A stretch of DNA of 64,000 nucleotides from Halobacteria archaeon HArc-gm2 (GTDB lineage: Archaea; Halobacteriota; Halobacteria; Halobacteriales; Haloarculaceae), in contig JAOPKE010000012.1 in the NCBI GenBank assembly GCA_025517465.1, positions 1 to 64,000 of the forward strand, given 5' to 3'. A model generated the notes under the pieces. That model ran no database searches and was not told the origin of the DNA. It saw only the letters and a list, made by a program, of their open reading frames with translations. Below, one piece after another: positions 1 to 64,000 of this stretch. A program made the position numbers and the translations under genes. How positions within the stretch are numbered: position 1 is the first letter of the stretch; the number at the start of each line of letters is the position of its first letter.

Positions 1-280
1 CAACGGCTACCGCATCCAGAACGTCAACAGCGGCAAAGTGCTCGACGTCGCCAACTCGTCCACGTCCAACGGCGCCAACGTCCAGCAGTACTCGGACGGC
101 GGCGGCGACAACCAGCGCTTCCACATCCACGACCAGGGGAGCGGCCAGTACCACATCCAGCCCGTCCACAGCGACATGGCCGTCGAAGTCGAGAGTGGCT
201 CGACGTCCGACGGCGCGAACGTCCAGCAGTACGACTGGAACGGCAACGGTAACCAGCTCTGGACGTTCCAGTCGCCGTAG
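1..280 (+). CDS. C-terminal part of secreted ricin-type lectin (CBM13) protein, truncated by window edge
   Basis: Only the last 92 codons are present; the reading frame is open at the left edge (first full codon at position 2). The protein is a beta-trefoil ricin-type carbohydrate-binding domain, with repeated SGKVLDV, GANVQQY and NQRFHI/NQLWTF motifs that include the QxW-like signature. It closely matches the C-terminus of the GH11-CBM13 protein at 509-1789, and long stretches are identical at DNA level (positions 1-55 and about 108-174). The missing N-terminal part is therefore probably another secreted xylan-active enzyme. The role in binding xylan is inferred from the family and the neighbours. 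Confidence 0.9.
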   Translation, partial: NGYRIQNVNSGKVLDVANSSTSNGANVQQYSDGGGDNQRFHIHDQGSGQYHIQPVHSDMAVEVESGSTSDGANVQQYDWNGNGNQLWTFQSP

Positions 281-310
281 TCGGCGCAGATCCCTTCTGA
301 CCGCACCCGA

Positions 311-316
311 TTTTTT
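311..316 (+). terminator. U-run terminator after lectin gene
   Basis: Six consecutive T residues lie about 30 bp after the stop codon. The flank around them (about 283-320) recurs after the paralogous gene (about 1793-1828, T-run 1820-1824). U-tracts are the usual archaeal intrinsic termination signal. Confidence 0.5.
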
Positions 317-437
317 CGCGGTCAACGCTGGCGCGACGTTCGACCTCCGCCCACGACGTGCGGCCGTGACGGGCGCTGGCGTCGGTGGCCACGTCGCCAC
401 AGCGTAGATCGGTGCTTGATTATTCCGAAGTCTAAAT

Positions 438-467
438 ATAATTCATTAAAGAATCTATAGGTTTTAT
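438..467 (+). promoter_or_regulatory. Shared xylanase promoter, copy 1
   Basis: ATAATTCAT (438-446) is followed by TTTTAT (462-467), 47 nt before the ATG at 509. The same two elements precede the three following xylanase genes at nearly the same spacing. TTTTAT is the probable TATA box. GGTG a few nt before the start could pair with the 16S rRNA 3' end. The upstream AT element has no assigned function. Confidence 0.6.
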
Positions 468-508
468 TAACAATGGCATCTATTGGAACGACGGTGTGAA
501 CAGACACC

Positions 509-1789
509 ATGACAGACGACGACACGCAATCGAAGCGGGACGGATCGAACTGCAGTGACGACGGCCGCGGGGACGTCGAAGACGTAGCTGCCGAGAACGA
601 CGGGAACGGCCTCGGTGGGATGGGGCGGCGAGACTACGTGAAAGCAGTGGGCACCGCAGCGGCGACGGCAATCGGTGTCGGCGCCGCGACGAACCCCGCC
701 GCCGCCATCACCTCGAACCAGACGGGGAACCACGGCGGCTACTACTACTCCTTCTGGACGGACTCCGAAGGAACGGTAACGATGAACCTGGAGTCCGGCG
801 GGAGTTACAGCGTCAACTGGAGCGACACCGGGAACTTCGTCTGCGGGAAAGGATGGAGCACCGGCTCACGCCGGAACATCGACTACAACGCCCAGTACAA
901 CCCCTCGGGTAACTCCTACCTCTGCGTGTACGGGTGGACGACGAATCCCCTCGTCGAGTACTACATCATCGAGGACTACGGCAGCTACAAGCCCGGGGAC
1001 TCCTATCAGGGGACCCACACCACCGACGGCTCCACCTACGAGATCTACACCTCCGAGCGAGTCAACAAGCCCTCCATCGAAGGGAACGCCACGTTCACCC
1101 AGTACTGGTCCATCCGCCAGAACTCACGGACCAGCGGGACCGTCACCACGGGCAACCACTTCGACGCCTGGCAGAACCACGGCCTGAACATGGGCAGCCA
1201 CGACTACCAGATCATGGCCACCGAAGGCTACCAGAGCAGCGGCAGCGCCAGCGTCACCGTCGGTAGCTCCGGTGGCACGGGTGGCACTGGCGGCACGACC
1301 GGTGGTGGCACGGGCGGTGGTAGCGGCGGTACCACCGGTGGTGGCAGCGGCTCGACGGGGTCGGTCGCGAGTGGCACCTACCGCATCACCAACGTCAACA
1401 GCGGGAAAGTCCTCGACGTCTCCGGCCAATCGACCTCCGACGGCGCCAACGTCCAGCAGTACTCCTACTGGGGCGGCTCCAACCAGCAGTGGAACGTCGA
1501 GGACACGGGCAACGGCTACCGCATCCAGAACGTCAACAGCGGCAAAGTGCTCGACGTCGCCAACGCGTCAACCGGGAATGGCGCGAACGTCCAGCAGTAC
1601 ACGGACTACGGGAGCGACAACCAGCGCTTCCACATCCACGACCAGGGGAGCGGCCAGTACCACATCCAGCCCGTCCACAGCGACAAGTCCCTCGACGTCG
1701 AAAGTTCCTCGACGTCCGACGGCGCGAACGTCCAGCAGTACGACTGGTACGGGGGCAACAACCAGCTCTTCACGCTCGACTCGGTGTAG
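509..1789 (+). CDS. Secreted GH11 endo-1,4-beta-xylanase with ricin-type CBM13
   Basis: 426 aa. It hydrolyses internal beta-1,4 bonds of xylan outside the cell. An acidic N-terminal stretch of about 38 residues precedes a Tat motif (RRDYVKA, Arg 40-41) and hydrophobic segment. The GH11 jelly-roll spans about 67-250: the nucleophile is E150 in NPLVEYY and the acid/base E239 in [10 protein letters not shown] Gly/Ser/Thr linker (about 252-288) leads to a ricin beta-trefoil (about 290-426). There is no lipobox, so it is probably released or held through its binding module. It is first of four same-strand xylanase genes, each with its own promoter. The lectin module is nearly identical to that of the truncated gene to the left, suggesting recent duplication or gene conversion. 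Confidence 0.95.
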
Positions 1790-1819
1790 CCCGCGCAGAT
1801 TCCTTCCGACCGCACCCGA

Positions 1820-1824
1820 TTTTT
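1820..1824 (+). terminator. U-run terminator after GH11-CBM13 gene
   Basis: A T-run lies 31 nt after the stop, inside a flank that is duplicated from the 3' flank of the gene ending at 280. Simple archaeal U-tract terminator. Confidence 0.45.
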
Positions 1825-1952
1825 CGACGGTCGCCCGCCGCACCGAGGGACCGATTCGCTCGACGGAATTGCCCCGGTATCGGTCCGCAGTGCGCGCCGC
1901 TCTGGGCACGGAGAGCACGCCCGCCCGGCAGTTTATCTCAGTTAGTGTGTCG

Positions 1953-1982
1953 ATAATTCATCGTCTGATGATCCGGTTTTAT
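1953..1982 (+). promoter_or_regulatory. Shared xylanase promoter, copy 2
   Basis: ATAATTCAT (1953-1961) and TTTTAT (1977-1982) lie 24 nt apart start to start, exactly as in copy 1. TTTTAT begins 45 nt before the ATG at 2022. GGTGAACTGACAGC sits directly before the start and resembles the leaders of the other copies. Confidence 0.6.
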
Positions 1983-2021
1983 TAGCCGCCCAGCCATCAG
2001 TGGTGCTGGTGAACTGACAGC

Positions 2022-4343
2022 ATGGAAGACGACGACAGGCGATCAGTGAGAGACGAATCGAACGGGAACGAAGACGAGCCACGGGACGTCGAGGTCGTAC
2101 CCGAAGACGAAACGAAACCCAGACGAAACGACTTCGCAGCGATGGACCGGCGCGACTACATGAAGGCGGTGGGCGCCGCCGCGGCCGCCACGGGACTGGG
2201 CGCCGCAGCGTCGTCCCCGGCGGCGGGCGCGACGGCGGACACGTCCAAGACGCCCGAGGAGCGCATCCAGGAGCATCGCACCGGCGACCTCGAAGTGGTC
2301 GTCGAGAATTCCGACGGGTCCACGGTCTCGGGGGCGGAAGTGAGCGTCACCCAGCAGTCCCACGACTTCCGGTGGGGAACGGCGGTCCACGCCGACACGC
2401 TGATCAACCAGAACAGCGCCGGCGACAACTACCGGGAGTACATCCCGGAGCTGTTCAACACGGCCGTGATGGAGAACCAGCACAAGTGGGCCCTCTGGGA
2501 GCAGAACACCCAGCTCGCCGACGACGCGACCAACTGGATCCTCGACCAGGGCATGGACATGCGCGGGCACGTCTGCGTCTACGGCGTCGACTACGCGGTT
2601 CCGAGCGACGTCCAGACCGCCATCGACAACGGCGACACGGAGACGGTCCGCGAACTGGCGATGCAACACATCGACGAGATCATGAACCACTATGGGAGCG
2701 ACATCCACGAGTGGGAGGTCCTCAACGAGGTCCAGCACTCGACGACGATCATCGACCCGTTCACGTCGAACCCCGAGACCGCGCAGATCGTCGCCGACTG
2801 GTACCAGCGGGCCGAGGAGGTCCGTCCCAGCGGCACGACGCTGGCGGTCAACGACTACAACGCCATCGCCGGCGACTACAGCAGCGACCAGCAGGGCTAC
2901 CAGACCCACATCCAGCACCTGCTCGACAACGGTATCGACCTGGAGACGACGGGGCTGCAGTGTCACTTCGCCCAGAACGAGACGCTGAGCGACAGCCAGA
3001 TCATCAGCATCCTCAACGAGTACGGGCAGCTCACGGACACCCTCAAGATCACCGAGTACGACCAGTCGGGCAGCAACTGGGACGAGTCGGCCAAGGCCGA
3101 CTGGTTCGAGCGCTTCCTCCGGCTGACGTTCAGTCATCCCGGCGTCGGGTCCTTCCTGGTGTGGGGCTTCTGGGACGGCCGCCACTGGGAGGACGACGCG
3201 CCGTTCTTCTACGAGGACTGGTCCGAAAAGCCAAGTCTCGACGTCTGGCGGAACCTCGTCTACGGCGAGTGGTGGAACGACGAGAGCGGCACCACCGATT
3301 CGAGCGGGACCTACTCGACGAACGCCTTCCTCGGCGAGCACGAGATCACCGTCTCGACGGACAGCGACTCGACGACGCAGACGGTCTCGGTCACCAGCAC
3401 CGGCGGGACGTCCGTCACCGTCACGGTCGACGGGAGCGGTACCGGCGACGGTGACGACGGTGACGACGGTGACGATGGCAGCGACGGTGACGACGGCAGC
3501 GGCGAGCAGCAGCCCTACAACGGCTCGCCCCACGCCGTTCCCGGCACCATCCAGGCCGAAGAGTACGACGAGGGTGGCTCGGGCGTGGCCTACAGCGACA
3601 ACACCACCGAGAACGAGGGCGGTGCGATGCGCACCGACGAGGCCGTCGACATCTCCTCGAACTCCGCCGGCTCTGGCTACTCCATCGGGTACATCGAGTC
3701 CGGCGAGTGGGTCGAGTACACCGTCGACGTCCAGCAATCCGGCGAGTACACCCTCGAAGCGCTCGTCGCCTCCGACTCCGGCGGCGGATCCTTCCACCTC
3801 GAAGTGAACGGCCAGGACGTCTCGGGCACCGTCAGCTTCGGCGCCACGGGCGGCTGGGACTCCTGGGAGACCGTCTCCACCGCCGGCGTCTCCCTCGACG
3901 CCGGCCAGCAGGTCGTCCGCGTCTCGATGGACGAGAGCTGGTGGGACCTCAACAACGTCTCCCTCTCCCTCGACGGCGCCAGTAGCGGCGGCAGCTCCGG
4001 CGGCGACGGCGATGGTTCGGGAGGCACCGGCGGCGACGGCGGGACCGGCGGTGACGGTGGAACTGGCGGCGACGGCGATACAGGTGGCGACCTGATCGCG
4101 GAGATCTCGCCCAGCACCACCGCCGCCAGCGTCGGCGACCTCGTCCAGTTCCACATCAACGACACGTCTGGGTCCGGAAACTGGATCACGTCCCTCGAAT
4201 GGGACCTGGGTAACGGCTCGACCGGCACCGGCTGGTACACCGACGAACGCTACCAGTCCGCCGGTAGCTACACCGTCACGCTCACCGTGACGGACAACGA
4301 GGGAACCTCGACCACCGACGAGGTGACTGTGACCATCTCCTGA
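2022..4343 (+). CDS. Secreted GH10 endo-1,4-beta-xylanase with CBM6 and PKD domain
   Basis: 773 aa. An acidic N-extension precedes the Tat motif RRDYMKA (Arg 43-44). A short beta-rich region (about 88-115) is followed by the GH10 barrel (about 115-415). The acid/base is E236 in EWEVLNE and the nucleophile E345 in LKITEYD; WGFWDGRHW is the usual substrate-site Trp motif. A small C-terminal beta region and an Asp/Gly linker follow. Then come a CBM6 (about 500-645, [13 protein letters not shown]), a Gly-Asp linker, and a PKD domain (about 690-773, LEWDLGNGS). The 3' CBM6 and PKD coding regions closely match those of the genes at 6087 and 4621. Family and catalytic residues are clear; xylan as substrate is inferred from family and context. 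Confidence 0.95.
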   Translation: MEDDDRRSVRDESNGNEDEPRDVEVVPEDETKPRRNDFAAMDRRDYMKAVGAAAAATGLGAAASSPAAGATADTSKTPEERIQEHRTGDLEVVVENSDGSTVSGAEVSVTQQSHDFRWGTAVHADTLINQNSAGDNYREYIPELFNTAVMENQHKWALWEQNTQLADDATNWILDQGMDMRGHVCVYGVDYAVPSDVQTAIDNGDTETVRELAMQHIDEIMNHYGSDIHEWEVLNEVQHSTTIIDPFTSNPETAQIVADWYQRAEEVRPSGTTLAVNDYNAIAGDYSSDQQGYQTHIQHLLDNGIDLETTGLQCHFAQNETLSDSQIISILNEYGQLTDTLKITEYDQSGSNWDESAKADWFERFLRLTFSHPGVGSFLVWGFWDGRHWEDDAPFFYEDWSEKPSLDVWRNLVYGEWWNDESGTTDSSGTYSTNAFLGEHEITVSTDSDSTTQTVSVTSTGGTSVTVTVDGSGTGDGDDGDDGDDGSDGDDGSGEQQPYNGSPHAVPGTIQAEEYDEGGSGVAYSDNTTENEGGAMRTDEAVDISSNSAGSGYSIGYIESGEWVEYTVDVQQSGEYTLEALVASDSGGGSFHLEVNGQDVSGTVSFGATGGWDSWETVSTAGVSLDAGQQVVRVSMDESWWDLNNVSLSLDGASSGGSSGGDGDGSGGTGGDGGTGGDGGTGGDGDTGGDLIAEISPSTTAASVGDLVQFHINDTSGSGNWITSLEWDLGNGSTGTGWYTDERYQSAGSYTVTLTVTDNEGTSTTDEVTVTIS

Positions 4344-4534
4344 TCGAGTGTCGGGTGGTCGCGGACGGCCGGCGACGGTCCCGACGGCCACCACCACGGC
4401 GCCGGTAGCCTGACGAACAGCCCGGACGGTCGAACCACCGTCCCAACCGCGATTCCTTCGGAGTGTCAATGTCCGCCGGTCGGACAGTTCAGGATCGCTC
4501 GCGAGAGTGTAATCCTTCGATAATTTGTCTACAG

Positions 4535-4578
4535 TAATTAATGTATAGATAAATAATTAAAATGTCGTCAGGCTTTAT
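4535..4578 (+). promoter_or_regulatory. Shared xylanase promoter, copy 3
   Basis: TAATTAA occurs at 4535-4541 and again at 4554-4560. CTTTAT (4573-4578) starts 48 nt before the ATG at 4621. GGTGAATTGACACC lies immediately before the start. The same arrangement as copies 1, 2 and 4 suggests common control. Confidence 0.6.
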
Positions 4579-4620
4579 CAACGTTCCAGCCAACGGAATA
4601 CGTGCCGGTGAATTGACACC

Positions 4621-5757
4621 ATGACAGACGACGGCACTAGCGACACGGGAGCATCGACGGACGAACTGAGCGACATCGAAGCGACCGGGGACGCCGACGG
4701 CGGCGTCCTCGACTCGATGGGCCGGCGGGCCTACATGAAGTCGGCCGCCGCCACCGCGGCCGTCGGCCTCGGCGTCGGGGCCGCCACCGCCCAGCAACAG
4801 ACGATCACCTCGAACCAGACGGGCACCCACGACGGGTACTTCTACTCGTTCTGGACCAACGACGAAGGCTCGGTCTCCATGACGCTGGAGTCCGGCGGCA
4901 GCTACAGTTGCGAGTGGAACAACACGGGTAACTTCGTCCTCGGCAAAGGCTGGAGTACCGGTTCGGACAGGACCATCGATTACTCGGCCGACTACAACCC
5001 ACAGGGTAACTCGTACCTCTGTCTCTACGGGTGGACGACCGACCCGCTCGTCGAGTACTACATCATCGAGGACTACGGCAGCTACAAGCCCGGCGACCAG
5101 TCCCAGGGCACCCACACGACCGACGGATCGACGTACGAACTCTACACCTCCGAACGTGTCGAGCAGCCCTCCATCGAGGGGACGGCGACGTTCCCGCAGT
5201 ACTGGTCCATTCGAACGAATTCGCGGACCAGCGGGACCATCACGACGAGCAACCACTTCGACGCCTGGCAGAGCGCCGGCCTCGACATGGGCAGCCACGA
5301 CTACCAGATCCTGGCCACCGAGGGCTACCAGAGCAGCGGCAGTTCCAGCGTCACCGTCGGCAGTACCGGCGGGTCGTCCGGCGGGACCAGCGGTGGCTCG
5401 TCCGGCGGAACGACCGGCGGTTCCACTGGCGGATCCACCGGCGGCAGCACCGGTGGCAGTACTGGTGGGTCCAGCGGGGGCAGCACCGGTGGCACCGGCG
5501 GCGACCTGGTCGCAGAGATCGACCCAAGCACGACCTCGGCGAGCACGGGCGACCTCGTCCAGTTCCACATCAACGACACCTCGGGGTCCGGAAACTGGAT
5601 CACGTCCCTCGAGTGGGACCTGGGTAACGGCTCGACCGGCACCGGCTGGTACACCGACGAACGCTACCAGTCCGCCGGCAGCTACACCGTCACCCTCACC
5701 GCGACGAACAACGAGGGCGCCTCGTCCACCGACGAGGTCACGGTCCAGATCTCGTAA
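4621..5757 (+). CDS. Secreted GH11 endo-1,4-beta-xylanase with PKD domain
   Basis: 378 aa. The Tat motif RRAYMKSA (Arg 35-36) follows an acidic N-extension. The GH11 domain spans about 62-246, with nucleophile E145 (DPLVEYY) and acid/base E234 (ATEGYQSSG). A Gly/Ser/Thr-rich linker of roughly 45 residues leads to a PKD domain (about 297-378). This is the simplest of the three GH11 proteins, with no recognised carbohydrate-binding module; PKD domains are usually spacers or adhesion modules. Its PKD coding sequence shares 98 consecutive identical bases (5641-5738) with the gene at 6087 (7671-7768). Confidence 0.95.
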
Positions 5758-5994
5758 TCGGCTTTCGACGACTGTGTAAGTAGCGGTCGAACGACGTGAC
5801 GCCGCGCCACCGGAAGCCGGTGGTAGCGGCGCCACCGCGTTTCGCCGACGCGTCGTCTTTCCTTCCCGGGCGTCCGTAACAGGGGGACCGCTCGTCCAGG
5901 GGAACGAGCCCACGATAGCGCTCCGAGAGGTCGGAAGCGGCGTTTCTGTTGCCGGAGAGGCGTCGAGACGTACCGTCGTTCCGTCTCGACCGCG

Positions 5995-6045
5995 TAATAA
6001 TTAACTACTGTAAGCGATAATAATTAAAGTATCTCTGGGTTTTAT
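5995..6045 (+). promoter_or_regulatory. Shared xylanase promoter, copy 4
   Basis: TAATAATTAA occurs twice as direct repeats 23 bp apart (5995-6004 and 6018-6027). They are followed by TTTTAT (6040-6045), 47 nt before the ATG at 6087. This is the AT element plus TATA box arrangement of the other three xylanase genes. The rest of the 329-bp gap (5758-5994) shows nothing I recognise. Confidence 0.6.
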
Positions 6046-6086
6046 CAAGTCGCCAACCTACACGATCGTTGCTGGTGTTTGACAGC

Positions 6087-7787
6087 ATGACAGACGACAC
6101 AGAGCGAGCGACACGAGACGTACCGGAGAACGCGAACGAAAGCAACGAGCCTCGGGAGACGGGCGCCGACGGGGGCGACGGCGTGCTCGACTCGATGGAT
6201 CGGCGCGCCTACATGAAGTCGGCCGTCGCCACCGCGGCGGTCGGCATCGGCGCCGGCGCCGCCGCTGGCCAGCAACAGACGATCACCTCGAACCAGACGG
6301 GCACCCACAACGGGTACTTCTACTCGTTCTGGACCAACGACGAGGGATCGGTCTCCATGACGCTGGGATCCGGCGGCAACTACAGCTGCGAGTGGAACAA
6401 CACGGGTAACTTCGTCCTCGGCAAGGGCTGGTCCACCGGATCACGCCGGAACATCGACTACAACGCCCAGTACAACCCACAGGGTAACTCGTACCTCTGC
6501 CTCTATGGGTGGACGACGAATCCCCTCGTCGAGTACTACATCATCGAAGACTACGGCAGCTACAAGCCCGGCGACCAGTCCCACGGGACCCACACCACCG
6601 ACGGCTCCACCTACGAGATCTACACCTCCGAACGTGTCGAGAAGCCCTCTATCGAGGGGACGGCGACGTTCACCCAGTACTGGAGCATTCGACAGAACTC
6701 CCGGACGAGCGGGACCATCACGACGGGCAACCACTTCGACGCCTGGCAGAGCGCCGGCCTGAACATGGGCAGCCACGACTACCAGATCCTGGCCACCGAG
6801 GGCTACCAGAGCAGCGGCAGTTCCAGCGTCACGGTCGGCAGTTCCGGCGGCACTGGCGGCACTGGTGGCACTGGCGGCACCACCGGTGGTGGCAGCGGCG
6901 GTTCGGGCGGGGACACCGGCGGCGGAACCGGTGGCGGCGGCAGCCAGCAGCCCTACAACGGAACGCCCCACGCGGTACCCGGCCAGATCCCGGCCGAGGA
7001 GTACGACCAGGGTGGCTCCGGGGTCGCCTACAGCGACAACACGTCCGAGAACGAGGGCGGTGCGATGCGTACGGGCGAGGGCGTCGACATCTCCTCGAAC
7101 TCCGGCGGGACCGGCTACTCCGTCGGGTACATCGAGTCCGGCGAGTGGGTCGAGTACACCGTCGACGTCCAGCAAGCCGGCGAGTACACCCTCGAAGCGC
7201 TCGTCGCGTCGGATTCGGGCGGTGGGTCGTTCCACCTCGAAGTGAACGGCCAGAACGTCAGCGGGAACGTCAGCTTCGGCGCCACCGGTGGCTGGGACTC
7301 CTGGGAAACCGTCTCCACCTCCGGCGTCTCCCTCGACGCCGGCCAGCAGGTCATCCGCGTCGCCATGGACGAGAGCTGGTGGGACCTGAACTACATCGAC
7401 CTCTCGCTCGGTAGCGGCGGCACCACCGGCGGCGACTCCGGCGGCACCACCGGCGGCGACTCCGGCGGCACTACTGGCGGCGACTCCGGTGGGACCGGCG
7501 GCACCACCGGCGGAACGGGCGGTGGAACCGGCGACCTCGTCGCGGAGATATCGCCCAATACCACCGCCGCCAGCGTCGGCGATCTGGTCCAGTTCCACGT
7601 CAACGACACGACCGACTCCGGCACCTACATCTCCTCCCTCGAGTGGGACCTGGGCAACGGCACCACGGCGACCGGCTGGTACACCGACGAACGCTACCAG
7701 TCCGCCGGCAGCTACACCGTCACCCTCACCGCGACGAACAACGAGGGCGCCTCGTCCACCGACGAGGTGACCGTCGACATCTCCTGA
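6087..7787 (+). CDS. Secreted GH11 endo-1,4-beta-xylanase with CBM6 and PKD domain
   Basis: 566 aa. I chose the ATG at 6087, not an in-frame TTG at 6069, because the ATGACAGACGAC start and its leader match the sister genes. The Tat motif RRAYMKSA (Arg 39-40) follows an acidic extension. The GH11 domain (about 65-250) has nucleophile E149 and acid/base E238. Next come a Gly-rich linker, CBM6 (about 285-430, [13 protein letters not shown]), a TTGGDSGG repeat linker, and PKD (about 482-566). The architecture looks like a GH11 catalytic domain joined to the CBM6-PKD tail of the GH10 gene at 2022. That supports module shuffling within the cluster. Confidence 0.95.
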
Positions 7788-7826
7788 TCCCGCAGGCGGG
7801 CACCCGACCGGGGGCAGTACACGCTC

Positions 7827-7832
7827 TTTTTT
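7827..7832 (+). terminator. U-run terminator after GH11-CBM6-PKD gene
   Basis: A run of six T lies about 40 nt after the stop codon. It would end the tandem xylanase block before the convergent GH10 gene. Confidence 0.45.
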
Positions 7833-7936
7833 CGAGGCACCGTGGTCGTACTGAGCAGCGTCGGGATCAGCACCGACCAGCGAGAGGCGTCACTGTCGAT
7901 CTCTGGGACGGTTCGGGTGTACGGGCAGCCCACCGC

Positions 7937-8040
7937 CGTCACTCGGACGTACTGGTTGCGGCCGTGACTCGTTCGAACTGGTGGCGGCCGTGACCGGACG
8001 AACTGGTAGCGGCCGTGAATCGGATGTACTGGCGGTACGA
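7937..8040. repeat. Imperfect 25-26 bp tandem repeat between convergent xylanase genes
   Basis: The unit ACTGGTNGCGGCCGTGA plus about 9 variable bases begins at 7951, 7977 and 8002, with partial copies on both sides (from about 7937 and from 8028). It lies in the 325-bp gap between the GH11 gene and the convergent GH10 gene. No gene is seen here. The units differ at several positions, so this is not a perfect minisatellite. Confidence 0.7.
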
Positions 8041-8112
8041 GAGAGAAGAGTGGCGGTTCCGCGAGAGCGCGGCGGTCGGTTCAGTCGGTCGAAACCGACG
8101 GGGGTCGGTCCG

Positions 8113-11100
8113 TCAGGAGACGGTGATCTCCACTTCGTTCGTGGTCGAGTAGCCGAGGTTGTCGGTGGCCGTCAGGGTCACCGTGTAGGTGCCCGACGAC
8201 TCGTACTCGGTGGCGGCGAACCAGCCGGACTCGGTCGACCCGTCGCCCAGATCCCACTCCAGGGTGTCGATCCAGCGACCCTGGCCGGAGGTGTCCTCGA
8301 CGCGGAACTCGACGCGCTCGCCGACCGACGCCTCGGTGGTGCTCGGCCGGGCGACCGCCAGTTCGCTCTGGAGGTCAGCGATCCAGACGACGACCTGGTC
8401 GGTCGTGGTCGTGCCCTCGTTGTCGGTGACGTGCAGCGACACCGTGTAGGCGCCGGGCGAGTCGAAGCGATGTTCGTTCCACCAGCCGGAGGCCTCCGTC
8501 CCGTCGCCGAACTCCCACTCGATGGTGTCGATCCAGTGACCGCTGCCGGTCGTGTCCCGGACGTCGAAGGTGAACCGGTCGCCGACGACGCCCTCGGTCG
8601 CACTCGGCACGAGCCGGGCGTTCAGGTCGTCGTCCTCGCCGATCTCCTCGTCGACGACCTCGAAGTCGAGTTCGAGGTCGGTCGTGACGCCGCCCTCGCT
8701 GGTCGCGCTCGCCGAGAGCAGGTTCCGGCCGCGGGCGGTGAGCTGGCCGTCCGAGAACGCCTCGCCGTTGAGCGTGACCGTCTCGTCGGTCACGTCGCTG
8801 TCGTCGTCGGCGATGGCAACGCTGGCGGGGTGTGGCGCCTCGTAGGTGTCGCCGTCCTGGACGCCGTCGACCAGGACCGTCGGACCGGTCGCGTCCACGC
8901 CGTCGAGGTCGGCGGTGTCGCCCCAGATCTCGACGGAGCCGACGTTGACGGCCCAGTTGTTCTGCGACTCGGAGATCGTCACCCGGAGGTAGGTCGCGTC
9001 CCCGGGAAGCCCCGAGGTGACGAGGTAGCGCCGGTGGTCGAAGTAGTCGTTCGACTCGGCGGAAGCCTCCACCGTCGTCGGTTCGACGTCGACCGTCTCG
9101 AAGCTCTCGCCGTCGGCCGACACCTCGAACGTGAGGCCGTCGTAGACGTCGCCGTCGCCGTCGAACTCGCCGTAGTTCACGTAGACGTCGGTACGGAACG
9201 CGGAGAGGCCGTCCTCGACCGCGTAGGTGATCGACCCGCTCTGGGAGGGGTCGGCCAGCCGGAAGCGCGCGCCGTCGCCGTGGCGCTCCTGGTAGTTCGT
9301 CACCTCGACGCCGTCGGCCGAGGCGGTCTTCGAGAGGTCCGCCGCCTGGTCGTCGACCGTCGGCTCACCGTAGGCGGCAAAGCGCGCGCTCGCCGCGGCG
9401 GTGTCGCCGTAGGCCGAGACCGTCGCGGTCACCGTCGCGGCGCCGGTGCCGACGACGGAGACGGTGCCCGACTCGTCGACCATCACGGCGTCGGGGTTGT
9501 CTGTCTGGTAGGTGACGTTGTCGGCCGGCAGCGGAAGCTCCGCGCCGCCCTCGTTCCGCACGGTGACGTCGAGCGTGGCCGTCTCGTCGCCCCACAGCGT
9601 GTTGGCGTCGACCGCCAGGTCCACCTCGGCGATGGAAGCCGGCGTTATCTGGACGGTGACGGTACCGGTCTCGTCGACCGTGGCCGTCGTGCTCCCGGTC
9701 CGGGTCCCGTCGGAGGCGACGACCTCGTACTCGCCCTTGAATCCGCGCGTGGTGTAGACGCCGTCGTCGCCGGTCTCGCCGCGCTCCTCGGTCCACCACT
9801 CGTCGAAGACCAGGTCCATGAACTGCTGGCCGTGGGGCCGGATGGTCCAGTCGGAGTCGTAGTAGGCGCCGGTCGGTCGCCAGTGGTCCTCCGCCCAGAA
9901 GCCCCAGGACATGACGCCCTCGACGGCCTCGTGGCTGAAGGATGCGTACAGGAAGTCCCTGAGGAAGTCAGCCTGCCACGCGACCTGGTCCTCGTTGTCG
10001 CGGCTGGCGATCTGGATGTCGAACTCCGCGATGAGGATCGGGAGTCCGAGTTCGGCGAACTGGTCGTAGGTCTCGACCAGTTCCTTCGGCGGCGTCACGT
10101 TGCCGTTGGGGAACTGGACGTGGCCCATGAAGCCGACGCCGTCGACGGGCGCGCCGTCTTCCAGCAGGCGCTCGACGAGGTCGTAGTGCTGCTGTCGGAA
10201 GAAGTCGCCCGCGACGTTGCCCATCTCGTTGGTGTACAGTTCCGCGTCGGTGGCCTCGTTGCCAGCCTCCCACCACTCGAGAACCGCGTCCCAGCCCAGG
10301 CGGTCCCTGATGTTGGGCTGCCAGATGGGGTGGTTGTGCATGTCCCACTCGGTCACCTCGTCACCGATGTCGGTGGCGTGGTCCGTGATCCGGTCGAGCA
10401 TCTGCTGCTGGACTTCCGCGTCCGTGAGCGAGTCGGGGTCCTCGATCCCCATCCCACCGCCGCCCTCGGTGCTGTACTCCTCCCAGACGAGGTAGTGACC
10501 ACGCGTGGGGACGTTGCGCTGGTTGAGCCAGTCGAGGGCCTGCTTCGCGCCCTCCTTGCTGTCACCCCACTCGCCGAGGAACGCGGGGTACTTCAGGCCG
10601 TTCTCGATGACGGCCTTGTTGAAGTTCTCCAGGAACGTCTCCCGGTAGATCTCGTCGTCTTCGCTGTCGCCGTTGATGTGTTCCGCCGAGACGGCGCTCC
10701 CGAAGTCGAAGGCGTGTTCCTGCATCGCCAGGTCGACGGTCGCGCCGGGGACCGCGTTCCCGTCACCGTCGACGACTTCGACTTCCAGATCCGTCTTCCG
10801 GATCTCCTCGATGCGGTCCCGGGCGTCCTGGCGCCACTGGGCGCCCTCCTCCCGCCCCTCGTAGCTGAGCAGCGGGTTCGGTCCCCCGTCGCTCGCGCCC
10901 GAGGGCAGGTCGCCGACCGAGACGTCGGTCCCGCTGTAGTCGATCAGGGAGATACCGCCGAACTCGAGGCTCTGTTCCTGGAACCCCGCCCAGAACTCGA
11001 GGTACGGTTCGAACTCCGAGCCGTCGGGTTGCTCGCCGATTTCGACCGGGAAGTAGTACCGCGTCCACTCCCCGTCCGGCTGGATCGACGCGCCGTCCTG

Positions 11101-11610
11101 GACGAACGTACTGCTGTAGGACGTGCTTCCCTCGGAGTCCTGGTACCGATACTTGAAGCCCGCCTGGGTCTCGGCGCCGTCCGTGTCGCTCCGGACGTAC
11201 GCGACGCCCAGGAGAACGTCACCGGCGCTGAACGACCGGTCGGTGACGTATCCCTGGTAGGAGTAATCCCAGTTGTTGCTCGGTTCCTCGTTGACGTCGA
11301 CGCGGACGCCCTGCGTGATCGGAACGTCCGAATCGCTGACCTCAAACGTCGACGTCGACCCGCTCCCCGCGCCGGAGAACGAGAAGGCGTCGACGACGTC
11401 CTGCTCTGTCAGTCCGTAAACGAACTCCCCCTGCGGGAGTTCGTGGTTCTCTTGTAAATCGCCCAGGAGCGTGTTGTGGTATTCGTCCGCGCCCTCGACC
11501 TGTGCGACAGCGCTGCCCACCGTCCCGGTGCCGCCGAGTACGCCGAGCGCCGCGAGTGATTGCAAAAATGTCCGTCGATGACTTCCCACATCGTCAAATT
11601 CTCTTTCCAT
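8113..11610 (-). CDS. Large secreted GH10-family protein with N-terminal CBM-like, discoidin-like and two PKD domains; acid/base Glu position is His
   Basis: 1165 aa from the ATG at 11610 (a GTG lies 9 nt upstream). Tat motif RRTFLQS near residue 13, cleavage probably after AVAQ. Domains: beta-sandwich resembling CBM4/9/22 (about 60-230), GH10 (about 265-620), Ig-like beta regions, discoidin/CBM-like sandwich (about 735-880, WAVNVGSVEIW), Ig-like segment, and two PKD domains (about 990-1075 and 1082-1165). The nucleophile motif is intact (E529, LIAEFDIQ). At the acid/base position the motif reads WDMHNHP, so the usual Glu is His427 (codon 10330-10332). The protein may be a divergent GH10 with altered catalysis, or a binding protein. 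It stands alone, convergent to the xylanase tandem. Confidence 0.88.
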   Translation of the reverse strand: MEREFDDVGSHRRTFLQSLAALGVLGGTGTVGSAVAQVEGADEYHNTLLGDLQENHELPQGEFVYGLTEQDVVDAFSFSGAGSGSTSTFEVSDSDVPITQGVRVDVNEEPSNNWDYSYQGYVTDRSFSAGDVLLGVAYVRSDTDGAETQAGFKYRYQDSEGSTSYSSTFVQDGASIQPDGEWTRYYFPVEIGEQPDGSEFEPYLEFWAGFQEQSLEFGGISLIDYSGTDVSVGDLPSGASDGGPNPLLSYEGREEGAQWRQDARDRIEEIRKTDLEVEVVDGDGNAVPGATVDLAMQEHAFDFGSAVSAEHINGDSEDDEIYRETFLENFNKAVIENGLKYPAFLGEWGDSKEGAKQALDWLNQRNVPTRGHYLVWEEYSTEGGGGMGIEDPDSLTDAEVQQQMLDRITDHATDIGDEVTEWDMHNHPIWQPNIRDRLGWDAVLEWWEAGNEATDAELYTNEMGNVAGDFFRQQHYDLVERLLEDGAPVDGVGFMGHVQFPNGNVTPPKELVETYDQFAELGLPILIAEFDIQIASRDNEDQVAWQADFLRDFLYASFSHEAVEGVMSWGFWAEDHWRPTGAYYDSDWTIRPHGQQFMDLVFDEWWTEERGETGDDGVYTTRGFKGEYEVVASDGTRTGSTTATVDETGTVTVQITPASIAEVDLAVDANTLWGDETATLDVTVRNEGGAELPLPADNVTYQTDNPDAVMVDESGTVSVVGTGAATVTATVSAYGDTAAASARFAAYGEPTVDDQAADLSKTASADGVEVTNYQERHGDGARFRLADPSQSGSITYAVEDGLSAFRTDVYVNYGEFDGDGDVYDGLTFEVSADGESFETVDVEPTTVEASAESNDYFDHRRYLVTSGLPGDATYLRVTISESQNNWAVNVGSVEIWGDTADLDGVDATGPTVLVDGVQDGDTYEAPHPASVAIADDDSDVTDETVTLNGEAFSDGQLTARGRNLLSASATSEGGVTTDLELDFEVVDEEIGEDDDLNARLVPSATEGVVGDRFTFDVRDTTGSGHWIDTIEWEFGDGTEASGWWNEHRFDSPGAYTVSLHVTDNEGTTTTDQVVVWIADLQSELAVARPSTTEASVGERVEFRVEDTSGQGRWIDTLEWDLGDGSTESGWFAATEYESSGTYTVTLTATDNLGYSTTNEVEITVS

Positions 11611-11642
11611 CTTAAGCACCCGGTAAGATCGTTAATTGCGGA

Positions 11643-11649
11643 TTATAAA
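11643..11649 (-). promoter_or_regulatory. TATA box of the large GH10 gene
   Basis: On the minus strand TTTATAA begins 39 nt before the ATG at 11610. The leader between contains GGGTG, a possible ribosome-binding match. The rest of the 11650-11804 gap shows nothing recognised. Confidence 0.5.
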
Positions 11650-11804
11650 GTAGTTGCCCTCCGGTAAGTAACCACCTAATACATACTGGAACGGGAGTTA
11701 AAATTGCCCCCGTCTGTCGGACACAGTGGAAATCAGGAGACCCCGGCCGAACCGAACGACCGCCGCCCGCGCCGACGGGCGGGCCCCGGCTCGTCTCACG
11801 CGAA

Positions 11805-13886
11805 TCAGTTCACCAGCGGGACGCGGCCGCGTTCGTCCGCGACTCCCGAGTAGTCGTAGAAGTACTCGACGAGCGTGTCGCGCCAGCGCTCGGCCTGTAC
11901 CACCTGTTCGTCGAAGCGTTCGGCGACGTGTCGATAGCGCTGCTCGTCGATGCTCCCCTCCAGCGACCGCCACTGCTCGCGGAGTCGTTTTACCTCCTCG
12001 ACGCCGGCGAAGCAGTTGTCGTACAGCGTCTGGACGACCGTCCGCCCGTCGTCGAGTTCGTGGTCCCAGGGGAGGTGGTGGAAGAACAGCAAGAGTTCCC
12101 GCGGACAGGTCCCGGGGTCGTCGTACCGCTCGGCCACGGGGTCGGCGAACTGGTCGACGTAGTCACTGCCGCTGGAACTCCGGTCGTAGCCGATCCCCTC
12201 CTCCGTCGCGCCGGTGTATCCGGGCCACTCCGCCGGGGCCGGATCGTAGTGGTTCTCCAGGCGCGCCTCGCCGTTGTACATCATGTGGATGAGGCCGAGG
12301 CCGCCCGTCTCGTAATCGATGGTAGCCTCCCAGGAGTCCTGGAGGATCCCGACCACGGTCTCGACCACCTCGGGGTCGTCGCCGAACGTCAGCCGGACCC
12401 ACTTCTCGGTGACCGACTCGCCGTCGAGCGTGGGGTCCCAGGCCAGTCGCCCGAAGCCGTAGAGGTTGACCCCCGAGAGGTAGTTGCCGAACCAGTTGCC
12501 GTCCTCGCCGACGTTGCCGACGCCGGCGATGCCCTCGCCCTCGGTGCCGGCGAATGCCTCCGTGACTGGCGTTCCCTGGCCGTCTGCGTGGGTGTCGAAC
12601 GCGAAGAACTCCTCCCAGAGCGGGACGTGCGAGCAGACGTGGACACCCTGGCCGGTGTACTCCTGGGTGATCTGGAGTTCGCAGGCGAGGTGGGTCTCCG
12701 GCATGTCGCCGAACAGCGTCGAGACGGGCTCTCTGGGCTGGAAGTCGATGGGACCGTTCTTCACCTGGACAGTGACCTTCTCGTGGAAGTCGCCGTCCTG
12801 GGGTTCGAAGATGGCGTGGGCCTGGACCGCGCGGTCGTCGTGGTCCGAGTAGACGAACGCCCGCCAGAAGACGCGCCCGTCGTACGGTTCGAACGCCCGG
12901 CCGAGGACGTTGGCCCCCTCGGCGTGACTCCGGTCGTAGTCGTATGGGCCGGGCTGACCCTCGGAGTCGGCCTTGACGAGGAAGCCGCCGAAGTCGGGGA
13001 TCAGGTCGTACACTTCCGCGACCTTCTCGGCCCACCAGGCCTCGACCGCGTCGTCCAGCGGGTCGGCGGTGTCGAGGCCGCCCACGAACATCGGTGAGGC
13101 GTAGTTCACCGAGAGGTACGTCCGGATGCCGTACCGCCGGAACACCGCGGCCAGCGCCGCCACCTTCGGGAGGTGTTGCTCGTCGAGCAGGTCGACGCCC
13201 TCGAACTCGCCGGTGCCCGCCAGGTCCCCGGGCCGCTCGGGCCGCGTCGTGTTGACGTCGTTCAGGACGACGCCGTTGATACCGACCGAGGCGAGCAGGC
13301 GCGCGTAATCGAAGTAACGCTCGCGCAGGTCCGGCAGGTGTTCCCACTTGAAGATGGACTCGCCGCCGTAGCCCCGCTCGACCGTGCCGCGGAACGGTTC
13401 GTCCCACTGGTTGATCAGCCGCTCCGCGTTACGGGGCTCCTCGACGACGTCCAGGTCGTCGATGGGTTCGCCCGTCGCCATCAGGCGGAGGAGGTGGAAG
13501 GTCCCGTAGACGAGCCCCCGGTCGGTCGGCGCCGTGACCACCGTGACCTCGGCGCCCTCCCACGTCGTCGAGCGGAGGTGGTAGCCGTCGTCGTCGAGCG
13601 AGCGGACCATGCCCGCGTCGACGGAGTCGGCGACGACCTCCATCAGGTCGGGCTGACCGACGACGAGGAAGCCGTCGGCCGACCGCGGCGGGTGCTGCCA
13701 GAGGTGGGGCTCGCTGCCGAGCATCCCCTCGATACCCTCGCGCAGTTCGTCGCGGATCGCCCCGTGCTGGGGGGAGGTCTCCCCGGCGTAGACGTGCAGA
13801 CATCGTCTGGCGTAGGACTCGCGGCGGTCGGCGTCGTCGACCCGCGGATACCGGAGCCAGCACTCGTCGTAATCAGCGTCGAGCAT
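11805..13886 (-). CDS. aguA: GH67 alpha-glucuronidase
   Basis: 693 aa, full length for GH67. It removes 4-O-methyl-glucuronic acid from the non-reducing end of short glucuronoxylo-oligosaccharides. All three expected carboxylates are visible: E309 in KADSEGQPGP, D381 in GPIDFQP and E409 in LQITQEY. The C-terminal helical region (MMYNGEARLENH, LLLFFHHLPW) is typical. There is no signal peptide, so it acts inside on imported oligosaccharides. Its product fits the glucuronate isomerase and mannonate dehydratase genes further right. Divergent from the HEAT-repeat gene. The symbol is by family analogy. Confidence 0.95.
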   Translation of the reverse strand: MLDADYDECWLRYPRVDDADRRESYARRCLHVYAGETSPQHGAIRDELREGIEGMLGSEPHLWQHPPRSADGFLVVGQPDLMEVVADSVDAGMVRSLDDDGYHLRSTTWEGAEVTVVTAPTDRGLVYGTFHLLRLMATGEPIDDLDVVEEPRNAERLINQWDEPFRGTVERGYGGESIFKWEHLPDLRERYFDYARLLASVGINGVVLNDVNTTRPERPGDLAGTGEFEGVDLLDEQHLPKVAALAAVFRRYGIRTYLSVNYASPMFVGGLDTADPLDDAVEAWWAEKVAEVYDLIPDFGGFLVKADSEGQPGPYDYDRSHAEGANVLGRAFEPYDGRVFWRAFVYSDHDDRAVQAHAIFEPQDGDFHEKVTVQVKNGPIDFQPREPVSTLFGDMPETHLACELQITQEYTGQGVHVCSHVPLWEEFFAFDTHADGQGTPVTEAFAGTEGEGIAGVGNVGEDGNWFGNYLSGVNLYGFGRLAWDPTLDGESVTEKWVRLTFGDDPEVVETVVGILQDSWEATIDYETGGLGLIHMMYNGEARLENHYDPAPAEWPGYTGATEEGIGYDRSSSGSDYVDQFADPVAERYDDPGTCPRELLLFFHHLPWDHELDDGRTVVQTLYDNCFAGVEEVKRLREQWRSLEGSIDEQRYRHVAERFDEQVVQAERWRDTLVEYFYDYSGVADERGRVPLVN

Positions 13887-13911
13887 GACGTTGAGATGCC
13901 CGTGGGCCGAC

Positions 13912-13917
13912 GTAAAG
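13912..13917 (-). promoter_or_regulatory. TATA-like box of the GH67 gene
   Basis: On the minus strand CTTTAC lies about 26-31 nt before the ATG at 13886. This spacing suggests a leaderless transcript. The 114-bp divergent gap to 14001 must also hold the promoter of the HEAT-repeat gene. Confidence 0.4.
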
Positions 13918-14000
13918 CTATGGACACGGCCGCGTCCTGCTGGCGCCGGCCGCCGCTCGTATCCACACGTATATGCCGCTCGAAACCGATCCCACTCGCA

Positions 14001-14906
14001 ATGAGTAACGACACGTCCGTCCCGGTCGGGGACGTCGATCCGGAGTCAGGCGAGCTGAGTGAGCGAGACGTCGCCCAGATCCGCGAGGCACTCCGGGCCG
14101 AGAAACCGACCACCCGCCAGGATGGAACGCGGACCTGTAAACTGGTCGTCCAGGAGGATCCCAGCGCCCTCCAGCCACTCCTGGACGATCTGGTCGCCCT
14201 GCTCGAAGACGACAGCGTCTCGGTCGCCCAGCAGGCCGGAACGGTGCTGCTCAGCTTCGCCACGGAACACCCGGGCGAGCTCACCGACAGCGTCTCCGAG
14301 ATCGTCACGCTGGCCACCCACGAGGTCAACGCAGTCACGCTGATCGGCGCCCAGCTCCTGTCCAAGGTCGTCGTCGAACAGCCGGCCACGGCGGCCTCGG
14401 AAGTCGACCGGCTCCTCCCCCTTCTCCGCGAACACCCGGGATCCTTCGAACCGAGCGACGGCGTCGACATGGTCGACAACCCGGACACCCGCCAGAGCAT
14501 CGTCGCTCACGAGCAACAGGAACACGGCATGCAACTCCAGGCACAGGGAACCGTCGCGAACGTCCTCGTCGCCGCCGCCGAAGTCGAGCCCGCTGCGTTC
14601 ACGGACCACGTGGACGAACTGGTCGCCCTCGTCGACCACGACGACCCGTCGATCGCCGGGCTGGCCGTCGAGACGCTGACCGAAGTCGGCGAGGCTCACC
14701 CCGACGCCATCGCGCCCGCCTACGACCAGTTCGTCGACGCGCTCGACCACGACGACCAGCGAGTGTACGTCCGCGCCGTCCGCGCGCTCGGCGTGCTCGG
14801 CGACGACCGCGCCGTCGAACCGCTCCGCGACCTGGCCGATTCGACGGACGACGACGACGTCAGCGAACTGGTCGAAGACACGGCGACGTTCCTCGAGAAC
14901 CAGTAG
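14001..14906 (+). CDS. HEAT-repeat protein
   Basis: 301 aa. I chose the ATG at 14001; the open frame runs further left but only antisense to GH67. The protein is built of about five to six alpha-helical repeats rich in Leu/Val/Ala with acidic loops (for example LDDLVALLEDDSVSVAQQAGT, shortened here, and VRAVRALGVLGDDRAVEPL). This pattern is typical of HEAT/PBS-lyase-like scaffolds. No catalytic motif, signal peptide or membrane segment is visible. HEAT proteins mediate protein-protein contacts; the partner is unknown and nothing nearby points to one. Confidence 0.8.
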   Translation: MSNDTSVPVGDVDPESGELSERDVAQIREALRAEKPTTRQDGTRTCKLVVQEDPSALQPLLDDLVALLEDDSVSVAQQAGTVLLSFATEHPGELTDSVSEIVTLATHEVNAVTLIGAQLLSKVVVEQPATAASEVDRLLPLLREHPGSFEPSDGVDMVDNPDTRQSIVAHEQQEHGMQLQAQGTVANVLVAAAEVEPAAFTDHVDELVALVDHDDPSIAGLAVETLTEVGEAHPDAIAPAYDQFVDALDHDDQRVYVRAVRALGVLGDDRAVEPLRDLADSTDDDDVSELVEDTATFLENQ

Positions 14907-14964
14907 CCGCGACAGTACCCGGCGAGTCCGCACGGAAGGCCCCCTCGCAACGCGATTCGAGCCC

Positions 14965-15198
14965 TCACTCCTCCATCCCACGCTTGATACAGTACCAGTA
15001 GGTCCCACCGAAGAACAGCAACGAGAAGCCGATCAGCGCGAAGTCGAGGACGAGTATCGGAAAGGCCTCGTCTCCCGGCGAGACGAACAGCGCCGACAGC
15101 AAGAGCAACAGCGCCATCGTGATGATGACGGTCATCGCGAGCGGAATCTGCTCTCGCTGTTGACAGACGAGCTCGACGAACTTCGATCCGTTCGGCAC
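14965..15198 (-). CDS. Small two-helix membrane protein, unknown function
   Basis: 77 aa. There are two clear hydrophobic segments (about residues 19-40, MTVIITMALLLLLSALFV, and 47-68, ILVLDFALIGFSLLFFGG). The N-terminus is short and polar and the C-terminus is YCIKRGMEE. The family is not recognised. It lies convergent to the HEAT-repeat gene (58-bp gap) and 160 bp from the transporter operon end, on the same strand as that operon. The hydrophobic pattern and composition support a real gene; no function is claimed. Confidence 0.7.
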   Translation of the reverse strand: MPNGSKFVELVCQQREQIPLAMTVIITMALLLLLSALFVSPGDEAFPILVLDFALIGFSLLFFGGTYWYCIKRGMEE

Positions 15199-15359
15199 GT
15201 TCGGAGGTTTCGGCCGTCACTATTGAACTTCCCGGTTCGCCACGTCCCCCCTGGCAGTGGCCCGGAGTCCCCGTCGCAGCGACGTGGCGCTCACGGTGCT
15301 GTAGTCACTCGCGAATCGAGAGAGGAGAGAAAAGATGGCCGCAGTTGCGTTCCCGACAG

Positions 15360-16391
15360 TTAGAGCGTGCCGCCGGTGATCGAGTCGTCTTCGCCCTCCT
15401 CGGTCGTCTCGGACTCGCCGGCGAGGCGGGTCCGGACGCGGGGGTTGAACACCTTGTCCATCCCCTGCCCGAGCAGGATGAGACCCAGTGCGAGGCCGAC
15501 GATGGCGATCATCGGTGCGATGAGCCAGTGGGCCGCGTCGGGAACGAACAGCGCGCCGTTGGCCTGCGCTCGTGCGAGCGTGACACCCCACGTCTGCGTC
15601 GAGTAGGGCAACACGCCGAGGAAGTACAGCCCGACCGAAGCGAAGATGGTGTACCGGGCCGCGAACACGAAGTTCACGGTCACGTACGGCATCAGGTTCG
15701 GGATGATGTCCTTCACCATGATCTGCCAGGTGCTGACGCCCATCGTCCGGGAGGCCTCGACGTAGCTGTCCTCGCGGATCGTCAGGACCTGCGAGCGAAG
15801 CGAACGGCCGAGTCCGGCCCAGTAGTTGATCGTCAGGATAACCCCGACGAAGATGGGGTTCTCCGGGCTGAACGTGATCGCGAGGATGATCACGAGCGGG
15901 AGGCCGGGGATGGCCATGAAGAAGTCGGAGACCGACATCAGGATGTTGTCGATCATGCCGCCCTTGTAGCCCGCGAACACCCCGACCAGGAGCGCGACGC
16001 CGGTCGCCCAGACGCCGCCCGCCAGGACCATCAGCAGGATGTCCGACGTCGAGTGGATGATGGCCGCGGTCAGGTCGACGCCCGCGGAGGTCGTTCCCAG
16101 CGGGTACGCCATGTTCTCGAACATACCGAGCAGACGCGGCGCCTGGCTCGTCGACGGTGCCCGCCAGAGCCCGAGTTCGCCGATCAGCGCGAGCAGCAAG
16201 TAGAACGCGATGACCACCAGCCCGATGCGCGTCCGGAGGTCGGACCACGCGATGAGCATGGGCTGGTAGACCCGGTGCTCGTAGAACTCCCAGAACCGCT
16301 CGCCGCGAGTCAGTTCGACGTCGGAGCTCTCTGCGTGCCAGTCGAATCCGTCCGCCGGTGCGTCTGTTTCAGTATGCTTCACGGGAATCAC
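15360..16391 (-). CDS. ABC transporter permease, DppC/OppC family
   Basis: 343 aa. It is a membrane subunit of an oligopeptide/oligosaccharide-type importer. The N-terminal hydrophilic region is followed by about six transmembrane segments. The cytoplasmic coupling loop is EASRTMGVSTWQIMVKDIIP, the EAA-like motif that docks the ATPase. It overlaps the upstream permease gene by 23 bp, so translation is probably coupled. In this locus the system more likely carries xylo-oligosaccharides than peptides; archaeal Opp/Dpp-type importers often carry sugars, but that is inference. No partner ATPase genes follow. Confidence 0.92.
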   Translation of the reverse strand: MIPVKHTETDAPADGFDWHAESSDVELTRGERFWEFYEHRVYQPMLIAWSDLRTRIGLVVIAFYLLLALIGELGLWRAPSTSQAPRLLGMFENMAYPLGTTSAGVDLTAAIIHSTSDILLMVLAGGVWATGVALLVGVFAGYKGGMIDNILMSVSDFFMAIPGLPLVIILAITFSPENPIFVGVILTINYWAGLGRSLRSQVLTIREDSYVEASRTMGVSTWQIMVKDIIPNLMPYVTVNFVFAARYTIFASVGLYFLGVLPYSTQTWGVTLARAQANGALFVPDAAHWLIAPMIAIVGLALGLILLGQGMDKVFNPRVRTRLAGESETTEEGEDDSITGGTL

Positions 16392-17373
16392 CTGCGCTGA
16401 TACGTGGGTCGATTTTGCTGTAGGTCAGGTCTGCGATGTAGACGCCGACGACGAGTGCGACGGTGATGACCAGGAACGTGCCCATCATCAGCGGGTAGTC
16501 GTTGCCGTTGAGACCCTCGAGCATGTAGTAGCCGAGCCCGGGGTAGTTGAAGATGTACTCCAGGATGATGGTCCCGCCCAGCCGGAAGCCGAGCAGGAGC
16601 AGGAAGCCGGTGTACATCGGCAGGATGGCGTTCCGGGCGACGTAGCGAGTCGAGATGCGGGTGTCGGAGAGGCCGCGGAGTCGCGCCACCTCGACGAAGT
16701 CCTGCCCGAGCACCTGGATGCTGTTCCCGCGCATCGCCAGCGCCTGGGAACCGATCCCGGTAATCGTGTACGCGAAGACCGGTAACGCGGCGTGTTTGAG
16801 GACGCTCACGAAGAACGCCAGGCTCCAGTAGTTGTCGATGCTCGAATCGGCGGTCCCCGACGGCGGGAACCAGCCGAGCCGGTAGGAGAAGACCAGCAGA
16901 GCCAGGATCGCGATGACGTAGAACGGGATAGACATCCCCGCCATAGAGAACGTCGAGACGATCCCGTCGAACTTCGAGCCCTCCTTGTACGCCTGGAGCG
17001 CCCCGAGAACGATCCCGAAGGCGAACATCAGGACGGTGGAGACGACCACGATGAAGATCGTCCAGGGCGCGGCCTGGGCGAGGATCTCGACGACCGGATC
17101 CCCCTTGCTGATGGACTGACCGAGGTTCAGCTGGAGGACCGAGACCATATAGTTGATGTACTGTTCCCACAGCGGTGCGTCAGGGCGGATGTTCTGCAGG
17201 TTCTCGATCTGCTGGTTGACCTGCTCCGCAGGGACCCCTGATCGGAGCAACTGCGCGCGCAGCTGCGAGTACGGGCCTCCCGGCAGGAGACGGATCAACC
17301 CGAACGTCACCGACATCACGGCGAAGACGGTGGCGAACACCCGGGCAGTTCGTCGGACGTAGTAGTTGACCAT
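16369..17373 (-). CDS. ABC transporter permease, DppB/OppB family
   Basis: 334 aa. An N-terminal transmembrane helix (FATVFAVMSVTFGLIRLLPG) opens the protein, with the usual DppB-type extracytoplasmic stretch and five more helices. The coupling loop reads EVARLRGLSDTRISTRYVAR. It is the middle gene of a three-gene operon: binding protein (17468-19267), this permease, then the DppC-type permease. The 94-bp gap before it may hold only a ribosome-binding site. Forms the heterodimeric channel with the next gene. Confidence 0.92.
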   Translation of the reverse strand: MVNYYVRRTARVFATVFAVMSVTFGLIRLLPGGPYSQLRAQLLRSGVPAEQVNQQIENLQNIRPDAPLWEQYINYMVSVLQLNLGQSISKGDPVVEILAQAAPWTIFIVVVSTVLMFAFGIVLGALQAYKEGSKFDGIVSTFSMAGMSIPFYVIAILALLVFSYRLGWFPPSGTADSSIDNYWSLAFFVSVLKHAALPVFAYTITGIGSQALAMRGNSIQVLGQDFVEVARLRGLSDTRISTRYVARNAILPMYTGFLLLLGFRLGGTIILEYIFNYPGLGYYMLEGLNGNDYPLMMGTFLVITVALVVGVYIADLTYSKIDPRISAGDSREAY

Positions 17374-17467
17374 GCGTCTGGTATTGATTTTTAACGTGCT
17401 CTCTCTAAGGTGTGACGGATTGTATCGAAAGATGTGGAGCGATTCGAATACGGGTCCGGTTACCCGA

Positions 17468-19267
17468 TTACTCCTGGGCCGTCAGCTTGCCCTTCCGGGG
17501 CAGCCAGAACGGCGGCCACTTGACGGCACGGTCCGGGTCGCCTTCCTCGACGATGTCCCACTCGTCGTTGGTCAGCCAGGACTGCTCGAACTTGGAGACC
17601 AGCGAGAGGAACGGCAGGTCGACGTTGTTGTGCCAGGCCGCTTCCTGGACGATCGGCATCGCCTCCTCGTTGGTCGGGACCGTCGCGATCTCCTCGACCT
17701 TCTGGAGGGGATTGATCGTCGTCTCGCCGTCGCCGCTCATCGAGGGGATGGTCTGCTCTTCCTCGGCCGGGTAGTTGTGCCCGCCGTCCATCGCGTCGAA
17801 CGCCAGCTGGTGGCGCAGCGGGAAGTAGGGGAACGTCGAACGCGCCTGGCCCGGCAGCCAGTAGAACGCGGCGATGTCGAAGTTGGAGTCGATGATCCGA
17901 CCCTGCCAGTCGCTCGTCGGTGCAGTCGCGACCGTCAGGTCGATACCGAAGTCGCTGAGCCGGTCGACGATGGTGTTGGTCATCGTCGTGAAGTCGGACC
18001 AGCCCGCCGGCGTGAGGTACTCGGCGCTGAGGGCCTCGCCGTCGGGGGTCTGCCAGGTGCCGCCGGACTTCGAGTAGCCCGCGTCCTCGAGAACCTGCGT
18101 CGCCGACTCGGTGTCGCTCTCGCCGACGCCGTAGTCGTTGAAGTTGCTCTTCTGGTCACCGAGCCACTGGTCGATGTTCTTCGGCGCGATCCCACAGGGG
18201 ACGCTCGCCGGGAACTTCGTTCGCGGGCCCGCGTTCTCGACGAGCTCCTCGCGGTTGATGACGTAGGCGATTGCCTGTCGGACCGCGCGGTCGCCGAAGA
18301 TATCGCTGTCGTGGTTGAAGACCGTCCCGTAGCCCCACTTGGCCAGGATGGACCGGATCTCGACGACGTGGTCCTGATACCCTTCGACCGTCTCCGGCGG
18401 CGCGAACGCGCTCCAGGAACTGTCGAAGCGGCCGCCGCCCGCAGTGAAGTCCTGCTGGGGGACGCTCGCTTCCTGGTAGGCGTCGAACTGCCAGTCGCTG
18501 AAGTTGATGTTGTCCGCGTCGCGGAACTCGGGGTTGCGCTCGAAGTTCCACTCCTGCTGGCTCCGGTCGACGTACTTGAACGGACCGCTCACGAGGACGT
18601 CCTCGTCGCTGTCCTCCCACACCCAGGTCTGGACTTCGGAGGCGTCCTGGTCGAGGAACTGCTCGAACACGGAGGCCGGCGTGGAGACCCACATGTTCGA
18701 CAGCTGGAACTTGACCATCTGCGGGTTCGTCTCGCCCGAGAGGTTCAGCTGGTAGGTCAGGTCGTCGACGACCTCGGTGCTCTCGACGTAGCCCCAGATG
18801 GCGCTCCCGGTCTTCTTCTGAAGCTGGAACTGGGTGTCGATGTCCTCGGTGGTGACCTGGCTCCCGTCGGACCAGGTGAGGTCGTCGCGGAACGTCAGCG
18901 TGACCGTCTTCCCGTCGAACTCCCAGTCGTCGAGCGCCTCGAGCTGGAACTCGCCGCTTTCGAAAGAGTACGCTGCGTATCGGTCGAACGCCAGTCGCGA
19001 GGCAGGCTCGGAGGCGTTCTGCGTGTGGTGTCGGTTGATCGTGTCTTCGGTGGGGTTCGTCTGCAGTGCGCTGACGTGGGTCTTGTCGATGACGCCACTC
19101 GCACCGCCGTCCTCGCCGTCGCCGCTCGACTCGTTGCCGTCCTCACCGTCGCCACCGTCGCCACCACTGTCACAGCCCGCGAGGGCCGCGGCGCCTGAAA
19201 CGCCAACTAGCTCCACAAACCGTCTGCGGTCTACTAAGGAACGATATTTTGTGTTATCAGCTGCCAT
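17468..19267 (-). CDS. ABC transporter substrate-binding lipoprotein, SBP_bac_5 (Dpp/Opp/oligosaccharide) family
   Basis: 599 aa. The N-terminal Tat-lipoprotein signal has DRRRFVELVG and the lipobox LAGC near residue 34, followed by a Gly/Asp/Ser linker. The bulk is a family 5 solute-binding fold (AFDRYAAYSFESG, LTFRDDLTWSDGSQVT, EYTLTPAGW-type segments). It is the first gene of the importer operon, under a TATA box at 19295-19303. Family 5 binding proteins take peptides or oligosaccharides. Placement between GH67 and the xylonate and glucuronate genes suggests (glucurono)xylo-oligosaccharides. Confidence 0.92.
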   Translation of the reverse strand: MAADNTKYRSLVDRRRFVELVGVSGAAALAGCDSGGDGGDGEDGNESSGDGEDGGASGVIDKTHVSALQTNPTEDTINRHHTQNASEPASRLAFDRYAAYSFESGEFQLEALDDWEFDGKTVTLTFRDDLTWSDGSQVTTEDIDTQFQLQKKTGSAIWGYVESTEVVDDLTYQLNLSGETNPQMVKFQLSNMWVSTPASVFEQFLDQDASEVQTWVWEDSDEDVLVSGPFKYVDRSQQEWNFERNPEFRDADNINFSDWQFDAYQEASVPQQDFTAGGGRFDSSWSAFAPPETVEGYQDHVVEIRSILAKWGYGTVFNHDSDIFGDRAVRQAIAYVINREELVENAGPRTKFPASVPCGIAPKNIDQWLGDQKSNFNDYGVGESDTESATQVLEDAGYSKSGGTWQTPDGEALSAEYLTPAGWSDFTTMTNTIVDRLSDFGIDLTVATAPTSDWQGRIIDSNFDIAAFYWLPGQARSTFPYFPLRHQLAFDAMDGGHNYPAEEEQTIPSMSGDGETTINPLQKVEEIATVPTNEEAMPIVQEAAWHNNVDLPFLSLVSKFEQSWLTNDEWDIVEEGDPDRAVKWPPFWLPRKGKLTAQE

Positions 19268-19294
19268 GATCCACTGTAATGGCCTACAGGAGTC

Positions 19295-19303
19295 ATAATA
19301 AAA
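19295..19303 (-). promoter_or_regulatory. TATA box of the Dpp-type transporter operon
   Basis: On the minus strand TTTTATTAT starts 36 nt upstream of the ATG at 19267. It is the same TTTTAT core used by the xylanase promoters. Confidence 0.5.
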
Positions 19304-19867
19304 CTACTGAAAGCGAAAATGGCCATCGTACCTTACGGCAGGGCTTTATCAGCAGAGATAGTCCACCGTTAGACGCCAGTTACTCGGCGAACGACGCCCC
19401 TCAATTTGACGACTCCCTGGTACCCCGTTCGTGGACCGTGCTTCGCTCGCCGTTGGTTTCCCCACGCTAGTGCCGAAATCTTGTGCCGATCCTCCCTGAT
19501 CGAGTCGTATAGATCCAGCCGCCGGTTCGCGCGACATGCTGTTCCTCGACCGATAGCTTCGGCCGACACGTTCGTGAATACGCGACGAGTGAGCGCCCTC
19601 GACGGCGTCCTCCCGGTCTGGTCCGACGTCAGGCGTCGATCGGGACGAGAACTCACCGTCGTTCTGTCGGAGACCGGACCGCCAGAGAAACGGTACGAAA
19701 CGGCGGCTTATCTTCTCGGGTCGCTCATGCTCGCACGGGCCACCCACTCCGTTCGAGCAGACCGAGGCGCGTGGCGCCTCGCGTTCCCCGCTCGGCCACA
19801 AGCTGGCCCGGCCTTCGGCCGCGCCAGACTGGCTCACGGGTCACTCCGTTCACCGTTCGCTGTATAG
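19304..19867. other. Intergenic region without a recognisable gene
   Basis: Open frames exist on both strands, but they are rich in Arg, Ser and Cys with no family resemblance, so I treat them as chance. The region carries the upstream part of the transporter promoter and is less GC-biased near 19300-19400. No tRNA or array is seen. Confidence 0.5.
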
Positions 19868-19890
19868 CTGGTCGCTCACAGAGCGACCAG
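19868..19890 (-). terminator. Perfect 10-bp hairpin downstream of xacD-like gene
   Basis: CTGGTCGCTC (19868-19877) and GAGCGACCAG (19881-19890) are perfect inverted repeats around a 3-nt loop. The hairpin lies about 55 bp beyond the stop of the xylonate dehydratase gene. It may be a terminator or mRNA-stabilising stem; no T-run follows directly. Confidence 0.45.
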
Positions 19891-19891
19891 C

Positions 19892-19961
19892 CTACGCCTC
19901 GTCGAACGCCTGAAATCGAAAAGATTCTGGCTCGAAGAAGCTCCGCTACGCCTCGTCGAAC
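19892..19961. repeat. Duplicated 3' end of the xacD-like gene
   Basis: CTACGCCTCGTCGAAC occurs at 19946-19961, where it encodes the last residues and stop of the dehydratase, and again at 19892-19907, just downstream of the gene. The copies are 54 bp apart. Confidence 0.6.
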
Positions 19962-21184
19962 AGCGTCTCGCCCTCGACCATGTGCTCCTCGACGGCGTCG
20001 AGATTGAGCGTCAGGCCGAGACCGGGCTCTTCGGGGATCTCCATGCGACCGTTCTCGATGAGGTTGTCCTCCTCGACCAGGTCCTCCCACCAGCCGAGCT
20101 GGTAAGAGTGGTACTCGAGCGCGAGCGAGTTCGGGATGGCCGTGGCGACCTGCGCCGAGGCCATCGTCCCGATGGGGGAAGAGACGTTGTGCATGGCGAC
20201 GGGGATGTAGTACATCTCCGCGAGGTCGGCGATCTTTCGGGTCTCGCGCATGCCACCGACGCGGGGCAGGTCGGGCGCGATGATGTCGACGGCCTGGGGC
20301 TCCAGCAGGGTGCGCTGGCCGTACTTGCGGTAGACGTTCTCCCCGACGGCGATGGGCGTCGTCGTGGACTTCGTGACGTTCTCCTGAACCTCGTGGTTCT
20401 CCGGCGGGACGGGGTCCTCGAGCCACCAGACGTCGTACGGTTCGAGGGCCTCGGCGAGTCGCTTGGCCGAGCCGCCGGTGAACGACCAGTGGCAGTCGAA
20501 GGCGACGTCGGCACGGTCGCCGACGCGCTCCGTGACCTCCTTCACGATCTCGACCTTGTGGTCGATCTCGGGGTTGCGGAGGTGGCGGTTGGCCCGGTCC
20601 TTCTCGTGACCGGAGGGAACGTCGAGGTCGAACTTGATGGCGTCGTAGCCCAGGTCCTCGACGACGCGCTCACCTTCGTCGGCACAGGCCACCGGGTTGG
20701 CCTCGTCTTCGGTGTGGAGGTCACAGTAGACGCGGACCTCGTCGCGGTACTTGCCGCCGACGAGCTGGTAGGCCGGCACGTCGAGGAGTTTGCCAGCGAC
20801 GTCGTGGAGTGCGATCTCGATGCCGGAGATGGCGGAGATCGTCTTGCCGGAGATGGAGCCCTCACCGGACATCTTCTGAATGAGGTGCTCGTAGAGCCGG
20901 TCGATGTCCAGCGGGTTCTCGCCGACGACGAAGGGCTTCATCCGCTCGATGATAGCCGTGTCACCGCCGCCCCAGTAGGACTCACCGGTGCCCACGACGC
21001 CGGCGTCGGTGTAGACGCGGACGAGAATCCACGGGTAGTTTCCGTCGACCATCGTCGTCTGGACGTCGGTGATCTCGACGTCACGCGCGTCGCCGCGGCT
21101 GTTCGTGAGTCCCATCGTCTCCGAGGAGAGGTCGCGCATCGTGTACTCCGCGTTCGGATCACGGAGCTTGGCGTGGTCTACCAT
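19946..21184 (-). CDS. xacD: D-xylonate dehydratase, enolase superfamily (XacD-like)
   Basis: 412 aa. It dehydrates xylonate (and probably arabinonate) to 2-keto-3-deoxypentonate in the oxidative pentose pathway. The N-terminal capping domain (about 35-150) is followed by an enolase-type barrel. Metal ligands are D230 (FDCHW), E256 (WLEDP) and E282 (VGENVY); H332 (AMHNVSSP) is the likely base. The opening residues (MVDHAKLRDPNAEYTMRDL) match my memory of the Haloferax volcanii XacD start, which also fixes the ATG at 21184. The next gene upstream on the same strand is the XacA-like xylose dehydrogenase. Confidence 0.9.
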   Translation of the reverse strand: MVDHAKLRDPNAEYTMRDLSSETMGLTNSRGDARDVEITDVQTTMVDGNYPWILVRVYTDAGVVGTGESYWGGGDTAIIERMKPFVVGENPLDIDRLYEHLIQKMSGEGSISGKTISAISGIEIALHDVAGKLLDVPAYQLVGGKYRDEVRVYCDLHTEDEANPVACADEGERVVEDLGYDAIKFDLDVPSGHEKDRANRHLRNPEIDHKVEIVKEVTERVGDRADVAFDCHWSFTGGSAKRLAEALEPYDVWWLEDPVPPENHEVQENVTKSTTTPIAVGENVYRKYGQRTLLEPQAVDIIAPDLPRVGGMRETRKIADLAEMYYIPVAMHNVSSPIGTMASAQVATAIPNSLALEYHSYQLGWWEDLVEEDNLIENGRMEIPEEPGLGLTLNLDAVEEHMVEGETLFDEA

Positions 21185-21322
21185 CCTACTCCGACGATGC
21201 CGAGCGAGTATAGTAAAGGTTCTGAAGTAGCGGCCGGATTCCGCGTCTCCGGCGATGGTTACGCCACCTGAACGGCGGTACGACGCGGAGCGCGAACGGG
21301 GAGATTCGGGGTCGGGCGGTCG

Positions 21323-22411
21323 CTACTCGACCGTCACGCGTTCGCCGGTCTCTGCAGCGTCGTAAATCGCCTTCAGCGCGTACATATCGTCCAGTCCGTG
21401 CTCGCCGTCGGGGCCGATGGGTTCCTCGCGGAGGACGCGGTCGGCGAAGTAGTCGAACTCCTCGGTCATCTCGCTGCCCATCATGTCGCGACGACCGGAG
21501 TCGATCTCCACCGTTCGGTCACCGCGCCGGAGCGTCAGCGTCTGGGGCGTCTGGCCGAGGAAGATGGGCTCGATGGTCAGTTCGCCCTCGGTGCCGATGA
21601 CGCTGAAGCGGCCCGAGAGCTGTGCGTTCTGACTCGCGGTGTACGCCGCAGTCGTCCCGTCGGCGTACTCGACGGTGAAGCTGGCGTGCTCGTCCGGAAC
21701 CTTCGAGAACGCCTGGTGCTCGCTGCGCATCATCGCCGTGGCCGCGACGGGTTCGGCGTCGAGGACGAACCGCGCGGTGTTGAGCGGGTAGATTCCCAGG
21801 TCCATGACCGTCGCGCCGTAGCCCGCCTTGTCGGGGTTCACGCGCCACTGGTCCACGTCGTCCGAGACGACGTCCAGCATCGTCTGGGTCATGTGCCCCT
21901 CGACGGCGACAGGCTCGCCGATGGCCCCCTCGCGGATCAGTTCGCGCATCCGCCGGACGTCGGGGTCGGTCTGCATCCGGTAGGCGGTCATCAGCGGGAT
22001 GTCCTCGGCGGCGGCGACGAGCTCCTCGGCGCGCTCGACGGTCGCCTCCAGGGGCTTCTCGCAGAGGACGGCCTTGTCGTGTTCGGCGGCGGCCTCGACG
22101 TACTCCTTGTGGTAGGCGTTGGGCGTGCAGACGTAGAGGGCGTCGTAGGCGTCGACGGCCTCGCCGTCGATCAGCTCGTCGTAGGTCAGCGCGACCTCCA
22201 CCGTCTCGTTCTCGTCGCGCACGCGAGCGGCCTTGTCCTCGCTCCCGCTGACGACGGCCGTCGTCTCGCAGAACTCGGAGTCTTCCACCGCCGGCATCGC
22301 CTCCTCCATCGTCCACCAGCCCAGTCCGACCATTGCGACGCGGAGCGTCCCCGAGTCCAGTTCCTGCCAGTCCCGTTCGGTGAACGCCGCGAGGTAGTCC
22401 TCGATTGCCAT
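21323..22411 (-). CDS. xacA: D-xylose 1-dehydrogenase, Gfo/Idh/MocA family (XacA-like)
   Basis: 362 aa from the ATG at 22411; the frame stays open upstream to 22537 but that part looks like non-coding translation. The Rossmann motif is VGLGWWT near residue 20 and the catalytic Lys lies in CEKPLEAT near residue 100. The C-terminal alpha/beta domain includes DLGIYPLNTARF. By homology to haloarchaeal xylose dehydrogenase it oxidises xylose to xylonolactone with NADP+. It stands 138 bp upstream of the xacD-like gene on the same strand. A paralogue at 59027-60097 shares the WW motif and overall layout, so the substrate split between them is open. Confidence 0.85.
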   Translation of the reverse strand: MAIEDYLAAFTERDWQELDSGTLRVAMVGLGWWTMEEAMPAVEDSEFCETTAVVSGSEDKAARVRDENETVEVALTYDELIDGEAVDAYDALYVCTPNAYHKEYVEAAAEHDKAVLCEKPLEATVERAEELVAAAEDIPLMTAYRMQTDPDVRRMRELIREGAIGEPVAVEGHMTQTMLDVVSDDVDQWRVNPDKAGYGATVMDLGIYPLNTARFVLDAEPVAATAMMRSEHQAFSKVPDEHASFTVEYADGTTAAYTASQNAQLSGRFSVIGTEGELTIEPIFLGQTPQTLTLRRGDRTVEIDSGRRDMMGSEMTEEFDYFADRVLREEPIGPDGEHGLDDMYALKAIYDAAETGERVTVE

Positions 22412-22515
22412 ATTCTGGAGTTCCTGTGGACCGCAAAAAGTGTAGCCATCTGCCCGCGACGGGCGGTGGAGAGCGCCAGCGCCCGGGCGAGTGAATCGGC
22501 CGCTGGCCGGCTCAT

Positions 22516-22593
22516 ACTGGTGGTTGTAACTTTGCACCGGCGTTCGACGTGGCCGGTGCCGTCGAACGCCGATACGGGCTTACAACCACCAGT
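22516..22593. repeat. Nested palindromic element, copy 1
   Basis: Outer arms are ACTGGTGGTTGTAA (22516-22529) and its reverse complement (22580-22593). Inner arms are GGCGTTCGAC (22539-22548) and GTCGAACGCC (22561-22570). The element ends 1 bp before the uxaC stop codon. A second copy with the same design is at 26314-26394. Without a transposase it resembles a MITE or a mobile hairpin; it may also serve as terminator. Confidence 0.75.
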
Positions 22594-22594
22594 G

Positions 22595-23962
22595 TCAGAA
22601 CCCGTACAGCTCCCGGGGTCGGTCGTAGGCGACGTGCCTGACCAGTCGCTCGGCGTTACCCTCCGGAATCTGGCCGCGCTCGACCATCCGGCCGACGACG
22701 TTGGCGAGCGTCCGCCGGAACATCTCGAAGCGCGAGCCGTAGGAGACCAGCTTCCGCGAGTCGCTCACCATCCCGGCGTGGTTGGCCAGCAGGTCGACGG
22801 AGGCGGCGTACTCCAGCTGGTCCTCCATCCCGTAGGGGCTGTCGTTGAACCACCAGGCCGGACCGATGCTCACGTTCGGGTACGCGCGGGCGACTGTGCC
22901 GACGCCGTAGTAGTGACTCGGGTCGAGCACGTAGAGGACCACCTCGAACTCGCCGTCGAAGCGGTCGAGGAAGTAGTCCAGTCCTTCGACGACGTCGACG
23001 TCCTGCGTCGAGACGTCGCCGCCGGCGTTCGGCCCGAGTTCGTCGTACAGCGACTGGCGATAGCTCCGCACGGCGCCGACGTGGAGCTGGGTGACCCACT
23101 CCCGCTCGGCGTTCAGTTCGCCGACGAACTCCAGGACGTAGGCCTTCCAGTCCTCGACGTCGCGCTCTGAAATGTTCTCCCCGCGGCGCGCACGTTCGTA
23201 GATGCCAGCCGCCCGGTCGTCACTGACGGGCCGCGAGATGGGGTCCGTCCCGGTGCCGACGTCGCAGGCGACGCAGCCGTGGTCGGCGAAGTACTGGTGG
23301 GTCTCCCGGAGCGCGGCGCGGAAGCCGACCAGGTCGGAGACGTCGGGCTCGGTCGCGTCGTCGAGTTCGGCGACGAAGGCGTCCCACGCGTCGGTCTCGA
23401 TCTTCAGCGCCCGGTCCGGCCGCCAGGTCGGACGGACGTCCACGCCGTCGACCTCGTCCTCGGCCCGTTCGTGGTACTCCAGCCGGTCGGTCGGGTCGTC
23501 GCTGCTGCACAGCACCTCCACGTCCATGTCACGGAGGACCTGCTGGGGCCGCATCGCGTCGGACTGGAGCTGTTCCTTCGTCTCCTCCCAGATCTCGTCC
23601 GCGGTGTCGCTGTTGATCGGCTCGTGGATGTCGAAGCGGCGCTTCAGGTCGAGGTGGACCCACTCGTAGGTCGGGTTGCCCGCCAGGTCGGGAAAGACCT
23701 CGGCGAGGGCGTGCCACTTCTCCCGGTTGCTCGCGTCGCCAGTGATTTTCTCCTCGGGTACGCCGCGCTTGCGCATCAGCTGCCAGACGTAGTGGTCGGT
23801 CGCGCCCTCGACCTCCCAGACGTCGCTCCAGTGCTCGTTCTCGACGACTTCCGCCAGGTCGATGTGGTTGTGCGGGTCGACCACGGGGAGGTCGGCGATG
23901 GACTGGTAGAGGTCCCGTGCTGCGCCGGATTCGAGGAGATAGTCGTCGTCAAGGAAGCTCAT
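22595..23962 (-). CDS. uxaC: Glucuronate (uronate) isomerase
   Basis: 455 aa from the ATG at 23962 (MSFLDDDYLLESG). The frame runs 50 codons further upstream, but that sequence lies in the foldback element and looks non-coding. It isomerises D-glucuronate to D-fructuronate. The metal motif PHNHIDL near residue 30 and segments such as SDPTDRLEYH-type and FNDSPYGMEDQL are typical of the UxaC amidohydrolase fold. Its substrate is supplied by the GH67 enzyme at 11805-13886; the next pathway enzyme but one, UxuA, lies divergently at 24400. Confidence 0.93.
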   Translation of the reverse strand: MSFLDDDYLLESGAARDLYQSIADLPVVDPHNHIDLAEVVENEHWSDVWEVEGATDHYVWQLMRKRGVPEEKITGDASNREKWHALAEVFPDLAGNPTYEWVHLDLKRRFDIHEPINSDTADEIWEETKEQLQSDAMRPQQVLRDMDVEVLCSSDDPTDRLEYHERAEDEVDGVDVRPTWRPDRALKIETDAWDAFVAELDDATEPDVSDLVGFRAALRETHQYFADHGCVACDVGTGTDPISRPVSDDRAAGIYERARRGENISERDVEDWKAYVLEFVGELNAEREWVTQLHVGAVRSYRQSLYDELGPNAGGDVSTQDVDVVEGLDYFLDRFDGEFEVVLYVLDPSHYYGVGTVARAYPNVSIGPAWWFNDSPYGMEDQLEYAASVDLLANHAGMVSDSRKLVSYGSRFEMFRRTLANVVGRMVERGQIPEGNAERLVRHVAYDRPRELYGF

Positions 23963-24048
23963 ATCAGTGGAATTGGCTGATCTGGGCATCAAAGTTTCCC
24001 TAGGCATCGTTCGATGATGTTCCGGGAGAACAGCGAACGGAACAGGGC

Positions 24049-24311
24049 CCAACAACAGCCCGAAAGCCCCCGGGTGCTGGACCGGCCGGGACTCGCTGCG
24101 CTCCTCGCTCACTCCGTTCGCTCCGGTGCTTGCGTCGTCCGGGCCGGATCCAGCACCCGGCCCCTTTCAGTCCCGCCCGGTCGGCTGATCCACGGGGCGG
24201 GACTGAAAGGGGCCGAGCGGTCGTCGAGCGAGAACCTGCAAGCACGGCCGAAGGCCGCGCGCAGCGGGTTCGTAGCCGACGAGCGCGAGGGGGCTTTCGG
24301 GCTGTTGTTGG
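24049..24311. mobile_element. 263-bp foldback element with perfect 23-bp inverted ends (MITE-like)
   Basis: The terminal arms 24049-24071 and 24289-24311 are perfect reverse complements (left arm starts CCAACAACAGCCCGAAAG). Inside, CGGGTGCTGG (24071-24080) pairs with 24150-24159. A 21-bp arm at 24158-24178 (core CCCCTTTCAGTCCCGCCC) pairs perfectly with 24195-24215. No transposase frame or clear target duplication is visible. It fills most of the gap between uxaC and uxuA and separates their divergent promoters. The rest of the gap (23963-24048, 24312-24399) shows nothing else. Confidence 0.7.
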
Positions 24312-24399
24312 TTCCAGTAGTGCCGTCGCAGTTTCCAGGACATCCGCCATCACAATGCATGCCGAAGGTATATTGCCGAGCTAGACCCAACCCCGCTCC

Positions 24400-25383
24400 A
24401 TGAACACGACGGTCATGCTGCCGCCGCGGCCGGACAGGCGCTGGACGCTGGCGAAGCAACTGGGAATCGACACGGCGGTGGTCCGGTTCTGGGGCGAGGA
24501 GGAGTGGTGGGAGTACGACTCCCTCGTGCGCACGAAGAACCGGTTCGAGGACCACGGCCTCTCGCTGGACGTCGTCGAGGACCGGCCGCCGATGGAGCAG
24601 ACGGTGCTTGGCAAGGAGGGCCGCGACGAGGAAATCGCGACGGTGAAGCAGCTCCTGCGGAACATGGGCGAACTCGGCATCGAGGTGTACTGCTGGGTGT
24701 GGACGGAGTTGCCGGTGGGCGTCCCCAGAACGTCGGACTCCATCCCCCTGCGCGGTGACTCGCTGACGACGGGATACGACCACGCGGACATGGAGGGCGC
24801 GGGCCCCCATCCCGAGGCCGGCATCACCGAGGAGGAACTGTGGGAGAATCTCCAGTACTTCCTCGACGAGGTCGTCCCCGTTGCCGAGGAGGCCGGAGTC
24901 AAACTCGCGCTGCATCCCGACGACCCACCGATTTCGCCGGTGCGAGGCGTGCCGCGGCTCGTCACCTCACTCGAAAGTTTCGAACGCATCCTCGACATGC
25001 ACCCGAGCCCGAACCACGGCGTCACCTTCTGCCAGGGGAACTTCGCGGCGATGGGCGAGGACGTCCCGGCAGCCATCGACCGGCTGGCCGACGACATCCA
25101 CTTCGTCCACTTCCGCGACGTCGAGGGGACCCCCGACTCCTTCGTCGAGACGTGGCAGGACGACGGGCCGACGGACATGCTGGCGACGATGCGGGCCTAC
25201 GAGGCGGCGGGCTTCGACGGACCCATCCGTCCCGACCACGTCCCCAAGATGGTCGGCGAGGACGATCGGAACGAGGCCCACGCCGGCTACACCGACATGG
25301 GCCGGTTGTTCGCCGTGGGGTACATGAAGGGGCTCATGGAACAGGCGGCCGACGAACCGTCATTGGACGAACGTCGAAACTGA
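24400..25383 (+). CDS. uxuA: D-mannonate dehydratase
   Basis: 327 aa. It dehydrates D-mannonate to 2-keto-3-deoxygluconate. UxuA-type TIM-barrel signatures are present: LALHPDDPP near residue 170, GVTFCQGNF near 206, FVHFRDVEG near 237 and GPIRPDHVPKM near 272. His, Cys and Asp in these motifs are the metal ligands of the family. It pairs functionally with uxaC on the opposite strand. The fructuronate reductase that must act between them is not a classical UxuB here; SDR genes elsewhere in the window are candidates. Confidence 0.93.
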   Translation: MNTTVMLPPRPDRRWTLAKQLGIDTAVVRFWGEEEWWEYDSLVRTKNRFEDHGLSLDVVEDRPPMEQTVLGKEGRDEEIATVKQLLRNMGELGIEVYCWVWTELPVGVPRTSDSIPLRGDSLTTGYDHADMEGAGPHPEAGITEEELWENLQYFLDEVVPVAEEAGVKLALHPDDPPISPVRGVPRLVTSLESFERILDMHPSPNHGVTFCQGNFAAMGEDVPAAIDRLADDIHFVHFRDVEGTPDSFVETWQDDGPTDMLATMRAYEAAGFDGPIRPDHVPKMVGEDDRNEAHAGYTDMGRLFAVGYMKGLMEQAADEPSLDERRN

Positions 25384-25444
25384 CCGGCTCGCCGTCCCTG
25401 AGATGCGATAACACTATTTACACGGAGGGGATTTTCCAAGGTGC

Positions 25445-26314
25445 ATGAAATACTATCGCGTCGCGGCCGACGGCTCCCCGCGTCTCGCGGTCCGAACGGC
25501 CGACACCGCCTACGATCTGACCAGTGCGAAGGCCGAACTCACTTCCTTTCTCGACCTCGTTCGCGCCGCGAGTATCACCGACCGGACTATCGACGAGGTG
25601 ACCGACCAGCTCGTCGGGAACGCCGACGAGATCGACGTCGACACCCTGGAGAGCGATATCGCCGCACCTGTCGCGCCCAGTGAGGTCTGGGCCGCGGGCG
25701 TCACCTACCAGATCAGCGAGGAGGCCCGCGAGGCCGAGAGCGCGATGCCCGACATGTACCGCGAGGTGTACAACAGCGAGCGCCCGGAAATCTTCTTCAA
25801 GGCGACGCCGAACCGCACCGTCGGCCCGAACGACCGCGTGGGGATCCGCGAAGACTCCGAGTGGGACGTTCCGGAGCCGGAACTCGCCGTCGTTCTCTAT
25901 CGGGGCGACGTCGTCGGCTACACCATCGGGAACGACATGTCCAGCCGCTCCATCGAGGGCGAGAACCCGCTCTACCTCCCGCAGGCGAAGATCTACGACC
26001 GCTGTTGCTCCATCGGCCCCTGCGTCACCTCCGCGGCGGGCGTCGGCGACCCCCACGACCTGGAGATGTCGATGACCATCGAGCGCGACGGCGAGCAGGT
26101 GTTCGAGGGGTCGACCACGACGGCGAACATGGCCCAGACCTGCGAGGACCTGGTCTCCTACTACAACCGCCACAACGCCGTCCCCGAACTGGCCGTCCTG
26201 CTGACCGGCACCGCCATCGTCCCCGACGAGTCGTTCACGCTCCAGGAAGACGACCACGTCAGCATCGACCTCGAGAAGATCGGAACCCTCGAGAACGACG
26301 TCACTGTCGTCTGA
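25445..26314 (+). CDS. xacE: 2-keto-3-deoxy-D-xylonate/arabinonate dehydratase, FAH family (XacE-like)
   Basis: 289 aa. It converts 2-keto-3-deoxypentonate to alpha-ketoglutarate semialdehyde in the haloarchaeal pentose pathway, by analogy with the H. volcanii enzyme. The FAH fold has metal ligands in VPEPELAVVL (two Glu near residues 140-142) and GNDMSSRSIEG (Asp near 165). It follows uxuA by 61 bp with a TATA-like CTATTTAC in the gap, so it probably has its own promoter. A second FAH-family gene at 62781-63623 is more distant. FAH enzymes vary in substrate; the assignment rests on similarity and on the nearby xacD- and xacA-like genes. Confidence 0.82.
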   Translation: MKYYRVAADGSPRLAVRTADTAYDLTSAKAELTSFLDLVRAASITDRTIDEVTDQLVGNADEIDVDTLESDIAAPVAPSEVWAAGVTYQISEEAREAESAMPDMYREVYNSERPEIFFKATPNRTVGPNDRVGIREDSEWDVPEPELAVVLYRGDVVGYTIGNDMSSRSIEGENPLYLPQAKIYDRCCSIGPCVTSAAGVGDPHDLEMSMTIERDGEQVFEGSTTTANMAQTCEDLVSYYNRHNAVPELAVLLTGTAIVPDESFTLQEDDHVSIDLEKIGTLENDVTVV

Positions 26315-26394
26315 TAGTGGTGGTTGTAAGCGCTTACCGGCGTTCGACGTAGCCGATTCCGTCGAACGACAGTCAAAGTTACAACCACCACTAT
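26314..26394. repeat. Nested palindromic element, copy 2
   Basis: Perfect 16-bp outer arms ATAGTGGTGGTTGTAA (26314-26329) and its reverse complement (26379-26394). Inner arms are GGCGTTCGAC (26339-26348) and GTCGAACGAC (26361-26370). The left end begins in the stop codon of the FAH gene. It shares outer-arm core, inner-arm sequence and length with copy 1 at 22516-22593, while the spacers differ. Confidence 0.75.
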
Positions 26395-26421
26395 GCGGCG
26401 GCGACCGCGACGACAGTCGCG

Positions 26422-26649
26422 CTACTTCTCTGTACCCACAGATCCGGTCAGGACGGCCGAGTCCGCCGGATCCCTGCCGGAGCGGGACGCTGTTTCCGCG
26501 GCGGCGAGTCTGGCAGAGGCGGCGTCGACGACGACATCGACGTCGAAGGTTGTCCCAGGGTCCCCGACAACGGTGACCGGGAGGTCCTCCCCGTCGAGTG
26601 CCTCGGCCCGCATCCCTCGTCGTCGGTGCACGTCCGACGGGTCGGGAAC
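26422..26649 (-). pseudogene. Possible gene-tail remnant, unidentified
   Basis: A minus-strand frame of about 75 codons ends at 26422 and reads like haloarchaeal protein (for example LPVTVVGDPGTTFDVDVV, acidic and GC3-rich). It has no convincing start and is closed upstream by a stop, and I do not recognise a family. It may be a decayed C-terminus or chance. The remaining gap to 26901 is unusually AT-rich near 26770-26860 and shows nothing else. Confidence 0.25.
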
Positions 26650-26901
26650 GAAGGTACCTCATTCATCTAACATTCACGGGTTCGTTCTCCCGGACTGTCG
26701 GATCCAGTTATCACGGCAGATACGAACGATCGAGGGGCAGACCGCGGAAATCGCCCGGTTTCGTCGGATACTCCGCCCGACCGATCACTATATTGATTCA
26801 ATTCTGAGTAAATATATTCTTCCAAAATCAATCGTCTCAGATTTTGTGACACTATACGATTCGTGATATGACGATCTCAGCTCGCGTTCGTCGCGGGGGA
26901 G

Positions 26902-28434
26902 CTACGACTCCATCGGCCCGTACTCGAAGTCGGTGAATCGGGCGGCCGATTCGCAGTCGCTGCCGTCGCCCGTCGCGTAGAGGCCGAAGTAGACGCCCGT
27001 AAAGCCAGTCGCCACCTCCGTCGAGAGGTAGCGGGCGTCGGGCGTCGCGAGCGTCGTGGTACTCGCGGGCGCGCCGTCTGTCGGTCCGGCGAACAGGTCG
27101 TAGGACCGGGGCGAGGCCTCGATAGAGAGAGTCACGGGACCGTCCGGAAGCGACACTTCGGCCACTTCCTCCGTCGACGGGCCGATGCGAAGACGGGCGA
27201 GGGCGCGGCGTTCGCCCTCGCGTTCGACGACGGCGACGTCGTAGTGGTGGTCCTCGTTCATCAGCGCCGTCAGGCCGGCCTCCTCGCCCGGGTCCGGGTC
27301 GAAAGAGAGTCGGCACGTGGCGCGGGAGTCGTGGTGTTGCTGGCGTCGGCCGACGAACGTCGCGTGAGGGTCGTCGAGTGTGTCCGGGCCGCCGGAAAGC
27401 ACGAGGGCGTCCCCCTCGATACGGTAGCGCTCGCGGTCTGGATTGCGCCGGTAGTTCCACTCCGGACCGAGGTCGTCGGTGTCCGTCGCGTTCGCGAACG
27501 GGTCGACCGTCCGCGTCCACGCGCGATCACCCGTCGCTTCGAGGTCGGTGTCGTCGACGGACATCGCCAGTTCGACGACGTCGCCGCCGTTGACGACGGG
27601 CCAGCCCGTCTCCCAGGTCACGGGCGCCAGGAACGTCTCGCGGCCGAGCTGGTGGTAGGGGACGTGCTCGCCCTGCTGGCGGATGCCCAGGAACGTCAGC
27701 CACCACGACCCGTCGTGGGCCTGCACGAGGTCGCCGTGGCCCGTCGCGGCGATGGGTTGCATCACGCGCGAGCGGTGGGAGAATATCGGGTTGTCGGGGT
27801 GGTCCTCGAACGGCCCGGTCGGGTCGTCGCTCCGGGCCACGGAGACCATGTGCTGCCCGTGCGTCCCGCCCTCCGCGGCGAGGAGGTAGTAGGTCCCCTC
27901 GACCTCGTAGAGGTGCGGAGCTTCGGTGAACGCGTCGTCCAGGCCCTCCCAGATCGTCGCCGCGTCGCCCGTCTCACCGGTCTCGCCGGTTTCGAGGTCG
28001 ACCGTCGTCTGTCGAATGGCGTCGTCGTTCGCGTACGTGACGTAGACCTGGCCGTCGTCCCAGAACAGGTCCGGGTCGTAGCCGGGCGCGTCGATCCAGA
28101 CCGGGTCGGACCACTCGCCGCGGGGGTCCTCGGCCCTCACGACGAAGTGACCGCCCGCGGCGACGTTCGTCGTCACCAGGTAGAAGGTACCCTCGTGGTG
28201 GCGCAGCGTCGGGGCGAAGATGCCCTCCGAGGCGTCGACGTCGTCTAGCGGGAGCTGTTCGTCCCGCGTGAGTGCGTGGCCGACCGGCTCCCAGTCGGCG
28301 AGGTTCTCGCTGTGGTACAGTGGGACGCCGGGGAAGTACTCGAACGTGCTCGTCGCGAGGTAGTAGTCCTCGCCGGCGCGACAGACGGTCGGGTCCGGGT
28401 GGCAGCCCGGAAGCACGGGGTTCGTGTATTCCAT
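26902..28434 (-). CDS. GH43 beta-xylosidase / alpha-L-arabinofuranosidase
   Basis: 510 aa. An N-terminal five-bladed propeller has the general base D14 in NPVLPGCHPDPT and the acid region TEAPHLYEV near residue 190. The C-terminal beta-sandwich (about 320-510) is typical of XynB-type GH43 xylosidases. There is no signal peptide, so it acts inside, releasing xylose or arabinose from imported oligosaccharides. It is transcribed toward the FAH gene (convergent) with its start facing the small zinc-ribbon gene. Xylosidase is the more likely main activity given length and C-terminal domain, but mixed activities are common in the family. Confidence 0.92.
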   Translation of the reverse strand: MEYTNPVLPGCHPDPTVCRAGEDYYLATSTFEYFPGVPLYHSENLADWEPVGHALTRDEQLPLDDVDASEGIFAPTLRHHEGTFYLVTTNVAAGGHFVVRAEDPRGEWSDPVWIDAPGYDPDLFWDDGQVYVTYANDDAIRQTTVDLETGETGETGDAATIWEGLDDAFTEAPHLYEVEGTYYLLAAEGGTHGQHMVSVARSDDPTGPFEDHPDNPIFSHRSRVMQPIAATGHGDLVQAHDGSWWLTFLGIRQQGEHVPYHQLGRETFLAPVTWETGWPVVNGGDVVELAMSVDDTDLEATGDRAWTRTVDPFANATDTDDLGPEWNYRRNPDRERYRIEGDALVLSGGPDTLDDPHATFVGRRQQHHDSRATCRLSFDPDPGEEAGLTALMNEDHHYDVAVVEREGERRALARLRIGPSTEEVAEVSLPDGPVTLSIEASPRSYDLFAGPTDGAPASTTTLATPDARYLSTEVATGFTGVYFGLYATGDGSDCESAARFTDFEYGPMES

Positions 28435-28542
28435 GCCACGTGACGGCGTGGCACTGCCTTCAGCCTGTTGCCTTCGTGGGACCGAAAATTCGACAGTCGT
28501 CGTAGACAGGTTTTAGTATCGTCGACGTGAGGTCCCGAATAG

Positions 28543-28644
28543 ATGGAGACCAGCTGTCCACGCTGCCAGGAGTCGATGCAGCGAACACACGGAAGCATCA
28601 CGTGTCCCCACTGCGAGTACGTACCCCCGCACGGGTCGGACTGA
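28543..28644 (+). CDS. 33-aa double-CPxC zinc-ribbon microprotein
   Basis: Reading from ATG at 28543 gives 33 residues with CPRC (residues 5-8) and CPHC (21-24), an arrangement that would bind one zinc. Small zinc-ribbon proteins are abundant in haloarchaea; several affect regulation, motility or biofilm, but their mode of action is mostly unknown. TTTTAGTA lies about 30 nt upstream as a possible TATA box. A hairpin follows the stop directly. The gene sits alone in the 351-bp gap between GH43 and the malic enzyme; nothing else is seen there. Confidence 0.7.
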   Translation: METSCPRCQESMQRTHGSITCPHCEYVPPHGSD

Positions 28645-28675
28645 TAGTGTCGGTGAAACGTTCCGACCGACACTA
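28645..28675 (+). terminator. Hairpin directly after zinc-ribbon microprotein
   Basis: TAGTGTCGGT (28645-28654) and ACCGACACTA (28666-28675) are perfect 10-bp inverted repeats with an 11-nt loop. They start on the base after the TGA. Probably a terminator or transcript-end stem; no T-run follows. Confidence 0.5.
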
Positions 28676-28785
28676 CGAGCAGTCGGCCGGAGTCGACGTC
28701 GGCGCTCCGGCGAGCACCGCCTGTCGGATTCGCGCTCGTCGATAGCTGTAGTGACCTTTAACAGGCAGTTCCACGTACACCGAAC

Positions 28786-31044
<2,259 letters not shown>

Positions 31045-31289
31045 CCGACGCGAGCACAGCGAGCGACGGCCTTTTTTGGTCCAGATTTTTGCACGAGCGG
31101 TTCGCCGGAGGCGAACCCGAAGTGGAAAAAGGTGGTCGTCAACCTCGCGGGCGTCGCCGTCGTCGACGCACAGAACGAGTAACCGCCGCGAGCACAGCGA
31201 GCGCTCGGCATCCACGCGAGCGAAGCGAGTGTGGGCTCGCGGGTACAACGCTCCCGCGGTGTTTTTGGTCCAGATTTTTGCACGAGCGG

Positions 31290-32146
31290 GGGAAGCGGGG
31301 ACGGATACGGCCAGCATTCCTCCCGCACCGTCGCCTTCGACGCGGACGAGTGCTTTGCGCACAACTGTTCACCTTTGCTGAACAATACGGCGCCCGATCC
31401 GGGCTCCGTCGCCGGGTCGGACCGGATTTCCGGGTATGCGTCGCACCCGCGTCGATCCAACCGTGTGGGCCGACGGGAATCGTGGCTACGACTCGATCAG
31501 GGACGGCAACCGTCGACAGTCGAGACGGCGCCGGCGCGATACGTTGCGTGGCGACCGGAAAGTTGGCGAGAGAAATTGATCATCCACACAGTACCCCAGA
31601 AGATGCATCGCTTCTAGCATATCTGTAGCAATATATCCAACCATGCTGCCGATTATTTCTGACACATCCCCATATTCGTCATGTTCGTTCTGTTCGCGTC
31701 CTCGTTCCCTCTTCCTGAACGGATCGGCATCCAGCGTCTCAGAATGGCCCTCCCTGTGCGCGACTCGGGTCGGTGCTCGCGAAGCAGGTGCCTCACAGAG
31801 TACAGTCGATCACCGGTGAGCGTTCCAGCAGATGGACCACAACCGCCACACAACGAATACTGGATCGCTCACCGGCACCCCTATTGCGGTCGATACCTGC
31901 GACCAGTCGTGCCCTGCCGAACGTCTCGACGCCGAGATTGTTCAGAATTGGGGAACCCGACTGGCGGAGACGACGGACATGCCCCAGCCCACTCAAATAA
32001 CAAAATTAAAACCGTTATTTCTTTCGTCCAGCTTCCTCGTACAGGTGGTCAGTGGCAGACGAGTGACGACGTGGGGCTGGTGAGAGTGACGACACACAGT
32101 CCGTCGGGACACTTTTTGTCCGGCCGGCCGACGATAGACGCGATAC
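31290..32146. other. Long intergenic region, no gene recognised
   Basis: About 860 bp between the maeB 3' duplication and the dehydrogenase at 32147. Open frames are short or read like antisense translation (Arg/Ser/Cys-rich) and match no family I know. AT-rich stretches occur near 31570-31680 and 32005-32030. It may hold decayed sequence or long leaders. Confidence 0.5.
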
Positions 32147-33019
32147 ATGAAGGCAATCGGCATCGTCGGCGTCGGATACATCGGCTCACTGTTCCTCGAC
32201 AAACTGCTCGACGCGGGATACGACGTGTCGGTCGTCGACGTCGACGACGAACAGGTTCGGGCGGCGACGAAGCGCGGCGCGTCCCACGCGGACACGCCGG
32301 CCGAGCTCGCGCGAACGACCGACGCCGTCGTCATGGCGCTGCCCGGGTCGCCCGAGGTGGAGGCGACGATGGAAGGCGAGGACGGGCTGCTGGCGGGACT
32401 CGAAGCGGGCCAGGTCCTCGTCGACGCCACGACGACGCTCCCGGAGACGTCCGTCGCCTGCGAACGACTGTGTCGCGACCGCGACGTCCAGTTCGTGGAG
32501 GCGCCAATCACCGGGGGCTCGCCGCGGCCTGGCTACCACGTGATGGTCGGCGGGACCGAAACCGCCTACGGCGCCGCGAGGGAAATCCTCGACGCGATCT
32601 GCGACGACCACGTCCGCATCGGCGACGTCGGCGACGCCACGGTGTTCAAGCTCGCGCTCCAGTTGCGCTACGCGGGCCAGCAGGCCGTCGACGCCGAGGT
32701 CGTCGAGTTCTGTCGCGACAACGGCGTCGACCCGTCGCCGCTCAACGAGTTCCTGGAACTCGGCGTCTGGGACCGGTACTTCACCGGCGAGTACGAACAG
32801 GCGATCCAGGGGCTCGGCGGGCTCGCCATCTGGCACAAGGACGTCGGCTACGCTCGCCAGGTCGCCCGCGAGAACGGCACCGCGCTCCCGCTCGCGGCCG
32901 TCGTCCACGAGGCGTACAAGGCGACGGTCCGCCGGGTCGACGAGAACGAGGGTCACGCCGCGGCGTTGATCGAGTACTGGCGGGCGCTCAACGACGCCGA
33001 GGACCGCGACGCGCGGTAG
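32147..33019 (+). CDS. Beta-hydroxyacid dehydrogenase family (3-hydroxyisobutyrate / tartronate semialdehyde reductase type)
   Basis: 290 aa. The N-terminal Rossmann motif is GIVGVGYIGSLFLD. The substrate motif ITGGSPRPGYHVMVGG lies near residue 125, and the catalytic Lys is in GDATVFKLALQL near residue 170. The usual Asn after this Lys is replaced (LALQL), so the exact substrate is uncertain. Members reduce or oxidise small hydroxy acids with NAD(P). In this locus a role in sugar-acid metabolism is plausible but unproven. Single gene with a TATA-like ACTTTTTG about 35 nt before the ATG. Confidence 0.85.
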   Translation: MKAIGIVGVGYIGSLFLDKLLDAGYDVSVVDVDDEQVRAATKRGASHADTPAELARTTDAVVMALPGSPEVEATMEGEDGLLAGLEAGQVLVDATTTLPETSVACERLCRDRDVQFVEAPITGGSPRPGYHVMVGGTETAYGAAREILDAICDDHVRIGDVGDATVFKLALQLRYAGQQAVDAEVVEFCRDNGVDPSPLNEFLELGVWDRYFTGEYEQAIQGLGGLAIWHKDVGYARQVARENGTALPLAAVVHEAYKATVRRVDENEGHAAALIEYWRALNDAEDRDAR

Positions 33020-33355
33020 TTAGCCCACCGACCACGTGCAACGACGGATGGATGGAGCGGCGCGAGAGGATAGCGTGTCACTCCATCACACGAATTTCGG
33101 AGATCGTCCGGTACTGGCGGACGGTACGGCCGGGCACTCCCGTCGGATTCGGGCCCAGATGCTGCTGATTCGGCGGAGAAACGTTCTTCGAGGGGTTTAC
33201 GGCAAACTGAGCCTTCCGTCATAGCCGGACGGAATTTCGGATTTCGCGAGGAATTCGGAACTAAGCGCCGAAATTTGCCACAGAGACCGTCTAGCGCCGT
33301 TTCGATTGGAATTTGTCCGGTATCGCCGGAAGCAGGGAACGGGCGGCAGACGACG
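33020..33355. other. Convergent intergenic region
   Basis: 336 bp between two converging genes. It contains a TCCGG-N5-CCGGA palindrome at 33316-33330, similar to three sites upstream of the IclR gene, and several GGAATTTCGG/GAAATT-like short repeats near 33230-33280. No gene is seen. Confidence 0.5.
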
Positions 33356-34636
33356 TCACTGTTGCTCGCCGGCGACGGGTTCGGGCGCTGGCGCGTCCTG
33401 CAGGCGGAAGACGATGGCAGCGGTCAGGGCCGTCGCCAGCGCCGCGACGGCGGCGACGGCGAAGAAGGCGACCTGCACGTCGAAGCGATCGATGAGGAAG
33501 CCGAACACCGGCGGGGCGACGGCGCTGCCGAGCATGATGCCGATGGTGATTATCGCGAAGCTCTTACCGACCGCGCCCTCCCCGGCGAGTCGCTGGGTCA
33601 GCGTATCCCTGGCGGGTCCCTCGAGGCTCCTGACGGCGCCGACGAGCAGGAAGAGGCCGACGGCCGCGAGCGCCGGGACGTACCCAGTCGCGATGATCCC
33701 GACGAGCGCAGTCAGGCCGACGAAGCTCCCCAGCAGGACCGGCGCCGGCGAGAAGCGGTCGGTGAGGGAGCCGCCGACGAGAACGCCGACCGCGCCGGTG
33801 AGGAACAGCCCCGTCAGCGCGAGGTTGGCCCGGTCGAGCGAGACCGCGTAGGTGTCGGTCAGGAAAACGACGGCGTAGGAACTCAGCCCCCAGTTGGCCG
33901 TGGAGGCGACCAGCGCGAGCGCGGCGAGGACGAGGATAGCGGGGTCAGCCGCCAGCGACCGGAGCTCCGACCGTACGCGGTCGGCCGCGCTCGCGGAGCC
34001 GGTGGATTCGGCGACGTTCGGTCCGGTGATCGACCGGTCGACCCGGCGGGCGAACAGGACGGTGACGAGGACTGCGTACGCCAGGCCCACGACCCCGATG
34101 AGGCCGATAGCGTGGCGCCAGGTGAGACCGGGGACGCCGATGATCGCGGTGATGACGACCGGCGGCGTCGCGAACCCGAACGTCCCGCCGACGTTGTACA
34201 CCGAGAACGCGCGCCCGCGGACCGCCTCCGACGTCGCGTCCGTCAGCAACGGGTAGTGGGCGGGGTGGTGGCCGGCGACGCCGATTCCCACGACGGCCTG
34301 GCCGACGACCAACCACTCGAACGTCGGGGCTCCTGCGACCACCAGGACGCCCGCCGCACCGAGGAACGAGGACAGCGCCAGGGCCAGGGTCCGGTCGTAG
34401 TGGTCCGCGAGGTGACCGAACGGCAGCTGGAACAGGGTGTTCGTCAGCGCCTGGACGCCCAGTGCGACGCCCAGCAGCGCGAGCGACACCTCGAATTCCC
34501 CGGAGAGCACCGTGAGTATCGGCGGCAGCAGGACGAGGTACATGTGGTTGACGTACTGCGACCCGCTGATCAGGCCGACGACCAGCGCGGACTCTCGGGG
34601 GATCCGACGAACGGCAGCGAGCGCTCCGTCCAGCAT
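33356..34636 (-). CDS. Major facilitator superfamily transporter
   Basis: 426 aa from the ATG at 34636; the longer open frame upstream overlaps the divergent nucleoside hydrolase and is not coding. About twelve transmembrane helices are visible in two halves. The first intracellular loop reads FGHLADHYDRTL, the MFS motif A position, and the second half has a matching GGSLTDRFSPAP. The substrate cannot be told from sequence. It is divergent from the nucleoside hydrolase gene (130-bp gap), so uptake of nucleosides or of a sugar is possible. Confidence 0.88.
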   Translation of the reverse strand: MLDGALAAVRRIPRESALVVGLISGSQYVNHMYLVLLPPILTVLSGEFEVSLALLGVALGVQALTNTLFQLPFGHLADHYDRTLALALSSFLGAAGVLVVAGAPTFEWLVVGQAVVGIGVAGHHPAHYPLLTDATSEAVRGRAFSVYNVGGTFGFATPPVVITAIIGVPGLTWRHAIGLIGVVGLAYAVLVTVLFARRVDRSITGPNVAESTGSASAADRVRSELRSLAADPAILVLAALALVASTANWGLSSYAVVFLTDTYAVSLDRANLALTGLFLTGAVGVLVGGSLTDRFSPAPVLLGSFVGLTALVGIIATGYVPALAAVGLFLLVGAVRSLEGPARDTLTQRLAGEGAVGKSFAIITIGIMLGSAVAPPVFGFLIDRFDVQVAFFAVAAVAALATALTAAIVFRLQDAPAPEPVAGEQQ

Positions 34637-34766
34637 CTGTCCGGTACCAGGCGACGTGGTGTCTAAAAGGGTGCCACTGCGGCAACGGGGCTCGACGGTC
34701 CAGCCACGCGCTGGCCGACCCGAAGACCCGAGTGGCTTTACAATCCCGGTCACCGTCACACCGGGT

Positions 34767-35690
34767 ATGCCGACGTTTCCAGCACTATCGACCAGCGACC
34801 GACTCGACGCACTCACGCCCCCGGCCGGCGACGTGTCGGTCGTCGTCGACACCGACGCGTACAACGAGATAGACGACCAGTTCGCCCTCGCTTACGCCCT
34901 CTCGGCGACGGGCCTCGACGTGGAGGCGGTCTACGCCGCCCCGTTCCACAACGCCCGCTCGTCGGGCCCCGGCGACGGGATGGCGAAGAGCTACGAGGAG
35001 ATCCAGTGCGTCGTCGACCGGGTCGGTCGAGAGCCCGCGAACGGCGTCTTCGAGGGGTCGACGGAGTACCTTGGTGGCCCGTCCGAACCGGTCGACAGTC
35101 CGGCCGCCCGAGACCTCGTCGAACGCGCCCGCAGTCACGAGGGCGACGACCCGCTCTACGTCGTCGCCATCGGCGCGCCGACGAACGTCGCGTCTGCGCT
35201 GCTCCGCGCGCCCGAAATCCTCGAAGACCTGGTCGTCGTCTGGCTCGGCGGGACGCCCCACGACTGGCACACGGCCGAGGAGTTCAACCTCCGGCAGGAC
35301 GTCCACGCCAGTCGCGTCCTCTTCGACTCCGGCGTCCCGCTCGTCCACGTCCCCTGTCGCAACGTCGCCGAGCACCTCCGGGTCTCCCTCCCAGAACTCC
35401 GGGAGTACCTCGACGACGGCGCGCTCTCGTCGTACCTCGTGGAGATCACCGAGGCGTACTTCGAAGAGCGAGCGGGGCCCGGTCCCGTGCGCTCGACCGT
35501 CCAGTGGGACGTGGTCCCGGTCGCCTGGCTCCGGGACCCGGACCTCGTCCCCACCGACGTGGTCCACAGCCCGGAGCTGTCGAGCGAACTGACGTGGAAC
35601 CGCGACCCCGGCAGACAGTTCGTCCGGGTCGCCCGCGAGATAGACCGGGACGGGATCTGGACCGACTTCTTCGAGTCGGTCCGGCGGTGA
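34767..35690 (+). CDS. Inosine-uridine preferring nucleoside hydrolase family protein
   Basis: 307 aa. The calcium-binding N-terminal motif is a variant: VVDTDAYNEIDDQF (Asp 28, 30, 36, 37), two residues longer than the classical DTDPGxDD. ALAYALSATGL and VVAIGAPTNVASALL follow as in the family. It cleaves the N-glycosidic bond of ribonucleosides, giving ribose and base; ribose release would suit a pentose locus. The next SDR gene begins 40 bp downstream, so the two may be co-transcribed. Confidence 0.85.
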   Translation: MPTFPALSTSDRLDALTPPAGDVSVVVDTDAYNEIDDQFALAYALSATGLDVEAVYAAPFHNARSSGPGDGMAKSYEEIQCVVDRVGREPANGVFEGSTEYLGGPSEPVDSPAARDLVERARSHEGDDPLYVVAIGAPTNVASALLRAPEILEDLVVVWLGGTPHDWHTAEEFNLRQDVHASRVLFDSGVPLVHVPCRNVAEHLRVSLPELREYLDDGALSSYLVEITEAYFEERAGPGPVRSTVQWDVVPVAWLRDPDLVPTDVVHSPELSSELTWNRDPGRQFVRVAREIDRDGIWTDFFESVRR

Positions 35691-35730
35691 CCGGAGGAAG
35701 GCATAACACGGACTCCCGTGAATTGCCGGT

Positions 35731-36510
35731 GTGCCACTCGATTACACTCACACGCCTATCGGAGCGGACGGCAAGACGGTCGTCGCGGTCGGCGCGACCA
35801 GCGGCATCGGTCGCGCCATCGCGCTCGGGTTCGCCGAGGAGGGCGCCGACGTGGTCGCCACCTCCCGGTCCGCGGACCGCGTGGAACGGACGGCGACAGA
35901 GCTCAGGGAGCGAGGCGCCGAGACTATCGAAGTGACCTGCGACGTCACCGTCCGCGAGGACCTGGTCGACCTGCGCGACGCCGTCCTCGATGTCTTCGGC
36001 GGCGTCGACGTGCTGGTGTACGCCCCGAGCTACATCGCCCGCGAGTCCGTCCTCGACGTCACCGAGGAACAGTGGGACGACGTCGTCGACGTCCACCTCA
36101 AAGGAGCCCATCAGGCCACACAGCTATTCGCCCGCGAGATGGACGAGGGTGCCATCGTCCACGTGGCGTCGGCCTCCGCGAAGACAGCCATCCCGAACCT
36201 GGCGGCCTACTCCGTGGCGAAGGGCGGCCTCGATACGCTCGTCCGCGTCGCCGCGGACGAACTCGGTCCAGAGATCAGGGTGAACGCCGTCCGACCCGGA
36301 TTCGTCCGCAGCGAGCAGACCGAGGGAACCTACACCGAGGGGGAACCCCGTTTCGAGACGATTCGCCAGCGGACGACGGGCGAACGGCTCGGGAAGCCCG
36401 AAGAGATCGTCGGCGCGGCCGTCTACCTCGCGAGCGACGCGGCGAGCTACACGACCGGCGAGATACTCACCGTCGACGACGGGTTCATCGCGGCGACGTT
36501 CGAGGAGTGA
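35731..36510 (+). CDS. SDR-family oxidoreductase (KduD/glucose dehydrogenase-like), paralogue 1
   Basis: 259 aa from a GTG start; the aligned start of the paralogue at 57794 supports this. The NAD(P) motif is GATSGIGRAIALG and the catalytic Ser-Tyr-Lys lies in ASASAKTAIPNLAAYSVAKGG, split here as ASAS and YSVAK. The C-terminus TGEILTVDDGF is usual. The active-site NNAG motif is changed to APSY, which is unusual. Possible substrates are aldoses or keto-uronates; a fructuronate reductase role, needed between uxaC and uxuA, cannot be excluded. Confidence 0.85.
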   Translation: MPLDYTHTPIGADGKTVVAVGATSGIGRAIALGFAEEGADVVATSRSADRVERTATELRERGAETIEVTCDVTVREDLVDLRDAVLDVFGGVDVLVYAPSYIARESVLDVTEEQWDDVVDVHLKGAHQATQLFAREMDEGAIVHVASASAKTAIPNLAAYSVAKGGLDTLVRVAADELGPEIRVNAVRPGFVRSEQTEGTYTEGEPRFETIRQRTTGERLGKPEEIVGAAVYLASDAASYTTGEILTVDDGFIAATFEE

Positions 36511-36588
36511 CGACTCGGGGTCGGTCAGGAAAGGTGGGGTGGGTGGAAGTCTACAGCGCTACCCTCCGAAGTAGCGCCGGGCAGACAG

Positions 36589-36711
36589 GTACAGGCGACT
36601 GGGCCGTCCCGAACTACCACTGATGACGGGTGGATCACGGCAGCTGTTGGGAAACTGACTCGGGTGCTTGTGCCTCGTCATCGTGAACGATGACGACGTT
36701 GTCGCCTGTAC
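36589..36711. repeat. Inverted repeats in intergenic region
   Basis: GTACAGGCGAC (36589-36599) pairs perfectly with 36701-36711, and within it CGTCATCGT (36676-36684) pairs with ACGATGACG (36687-36695). The 336-bp gap (36511-36846) otherwise holds only the promoter of the next gene, with ATATTATAAAAA near 36727-36738. Confidence 0.5.
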
Positions 36712-36846
36712 AAATGGCTTCTCACGGATATTATAAAAAGGTTTGGGAGAGAGTCACAGTCAGTCGGCCGACTACACCTCGCCAGCGGCCGGCCACCGAC
36801 TGCGCCGTCCACCAACTGTTATGTGCGGCCGCACCAACTATCCCGT

Positions 36847-37731
36847 ATGGAAACGCGTCCACTGGGCGAGACCGGCCACGACAGCACCGTCATGACGTTC
36901 GGGACCATCGCGCTGAACTGGCTCGAACAGGAGGGAGCCAACCAGATGGTCGAACTCGTCCTCGACCACGGCGTCAACCACTTCGACGTCGCGCCGACGT
37001 ACGGCGACGCGGAACTGAAGCTGGGGCCGAAGCTCCGCCAGTACCGCGACGACATCTTCCTCGGCTGCAAGACCCAGGAGCGAGGGTACGAGGGGACCAA
37101 ACGGAAGATGGAGGCGTCGCTGGACCGGCTCGGCGTCGACACCATCGACCTCTACCAGGTCCACGGGCTGGAGTACGAGGAGGAACTCGACCGCATCACC
37201 GCCGACGACGGCGCTCTCGAAGCCATGCGAGAGGCGAAAGCCGACGGCGTCATCGACCACATCGGCCTCACCAGCCACGGGAACCCGCAGCTCATCCTCG
37301 ACGCCATCGACCGCATCGACGACCTGGAGACGCTGATGTTCCCGCTCAACCCCGTCGTCGCCGGCAAGGACGACGAGGACCACGACTACCAGGCAGTACT
37401 CGACCGCGCCAACGAGGAGGGGATCGGGACGCTCGTCATCAAGGCCTTCGCGAAGGGGCCGTGGCCATCGACGGACGACCTGCCCGAGCGCGACCGGCCG
37501 TACGCCAACTGGTACGAGCCGGTCGACACGCCCGAGGAGACTCGCGAACGCTTCGACTTCGCCGCCTCGCAGGACGTGACGACCGTCGTCAATTCGGGCG
37601 ACCCGAAGCTCGTCGCGATGACCCTCGACGCGGCCAGCCGGTACGAGGCGATGGACGAGGCAGCGCAGCGCTCACTCGTCGAGAGTGCGCGCCACGACGA
37701 CAGTCCCGTTCCCGAACAGCTCCACCACTGA
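36847..37731 (+). CDS. Aldo/keto reductase
   Basis: 294 aa from the ATG at 36847, preferred over an in-frame start 24 nt upstream because METRPLGETG matches the usual AKR start. The catalytic tetrad is visible: Asp and Tyr in HFDVAPTYG, Lys in FLGCKTQE, His in DLYQVHGLE. The C-terminal half has the shortened cofactor region of AKR12/YqkF-like proteins. It reduces or oxidises a carbonyl/sugar with NAD(P)H. The methyltransferase gene follows after 12 bp, probably co-transcribed. Confidence 0.88.
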   Translation: METRPLGETGHDSTVMTFGTIALNWLEQEGANQMVELVLDHGVNHFDVAPTYGDAELKLGPKLRQYRDDIFLGCKTQERGYEGTKRKMEASLDRLGVDTIDLYQVHGLEYEEELDRITADDGALEAMREAKADGVIDHIGLTSHGNPQLILDAIDRIDDLETLMFPLNPVVAGKDDEDHDYQAVLDRANEEGIGTLVIKAFAKGPWPSTDDLPERDRPYANWYEPVDTPEETRERFDFAASQDVTTVVNSGDPKLVAMTLDAASRYEAMDEAAQRSLVESARHDDSPVPEQLHH

Positions 37732-37743
37732 CTCCCTGTCGCG

Positions 37744-38463
37744 ATGGACGTCCCACGGACGGTGACGGCGGCGCTCGCTGACCGGCCCGTCGACGGGGCG
37801 ACCTGTCTCGAAGCCGGCGCCGGCGTCGGGAAGACGACCGCCGGCCTGCTCACCGACGGCGCCGACCGCGTGTACGCGATGACGAACGACGCCGAGCACG
37901 CCCGAACGGTCCGGGAACGGGTCGGATTGGACCATCCGGACCGGGTCGCAGTCGTCGATGCCGACCTGGTCGCGACGCCGCTCGATACCAATTCGGTCGA
38001 GATCGTCACCGCCCACGGCCTGTGTAACGTCCTCCCGCCGGCCACCCTGGACGACGTCCTCGAAGAGCTGACCCGGATCGCCGCCCCGGGCTGTCACCTC
38101 GTCGTCGACGACTACGAGCCCCTGCCCGAGGACGCCGCGATGCGGGACCTCTTCGCCGTCGAGAACGCCGCGCGGGAACTCGCTGACGGCCGCCCGGCGC
38201 TCACCTTCTATCCCGCGGCGACGCTCCGTCGTCTCCTGGCCGGCCACGGCTGGGAATTCGACCGCGAACGGACGCTGCTCGACCCGGTGCCCTGGACCGC
38301 GAACCACGTCGCAGCCCACGCGAACGCGGCCCGCGCCAGTGCACGGCCGCTGCCCGACGCACTGGGCGATCCGCTGCTGGCAGAAATCGACCGGCTCGTC
38401 GCCGCCATCGGCGAGGAGTCGACGGGGACGATGTACAGCCTCGCGTTCCGGTTGCCGGGGTGA
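37744..38463 (+). CDS. Class I SAM-dependent methyltransferase
   Basis: 239 aa. The SAM-binding motif I is CLEAGAGVGKTTAGLL near residue 22; the acidic motif II (VYAMTND) and a motif IV-like segment (VEIVTAHGLCNVLPPAT) follow. GHGWEFDRERTLL in the C-terminal part is the usual late strand region. Small-molecule methyltransferase of unknown substrate. Nothing around it explains a methylation step in sugar catabolism. Confidence 0.78.
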   Translation: MDVPRTVTAALADRPVDGATCLEAGAGVGKTTAGLLTDGADRVYAMTNDAEHARTVRERVGLDHPDRVAVVDADLVATPLDTNSVEIVTAHGLCNVLPPATLDDVLEELTRIAAPGCHLVVDDYEPLPEDAAMRDLFAVENAARELADGRPALTFYPAATLRRLLAGHGWEFDRERTLLDPVPWTANHVAAHANAARASARPLPDALGDPLLAEIDRLVAAIGEESTGTMYSLAFRLPG

Positions 38464-38514
38464 GCGCCGCCCTCCGAAACCGGGCTCGCAGACCGGCGGC
38501 CGAAACCAAGGATT

Positions 38515-39429
38515 ATGCCGAACGGGCACCGAGAACCGGTCGTGACCGACACTATCGTCGTTACCGGCGCGCTCGGTGGATCGGGAAGCTGGATCGTCGA
38601 CGCACTCAGAGAGGACAACGACGTCGTCGCGGTCGACCTGACGCTCCCGGAGACGACCGACGTCGACGGCGTCAGCTTCCAGGCGCTGGACCTGACCGAC
38701 CAGGGTGCGATCTGGGAGACGGTCCTCGACGCGGACCCGAGCGCCGTCGTCCACTTCGGCAACATCCCGCACGAGGAGAACAACCCCGGCGGAGACGTCT
38801 ACGAGAACAACGCGGTGAGCACGTTCCACGCGCTCGAGGCCGCGGGACGGGCCGGCGCGGACGTCGTCTGGGCCTCCAGCGAGACGGTGTACGGGACCCA
38901 CTGGCCCGAGCCGACGCTGCCCGAGTACCTCCCCGTCGACGAGGACCACCCGGTCGAGCCCTGGAACGGCTACGAAACCTCGAAGCTGGCCGGCGAGGCG
39001 GCCGCCGAGCGCGTCACCAACCGGTTCGGCGTCTCCGTGGCCTCGATCCGGCCGTCGTGGATCCAGTACCCCGGCCGGTACGCGATAACGCCCTTCAGGG
39101 AGGAGTTCGACCTCGAGAGCGCCGACCGGTTCGGCAACCTCTGGTCGTACATCGACGTCCGGGACGTCGTCTCGCTCGTCGAGGCCGCCCTCGACGCCGA
39201 CGTCGAGGGCCACGAGGTGTTCAACGCCTTCGGGCCGGACAACTTCCTGGGCGTAGACACGGCGACGGCCATCGAGGCCGGCTACGGCGACCTGCCCGAA
39301 GAGTGCGATCTCTCCGGTGACGAGTCGGCCTACTCGACCGAGAAGGCCGCGGACCTGCTCGGCTGGGAACCCGAGCACTCCTGGAAGACCGCCGAAGACG
39401 AGACGGTCGCGGGCCCGTCGTTCGTCTGA
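38515..39429 (+). CDS. Extended SDR, NAD-dependent epimerase/sugar dehydrogenase (L-arabinose dehydrogenase-like)
   Basis: 304 aa from ATG; a GTG nine codons later (38542) sits at leaderless distance from a TTAT and could be the true start. The glycine motif is TGALGGSGSWIV, and the catalytic Ser-Tyr-Lys lies in VWASSETVYGTH and NGYETSKLAGE. The domain order resembles haloarchaeal L-arabinose dehydrogenase (an extended SDR) and the related NAD-dependent glucose-6-phosphate dehydrogenase. Given the arabinofuranosidases nearby, arabinose oxidation is a reasonable inference; uronate dehydrogenase is an alternative. Confidence 0.82.
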   Translation: MPNGHREPVVTDTIVVTGALGGSGSWIVDALREDNDVVAVDLTLPETTDVDGVSFQALDLTDQGAIWETVLDADPSAVVHFGNIPHEENNPGGDVYENNAVSTFHALEAAGRAGADVVWASSETVYGTHWPEPTLPEYLPVDEDHPVEPWNGYETSKLAGEAAAERVTNRFGVSVASIRPSWIQYPGRYAITPFREEFDLESADRFGNLWSYIDVRDVVSLVEAALDADVEGHEVFNAFGPDNFLGVDTATAIEAGYGDLPEECDLSGDESAYSTEKAADLLGWEPEHSWKTAEDETVAGPSFV

Positions 39430-39532
39430 AACGGCGGACCAGCACGTGGCGCGGGCGCTGTGCCGGCTCACGCCGGCGACCCGCGAGCGACGGACCACAT
39501 CCGTTAAGCCCCCCACCACCGATTAACAACAC

Positions 39533-40549
39533 ATGGAGTACGTCAGACTCGGCACGACCGGACTGGAAGTCTCACCGATCTGTTTCGGCACCTGGCGGTT
39601 CGGCATGGAACACGAAGACAGCGGCGTGATGGAGACCGACCGGGAGGAGGCCCACGAGTTGCTCGACGCGGTCGAGGAGCGCGGCGGCAACTTCATCGAC
39701 ACCGCGAACGGCTACGGCGAGGGCCGCAGCGAGGAGTGGATCGGCGAGTGGCTCGAAGCGCGGGACCGCGAGGACTTCGTCGTCGCCTCGAAGTGTTACT
39801 GGTCGCAGGTCTCGCGCTTCCAGGAGAACCTCTCGCGGAAGAACGTCCGCGCCGAGGTCGAGGGCTCGCTCGACAGGCTCGGGACGGACTATCTGGACAT
39901 CCTCTACCTGCACCGCTTCGACGACGGGACGCCCATCGAGCGCACGCTCCGGACGCTCGACGACCTCGTGAGCGAAGGGAAGGTCCACTACGTCGGCATC
40001 TCGACCTGTGACGCCTGGAAGCTGACGAAGGGGCTGTGGAAAGCGGACGTCAACAACTACGAGGCGTTCACCGTCACCCAGCCCGAGTACTCGGCGGTGT
40101 ACCGTGACCCCATCGTCGACGACCTGGACCAGCCGCCCGAACACGTGGAACCGATCGCGGAGTACCTCGACGTCTGCGAGGACCAGGACCTGGCGGTCTG
40201 CCCGTACTCGCCGCTCCACGGCGGCTTCCTCACCGGCAAGTACGAGCGCGTCGACGGCGAGATCCAGGCCCCCGACGGCTCGCGCGCCGAGATCGACCAG
40301 CAGTTCGAGTCCGACTACGTCGCCGAGGCGGCGTGGAACGTCCTCGAGGCGGTCCGCGCGGTCGCCGACGAGGTCAACGCGTCGCCGGCCCAGGTCTCCC
40401 TGCGCTGGCTGATGGACCACGAGCGGTTCACCTGCGTCCCCATCGTCGGCGCCCGCACCGTCGACCAGCTGGACGAGAACTTCGGCGCCGTCGACGTGTC
40501 GCTCTCGGCCGACCAGTGGGCGCGCATCGACGACGCCATCGACGTCTGA
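39533..40549 (+). CDS. Aldo/keto reductase
   Basis: 338 aa, the length of YajO/Kv-beta-like AKRs. Catalytic residues: Asp and Tyr in FIDTANGYGEG, Lys in VVASKCYW, His in DILYLHRFDD. NADPH-binding C-terminal motif region VPIVGARTVDQLDENFGAV is typical. It is a separate subfamily from the AKR at 36847. It may interconvert pentoses and pentitols or reduce aldehydes. TATA-like TTAAG and short leader before the ATG; 104 bp from the previous gene. Confidence 0.9.
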   Translation: MEYVRLGTTGLEVSPICFGTWRFGMEHEDSGVMETDREEAHELLDAVEERGGNFIDTANGYGEGRSEEWIGEWLEARDREDFVVASKCYWSQVSRFQENLSRKNVRAEVEGSLDRLGTDYLDILYLHRFDDGTPIERTLRTLDDLVSEGKVHYVGISTCDAWKLTKGLWKADVNNYEAFTVTQPEYSAVYRDPIVDDLDQPPEHVEPIAEYLDVCEDQDLAVCPYSPLHGGFLTGKYERVDGEIQAPDGSRAEIDQQFESDYVAEAAWNVLEAVRAVADEVNASPAQVSLRWLMDHERFTCVPIVGARTVDQLDENFGAVDVSLSADQWARIDDAIDV

Positions 40550-40651
40550 GCGACCGGGCGGTCACTGCGAGACGCTCTTTTGCGTCCGGTGCTGGACGAA
40601 CGCGACCGGTTTTATGATGGGGTGGGCAGATGAATAGATCGAGACGAACAC

Positions 40652-41743
40652 ATGACCGAACAGGCCAAGCTCGACCGGCTAGACGCGTATCTCGCGACGA
40701 ACGACCTCGGATCGGTGTGGTTCGCGACCCCGCCGATGTTCGCCTGGCTCACCGGCGGCGACAACCTCGTCGCCCGCGAGGGGGCCGCCGGCGTCGCGGC
40801 CGCTGGCTACGACGGCGAGGAGGTGACCGTCGTCACGTCGTCCATCGAGGGCCAGCGACTCCGCGACGAGGAGGTCGACGCCGACGTCCGCCTCGTCGAA
40901 CATCCCTGGCACGAACGCGGCATCGAAGAAGCAGTCGCGGACGTCGCGGCGACGCCCGCGGCGGCCGACGTCGCGTGGGACGGCTTCGACCGGGTCGTCC
41001 GGTCGGACGTCACCCAGCCGCTGACCGACGACGACGTCGAGCGCTATCGCGACCTCGGCCGAGAGACGGCCGAAGCGGTCGAGGAGGTGACCCGTGGCGT
41101 CTCGCCGACCGACACCGAGCGCGAACTGGCGGCCCGACTCCACTACCAGCTCCAGCGCCGCGGCATCGACTCTCCCGTCGTCCTCGTCGGCGGCGCGGAT
41201 CGGCTCCAGCGATACCGGCACTTCACTCCGACCGACGTCGAGGTGGGGAGCTACGCCGTCCTGACCGTCGTCGGCGTTCGCCACGGGTGCAACGCCGCGG
41301 TCACGCGCACCGTCGCCTTCGACGACGCGCCCGAGTGGCTCGACGAGCGGTACGCCGACGTCAGCCGCGTCGCGGCGACGGCCGCCGCGGCGACTCGGCA
41401 GGTGGGAAGCGAGGGCGGCACCGCCGGCGACGTCTTCGAGGCTATCCAGACTGCCTACGACGAACTCGGCTACGAGGACGAGTGGGAGAACCACCACCAG
41501 GGCGGCGCACTCGGCTACGCCTCGCGGGAGTGGACGGCGACACCCGGCCACGACGCGCCGATCGAACTGCCGATGGCCTACGCCTGGAATCCGACCGTCG
41601 AGGGCGCCAAGTCCGAGGACACCGTCCTCGCCACCGCGGACGGCGTCGAGGTGCTCTCGACCACCGGCGAGTTCCCGACGCTGACGGCGGAGGCGGTGGG
41701 CGTGGACGCCGAACTGACGCTCCCGGACGTTCTCAGGAAGTAG
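40652..41743 (+). CDS. M24 (Xaa-Pro peptidase/creatinase) family protein lacking metal-ligand Asp residues
   Basis: 363 aa. An N-terminal creatinase-type domain (1-125) is followed by a pita-bread fold (GVSPTDTERELAARL, HHQGGALGY, PTVEGAKSED). The usual metal-binding Asp pair, in a GDxVxxDxG...GYxxDxTRT segment, reads VGSYAVLTVVGVRHG then NAAVTRTVAF, so both Asp are replaced (Thr and Ala). The His of HHQGG remains. It is probably not a metallopeptidase; like creatinase it may act without metal, or be a pseudoenzyme. Substrate unknown. Confidence 0.8.
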   Translation: MTEQAKLDRLDAYLATNDLGSVWFATPPMFAWLTGGDNLVAREGAAGVAAAGYDGEEVTVVTSSIEGQRLRDEEVDADVRLVEHPWHERGIEEAVADVAATPAAADVAWDGFDRVVRSDVTQPLTDDDVERYRDLGRETAEAVEEVTRGVSPTDTERELAARLHYQLQRRGIDSPVVLVGGADRLQRYRHFTPTDVEVGSYAVLTVVGVRHGCNAAVTRTVAFDDAPEWLDERYADVSRVAATAAAATRQVGSEGGTAGDVFEAIQTAYDELGYEDEWENHHQGGALGYASREWTATPGHDAPIELPMAYAWNPTVEGAKSEDTVLATADGVEVLSTTGEFPTLTAEAVGVDAELTLPDVLRK

Positions 41744-41791
41744 CGGCGTCGGTGCGAAAGGGAAGCAGCGGAAATTGAACGCTTTCGCGGA

Positions 41792-44506
41792 CTACAGCGT
41801 CCGGAGGAGTCGGTCGACCAGCGTCGTCGCGGTCGGGTGGTCGCCGTAGGCGTCGGTCACGCGGAAGGTACAGCAACAGAGCGTCCCGTCGCCGTGCTCG
41901 CGGGTGACGAGCGGGCTGCCCCAGTTGGCGATCCAGCCCTCGACGGAGCCGACGTGGACGTCGTCGGCCGCGGCGTCGAGGTCGACGACCAGGTCGTGGG
42001 GGAAGAGATCCTCGAACGCCCAGCCGACCCGGGCGTCCGGACAGAGGTCAGCGACGAGGTCACTGTCCTGGTAGAGCAGCGAGGCGACGAGGTTCCAGCT
42101 CTCGCCGGCCGGCAGGTTCCGGTACTCGAAGCGGTCGGTCGGCGCCATCCGGCCGTCGGGTTCCGGGACGACGACGGCGCTGTGTCCGCGCTCGACGAAC
42201 GCCGAGACGTCGTCGTCCAGGTCGGTGACGACGGCGACGTCGGCGTCGGCCAGGTCGTCGGTGACTGTGACGCCGTTGCCGTCGAGGGATTCCGCGACTG
42301 GCCCGGTCGCGTACACCGTCTTCCCGCCCGCGTACTCCGGGGCGACGACGGCGACCGGTTCCGCGTTCGAGACAACGCGGTCCCCCGTGTCCAGGGTCAC
42401 CTCGACGGAATGGGGTCCCGTCTCGGTGTCGGGAGAGGGGGCGACGGTGAGCACCGACTCGTACGTCGTCGTGCCGAAGCCGTCGATGGCGACCGACTGG
42501 CCGCCCTCACCGCCCGCGCCCGTCCAGCTGAGGACGCCGTCCAGCGCGTCGGTCGTGTCGTTGACGACGTGGACGTCGACGGCGACGTCCTCGCCCGGCG
42601 CGACGACGTGGCGCTCGGGCTCGACGACGACCAGCACCTTGCCGTTGACCGTCGCGAACTCGTCGGCGAAGGACTTGGGGTCGCGCAGGTAGTCGAGGAC
42701 GCCGTTGAACTCCCACTCGATGTCGGAGAACTCCGTGAGGACGTAGCCAGCGATTCCCTCGTGCGTGCGCATCTCCTCGATGACGCCCTTCAGCGACGCC
42801 GACTCGCGGGCCTGCCACACCTCGGCGAGGTCGTCGTAGCCGTCGAAGACGTCGGGCAGGTCGGTGGCCTCGTAGCGCTCGTCGACGCCCTCGGGACGCT
42901 TGAGCGGGTCCTCGAGGAAGTCGTGGGAGAACCACGTCGGGTCGCCGCCGTAGTGGTCGCGGAGCTTCGGCAGGTCGGGGAACCCCCAGGTGCCGAACTC
43001 GGAGATCAGGATCGGCGCGTCATCGGCTGGCGTGTTCTCGACGGCGTAGTTGTCCCCCGGGTTCGCGACGATGTCGTCGAGGTCGTCCTCCCAGGCCGCG
43101 TGGCGGTCCGGGCTGACGAAGTACTCGTGGTAGTCGTTGAGGTCCCTGGCGACGTGGGCCCACCCGGAGTTGTCGCAGATCGGTCTGGTGGGGTCGAGTT
43201 CCTTCGTCTCGTGGAAGAGCTCGGTGAGATAGGCCTGTTTCTCCTCGTCGTTCCACAGCCGGCCCTCGTGGTCGGAGTAGTCCACCTGGTCGAGACCGAT
43301 GCCCCATTCCTCGTTGTAGAGGCTCCAGATCACGACGCTGGGGCTGTTGTAGTCCCGGTCGATCAGCCCCCGGATCTGGTCCCTGACTTCCTCCTTCGAG
43401 CGGTCGGTGTAGAGGTCGGGGTTGGCCGGTTCCTCCCAGACGAGGATGCCCAGGCGGTCCGCGGCCTCGACGAAGTTAGGGTGGGCCGGCTTGATGTGCT
43501 TGCGCAGCATGTTGAACCCGAGCTCCTTCGCCTTCCGGATCTCGTACTCGAAGAGGTCCTCCTCGAACGGGCGATACAGCGTGTCCGGGTAGTAGGCCTG
43601 GTCGAGCGCGCCGCGGACGTACAGGGGCTCGCCGTTGAGGTAGAGGCGGTCGCTGTCGACGCTGACGCTGCGCATCCCGAAGTAGTCCTCGTAGCGGTCG
43701 ACGACGGTTCCGTCGCCCTCGTCGTCGTCGCTCCGAAGTTCGACCGCGACGTCGTACAGATTGGGGTCCTCGGGCGTCCAGTAGGCCGGGTCGTCGAGCG
43801 CGATCGTGCACTCGGCCTCGCCGTTCTCGACGGCGACGTCCGCCGTCGCGACCGCGTCACCGTCTCGCAGAATCGTGACCGCCGCCTCGACGCCGTCGGT
43901 CGGGCCGTCGACGGCGACGTCGAGAACAACGCTGTCGTCGTCGAGGTCCGGGGTCGCCTTCACGTCGGCGACGAACGTCTCGGGCCGGGATTCGAACGTG
44001 ACCGACTGCCAGATGCCGCTCGAACGGGTGTACCACGGCTCGCCCTGCTTGCCGTGGGGAATCTCGTCGAGGTTCTCGGGGTCGGTCACTTCGACGACGA
44101 CGGCGTTCTCGCCGGCCGAGATGGCGTCGGTGACCTCCACCTCGAAGGGGAGGTAGCCGTCGCGGTTCGTCCCGACCTGCTCGCCCTCGACGTAGACGGT
44201 GGCCTCGTAGTCGACGGCACCGAACCGGAGGAACGCCCGGTCGCCGTCGCGGTGGTCGTCGTACTCCACGGTCGTCCGGTACCAGGCCGTCCCGGTGTAC
44301 TCGCGGTACGTCTCGTCCTCCTGCCAGGCGTGGGGGACGGTCACCGTCTCCGCGTCCGTCGGCCACTCCGCGTCCGGATCCGGGAGGCCGCGCTCCTCGC
44401 CATCGTCGTCCGGGTCGGTCAGGAACGACCACTCGCCGTCGAGCCGAGTCGTTACTCTCGGCTGCTCGTCGAACTGGGGCATGCTCTCCCGTACCTTCTC
44501 GGGCAT
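41792..44506 (-). CDS. GH2 glycoside hydrolase (beta-galactosidase/beta-glucuronidase type)
   Basis: 904 aa; an internal start at Met9 (MPQFDEQPRV) is also possible. The N-terminal sugar-binding jelly roll (about 20-180) is followed by an Ig-like domain and the TIM barrel (about 290-610). The acid/base is E399 in WSLYNEEWG and the nucleophile E503 in LISEFGTWG. Beyond the barrel come an Ig-like domain and a Rossmann-like C-terminal region without clear function. No signal peptide. Substrate cannot be fixed: galactose, glucuronate or beta-xylo/arabino-linked side groups are possible. Convergent with the M24 gene, and followed upstream by the SDR gene. Confidence 0.9.
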   Translation of the reverse strand: MPEKVRESMPQFDEQPRVTTRLDGEWSFLTDPDDDGEERGLPDPDAEWPTDAETVTVPHAWQEDETYREYTGTAWYRTTVEYDDHRDGDRAFLRFGAVDYEATVYVEGEQVGTNRDGYLPFEVEVTDAISAGENAVVVEVTDPENLDEIPHGKQGEPWYTRSSGIWQSVTFESRPETFVADVKATPDLDDDSVVLDVAVDGPTDGVEAAVTILRDGDAVATADVAVENGEAECTIALDDPAYWTPEDPNLYDVAVELRSDDDEGDGTVVDRYEDYFGMRSVSVDSDRLYLNGEPLYVRGALDQAYYPDTLYRPFEEDLFEYEIRKAKELGFNMLRKHIKPAHPNFVEAADRLGILVWEEPANPDLYTDRSKEEVRDQIRGLIDRDYNSPSVVIWSLYNEEWGIGLDQVDYSDHEGRLWNDEEKQAYLTELFHETKELDPTRPICDNSGWAHVARDLNDYHEYFVSPDRHAAWEDDLDDIVANPGDNYAVENTPADDAPILISEFGTWGFPDLPKLRDHYGGDPTWFSHDFLEDPLKRPEGVDERYEATDLPDVFDGYDDLAEVWQARESASLKGVIEEMRTHEGIAGYVLTEFSDIEWEFNGVLDYLRDPKSFADEFATVNGKVLVVVEPERHVVAPGEDVAVDVHVVNDTTDALDGVLSWTGAGGEGGQSVAIDGFGTTTYESVLTVAPSPDTETGPHSVEVTLDTGDRVVSNAEPVAVVAPEYAGGKTVYATGPVAESLDGNGVTVTDDLADADVAVVTDLDDDVSAFVERGHSAVVVPEPDGRMAPTDRFEYRNLPAGESWNLVASLLYQDSDLVADLCPDARVGWAFEDLFPHDLVVDLDAAADDVHVGSVEGWIANWGSPLVTREHGDGTLCCCTFRVTDAYGDHPTATTLVDRLLRTL

Positions 44507-44568
44507 CCCTCAAAATGCCATCGTTGCCGTTGCGGCGAGCACTGAAGAACGGAATCGACCGGCCGACC

Positions 44569-45345
44569 CTACCGATTGTCGTGTTTCCAGCTGTCGATGG
44601 GCACCTGTCCGCCGTCGACGCGGAGTTCGTGGCCGTTGACGTAGTCGCTCGCGGGCGAAGCCAGGAACATCACCGCGTCGGCTATCTCCTCGGGCTGGGC
44701 GAACCGGTCCAGCGGGTTCAGGTCGACGATCTGCTCGGTCGTCCTCTCGGAGAATCCCTCGGTCATCCGCGTGTCCACCCAGCCGGGGGCGACGGCGTTG
44801 ACCCGGACGCCCTCGCGGCCCAGTTCGAGCGCGAGACTCTTGGTGAGTCCGAGGAGGCTGAACTTCCCGACGTCGTACTCCGGGGACATGCCGACGCCGT
44901 TCTTCGTGTGGATGGAGGTGATGTTGACGATCTTCCCGTACCCCTGCTCGACCATGCCGTCGACGACCGCCTCGGTGCAGTGGATGGAACCCCACAGGTG
45001 CGTGTCGAGATTGAGTTCGAACAGCTCGTCGCTCTCCCGCGAGAGGAACGGGCCCGACTGGCCGACGCCGGCGTTGTTCACCAGAATGTCTATCGTCCCC
45101 ACCTCGTCGACGGCCTCGGCCACCATCGACTCCACGGCCTCCTTGTCGGAGACGTCGGCAGTCAGCGCGATGGCTGCACCTCCGGCGTCCCTGATCGATT
45201 CGGCCGTGGACTCCGCCGGCCCCGCTTCGAGGTCGTTGACGACGACGGTGGCGCCGTTCTCGGCGAGTTCCTCGGCTATCGCGTTTCCGTTGCCGCGTCC
45301 GGCGCCCGTCACGAGCGCGACGCGGTCGCTGACGTCGATGTTCAT
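44569..45345 (-). CDS. SDR-family oxidoreductase (candidate fructuronate reductase or sugar dehydrogenase)
   Basis: 258 aa from the ATG at 45345; the open frame extends upstream but that part is Arg/Ser-rich and unlikely. The cofactor motif is TGAGRGNGNAIAEE, NNAG is intact (LVNNAGVGQ), and catalytic Ser-Tyr-Lys appear in NITSIHTKNG and PEYDVGKFS. NVNAVAPGW-type and LRVDGGQVP segments are standard. It lies between GH2 and GH51 on the same strand. Bacillus uses an SDR for fructuronate reduction, so this protein could supply the missing step between UxaC and UxuA; it is only one of several candidates. Confidence 0.85.
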   Translation of the reverse strand: MNIDVSDRVALVTGAGRGNGNAIAEELAENGATVVVNDLEAGPAESTAESIRDAGGAAIALTADVSDKEAVESMVAEAVDEVGTIDILVNNAGVGQSGPFLSRESDELFELNLDTHLWGSIHCTEAVVDGMVEQGYGKIVNITSIHTKNGVGMSPEYDVGKFSLLGLTKSLALELGREGVRVNAVAPGWVDTRMTEGFSERTTEQIVDLNPLDRFAQPEEIADAVMFLASPASDYVNGHELRVDGGQVPIDSWKHDNR

Positions 45346-45519
45346 GCGTCGTCTGTAACTCGGTAACGAGGCACTTGAAGGTACGTGCCGTCGGTCCGCG
45401 AGTCGCTGGCGTGGTGGCCGCTTCGGTTCACGGGTGGACGACGAACTGGCGCGAAAGAGACGGCGAAGGGTGCGAAAAAACGGCAAACGAACGGAAAATA
45501 GCGACGACCGTGGGCCGGC

Positions 45520-47013
45520 TTACCGGACCGAGATGCCGGCGACCGTCGACGGTTCGAGTTCCGCGGTCAGGGTGCCGTCCTCGACGGTGGCGTCGAGGTC
45601 GTCGGCCGCGAACTCGTCGGCGTTGTCGGCGTCGACGACCATGTCGGGCTCCTGGCCCTCGAAGAGAACCTTCGCGTCGACGTCCGCGCCGGCGTCGCCC
45701 ACGAGGTCGATCTCGACGGTGTGGCTCCCGCGGGTGTCCATGTTCGTGACGGTGACGTACGTCTCGCCGTCGTCGCTGACGGACGCGGACGCACCGACGA
45801 GGGGCAGTTCCTCGTCGCCGACGTCGCGCGTTGGCGCGTCGATGGACGTCTGGACGGCCTCGTTGCCCTTGTGAGGGGCGTAGAGGTCGAAGACGCGGTA
45901 GGTCGGTCGCGCCCAGGCCTCGTCGCCCTCCGTCTCGACCAGGCACTGCAGGACGTTGACGGTCTGGGCGATGTTGGACATCGTCATCACGTCGGCGTGG
46001 TCGTTGAAGATGTCGAGGACGACCGCAGCCGACAGGGCGTCGATGACGGTGCCGGGCTGTTCGAGGCCGCTCTCGGCGACGGCCTCGGTGTGCCAGGCGC
46101 CCCACTCGTCGATGATGACGCCGATGTCCCGCGTCGAGGCGAAGGCGTCGATGGTGGAGGCGATGCGCTCGATGTGGTGGTCCATCTCCAGGGCCTCGAC
46201 GAGGAACTGGTCGTAGTCGTCCTCGTCGGCCTCTGCGACGGACATCGTCCGGCCATAGTAGTGGTGCAGCGTCAGGTGGTCGAGCGGGTACTCGACGCCC
46301 CAGCTCGACTTGCCGACCTCCTCCATGAAGCGGTGGTTCCACTCGTGGTCCTCGAACCCGCAGGCGATGAGTTCGAGCTCTTCGTCGAGCATCAGGTTGT
46401 CCATCGAGCCGACGTAGGTAGCGAACCGTCGGTACTCGCGAGCGTACTGTTCGGGCGACATCCGGCCACCACAGCCCCAGTTCTCGTTCCCGATGCCCCA
46501 GTAGGGGACGTCGTAGGGTTCGTCGCGACCGTTCTCGCGTCGGCGGTTCGCGAGTTCGGTGTCGCCGTCGTAGCAGGCGTACTCGACCCAGTCGGTCGCC
46601 TCCTGCGGGTCGCCCGAGCCGACGTTGGTCGCCAGGTACGGCTTGGTCCCGACGCGTTCGCAGTACTCCAGGAACTCGTCTGTGCCGAACGTGTTGGGCT
46701 CTTCGGGGACCTCAGAGCGGTCCTGGGACCAGAAGAGATTGCGCCGCCGGGGCCGGTCCTCGCGGGGCCCGATGCCGTCCTCCCACTGATAGTCGTCGGC
46801 GAAACAGCCGCCGGGCCAGCGGAGAACGGGCATGTCCAGGTCCGAGAGCAGCGTCATGACGTCTTCGCGGAAACCGTCACCGTCGGCGTCCTGACTGTGC
46901 CAGATGCCGTCGTAGATACAGCGCCCGAGGTGCTCGGAGAAGTGGCCGTGCAGTTCGGGTTCGATGCGGTCGATAGCCGCCTCTGTGTGGACGGTGACGT
47001 TCGCGTCTGTCAT
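45520..47013 (-). CDS. GH51 alpha-L-arabinofuranosidase
   Basis: 497 aa from the ATG at 47013, chosen because MTDANVTVHTEAAID aligns with the family start and a TATA box lies 33 nt upstream. It releases L-arabinofuranose from arabinoxylan fragments. The acid/base is E177 (GIGNENWG) and the nucleophile E303 (VIIDEWGAWH). The barrel is followed by the usual C-terminal beta-sandwich. No signal peptide, so it is intracellular. Its neighbours on the same strand are an SDR and GH2 downstream and the sugar ABC transporter upstream. Confidence 0.95.
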   Translation of the reverse strand: MTDANVTVHTEAAIDRIEPELHGHFSEHLGRCIYDGIWHSQDADGDGFREDVMTLLSDLDMPVLRWPGGCFADDYQWEDGIGPREDRPRRRNLFWSQDRSEVPEEPNTFGTDEFLEYCERVGTKPYLATNVGSGDPQEATDWVEYACYDGDTELANRRRENGRDEPYDVPYWGIGNENWGCGGRMSPEQYAREYRRFATYVGSMDNLMLDEELELIACGFEDHEWNHRFMEEVGKSSWGVEYPLDHLTLHHYYGRTMSVAEADEDDYDQFLVEALEMDHHIERIASTIDAFASTRDIGVIIDEWGAWHTEAVAESGLEQPGTVIDALSAAVVLDIFNDHADVMTMSNIAQTVNVLQCLVETEGDEAWARPTYRVFDLYAPHKGNEAVQTSIDAPTRDVGDEELPLVGASASVSDDGETYVTVTNMDTRGSHTVEIDLVGDAGADVDAKVLFEGQEPDMVVDADNADEFAADDLDATVEDGTLTAELEPSTVAGISVR

Positions 47014-47038
47014 ACAGGTACATACTATCCAAGCCGGA

Positions 47039-47046
47039 TTATAAAA
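47039..47046 (-). promoter_or_regulatory. TATA box of the GH51 gene
   Basis: On the minus strand TTTTATAA starts 33 nt before the ATG at 47013. The gap to the DUF624 gene is only 126 bp, so GH51 has its own promoter within the transporter region. Confidence 0.5.
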
Positions 47047-47139
47047 CAATCGGTCACGGCGGTCCGGCGGCGGGGTTTCTGACGACACGTGATCCGTCAC
47101 GGGCGATTCGGCGCCGGGTGAGCTGGCGACCGAGACCGC

Positions 47140-47808
47140 TCAGCTCGCGCCCCGGGCGCCGTCGGCGCCGGCGTAGATCGTCTCGTCCTGCTCGGCGGCC
47201 TGCTCGTGTTCGGGCGGGTCGAGGAGGACGTGGACGTGAAACGCCGTCGCGAAGCCGGCGAACACGAGCGGGAAGGCGATGGTCAGCAGGCCGGTCACGA
47301 GGAAGGCGACGAGCGTCGCCATCGCGAGCGTGACGGCGCCGACGGCGTTGGCGCTGGTCCAGCGAAACCCGCCCCGGACCGACGCTTCGAGGTCGCCCCC
47401 GGTGGCGAGGCCGACGAACGTCGGCACGAGGACGAGCGCCGCGTACGCGCCGGCGTAGGCCGATCCGACCGAGAGGGCGAGCAGGAACGTCGACGGACTC
47501 GCGAAGTACTCCAGGACGTACAGGACTGAGACGACGCCGAGGACGAGCGGGACGCCGGAGAGGAGCATCGCCGAGACGCCGTGGCGCTTCAGGACGCTGG
47601 CGACGTGCTCGCGGTCGAATTTGTACGTCTCCCGGACCGAGACGACCGCGGCGTAGGCCCCGAGCGTCACCGGGCCGATCGTGACCAGCGGGAGCGAGCA
47701 GACGAACCAGACGACGCTCAGCAGTACCATTCTCGGACCGTACTCGTAGAAAAAACGGGTCGCAGCGATAAACGATCGATAGACCGATTTCGAGTCCGCG
47801 TCCCTCAT
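47140..47808 (-). CDS. DUF624 (YesL-like) membrane protein
   Basis: 222 aa with about five transmembrane helices (for example VVWFVCSLPLVTIGPVTLGA near residue 33 and ALVLVPTFVGLA near 120). The SLPLVTIGPVTLGAYAAV segment is the DUF624 hallmark. Such proteins are repeatedly found beside carbohydrate ABC permeases in bacteria and archaea, but their function is not established. Here it is last in a same-strand set after binding protein, MalF-type and MalG-type genes (28-bp gap), which supports a transport-linked role. Confidence 0.85.
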   Translation of the reverse strand: MRDADSKSVYRSFIAATRFFYEYGPRMVLLSVVWFVCSLPLVTIGPVTLGAYAAVVSVRETYKFDREHVASVLKRHGVSAMLLSGVPLVLGVVSVLYVLEYFASPSTFLLALSVGSAYAGAYAALVLVPTFVGLATGGDLEASVRGGFRWTSANAVGAVTLAMATLVAFLVTGLLTIAFPLVFAGFATAFHVHVLLDPPEHEQAAEQDETIYAGADGARGAS

Positions 47809-47836
47809 GACGCGAACGGATGGGGCGGGGCGTTAA

Positions 47837-48703
47837 CTAGGTTACCCCTTGCATCTCGACGGCGGACATGAGCTGTTCCTGCAGCAACAGGAACAGGATG
47901 AACAGCGGTCCGGACGCGATCAGCGCCGACGCCATCGTCACCGCCGGCTGGTAGGTGAAGTTGTCCTGGAGCACGACGACCCCGATGGGTAGCGTGTAGG
48001 CGGCCTCACTCTGGAGCACGATCAGGGGCCAGAGGAACTGGTTCCAGCTCCAGACGAAGATGAACAGCGCCAGCGCCGTCAGGATCGACTTCGAGAGCGG
48101 CAGGATGATGTGCGTGTAGATCCGCAGGTTCGAGAAGCCGTCGAGCTGTGCGGCCTCCTGGAGTTCGTGGGGCAGGTCCCTGAAGAACTGGGCCAGGAGG
48201 AACACGCCGAGCGGCCCGGCCGCGAACGGCAGGATCACCGCGGCGTAGTTGTTGAGTAACCCGAGGTCGGCGATGAGGATGTACAGCGGGATGATGTTGA
48301 CGAAGCCCGGGACCATGAAGCTCGCGATGATGAGCCCGAGGACGTAGCGCTGGCCGGGCCAGTCGAGCCTGGTCAGCGCGAACGCGATCATCGAGTCGAC
48401 GAGCAACACGAGCAGCGTCGTCACCGACGCGATGATGAGGGTGTTGATCGCCCACTGGACGATCAGCGACCCCGTCAACAGGTTCGTGAACGCGGCGAAC
48501 GTGATCGGGTCGGGGATCCAGTGCATCCCCTCGGAGACGGCCTCCTGCTGGGTCTGGAGGGACGTCGAGATCATGTACAGGTACGGCAGCACGAACAGCA
48601 AGGCTGCGCCGTACATGGCGACGTGGACGCCGACGCTCCGCATAGAGACGTCGCCGACACTGAACGATTCAAACCGGTTTACGGTTGCTGATGAGTCACT
48701 CAT
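47837..48703 (-). CDS. Carbohydrate ABC transporter permease, MalG/UgpE family
   Basis: 288 aa, six transmembrane helices. The coupling motif is EAAQLDGFSNLRIYTHIILP near residue 190, the EAA loop that contacts the ATPase. It overlaps the MalF-type gene by 8 bp, consistent with an operon. With the neighbouring permease, lipoprotein and ATPase it forms a CUT1-type sugar importer. The substrate is unknown; the surrounding GH51, GH127 and GH2 genes point to arabino- or xylo-oligosaccharides. Confidence 0.93.
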   Translation of the reverse strand: MSDSSATVNRFESFSVGDVSMRSVGVHVAMYGAALLFVLPYLYMISTSLQTQQEAVSEGMHWIPDPITFAAFTNLLTGSLIVQWAINTLIIASVTTLLVLLVDSMIAFALTRLDWPGQRYVLGLIIASFMVPGFVNIIPLYILIADLGLLNNYAAVILPFAAGPLGVFLLAQFFRDLPHELQEAAQLDGFSNLRIYTHIILPLSKSILTALALFIFVWSWNQFLWPLIVLQSEAAYTLPIGVVVLQDNFTYQPAVTMASALIASGPLFILFLLLQEQLMSAVEMQGVT

Positions 48704-49619
48704 TGTCGCCTCCGAGGAAGTAGTAGTTCGCGATGGAGACCAGCACGAGGATACCCGTCAGGACGTACCCGATGGCGGCGGCGTAGCCGAAGTTTCGCTG
48801 GCTGAACGCCGACTGGTAGAGGTACATGACGAGCGTCTCCGTCGTCTTGCCCGGACCGCCCGAGGTCATCACGTACGGCTGGCCGTACACCTGGGCCGCC
48901 CAGATGATGTTGATGATGATGACGAAGAAGATGGCGTGGCGGATCTGGGGAACGGTGACGTCCCTGAACTGCCGCCAGGTGCCCGCGCCGTCGAGCTGGG
49001 CCGCCTCGTAGAGGTATTCTGGCACGCTCTGACGGGCAGCCAGCAGGATGACGAAGCTGAACCCGACGAGCCACCAGACGGTCGTCATCGCGATAGCGGG
49101 CATCGCAGTGAGTCTCGTCTGGAGCCACTGCGGTGGATTCGCCATGATCATCCCCAGATAGTGGTTGATCATCCCGTACTGGGTCGAGTACAGGTCGATC
49201 CAGACCAGCGCCGTCACCGAGACGGTCAGGATGTACGGGCTGAAGAAGATAGCCCGAAGCAGGCCCTTCCCCTTGATGTCGCGGTTGACACCGAGTGCGA
49301 GACCCAGTGCGACGACGAGGATCGACGGGACGGTGAGCAGCGCAAAGTAGCCGGTGTTCTTCAGGGCGTTCCAGAAGCCATCGTCGGCCATGAGCTGTGC
49401 GTAGTTCTCGAGCCCGATGAACACCGACTGGGTCGGATCGATGGCGTTCCAGTCGAACAGGCTCATGTACCCACCCATCACGAGGGGGTACAGCAGAAAC
49501 GTGCCGAAGATGACGAGGTAGGGGAGCGAGAACAGGATTCCCTCGATCAGCTCCTTTCGCGAGCGACTGTCGGAACTGATCACCCCCTTGATCCCGTCGA
49601 ATCGGTCAGTGACAGACAT
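48696..49619 (-). CDS. Carbohydrate ABC transporter permease, MalF/UgpA family
   Basis: 307 aa, six transmembrane helices after a short cytoplasmic N-terminus. The EAA loop is EAAQLDGAGTWRQFRDVTVP near residue 200. Second gene of the operon, 21 bp after the binding-protein gene and overlapping the MalG-type gene. The pair makes the membrane channel of a CUT1 importer. Confidence 0.93.
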   Translation of the reverse strand: MSVTDRFDGIKGVISSDSRSRKELIEGILFSLPYLVIFGTFLLYPLVMGGYMSLFDWNAIDPTQSVFIGLENYAQLMADDGFWNALKNTGYFALLTVPSILVVALGLALGVNRDIKGKGLLRAIFFSPYILTVSVTALVWIDLYSTQYGMINHYLGMIMANPPQWLQTRLTAMPAIAMTTVWWLVGFSFVILLAARQSVPEYLYEAAQLDGAGTWRQFRDVTVPQIRHAIFFVIIINIIWAAQVYGQPYVMTSGGPGKTTETLVMYLYQSAFSQRNFGYAAAIGYVLTGILVLVSIANYYFLGGDNE

Positions 49620-49640
49620 TGTGTGCGTGTACCGGTATTG

Positions 49641-51041
49641 TCACTGCAGCTGGGAGTTCCAGGTGTCCACGCCCTGCTGGATGGCGTCCTCGGGCGGGGT
49701 GTTCTGGGAGTAGGCGTCGGTCAGCCACGTCCAGTTACTGCCAGAGTACAGGTCAGCGTTCGGGAGCTGCGGCCAGTAGGCGAGCTGGTCGTCCTGGGCC
49801 ATCTCCATATAGTCCTGCAGCGTCTTGTCCCAGATGTCGGCCTCCCGGAGCTCGTCGCCGTTGAGTATCGGGTTGTACGCAGGCAGGTGACCGGCTTCGG
49901 AGCCCCACTGTGGGTTCTCCTGGGCGATCCACTCCGCCGCGTCGACGGTGGCCTGGAGGCGCTCTTCGCTGGCGTTGGACTTTTGCGGAACGATGATCGT
50001 GTGGCTGTCGGCCGTCGTCGCCAGTTGCTCCGCGTTCGGGACGACGTACGGCTTCTGGAAGCCCCACTCGTACTCCTGTTCGCGCATGACGTTGACGTAC
50101 CAGGTCCCGTTGACGGTCATCGCGATGTTCCCGTTTCGGAAGCTCTGAGCGACGCGGTCCTCGGAGATGTCCGGCTGGTCCCAGCCGCGTTCACCGGAGA
50201 TGCTTACGAGGTATTCGAGCGCCGCCGTTCCGGCCTCGTCGCCGAAGGTGGCCTCGGTGAGGTCGTCGTTGAACAGGCTCCCGCCGAGCTGGTTGAGCGC
50301 CATGAAGTACTGGCGGAATCCGCCGCCACCACCCCAGTAGGGGTCGGGGCTGAACGGCATGGCGTCGGTGTTCTCGAGAATCGCGTTGCAGGCCTCCTCG
50401 AACTCGCCGAAGTTCTCGAACGGTGGCTCGACGCCCGCCTCGTTCAAGATGTCCATGTTGTAGTACAGTCCGACCGGGTGGGAATCGAGCGGAACGGCGT
50501 ACTGACTGTCCTCGAGGACACACGCGTCGAGGATAGACTGGACGTAGTCGTCCGTCGAGACGTAGTCGTCGATGGTCATCAGCGTGTCCTGAAACCGACG
50601 GATGTAGGACGCGTGCGAGATGGCCATGTCCGGCGGCTCGCCGCCGGTCATCGAGGTGAACAGCCGGTCGTAGTGCTCGTCCCACGGCGTACGCTGGCGA
50701 TTGATGGTGATGTTGTCGCCGAGCGGTTGTTCCTCGTTGAACTGGTCGATCATCGCCTTCATGATCGCGCCGTCGCCGCCACCGAACAGCGTCCAGTACG
50801 AGAGTTCGATGTCGCCGCCGCCCCCGCTGCCGCCGGTGCTGCCGCCGTTACCACCGCCGCCGTCGCCGCCGTCGCCACCGTCGCCGCCGCCACCGAGTCC
50901 GAAACAGCCGGCGAGACCGGCGATACCGGTCGCACCCGCTGCCTGGAGGAACCGACGACGGCTGCGACTCTCTTTCGTCGTTCGCCGATTCGACTCACTG
51001 CTAGAGCCACTGCCACTACCACTGCTATTTGTTGGCATCAC
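49641..51041 (-). CDS. Sugar ABC transporter substrate-binding lipoprotein (family 1)
   Basis: 466 aa. The Tat lipoprotein signal has SRRRFLQAAG and lipobox LAGC near residue 45, followed by a Gly/Asp-rich linker. The mature part is a family 1 extracellular sugar-binding fold (LSYWTLFGGGDGAIMKAMID; FRNGNIAMTVNGTWYV). It is first in the importer operon and is divergent from the ATPase gene across a 251-bp regulatory gap. The start has two adjacent Met codons; either could be used. Binds the imported oligosaccharide at the outer membrane face. Confidence 0.93.
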   Translation of the reverse strand: MMPTNSSGSGSGSSSESNRRTTKESRSRRRFLQAAGATGIAGLAGCFGLGGGGDGGDGGDGGGGNGGSTGGSGGGGDIELSYWTLFGGGDGAIMKAMIDQFNEEQPLGDNITINRQRTPWDEHYDRLFTSMTGGEPPDMAISHASYIRRFQDTLMTIDDYVSTDDYVQSILDACVLEDSQYAVPLDSHPVGLYYNMDILNEAGVEPPFENFGEFEEACNAILENTDAMPFSPDPYWGGGGGFRQYFMALNQLGGSLFNDDLTEATFGDEAGTAALEYLVSISGERGWDQPDISEDRVAQSFRNGNIAMTVNGTWYVNVMREQEYEWGFQKPYVVPNAEQLATTADSHTIIVPQKSNASEERLQATVDAAEWIAQENPQWGSEAGHLPAYNPILNGDELREADIWDKTLQDYMEMAQDDQLAYWPQLPNADLYSGSNWTWLTDAYSQNTPPEDAIQQGVDTWNSQLQ

Positions 51042-51060
51042 TATCGGGGTTGTTCTTAAT

Positions 51061-51127
51061 GATAATAAAGGTTACTGCGGTTGTAACATGGATTGTGGGG
51101 GAGATGGTAATATTAACCATCACAATC
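51061..51127. promoter_or_regulatory. Divergent control region of the sugar importer: TATA box and palindrome
   Basis: On the minus strand CTTTATTATC (51061-51070) is the TATA box of the binding-protein gene. Beyond it, GATGGT (51103-51108) and ACCATC (51116-51121) flank AATATTA, with outer ATTGTG (51092-51097) and CACAAT (51122-51127). This is a candidate operator between the operon and malK-like gene. On the plus strand GTTTTTAC (51262-51269) is the likely TATA box of the ATPase gene. Confidence 0.45.
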
Positions 51128-51292
51128 GTGCAACGATGTCCCACTCCTCTCGTCCGTGACTGGTGGTGATCGACCAGAACAGCAGGGGGGATACAGACCG
51201 GCCAAATACGTCCCCTAATTAATACCAGAGATACCGGTCAAGAGTTCCCAAACACGAAAACGTTTTTACCCTGTCTGGGCAATCATTGAGGC

Positions 51293-52429
<1,137 letters not shown>

Positions 52430-52513
52430 GGACGACCTCCGACGACAGTTCTCATTCTTCCGCCGCCGGTTCCGATTCCGTGACCCGATCGAAAAAGAGC
52501 GAGTAGTCGTGGG

Positions 52514-52605
52514 TCACTCCGTCCGCGTCCAGACCTGCATCTGGCCGGGCTCGGGGTTTGTCCCAGGCGAAGTAGGGAACCATCGGCAGCCGTCCCAACG
52601 CCGTC
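52514..52605 (-). pseudogene. Decayed C-terminal tail of a second GH127 gene
   Basis: On the minus strand one frame reads LPMVPYFAWDK and another PEPGQMQVWTRTE followed by a stop. Together they match the GH127 C-terminus (AVPYYAWDNRDPGAMTVW in the intact gene at 52768-54717). An extra A in a run near the junction would explain the frameshift. Nothing of the rest of the gene remains. The remainder of the 338-bp gap shows only the promoter region of the intact GH127 gene. Confidence 0.65.
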
Positions 52606-52767
52606 CCGTCTCGTCGTCGGCCACTCCGACGGAATACTGCGGGCCGGTCATAGACGGTTCAGAACACGCTCGACAGCGTAACAAACCTCTGGAATGGGGC
52701 CGATTCAGGCGTCTCCAACGGCGTCACTGGGACAGCTATTAGTTGGTCGCCGACCTGGTTTCAGGGG

Positions 52768-54717
52768 ATGCCAGCCGGACCAGAAGCGACTGCCGAGTCA
52801 CTGCCGCTCGGCGACGTCGCCATCGACGACGCGTTCTGGAATCGCCGTCTCGAGACCAACCGGGACGTGACCATCGCACACCAGTACGACCAGCTTGCCG
52901 AGCACGGCTGCCTGGAGAACTTCCGCCGGGTCGCCGACGGGGAGGCAGGCGGCTTCCAGGGGCCGATGTTCGTCGACTCGGACGCCTACAAGTGGCTCGA
53001 GGCGGCGAGCTACGTCCTCGCGAGGAGCGACGACCCGGACCTGGAACGCCGGGTCGAGGACGTTATCGACCTCCTCGCCGCCGCACAGGCCGACGACGGC
53101 TACCTGAACACGTACTTCATGCTCGAGGAGCCGGACGCGCGGTGGGAGAATCTGGCCGTAATGCACGAACTCTACTGTGCCGGCCACCTCATCGAGGCCG
53201 CCGTCGCCCACTACCGGGCGACCGAGGACACCGCGTTACTCGACGTCGCGACGGCGTTCGCCGACCACGTCGACCGGCGATTCGGCCCCGAGGGCGACGA
53301 CGGCGTGCCCGGCCACGAGGAAATCGAACTCGCCCTCGTCGAATTGTACCGGGTCACCGACGAGGAGCGCTACCTCGACCTGGCCCAGCACTTCGTCGAC
53401 GTCCGGGGCCAGGATCCGTCGCCGCTGGCCGACGAACTCGCGAACATCGACGACATCGCCGGCGCTGAGTTCGTCCACCACGGCGAGCGCTCCGCCGACG
53501 TCGCGCGGGAGCACTTCCTGGTGGACGGCGAGTACGACGGGAGCTACGCGCAAGACCACCTGCCGATACGCGACCAGACCACGGTCGAAGGCCACTCGGT
53601 CCGGGCGATGTACTACTACACCGCCGCGACGTCACTGCTCCAGGAGCGCGAGGACGCGGACCTGTTCGACGCCGTCCAGCGGCTGTGGCGGAACATGACG
53701 GAGAAGCGGAGCTACGTCACCGGCGGCATCGGGTCCGAACACGAACACGAGGGGTTCACCGAGGACTACGACCTTCCGAACGACACCGCCTACGCGGAGA
53801 CGTGTGCGGCCATCGGCAGCATCTTCTGGAACCGTCGGCTCCACGAGCTCACCGGTGACTCCACCTACGCCGACCTGATCGAACGCACGCTCTACAACGG
53901 CTTCCTCTCGGGCATCGGCGAGAGCGGCGACCGCTTTTTCTACGTCAATCCGCTGGAGAGCGACGGCGACCACCACCGGAAGGAGTGGTTCTACGTGGCC
54001 TGCTGTCCGCCCAACGCCGCCCGCCTGCTCGCATCGCTCGGCCGCTACCTCTACGCCCGTTCCGAGCGGGACCGCGCCATCTACGTGAACCAGTTCGTGG
54101 GCAGCGACGTGACGACGACGCTCGACGGCGACGACGTGTCGTTCACCCAGTCCACCGACTACCCCTGGGAGAGCGAGACGGCGGTCGAGATCACCCACGA
54201 CGAGCCCGTCGAGTTCGAACTGCGCGTCCGAGTGCCGGCCTGGGCGGAAGACGTCGAGGGCACGGTCGACGGCGAGACGGTCGCGTCGTCTGCCGAGGAC
54301 GGCTACGTCGCCGTCGACCGCGAGTGGGCGGCCGGCGACCGGTTCGAACTCTCGTTCTCGCAACCGGTCGAAACGCTGTCCGCCCACCCGAAAGTCCGCG
54401 AGAACGCGGGTCGCGTCGCGCTCCGGCGCGGCCCGCTCGTCTACTGCCTCGAGGAAGCGGACCACGACGTCCCGGTGGAGGCCATCGCGCTGCCCGACGA
54501 CGCCGACGTGACGGCCTCGTTCGACCCCGACCTGCTCGGCGGGGTCGTCGCGCTCGACGCGGCGGGCCTGGCCAGCGACGTCGCGACCTGGGACGGGGCG
54601 CTCTATCGGCCAACCGACGACGTCGAGACCGAGGACGTGCCAGTCAGAGCGGTTCCCTACTACGCGTGGGACAATCGCGACCCCGGCGCGATGACGGTCT
54701 GGATCGAGTCGGCGTGA
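52768..54717 (+). CDS. GH127 beta-L-arabinofuranosidase (DUF1680)
   Basis: 649 aa. An (alpha/alpha)6-barrel is followed by beta-sandwich domains. The zinc site of characterised GH127 enzymes is conserved: E344 and C346 in YAETCA, C412 and C413 in VACCPPNAAR, the first Cys of the pair acting as nucleophile. Other family motifs present are GFQGPMF-type, GHSVRAMYY and VTGGIGS. No signal peptide; it acts inside on arabinose-containing fragments. A decayed tail of a second copy lies just upstream in opposite orientation. Beta-linked arabinofuranose is rare in xylan, so the natural substrate may be an arabinoside of plant glycoproteins or pectin; GH127 members vary. Confidence 0.92.
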   Translation: MPAGPEATAESLPLGDVAIDDAFWNRRLETNRDVTIAHQYDQLAEHGCLENFRRVADGEAGGFQGPMFVDSDAYKWLEAASYVLARSDDPDLERRVEDVIDLLAAAQADDGYLNTYFMLEEPDARWENLAVMHELYCAGHLIEAAVAHYRATEDTALLDVATAFADHVDRRFGPEGDDGVPGHEEIELALVELYRVTDEERYLDLAQHFVDVRGQDPSPLADELANIDDIAGAEFVHHGERSADVAREHFLVDGEYDGSYAQDHLPIRDQTTVEGHSVRAMYYYTAATSLLQEREDADLFDAVQRLWRNMTEKRSYVTGGIGSEHEHEGFTEDYDLPNDTAYAETCAAIGSIFWNRRLHELTGDSTYADLIERTLYNGFLSGIGESGDRFFYVNPLESDGDHHRKEWFYVACCPPNAARLLASLGRYLYARSERDRAIYVNQFVGSDVTTTLDGDDVSFTQSTDYPWESETAVEITHDEPVEFELRVRVPAWAEDVEGTVDGETVASSAEDGYVAVDREWAAGDRFELSFSQPVETLSAHPKVRENAGRVALRRGPLVYCLEEADHDVPVEAIALPDDADVTASFDPDLLGGVVALDAAGLASDVATWDGALYRPTDDVETEDVPVRAVPYYAWDNRDPGAMTVWIESA

Positions 54718-54805
54718 CCGGTCGACAGGCTGCCCCGTTGCCACCTGGCCGCCGGGACCGTCCCAATGCGTACTTATTACTGTTGTAGCGCCGAACGGCT
54801 CTGCT

Positions 54806-55357
54806 ATGGAGCTGACACGGCGAGACGCCATCGCAGCGCTGGCTGCGGCGGGCGTGGCAGGTGGCGGCGCGGTCCTGGTCGCGAGTGACCGCGACCGGGG
54901 GTCAGAATCGAACGACGACGAGGGTGCAACGAACGACGCACACGAGGACATCGTCGAGACGGCGACCGCACTCGCCCCGGTACTGTACCCGTCCGAGGTG
55001 GACGACGCGGCCGAGTTCGTCCGGACGTACGTCACTGGCCGGATCGAGAACGACGACGACCACCGGACCGGGATGGCGGACGCCGTCGCCGCGCTGGACG
55101 CCCACGCGAGCGAGGAGTTCGAGTCGAACTTCCGCGAGCTGTCGCCCGAGCAGGGCGACCGGCTGCTCACCGACGTCGGCCTGGACCGGGTCAGACCCGA
55201 TCCAGCGGGGTCGGACCTGGAGCGGATCCGGTTCTACCTCGTCAACGAACTGCTGTACGCGCTGTTCAGTTCGCCGACCGGCGGGGAGCTCGTCGGCACC
55301 GAGAACCCGCCGGGCCACCCGGGCGGGCTCGAGTCGTACCAGGGGGCACAGCGATGA
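54806..55357 (+). CDS. Gluconate 2-dehydrogenase subunit 3 family protein, Tat-exported
   Basis: 183 aa. It begins with a Tat signal (LTRRDAIAALAAAG) followed by a hydrophobic stretch. The body (about 45-183) resembles the small gamma subunit of membrane sugar-acid dehydrogenases (LAPVLYPSEVDDAAEFV, FYLVNELLYALFSSPTGG). In the family this subunit chaperones and co-exports the flavin subunit. The start overlaps the GMC gene by 4 bp (ATGA), so the two are translationally coupled. TATTAC about 30 nt upstream is the TATA box. Confidence 0.88.
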   Translation: MELTRRDAIAALAAAGVAGGGAVLVASDRDRGSESNDDEGATNDAHEDIVETATALAPVLYPSEVDDAAEFVRTYVTGRIENDDDHRTGMADAVAALDAHASEEFESNFRELSPEQGDRLLTDVGLDRVRPDPAGSDLERIRFYLVNELLYALFSSPTGGELVGTENPPGHPGGLESYQGAQR

Positions 55358-56982
55358 GCGCGACCGACCAGGAGTCCGAGACCAACGGGTCCGCAAACCG
55401 CGAGCCCTCGGACCGGGCCGACGTCTGCGTCGTCGGCGCCGGGCCCGCGGGCGGTATCGTCGCCCACTCGCTGGCCGAGCGTGGCCACGACGTCGTCGTC
55501 CTGGAGGCGGGCCCGCGCTTCTCCTTCGAGGAGCGGATCCGTCGGATGGAGCGCCACCAGCGCCCGGCGTTCGACCAGGCCGACGTCTGGGAGATGGGCG
55601 GCGAGCGCGACGCTTTCAGCTCCAGCGGCGACCTGAACTACCCGCTCAACGACGTCCGGGTGAAGGGCGTCGGCGGGACGACGCTCCACTGGATCGGCTA
55701 CACCCCGCGGTTCCACGAGAAGGACTTCGAGATGGACTCGCGGTACGGCCTCGCCGACGACTGGCCCATCGCCTACGAGGACGTTCGACCCTACTACGCC
55801 GCGGCCGAGCGCGAGATGGGCGTGGCCGGGGGCGAGGACAACCCGTTCGCCCCGCCGCGGGAGGAGTCGTTCCCGATGGACGCGTTCCCGGCGAGTCACT
55901 CCGACGCGACGCTGTCCACGGCCTGCGAGGAACTGGGGATCGAGACCCACTCCATCCCGCAGGCCCGGAACAGCGAGGCGTACGACGACCGGAGCCAGTG
56001 CGTCGGCTACGGCACCTGCCACCCGGTCTGTCCGTCGGGGGCGAAGTACAGCGGCGACGTCCACGTCAGGAAGGCCGAGGAAGCGGGCGCCCGGGTTCTG
56101 GACCGGGTTCCCGTCCAGCGCCTCGAACACGACGACGCGGGCGAGCGCGTGGAGGCGGCCGTCTACGCGACGCCGGACGGGACCGAGCACCGCCAGGAAG
56201 CGCGCCAGTTCGTCCTCGCCGGTGGCGCCGTCGAGACGCCGCGGCTCCTGTTGCTCTCCGAGTCGGAGCAGCACCCCGACGGCCTGGCAAACAGCTCCGG
56301 CGCGGTCGGCCGGTACTTCATGGACCACCTGCTGCACATGACGATGGGCGTCGTCTCCGAGGAGACCCGACAGCACCAGGTCGGCTTCTCGACGGCGGCG
56401 ACCCACCAGTTCTACGACCACGAGGAGTCGACGCCGGGCAGTTTCTTCGTCGCGTTCCTCAACTACGCCGGCCCCTCGCCGGTCGAACTGGCCCTGGAGA
56501 ACGGCGCGTGGGGCGACGACGTCGTGGATGCGGTCTCGCGGGAGTACGGGACGCACGTCGGTACCGAGGCCCTCGTCGAACAGCTCCCAGACGCGGAGAG
56601 CCGCATCACGCTGGACACCTCGCGGACCGACGACCACGGGAACCCCGTCCCGGACGTCGCGTGGTCGATCGGCGACCACGGCGTCCGGACCGGCGAGCGA
56701 GCGCTCGAGGTCCAGCGGGAGATCATGGACGAGGCCGGCGCCCGGATCACCTGGTCGACGAGTCCACGACAGCCGCTGTCTGGCAGCCATCCGATGGGCA
56801 CGACGCGGATGGGGGCCGACCCCGAGACGAGCGTCGTCGACGAACGCCTGCGGACCCACGACCTGGACAACCTCTCTATCGCCTCCAGCAGCGTGTTCAC
56901 CACCGGCGGGGCGATGAACCCCACCCTCACGATCGCCGCGCTATCGCTGAAAGCGGCCGACCACGTCGACGAGGACCTCTGA
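55354..56982 (+). CDS. GMC-family FAD dehydrogenase (gluconate/aldose dehydrogenase large subunit)
   Basis: 542 aa. FAD-binding motif VVGAGPAGGIVAHSL near residue 28, and active-site GSHPMGTTRMG near 480 with NPTLTIAALSL near 527. A Cys-rich stretch QCVGYGTCHPVCPSGAK near 212 matches the position where related FAD-glucose and fructose dehydrogenases bind a 3Fe-4S cluster. It has no signal peptide and is probably exported as a complex with the Tat-tagged small subunit. It would oxidise an aldose or sugar acid outside and pass electrons to the membrane. No cytochrome subunit follows, so the electron acceptor is unclear. Confidence 0.9.
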   Translation: MSATDQESETNGSANREPSDRADVCVVGAGPAGGIVAHSLAERGHDVVVLEAGPRFSFEERIRRMERHQRPAFDQADVWEMGGERDAFSSSGDLNYPLNDVRVKGVGGTTLHWIGYTPRFHEKDFEMDSRYGLADDWPIAYEDVRPYYAAAEREMGVAGGEDNPFAPPREESFPMDAFPASHSDATLSTACEELGIETHSIPQARNSEAYDDRSQCVGYGTCHPVCPSGAKYSGDVHVRKAEEAGARVLDRVPVQRLEHDDAGERVEAAVYATPDGTEHRQEARQFVLAGGAVETPRLLLLSESEQHPDGLANSSGAVGRYFMDHLLHMTMGVVSEETRQHQVGFSTAATHQFYDHEESTPGSFFVAFLNYAGPSPVELALENGAWGDDVVDAVSREYGTHVGTEALVEQLPDAESRITLDTSRTDDHGNPVPDVAWSIGDHGVRTGERALEVQREIMDEAGARITWSTSPRQPLSGSHPMGTTRMGADPETSVVDERLRTHDLDNLSIASSSVFTTGGAMNPTLTIAALSLKAADHVDEDL

Positions 56983-57020
56983 AAACCGTTCTCTCTCCGC
57001 CGAGCCGCGGCGTTCGAGGC

Positions 57021-57794
57021 TCAGAACGCGCTGTCGCCGAACCCGCCGTCGACGGTGAGCACCTCGCCCGTCACGTAGGAGGCGGCGTCGCTACCGAGGT
57101 AAATCGCCGCCCCGACGACCTCTTCGCGGTCAGCCACCCGGCCGAGCGGCGCGCGCTCGTCGATCTCGGCCCGTTTCTCGGTCCCCTCGGCGTAGGTGTC
57201 GGCGTTCTGCGGCGTGATGATGAAGCCGGGCGCGATGGCGTTGACCCTGATCTCGGGGGCCAGTTCTTTCGCCGACGCGCGGGTGAACGCTTCGACGCCG
57301 CCTTTCGCCGCGGAGTAGGCCGGCAGGTTCGCCATCGAGAGCCGCGCGGCCATCGAGGAGATGTTGACGATGGAGCCGCCCTCGTCCATCGCGGGCGCCA
57401 TCGCCTGGGTCACCTTCCGGACGCCGTCCAGCGCCACGTCGGTGACGAAGTCCCACTCCTCGTCCTCGATGCCCAGCACCGAGGCCCGCGAGATGGCCCC
57501 CTGGGAGGCGACGACGACGTCGATCCCACCGAAGGCGTCGACGGCCGTCTCACGGACCTCGTCCAGCGACGCCCGGTCGGTGACGTCGCAGGTGACGCGG
57601 GCCGTGTTCGCCCCGAGGTCCTCGATCTCGTCGGCGGTCTCCTCGACCGCGTCCTCGGTCCGACTGGTGGCGACGACGTCGGCGCCCTCCGAGGCGAATC
57701 CCAGTGCGATGGCCTGCCCGATACCGCTCGTTCCGCCGACGACGACGGCTCGTTTGCCCTCGACGGATACCGGCGTGTGCTCGTAGGCTACCAT
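57021..57794 (-). CDS. SDR-family oxidoreductase (KduD/glucose dehydrogenase-like), paralogue 2
   Basis: 257 aa. VVGGTSGIGQAIALGFASEG is the cofactor motif, catalytic Ser-Tyr-Lys in ISSMAARLSM and PAYSAAKGG, C-terminal VLTVDGGFG. Closely resembles the SDR at 35731-36510. Here the NNAG motif reads ASQGAIS. Convergent to the GMC gene and divergent from the zinc alcohol dehydrogenase (101-bp gap). Possible roles are oxidation of an aldose or reduction of a keto-uronate. Confidence 0.87.
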   Translation of the reverse strand: MVAYEHTPVSVEGKRAVVVGGTSGIGQAIALGFASEGADVVATSRTEDAVEETADEIEDLGANTARVTCDVTDRASLDEVRETAVDAFGGIDVVVASQGAISRASVLGIEDEEWDFVTDVALDGVRKVTQAMAPAMDEGGSIVNISSMAARLSMANLPAYSAAKGGVEAFTRASAKELAPEIRVNAIAPGFIITPQNADTYAEGTEKRAEIDERAPLGRVADREEVVGAAIYLGSDAASYVTGEVLTVDGGFGDSAF

Positions 57795-57864
57795 GCGTTC
57801 ACGATGACAGCTTCGCCGTATTACGTTTCCGGATGCGGACGGCTGGCGGGGGATCGACCCAACA

Positions 57865-57872
57865 CTTTATTA
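57865..57872 (+). promoter_or_regulatory. TATA box of the zinc alcohol dehydrogenase gene
   Basis: CTTTATTA begins 31 nt before the ATG at 57896, which fits a leaderless transcript and supports this start over upstream in-frame codons. Confidence 0.5.
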
Positions 57873-57895
57873 CGAACCACACTCGAAATTCCGCT

Positions 57896-58939
57896 ATGCG
57901 AGGGCTTGCGAAAACCAGCCGGAGCCGTGGTGGAATGGAACTCGTCGATCGGGACCGACCGAAACCCGGGCCGGACGAGGCGCTCGTCGAGGTCGACTAC
58001 GCCGGGCTCTGCGGGAGCGACGCCGGAATCTACGAGTTCGAGTCCGCCTTCGAGCGGATGAACCTCCCGACCGTCATCGGCCACGAGTACTCCGGGCGCG
58101 TCGTCGAAGTCGGCGATGGCGTCACGAAGTTCGGCGTCGGCGACCGCGTCGTCGAGCGGCCGATCCGTGGCTGTGGCGACTGCTACCAGTGTGAGATCGG
58201 CGAATCGAACGTCTGCCAGAACGCCGTCATCACCGGCGTCGACCACGACGGCGCCTACGAGCCGTATCTCGTCGTCCCCGAGGACGCCCTCCACGCCATC
58301 CCCGACGGCGTCGAGCAGCAACACGCCGCCATGGTCGAGCCGACGAGTATCGGCGCCCGCGCCGTCATCGAGAATTCGCGGGTCCGCGCCGGCGACCGCG
58401 CTCTCGTCGAGGGCCCAGGTCCGATCGGCCTGCTCACCGCCCAGATCGCCCGGGCCCAGGGCGCCGAGGTCGTCGTCTCCGGCGTTGGCCAGGACGCCGA
58501 CTACCGCCTCCCGCTCGCCGAGGAACTCGGCTTCGAGACGATCAACGTCGCCACGGACGACATGGAGGCCTACCGCGAGGACCTGACCGACGGCGTCGGC
58601 TACGACGTCGTCTTCGACACGACGGGCCACCCCTCCGGGCTCCCCTCGGCCGTCGAGGAGGTCCGGAAAGGGGGCCAGATCGTCCTCGTCGGCCAGACCG
58701 GCGAGACCACGATGGAGTACTCCCCGCTCGTCCGCGCCGAGATCGACCTCCAGTGTTCCTACGCGTCGATGTACCAGGACTTCGAGAACGCCCTCCGGCT
58801 GATCGACACCGGCGACGTCGACGCAGAGACGTTCATCGACGACCGCTTCTCCCTGCTCGACGCCGACGAGGCCTTCGAGACGTTCGTCGGCGGCGGGACC
58901 TGCAAGCCCGTCTTCGACGTCTCCGAACTGCGTTCCTGA
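57896..58939 (+). CDS. Zinc-dependent medium-chain alcohol/sugar dehydrogenase
   Basis: 347 aa from the ATG at 57896. Catalytic zinc site: Cys in AGLCGSDAG and His-Glu in VIGHEYSGRV. The structural zinc Cys are in GCGDCYQCEIGESNVC. Rossmann motif is VEGPGPIGLLTAQIA. It belongs to the threonine/polyol dehydrogenase branch (Tdh/GutB-like). It could oxidise a sugar, polyol or sugar acid. The XacA-like paralogue follows after 87 bp on the same strand. Confidence 0.9.
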   Translation: MRGLAKTSRSRGGMELVDRDRPKPGPDEALVEVDYAGLCGSDAGIYEFESAFERMNLPTVIGHEYSGRVVEVGDGVTKFGVGDRVVERPIRGCGDCYQCEIGESNVCQNAVITGVDHDGAYEPYLVVPEDALHAIPDGVEQQHAAMVEPTSIGARAVIENSRVRAGDRALVEGPGPIGLLTAQIARAQGAEVVVSGVGQDADYRLPLAEELGFETINVATDDMEAYREDLTDGVGYDVVFDTTGHPSGLPSAVEEVRKGGQIVLVGQTGETTMEYSPLVRAEIDLQCSYASMYQDFENALRLIDTGDVDAETFIDDRFSLLDADEAFETFVGGGTCKPVFDVSELRS

Positions 58940-59026
58940 TCCGCCGAGCGGACCGACCACCCTTCTGACACGCGACGACCGCCGACACCCGAGGCTTTTA
59001 CTCCCCGCTCGCAGTATCGTGAGCCA

Positions 59027-60097
59027 ATGCTCGACTGGATCGACAGCTACGAGGAACGCGCGTGGCAGACGACGACCGACGGCACGGTCAGGTACGCCCT
59101 GCTCGGCCTGGGCTGGTGGACGGTGGACGTCGCCCTTCCGGCCATCGAATCGTCCGACCTGGGTGAAGTGACGACGTTCGTCAGCAGTTCGACGGAGAAG
59201 GCCGAACGCCTCGCCGACGAGAACGACGTGGCAAACGGCATCAGCTACGACGAGTTCCACAACGGCGAAGCGAGCGACGAGTACGACGCCGTCTACGTGG
59301 GAACGCCCAACGCCTACCACCTGGAGTACGTGGAGACGGCCGCCGACCTCGACAAGGCAGTCATCTGCGAGAAGCCGATGGAGTCGACCGTCGATCGGGC
59401 CGAGCGGCTGGTCGAGGCCTGCGAGGACGCGGACGTCCCGCTGATGGTCGCCTACCGGATGCACACCGACCCCGCCGTCCAGCGGGCGAAGGAACTCATC
59501 GACGAGGGCTTCCTCGGCGACCCGGTGTCCGTCCACGGCAACAACAGCCAGCCGCTGCTGAAGATGATCCCCGACCCCGACCAGTGGCGCCTCGACCCCG
59601 ACCTCTCGGGCTACGGCACCTCGGTGATGGATCTGGGCATCTACTCGATCAACACCGCTCGCTACCTGCTGGACCGGGACCCCGTCGCGGTACAGTCCCA
59701 GATGAGTTCCCACCACGAGGCGTTCCAGGACGTCCCGGACGAGCGGTCGGCCGCCATCCTCGTGCTGGAGGACGACGTGAAGATGGTGACGACGGACAGC
59801 CAGCACGCCCAGGAGGACACCGAACTGAAGATCACCGGCACGGAGGGCCAGATCGAGTTCCAGCCCGCCTTTCACGGCGAGGTGACGCTTCGGCTCTCCA
59901 GGGGCGACGTCACGGTCACGATCGACCACGACACGTTCGACGCCGAGCGCGAGATGGAAGAGGAGTTCGACTACTTCGCCGACCGCGTCCTCACCGGCGG
60001 GCAGATCCACGCGGACGGACGCCACGGACTACAGGACATGCGCGTCATCGAGGCGATCCACGAGTCGGCCGAGAGCGGCGACGTCGTCGAACTGTAG
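59027..60097 (+). CDS. Gfo/Idh/MocA-family sugar dehydrogenase, second XacA-like paralogue
   Basis: 356 aa. Rossmann motif LLGLGWWTVDVALPA near residue 24 and catalytic Lys in CEKPMEST near 105. DLGIYSINTARYLLDRDP and the ending YFADRVLTGGQIHADGRHGLQDM parallel the enzyme at 21323-22411. It is adjacent to the IclR regulator, as sugar dehydrogenases are to xacR-like genes. Probably oxidises xylose, arabinose or glucose; which paralogue is the main xylose dehydrogenase is not decidable here. Confidence 0.86.
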   Translation: MLDWIDSYEERAWQTTTDGTVRYALLGLGWWTVDVALPAIESSDLGEVTTFVSSSTEKAERLADENDVANGISYDEFHNGEASDEYDAVYVGTPNAYHLEYVETAADLDKAVICEKPMESTVDRAERLVEACEDADVPLMVAYRMHTDPAVQRAKELIDEGFLGDPVSVHGNNSQPLLKMIPDPDQWRLDPDLSGYGTSVMDLGIYSINTARYLLDRDPVAVQSQMSSHHEAFQDVPDERSAAILVLEDDVKMVTTDSQHAQEDTELKITGTEGQIEFQPAFHGEVTLRLSRGDVTVTIDHDTFDAEREMEEEFDYFADRVLTGGQIHADGRHGLQDMRVIEAIHESAESGDVVEL

Positions 60098-60138
60098 GGG
60101 CCCAGCGACGCTGTTCTCGCCGCTGGATTCTCCAGGCG

Positions 60139-60900
60139 CTACGAATAGGTGAGGTTGACCTCGATGACGTTGGCGCTCCGGAGCACCATGTCGGGGAACT
60201 CGTCGGTGAAGGAGTCACCGAGCATGCGGCTCTTCGGACCGGAGACGCTCACGGCGGCGATGGCCCGGTCGTCGGCGTCGGTGATGGGCGCGGCGACACA
60301 GCGGATGCCGTCGACCCGCTCCTCGTCGTCGAAGGCGTAGCCGCGTTCGCGGACCTGGTCGAGGACGTCGAACAGCTCCGCCCTGTTGGTGATGGTGTTG
60401 TCAGTGACGTCGGGGAGGCCGTGCCGGTCGAGGATGGCCTCGACCTCCTCGCGCGGCCGGTGGGCGAGGATGGACTTCCCCATCGCCGTCGTCTGGAGGG
60501 GGACGCGCTTGCCCGCGTGGGTGTCGAGCTGGACGGCTTCGGACCCGCGGACCTTGTAGAGGAACACGCCGAGGCCGTGCTCTTCGATCATCATGTTGGC
60601 GTGCTCGCCGGTCTCCTCGGCGAGACTCTCGACCTCCGGCCGGGCGACCTTGAACACCTTCATCCGGTTGCGGGCCTGTTCACCCAGCTCCAGGAACCGG
60701 GCACCGACCCGGTAGGTCCCGTCGTCGTTGATGAGGTACTCCTCGTTCTCCAGGGTCCGCAGGTGGTCGTGGATGGTGCTGGTCGGCATGCCGAGCCGCT
60801 CGGCGAGCTCCGAGACGCCAGCCCCGTCGAGCTCGCGGAGCGTGTCGATTATCTCGAACGTCGTCTTCGCAGCCTGGACCGGAGAACCCGTAGTCGTCAT
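60139..60900 (-). CDS. IclR-family transcriptional regulator (XacR-like)
   Basis: 253 aa from the ATG at 60900. The N-terminal winged helix-turn-helix (about 8-65) contains GVSELAERLGMPTSTIHDHL. The C-terminal ligand domain spans about 80-250 (HTAGKRVPLQTTAMGKSILA-type segment; GIRCVAAPITD). In H. volcanii an IclR protein, XacR, activates the xylose/arabinose genes. This is the only clear transcription factor in the window and so the best candidate for pathway control. It is convergent with the sugar dehydrogenase gene and preceded by several palindromic sites. Confidence 0.9.
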   Translation of the reverse strand: MTTTGSPVQAAKTTFEIIDTLRELDGAGVSELAERLGMPTSTIHDHLRTLENEEYLINDDGTYRVGARFLELGEQARNRMKVFKVARPEVESLAEETGEHANMMIEEHGLGVFLYKVRGSEAVQLDTHAGKRVPLQTTAMGKSILAHRPREEVEAILDRHGLPDVTDNTITNRAELFDVLDQVRERGYAFDDEERVDGIRCVAAPITDADDRAIAAVSVSGPKSRMLGDSFTDEFPDMVLRSANVIEVNLTYS

Positions 60901-60933
60901 GCTACGAGGGTACACGGTGCTCGGAAATAATCC

Positions 60934-61222
60934 TTCCGGTGTGTCCGGATCGGAGTCCGGTCTTAGGGCGTCCCTTCCACCAGAATCACGATTCGAATCG
61001 CCGATCGACCGCGAATTTTCCGGTGTTGCCGGACAGTCGGCGCGGGTTTGATAACAATATTAATACTGTTATTCTTATCGAGCCACGACCCGCCACAAGA
61101 GACGAATCGACCGGTGGGAGGTCCAGTCGCTCGTTAGATTCGGGTAACGAAGTGAAAGAAACCCTGGGAGGGGATAGATGACGTTCACCGGGGGAGTCGT
61201 ATTCGTTTCCGGCATCACCGGA
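60934..61222. promoter_or_regulatory. Three TTCCGG-N5-CCGGA palindromes and a 22-bp AT palindrome upstream of the IclR gene
   Basis: Sites at 60934-60949, 61018-61033 and 61207-61222 share TTCCGG-N5-CCGGA. Their centres are 84 and 189 bp apart, both multiples of 10.5 bp. A near-perfect palindrome ATAACA-A-TATTAATA-C-TGTTAT lies at 61051-61072. Candidate operators, perhaps for the IclR protein itself. The remaining gap to about 61614 holds no recognisable gene. Confidence 0.4.
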
Positions 61223-61614
61223 GATGTAGCCGTACGAACGGGTTAGGGCCATGTTACCGATTATCACGCTCCGGCACTGGACGGACGTGGGTCACGAGCG
61301 CCGGGAAGCGGCCCGGAAGCAGGGACGCTCCACGACAGCTACCCCATTGGAACACGAAGGCGCGACCACCAGACGTCGGAACGGCAGGTGGCCACACCGT
61401 CCGCTGAGACGGTGAGTGAAGCGAAAAGCGGGATCGCTGTCTACTGGTCGGACGACTGGAGAGACGGGACCCACGCCCCACCGCGACACAGAGTACCGAG
61501 GGATGGCGAATGGCGGCCCAGTCGACCGACCCTCCGCGACAGGTCACCCGAGTCCGGTTTCGCCCGTCCGACATCGTCGGTTCGGAGACGGCGACGGTCG
61601 GTACGCCGCCGGGC

Positions 61615-61840
61615 CTACGGGGGCGAGAGCAACTGCACCGGATGCCTCGTGGGACGGTCGAGCAGGTCGTCCAGTTGCTCCAGACACGACGTCCCGCTCG
61701 CGACGACGGCCCTGTCGCGCGCGTCGTCCGCCCGAAACTGCTCACGCAGTTCGTCCCCGACGGCGACGCTCACGTCGTAGTACGTCTCCTTGTAGCCGAA
61801 GCTCCCGGCCATCCCGCAGCACTCGACTACCAGCTCAGTC
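61615..61840 (-). pseudogene. Truncated C-terminus of a CCG-domain oxidoreductase (GlcD/GlpC-like)
   Basis: The minus-strand frame reads VVECCGMAGSFGY and then DVSVAVGDELREQFRADD and VVASGTSCLEQLDDLLDRP, ending in a stop at 61615. This is the end of the cysteine-rich CCG domain that closes FAD/Fe-S glycolate oxidase or glycerol-3-phosphate dehydrogenase-type proteins. The rest of the gene is absent; the frame runs into the 3' end of the amidohydrolase gene. Remnant of a deleted gene. Confidence 0.7.
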
Positions 61841-62707
61841 GAGACCGACGTGCTCGCGGAAGGACCGCCCGGTGAGCCACTCGCGGTCCCGGGCGGACAG
61901 CCCGTCGACCTGCCGGAGCCAGTTGCGCGAGGCGGCGTAGTCGGTGACGTCGCTGACGTTCGGGTAGTCCGACCCCCAGATCACTCGTTCGGGACCGAAC
62001 GTCTCGACGAACCACCGGACGTGGTCGTGCACGTCCGCGTAGGGGAAGCCCCTCTCCGACAGGTGGGCGACCTCGGAGACCTTGACCGCGACGCCGTCGT
62101 ACGAAGCCAGGTCGGCGAACCGGGCGAACGTGCCCTCGTCGGTCGGCGTGTCCGGGCCAGCGTGGGCGAAGTGGTCGAACAGGTAGGTGAGCTCGGGATA
62201 CGTCTCCACGAGTTCCAGCGCCTGGTCGAGTTGCGAGTGGTCACAGAGAATCTGGACGGCGGCGTCCGTCTCGACGGCCGCCTCCCAGAACGCGGTCTCC
62301 TCGATGGCGTCACGGAGCCAGGTGACGCCGGGGTCGAACGTCTCCCACATCCGGTCGTACGGACAGGCGGCACCGAGCCGGACGCCCACCACGCCGTCGA
62401 CGGCCATGCACTCCCGGAGGTGGTCGGCGGCGTCGTCGGCGAACGGGTCGACCATGACGATGCCGTAGAGCCGGTCGTACTCGGCGGCCACACGGCGCGT
62501 GTAGTGGTTGTCCGTCCACTCGCAGATGGGGTAGCCCACGACCACCGCCTCGTCGACGCCGGCCCGGTCCATGTCCGCCAGCAGCCGGTCGGCGGTGTAG
62601 ACCGTGTGGACGTCGAACGCGTCGATTCGGTCGAGGAGCGGCCCGTTGACCCAGGGATGGTCCCGGCTCGCCGGCCCCCAGGCGTGCGTATGTGAATCGA
62701 GCACCAT
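61835..62707 (-). CDS. Amidohydrolase-2 family protein, possible sugar lactonase
   Basis: 290 aa from the ATG at 62707 (MVLDSHTHAWGP); the upstream open frame is Arg-rich shadow. HxH motif near residue 5, His in LFDHFAHAG near 188, and Asp in VIWGSDYPNV near 246 form the metal site of a TIM-barrel hydrolase. Related COG3618 proteins hydrolyse sugar lactones such as fuconolactone or galactarolactone. The oxidative pentose pathway makes xylono- or arabinolactone, so a lactonase role is attractive but unproven. Its 3' end cuts into the remnant of an older gene. Confidence 0.85.
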   Translation of the reverse strand: MVLDSHTHAWGPASRDHPWVNGPLLDRIDAFDVHTVYTADRLLADMDRAGVDEAVVVGYPICEWTDNHYTRRVAAEYDRLYGIVMVDPFADDAADHLRECMAVDGVVGVRLGAACPYDRMWETFDPGVTWLRDAIEETAFWEAAVETDAAVQILCDHSQLDQALELVETYPELTYLFDHFAHAGPDTPTDEGTFARFADLASYDGVAVKVSEVAHLSERGFPYADVHDHVRWFVETFGPERVIWGSDYPNVSDVTDYAASRNWLRQVDGLSARDREWLTGRSFREHVGLD

Positions 62708-62780
62708 ACGCACACACTCGGAAACGACCCGCGTAAATCTTTCCGAAGGGACGGGCCGCGCGCCGCGGGGCGAACGCGGC

Positions 62781-63623
62781 CTATTCGTCGACTTCCTCGA
62801 CGGTGTTGACGAGCGTGCCGATCTCCTCGACCTCGACCTCGACGGTCTCGCCCGGGTGGAGCCGGATATCCTGGAACGCGCCGACGCCCTCCGGGGTCCC
62901 GGTCGCGACGACATCGCCGGGTTCGAGGCGGACGCGCGAGGAGACGAAGGCGACCAGTTCGGCGACCGAACGGATCATCATCCCGGTGTCGTCGTCCTGC
63001 ATCGTCTCGCCGTCGACCCGCGAAGCGATGTGCAGATCCTGGGGGTCGTCGACCTCGTCGACGGCGACGTACGGACCGACCGGCGTCGTGCGCTGCATCG
63101 CCTTGCCGGAGAACCAGTCGATCAGGTCGTCGCCATCGACCTGCAGGCCGAGCTGGAGGTCCCGGGCGGACGTGTCGTTGATGAGTGTGTACCCCGCGAC
63201 GTAGTCGAGGGCCTCGTCAGGGTCGACGTGCCGAGCGGGCTCGCCGACGACGGCGGCCAGTTCAGCCTCGTAGTCGATCTCCTCGGTCACGCGGGTGTGA
63301 TACGAGATCGGTTCCCGGTGGCCGACGAGCGTCCGCGGCAGTTTCGTGAAGATCAGCGGCCACTCCGGGACCTCGATGTCTGACTCATCGGCGTGGGCCT
63401 CGTAGTTCAGCGCCGCACAGAAGACCGTGTTGCGCTCTGTGGTCGGCGGGAGGTGCGTGACCGCCTCGCGGTCGAACGTCTCGCCGTCGACGCCTTCGGC
63501 GTCGTGGGGTCGGGTCAGCGCGTCCCGGAAGTCCTCGAACTCGCTGGAGACGTCGTGGACGACGTCGTCTTCGAAGCGACCGATACGCGACTCTCCGTCC
63601 GCCTGGAACCGTCCAATTCGCAT
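62781..63623 (-). CDS. Fumarylacetoacetate hydrolase family protein
   Basis: 280 aa from the ATG at 63623 (MRIGRFQADG). Metal ligands are in EIDYEAELAAVVG and NDTSARDLQ; GTPEGVGAF and GETVEVEVEEIG are standard C-terminal motifs. This is the larger FAH branch (2-hydroxyhepta-2,4-diene isomerase, ureidoglycolate lyase-like, 2-keto-3-deoxy-acid hydrolases), different from the xacE-like protein. Next to the possible lactonase gene, it may act on a keto-deoxy sugar acid. Same strand as the amidohydrolase, 73 bp upstream. Confidence 0.88.
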   Translation of the reverse strand: MRIGRFQADGESRIGRFEDDVVHDVSSEFEDFRDALTRPHDAEGVDGETFDREAVTHLPPTTERNTVFCAALNYEAHADESDIEVPEWPLIFTKLPRTLVGHREPISYHTRVTEEIDYEAELAAVVGEPARHVDPDEALDYVAGYTLINDTSARDLQLGLQVDGDDLIDWFSGKAMQRTTPVGPYVAVDEVDDPQDLHIASRVDGETMQDDDTGMMIRSVAELVAFVSSRVRLEPGDVVATGTPEGVGAFQDIRLHPGETVEVEVEEIGTLVNTVEEVDE

Positions 63624-63729
63624 GTGCGAGAGGTACCCACACAGGGCCTTTACTGTTTCCACTGCGATTCCTGTCGCCAATCCTACGCTCGTCGCCAACC
63701 CTTTTGCCCCGTTAGGTGTACACAGAGGT

Positions 63730-64000
63730 ATGACACACCATCGCGCGCGGACGCTCAGGGAGGTCTACGCCGACGCGAGACGGGAGGCCTACGGCTTCGT
63801 CGCGAGCAACATCACGACCCTCGACATCATGCAGGGACTGCTCGACGGCGCCGCGGCCGCCGACTCGGACGTGGTGCTCCAGATCAAGCGCGACACCGCG
63901 GCGTACCTCGGGAACGGCGACGTGTCAGCCGGGCTGTCGATCGTCGACGCCCACCTCGGAGCGCTGGCCGACGACCGCGGCGTGTCGGCCTTTCTCAACG
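63730..64000 (+). CDS. Class II aldolase (fructose-bisphosphate aldolase-like), N-terminal part, cut by window edge
   Basis: 90 codons are present before the sequence ends. EVYADARREAYGFVASNITT at the start and LDIMQGLLDGAAAADSDVV resemble the N-terminus of haloarchaeal class II fructose-1,6-bisphosphate aldolase. The zinc ligands lie beyond the edge. Usual role is aldol cleavage in the sugar-phosphate pathway; an aldolase for keto-deoxy sugar acids is also possible here. Divergent from the FAH gene. Confidence 0.7.
   Translation, partial: MTHHRARTLREVYADARREAYGFVASNITTLDIMQGLLDGAAAADSDVVLQIKRDTAAYLGNGDVSAGLSIVDAHLGALADDRGVSAFLN

Follow-up and report, generated by a model that had tools for sequence, protein, structure and literature searches.

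The stretch of DNA analysed here (the window, 64,000 nucleotides of a haloarchaeal contig) codes for a GH10 protein with a histidine in place of the catalytic acid/base glutamate, and on sequence criteria the proteins sharing this NHP motif (in place of NEP) are confirmed as a conserved natural GH10 subfamily found in both archaea and bacteria. GH10 is a textbook family of retaining glycosidases, and its members are generally regarded as unable to do without the acid/base Glu. The NHP group provides a ready-made natural experiment on whether, and by what route, a glycosidase can rebuild its acid/base. Our best reading, to which we give a probability just under one half (about 0.48), is that these are still-active retaining members of the family that would use a His427-Glu462 acid/base on decorated, often glucuronic-acid-bearing xylan. 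It is supported by retention of the nucleophile and glycone-site residues, the accompanying changes at E462 and M495, the low dN/dS of the GH10 domain and the glucuronoxylan-related neighbors; the contact between H427 and E462, the activity of the protein and its substrate are the parts that we infer.

Domain architecture and catalytic site

The gene lies on the reverse strand of the window and has the following features:

8113..11610 (-): whole gene, 1165 aa from the ATG at 11610; a GTG start at 11619 is also possible (ORF 8113-11619)
11506..11610 (-): twin-arginine (Tat) signal region, RRTFLQSLAALGVLGG, read from sequence
10906..11490 (-): N-terminal beta-rich module, CBM-like by position (AF2, pLDDT mostly 82-95)
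9691..10848 (-): GH10 (beta/alpha)8 domain with a C-terminal beta extension (PF00331, 1.5e-28; AF2, pLDDT 92)
10330..10332 (-): His427 at the acid/base position, NHP for NEP (H in 39/39 NHP rows, E in 66/66 others)
10225..10227 (-): Glu462, NE for ND (E in 39/39 NHP rows against 11/66 canonical rows)
10126..10128 (-): Met495, replacing the Gln of QSH/QGH (M in 31/39 NHP rows, Q in 66/66 others)
10024..10026 (-): Glu529, the nucleophile (E in all 105 rows)
9400..9597 (-): Big_2 Ig-like domain (PF02368, 2.2e-05)
8917..9366 (-): beta-rich module of unconfirmed identity, called discoidin-like in the earlier note (low-confidence model)
8389..8589 (-): PKD domain 1 (PF18911)
8140..8331 (-): PKD domain 2 (PF00801; structural match to the PKD domain of collagenase G, Z 14.3)

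Membership of the GH10 family is clear from the profile match to PF00331 (100.4 bits, with a cut-off of 22.1 bits) and from the AF2 model, a (beta/alpha)8 barrel of the GH10 type whose closest structure is 7d88 (Z 43.3, rmsd 2.0, 356 aligned residues). The barrel retains the nucleophile Glu on strand 7 (E529) and the complete set of glycone-site residues (E336, N337, K340, H372, W376, W569 and W577); the Glu expected on strand 4 as the acid/base is replaced by H427 here and in every other NHP protein. The earlier note, made from the letters alone, had read this His as part of a WDMHNHP motif and described Glu529 and the surrounding fold as conserved; both statements hold, the first at the codon 10332-10330 and the second in 105/105 aligned rows and in the structural match to 7d88.

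Its description of the remaining architecture fared unevenly. Both PKD domains were recovered by Pfam, together with a Big_2 domain, and these are the only C-terminal domains identified. The proposed N-terminal CBM corresponds to a confidently modeled module made up for the most part of beta strands, but a Pfam search with it returned no match. The discoidin-like assignment of the module at 8917..9366 stays an unconfirmed candidate, with a low-confidence model and no Pfam match; discoidin is absent among the structural matches listed for the C-terminal domains. Nor does a length of 1165 aa justify calling the protein giant. The Tat motif is shared with the N termini of most of its haloarchaeal relatives.

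Spread and phylogeny of the NHP proteins

Seven GH10 genes are present in the source genome, three with NHP and four with the normal NE. NHP also occurs in an orthologue from a second genome of this genus, whose GH10 region is 98% identical. Because two paralogues in the same genome, this orthologue and a total of 39 aligned domains share the motif, it cannot be attributed to chance or error, and the sequencing error at 10330-10332 that the earlier note named as a possible refutation is rejected. One NHP GH10 copy (G004:C1:2554966-2556204) is interrupted by an in-frame TGA stop and represents either a pseudogene or a sequence error.

A DNA pattern for WDM[HQ]NHP, run against a sample of 391 haloarchaeal genomes, matched 16 of them, distributed over 10 of 86 genera. 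A scan of GTDB representatives recovered the motif in many haloarchaea and on one Lentisphaeria MAG contig, where the ORF begins with a bacterial-looking signal sequence on only 3.1 kb of DNA. A looser pattern matched 11 of 388 genomes from the phylum of this MAG, and ten of the matches are GH10 genes, namely, the one on the Lentisphaeria contig and nine with WDV[ILV]NHP. These bacterial genes dispose of the idea that NHP is a feature of haloarchaea only. Among 246 sampled Planctomycetota genomes there was no GH10 protein with the motif, three pattern matches having been dropped because none gave a GH10 match, and no NHP GH10 protein was found in viruses. Most members carry Tat or Sec signals. 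A WDVINHP copy is also encoded on the Halocatena marina plasmid NZ_CP109982.1, where it adjoins sulfatases, a GH78 gene and an L-rhamnose mutarotase; a signal peptide is not evident at its annotated start. The layout of this locus, in a haloarchaeon from the intertidal zone, is suggestive of the use of sulfated rhamnan or ulvan.

With 65 rows in the tree, all NHP proteins then in the set form a single clade (support 100/99), which answers in the affirmative the earlier note's question of whether they would do so. An 88-row tree has three NHP groups, one uniting the haloarchaeal proteins with that from Lentisphaeria and two bacterial, on a poorly resolved backbone; constraining this wider set to a single origin lowers the log-likelihood by 0.56 units, and the constrained tree is not rejected (p-AU 0.49), so that the data are compatible with one origin of the NHP proteins. 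The H. marina protein groups with the haloarchaeal set. Within the haloarchaeal NHP clade, the deepest branch is that of the protein from the 3.1-kb Lentisphaeria contig, which comes from soda lake sediment, and this placement hints at transfer between bacteria and haloarchaea.

Active-site changes, gene neighborhoods and possible activity

The final alignment comprises 39 NHP and 66 canonical domains. H427 occurs in 39/39 of the former and 0/66 of the latter, and the following P428 in 39/39 and 28/66, respectively. Position 462 is Glu in 39/39 NHP domains, spanning all three subclades, and among canonical domains is Asp in 55 and Glu in 11/66; position 495 is Met in 31/39 NHP domains and in 0/66 canonical domains, all of which have Gln. 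These counts do not represent independent events, as the tree contains too few origins for a covariation test, and Fisher values computed from them are hence not evidence of independent H427-E462 events. Neither set shows any variation at H372, N426, N461, H497 or E529, and E336, N337, K340, W569 and W577 are nearly invariant across the 39 NHP domains. In a structural account of one canonical GH10 enzyme, Gln237 holds the acid/base Glu and Asp204 of the NDYN motif supports it, both being adjacent to it (PMC10992782). It follows from alignment of the motifs that M495 and E462 would occupy these Gln and Asp positions, and such concerted changes close to the acid/base give the site the appearance of one rebuilt around the new His rather than lost. 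As E462 also accompanies a normal acid/base Glu in the above-noted 11 canonical domains, it may be a preadaptation or unrelated.

A comparison of the full gene with that of its 98%-identical orthologue yields a dN/dS of 0.147, which breaks down into 0.035 for the GH10 domain, 0.167 for the N-terminal module and 0.195 for the C-terminal part, making the His-bearing domain the most constrained part of the protein. Two further variations occur within the NHP set. One bacterial group (L141-L147) has Gln instead of the glycone-side W376 and may therefore have a different -1/-2 site. A small haloarchaeal group (L019, L029 and L020) has SEFH or SELH after the nucleophile, with D531 changed to His, and one genome has two tandem copies.

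The gene is flanked in the window by the following:

2022..4343 (+): canonical GH10 paralogue with NEV at the acid/base, CBM6 and PKD
11805..13886 (-): GH67 alpha-glucuronidase (PF07488, 8.6e-127)
15360..19267 (-): two ABC permeases and a family-5 solute-binding protein
19946..24112 (-): MR/MLE-family dehydratase, xylose 1-dehydrogenase Gfo6 and glucuronate isomerase UxaC

With the three GH11 genes and the GH43 that it also includes, this is a glucuronoxylan locus. The other end of this sugar-use region (41792-44506, reverse strand) has a gene for a GH2 protein, whose best match is to a beta-glucuronidase at a score below the cut-off. Among the haloarchaeal NHP loci, GH67 is encoded within about 10 kb at 12/27 and either GH67 or UxaC at 15/27; the latter frequency does not differ significantly from the 4/14 of canonical haloarchaeal GH10 loci (p 0.19), and a specific link of NHP to GH67 is thus suggestive only. 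The other NHP loci adjoin GH127, GH78, GH30 or GH106 genes or housekeeping genes. Such varied neighborhoods, together with the nonsignificant association, make the NHP substrate a guess; residue conservation would point, as a guess likewise, to a xylan-type glycone.

On the preferred reading, the window protein would be a Tat-exported retaining glycoside hydrolase or transglycosidase. Glu529 would attack a xylosyl unit, bound in the conserved -2/-1 glycone site, at its anomeric carbon, His427 would give a proton to the leaving group and afterwards activate the acceptor, and Glu462, on the adjacent barrel strand, would position and tune His427. Its job would then probably be the extracellular trimming of decorated xylan fragments beside the GH67, GH11 and canonical GH10 enzymes. 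Dyads of this general kind, with His and Asp as the acid, have been proposed or computed in GH117, GH3 NagZ and GH156 (PMC11574756). A tentative and rather doubtful extension is that the subfamily exchanged Glu for a His-Glu dyad, moved between bacteria and haloarchaea and acquired an altered chemistry, be it action on a special aglycone (uronic-acid-bearing or otherwise), transglycosylation or phosphorolysis.

The main rival is that the NHP proteins are noncatalytic xylan-binding pseudoenzymes, in which the His would let the protein bind its substrate tightly but not turn it over, while the CBM-like and PKD modules would anchor the protein on that substrate or the cell surface. It owes this position to the engineered Streptomyces E128H series. 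Crystals of Streptomyces olivaceoviridis SoXyn10A N127S/E128H captured Michaelis complexes with intact xylopentaose as well as a trapped xylobiosyl intermediate (PMC5811086), the intact ligand indicating that His appears to be a poor acid/base in a canonical background, and the E128H enzyme binds pNP-xylobioside much better, according to the title of Kuno 1999. The abundance of accessory domains in the window protein and the precedent of BACOVA_03431, a natural inactive GH10 protein that serves as a surface xylan binder (PMC4491172), are consistent with such a role. However, BACOVA_03431 is devoid of the nucleophile and the -2 subsite, both of which NHP proteins retain; the nucleophile is kept in 39/39 of them, and no part of the protein is under stronger purifying selection than the GH10 domain. 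A role in binding alone might, however, produce the same pattern. The earlier note had leaned toward an inactive protein of adhesion or sensing; in light of the low dN/dS of the GH10 domain, the retained glycone-side residues and the concerted E462/M495 changes, we do not take this as the best reading, and we regard the pseudoenzyme alternative as unlikely while still according it some weight.

A different carboxylate might instead serve as the acid/base, either Glu462 itself or Glu377 of the VWE motif, leaving His427 as a spectator or charge tuner. The invariance of E462 in the NHP rows would fit this, as would the presence of E377 in 22/39 of them, including the window protein, against 0/66 canonical rows. 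However, Ser, Ala, Val or Gly takes the place of E377 in many NHP proteins, E462 occurs alongside a normal acid/base too, and H427 never varies, for which a spectator would have no need; we consider the proposal improbable. XynA 7d88, which has both an acid/base Glu and the Glu of an FWE motif, bears on it favorably, and the same structure led us to reject a simple Glu/His charge swap, in which the canonical His after VW would have become Glu, since there that Glu coexists with a normal acid/base; variation of the Glu after W within the NHP group further opposes such a swap. Finally, His might suit an unusual partner, such as an anionic acceptor (phosphate, as in a phosphorylase) or an anionic aglycone (glucuronic-acid-bearing xylose). 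GH3 N-acetylglucosaminidases are phosphorylases, which explains their His acid/base, according to a title cited in PMC11574756, and uronate catabolism genes adjoin many NHP loci. Yet, most members have Tat or Sec signals, and phosphorolysis outside the cell would forfeit its energetic benefit, while the uronate association is statistically not distinct, leading us to view this option as very improbable.

Comparison with known systems

In the open-access literature, we found neither a paper describing natural NHP GH10 proteins nor a laboratory assay of any of them, and the literature searched held no case of an NHP clade shown to consist of ordinary xylanases, which the earlier note had named as a finding that would count against it; a solved structure of a natural NHP protein was likewise looked for and not found. 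Two members are listed in RefSeq as endo-1,4-beta-xylanase (EC 3.2.1.8), a label that is unproven for NHP proteins; many genes carry it, and it needs an assay before being taken at face value.

The canonical enzymes XynA (7d88) and Cex (2exo) resemble the NHP proteins in fold, nucleophile and glycone residues, and 7d88 also in the C-terminal beta extension; they differ in having a Glu acid/base, NDY and Q-x-H, the corresponding features of the NHP group being His, NE and, in most members, M-x-H. The engineered S. olivaceoviridis Xyn10A variants E128H and N127S/E128H (2d20, 2d22, 2d24 and 5gqd) bear the same change at the same position. However, they are man-made variants of a canonical enzyme that lacks the Asp-to-Glu and Gln-to-Met changes, and in the crystals Asn127 is mutated as well. 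BACOVA_03431, in 2015 the only natural inactive GH10 protein known to its authors, is, like the NHP proteins, a natural homologue minus a catalytic residue (PMC4491172). What it has lost are the nucleophile and the -2 subsite, whereas the NHP proteins have dispensed with the acid/base Glu and do not show the losses typical of BACOVA_03431. A parallel to the proposed dyad is the carboxylate-assisted His general acid of GH117, GH3 NagZ and GH156, although these belong to other families that are not homologous to GH10, GH156 being inverting and the group as a whole exo-acting (PMC11574756).
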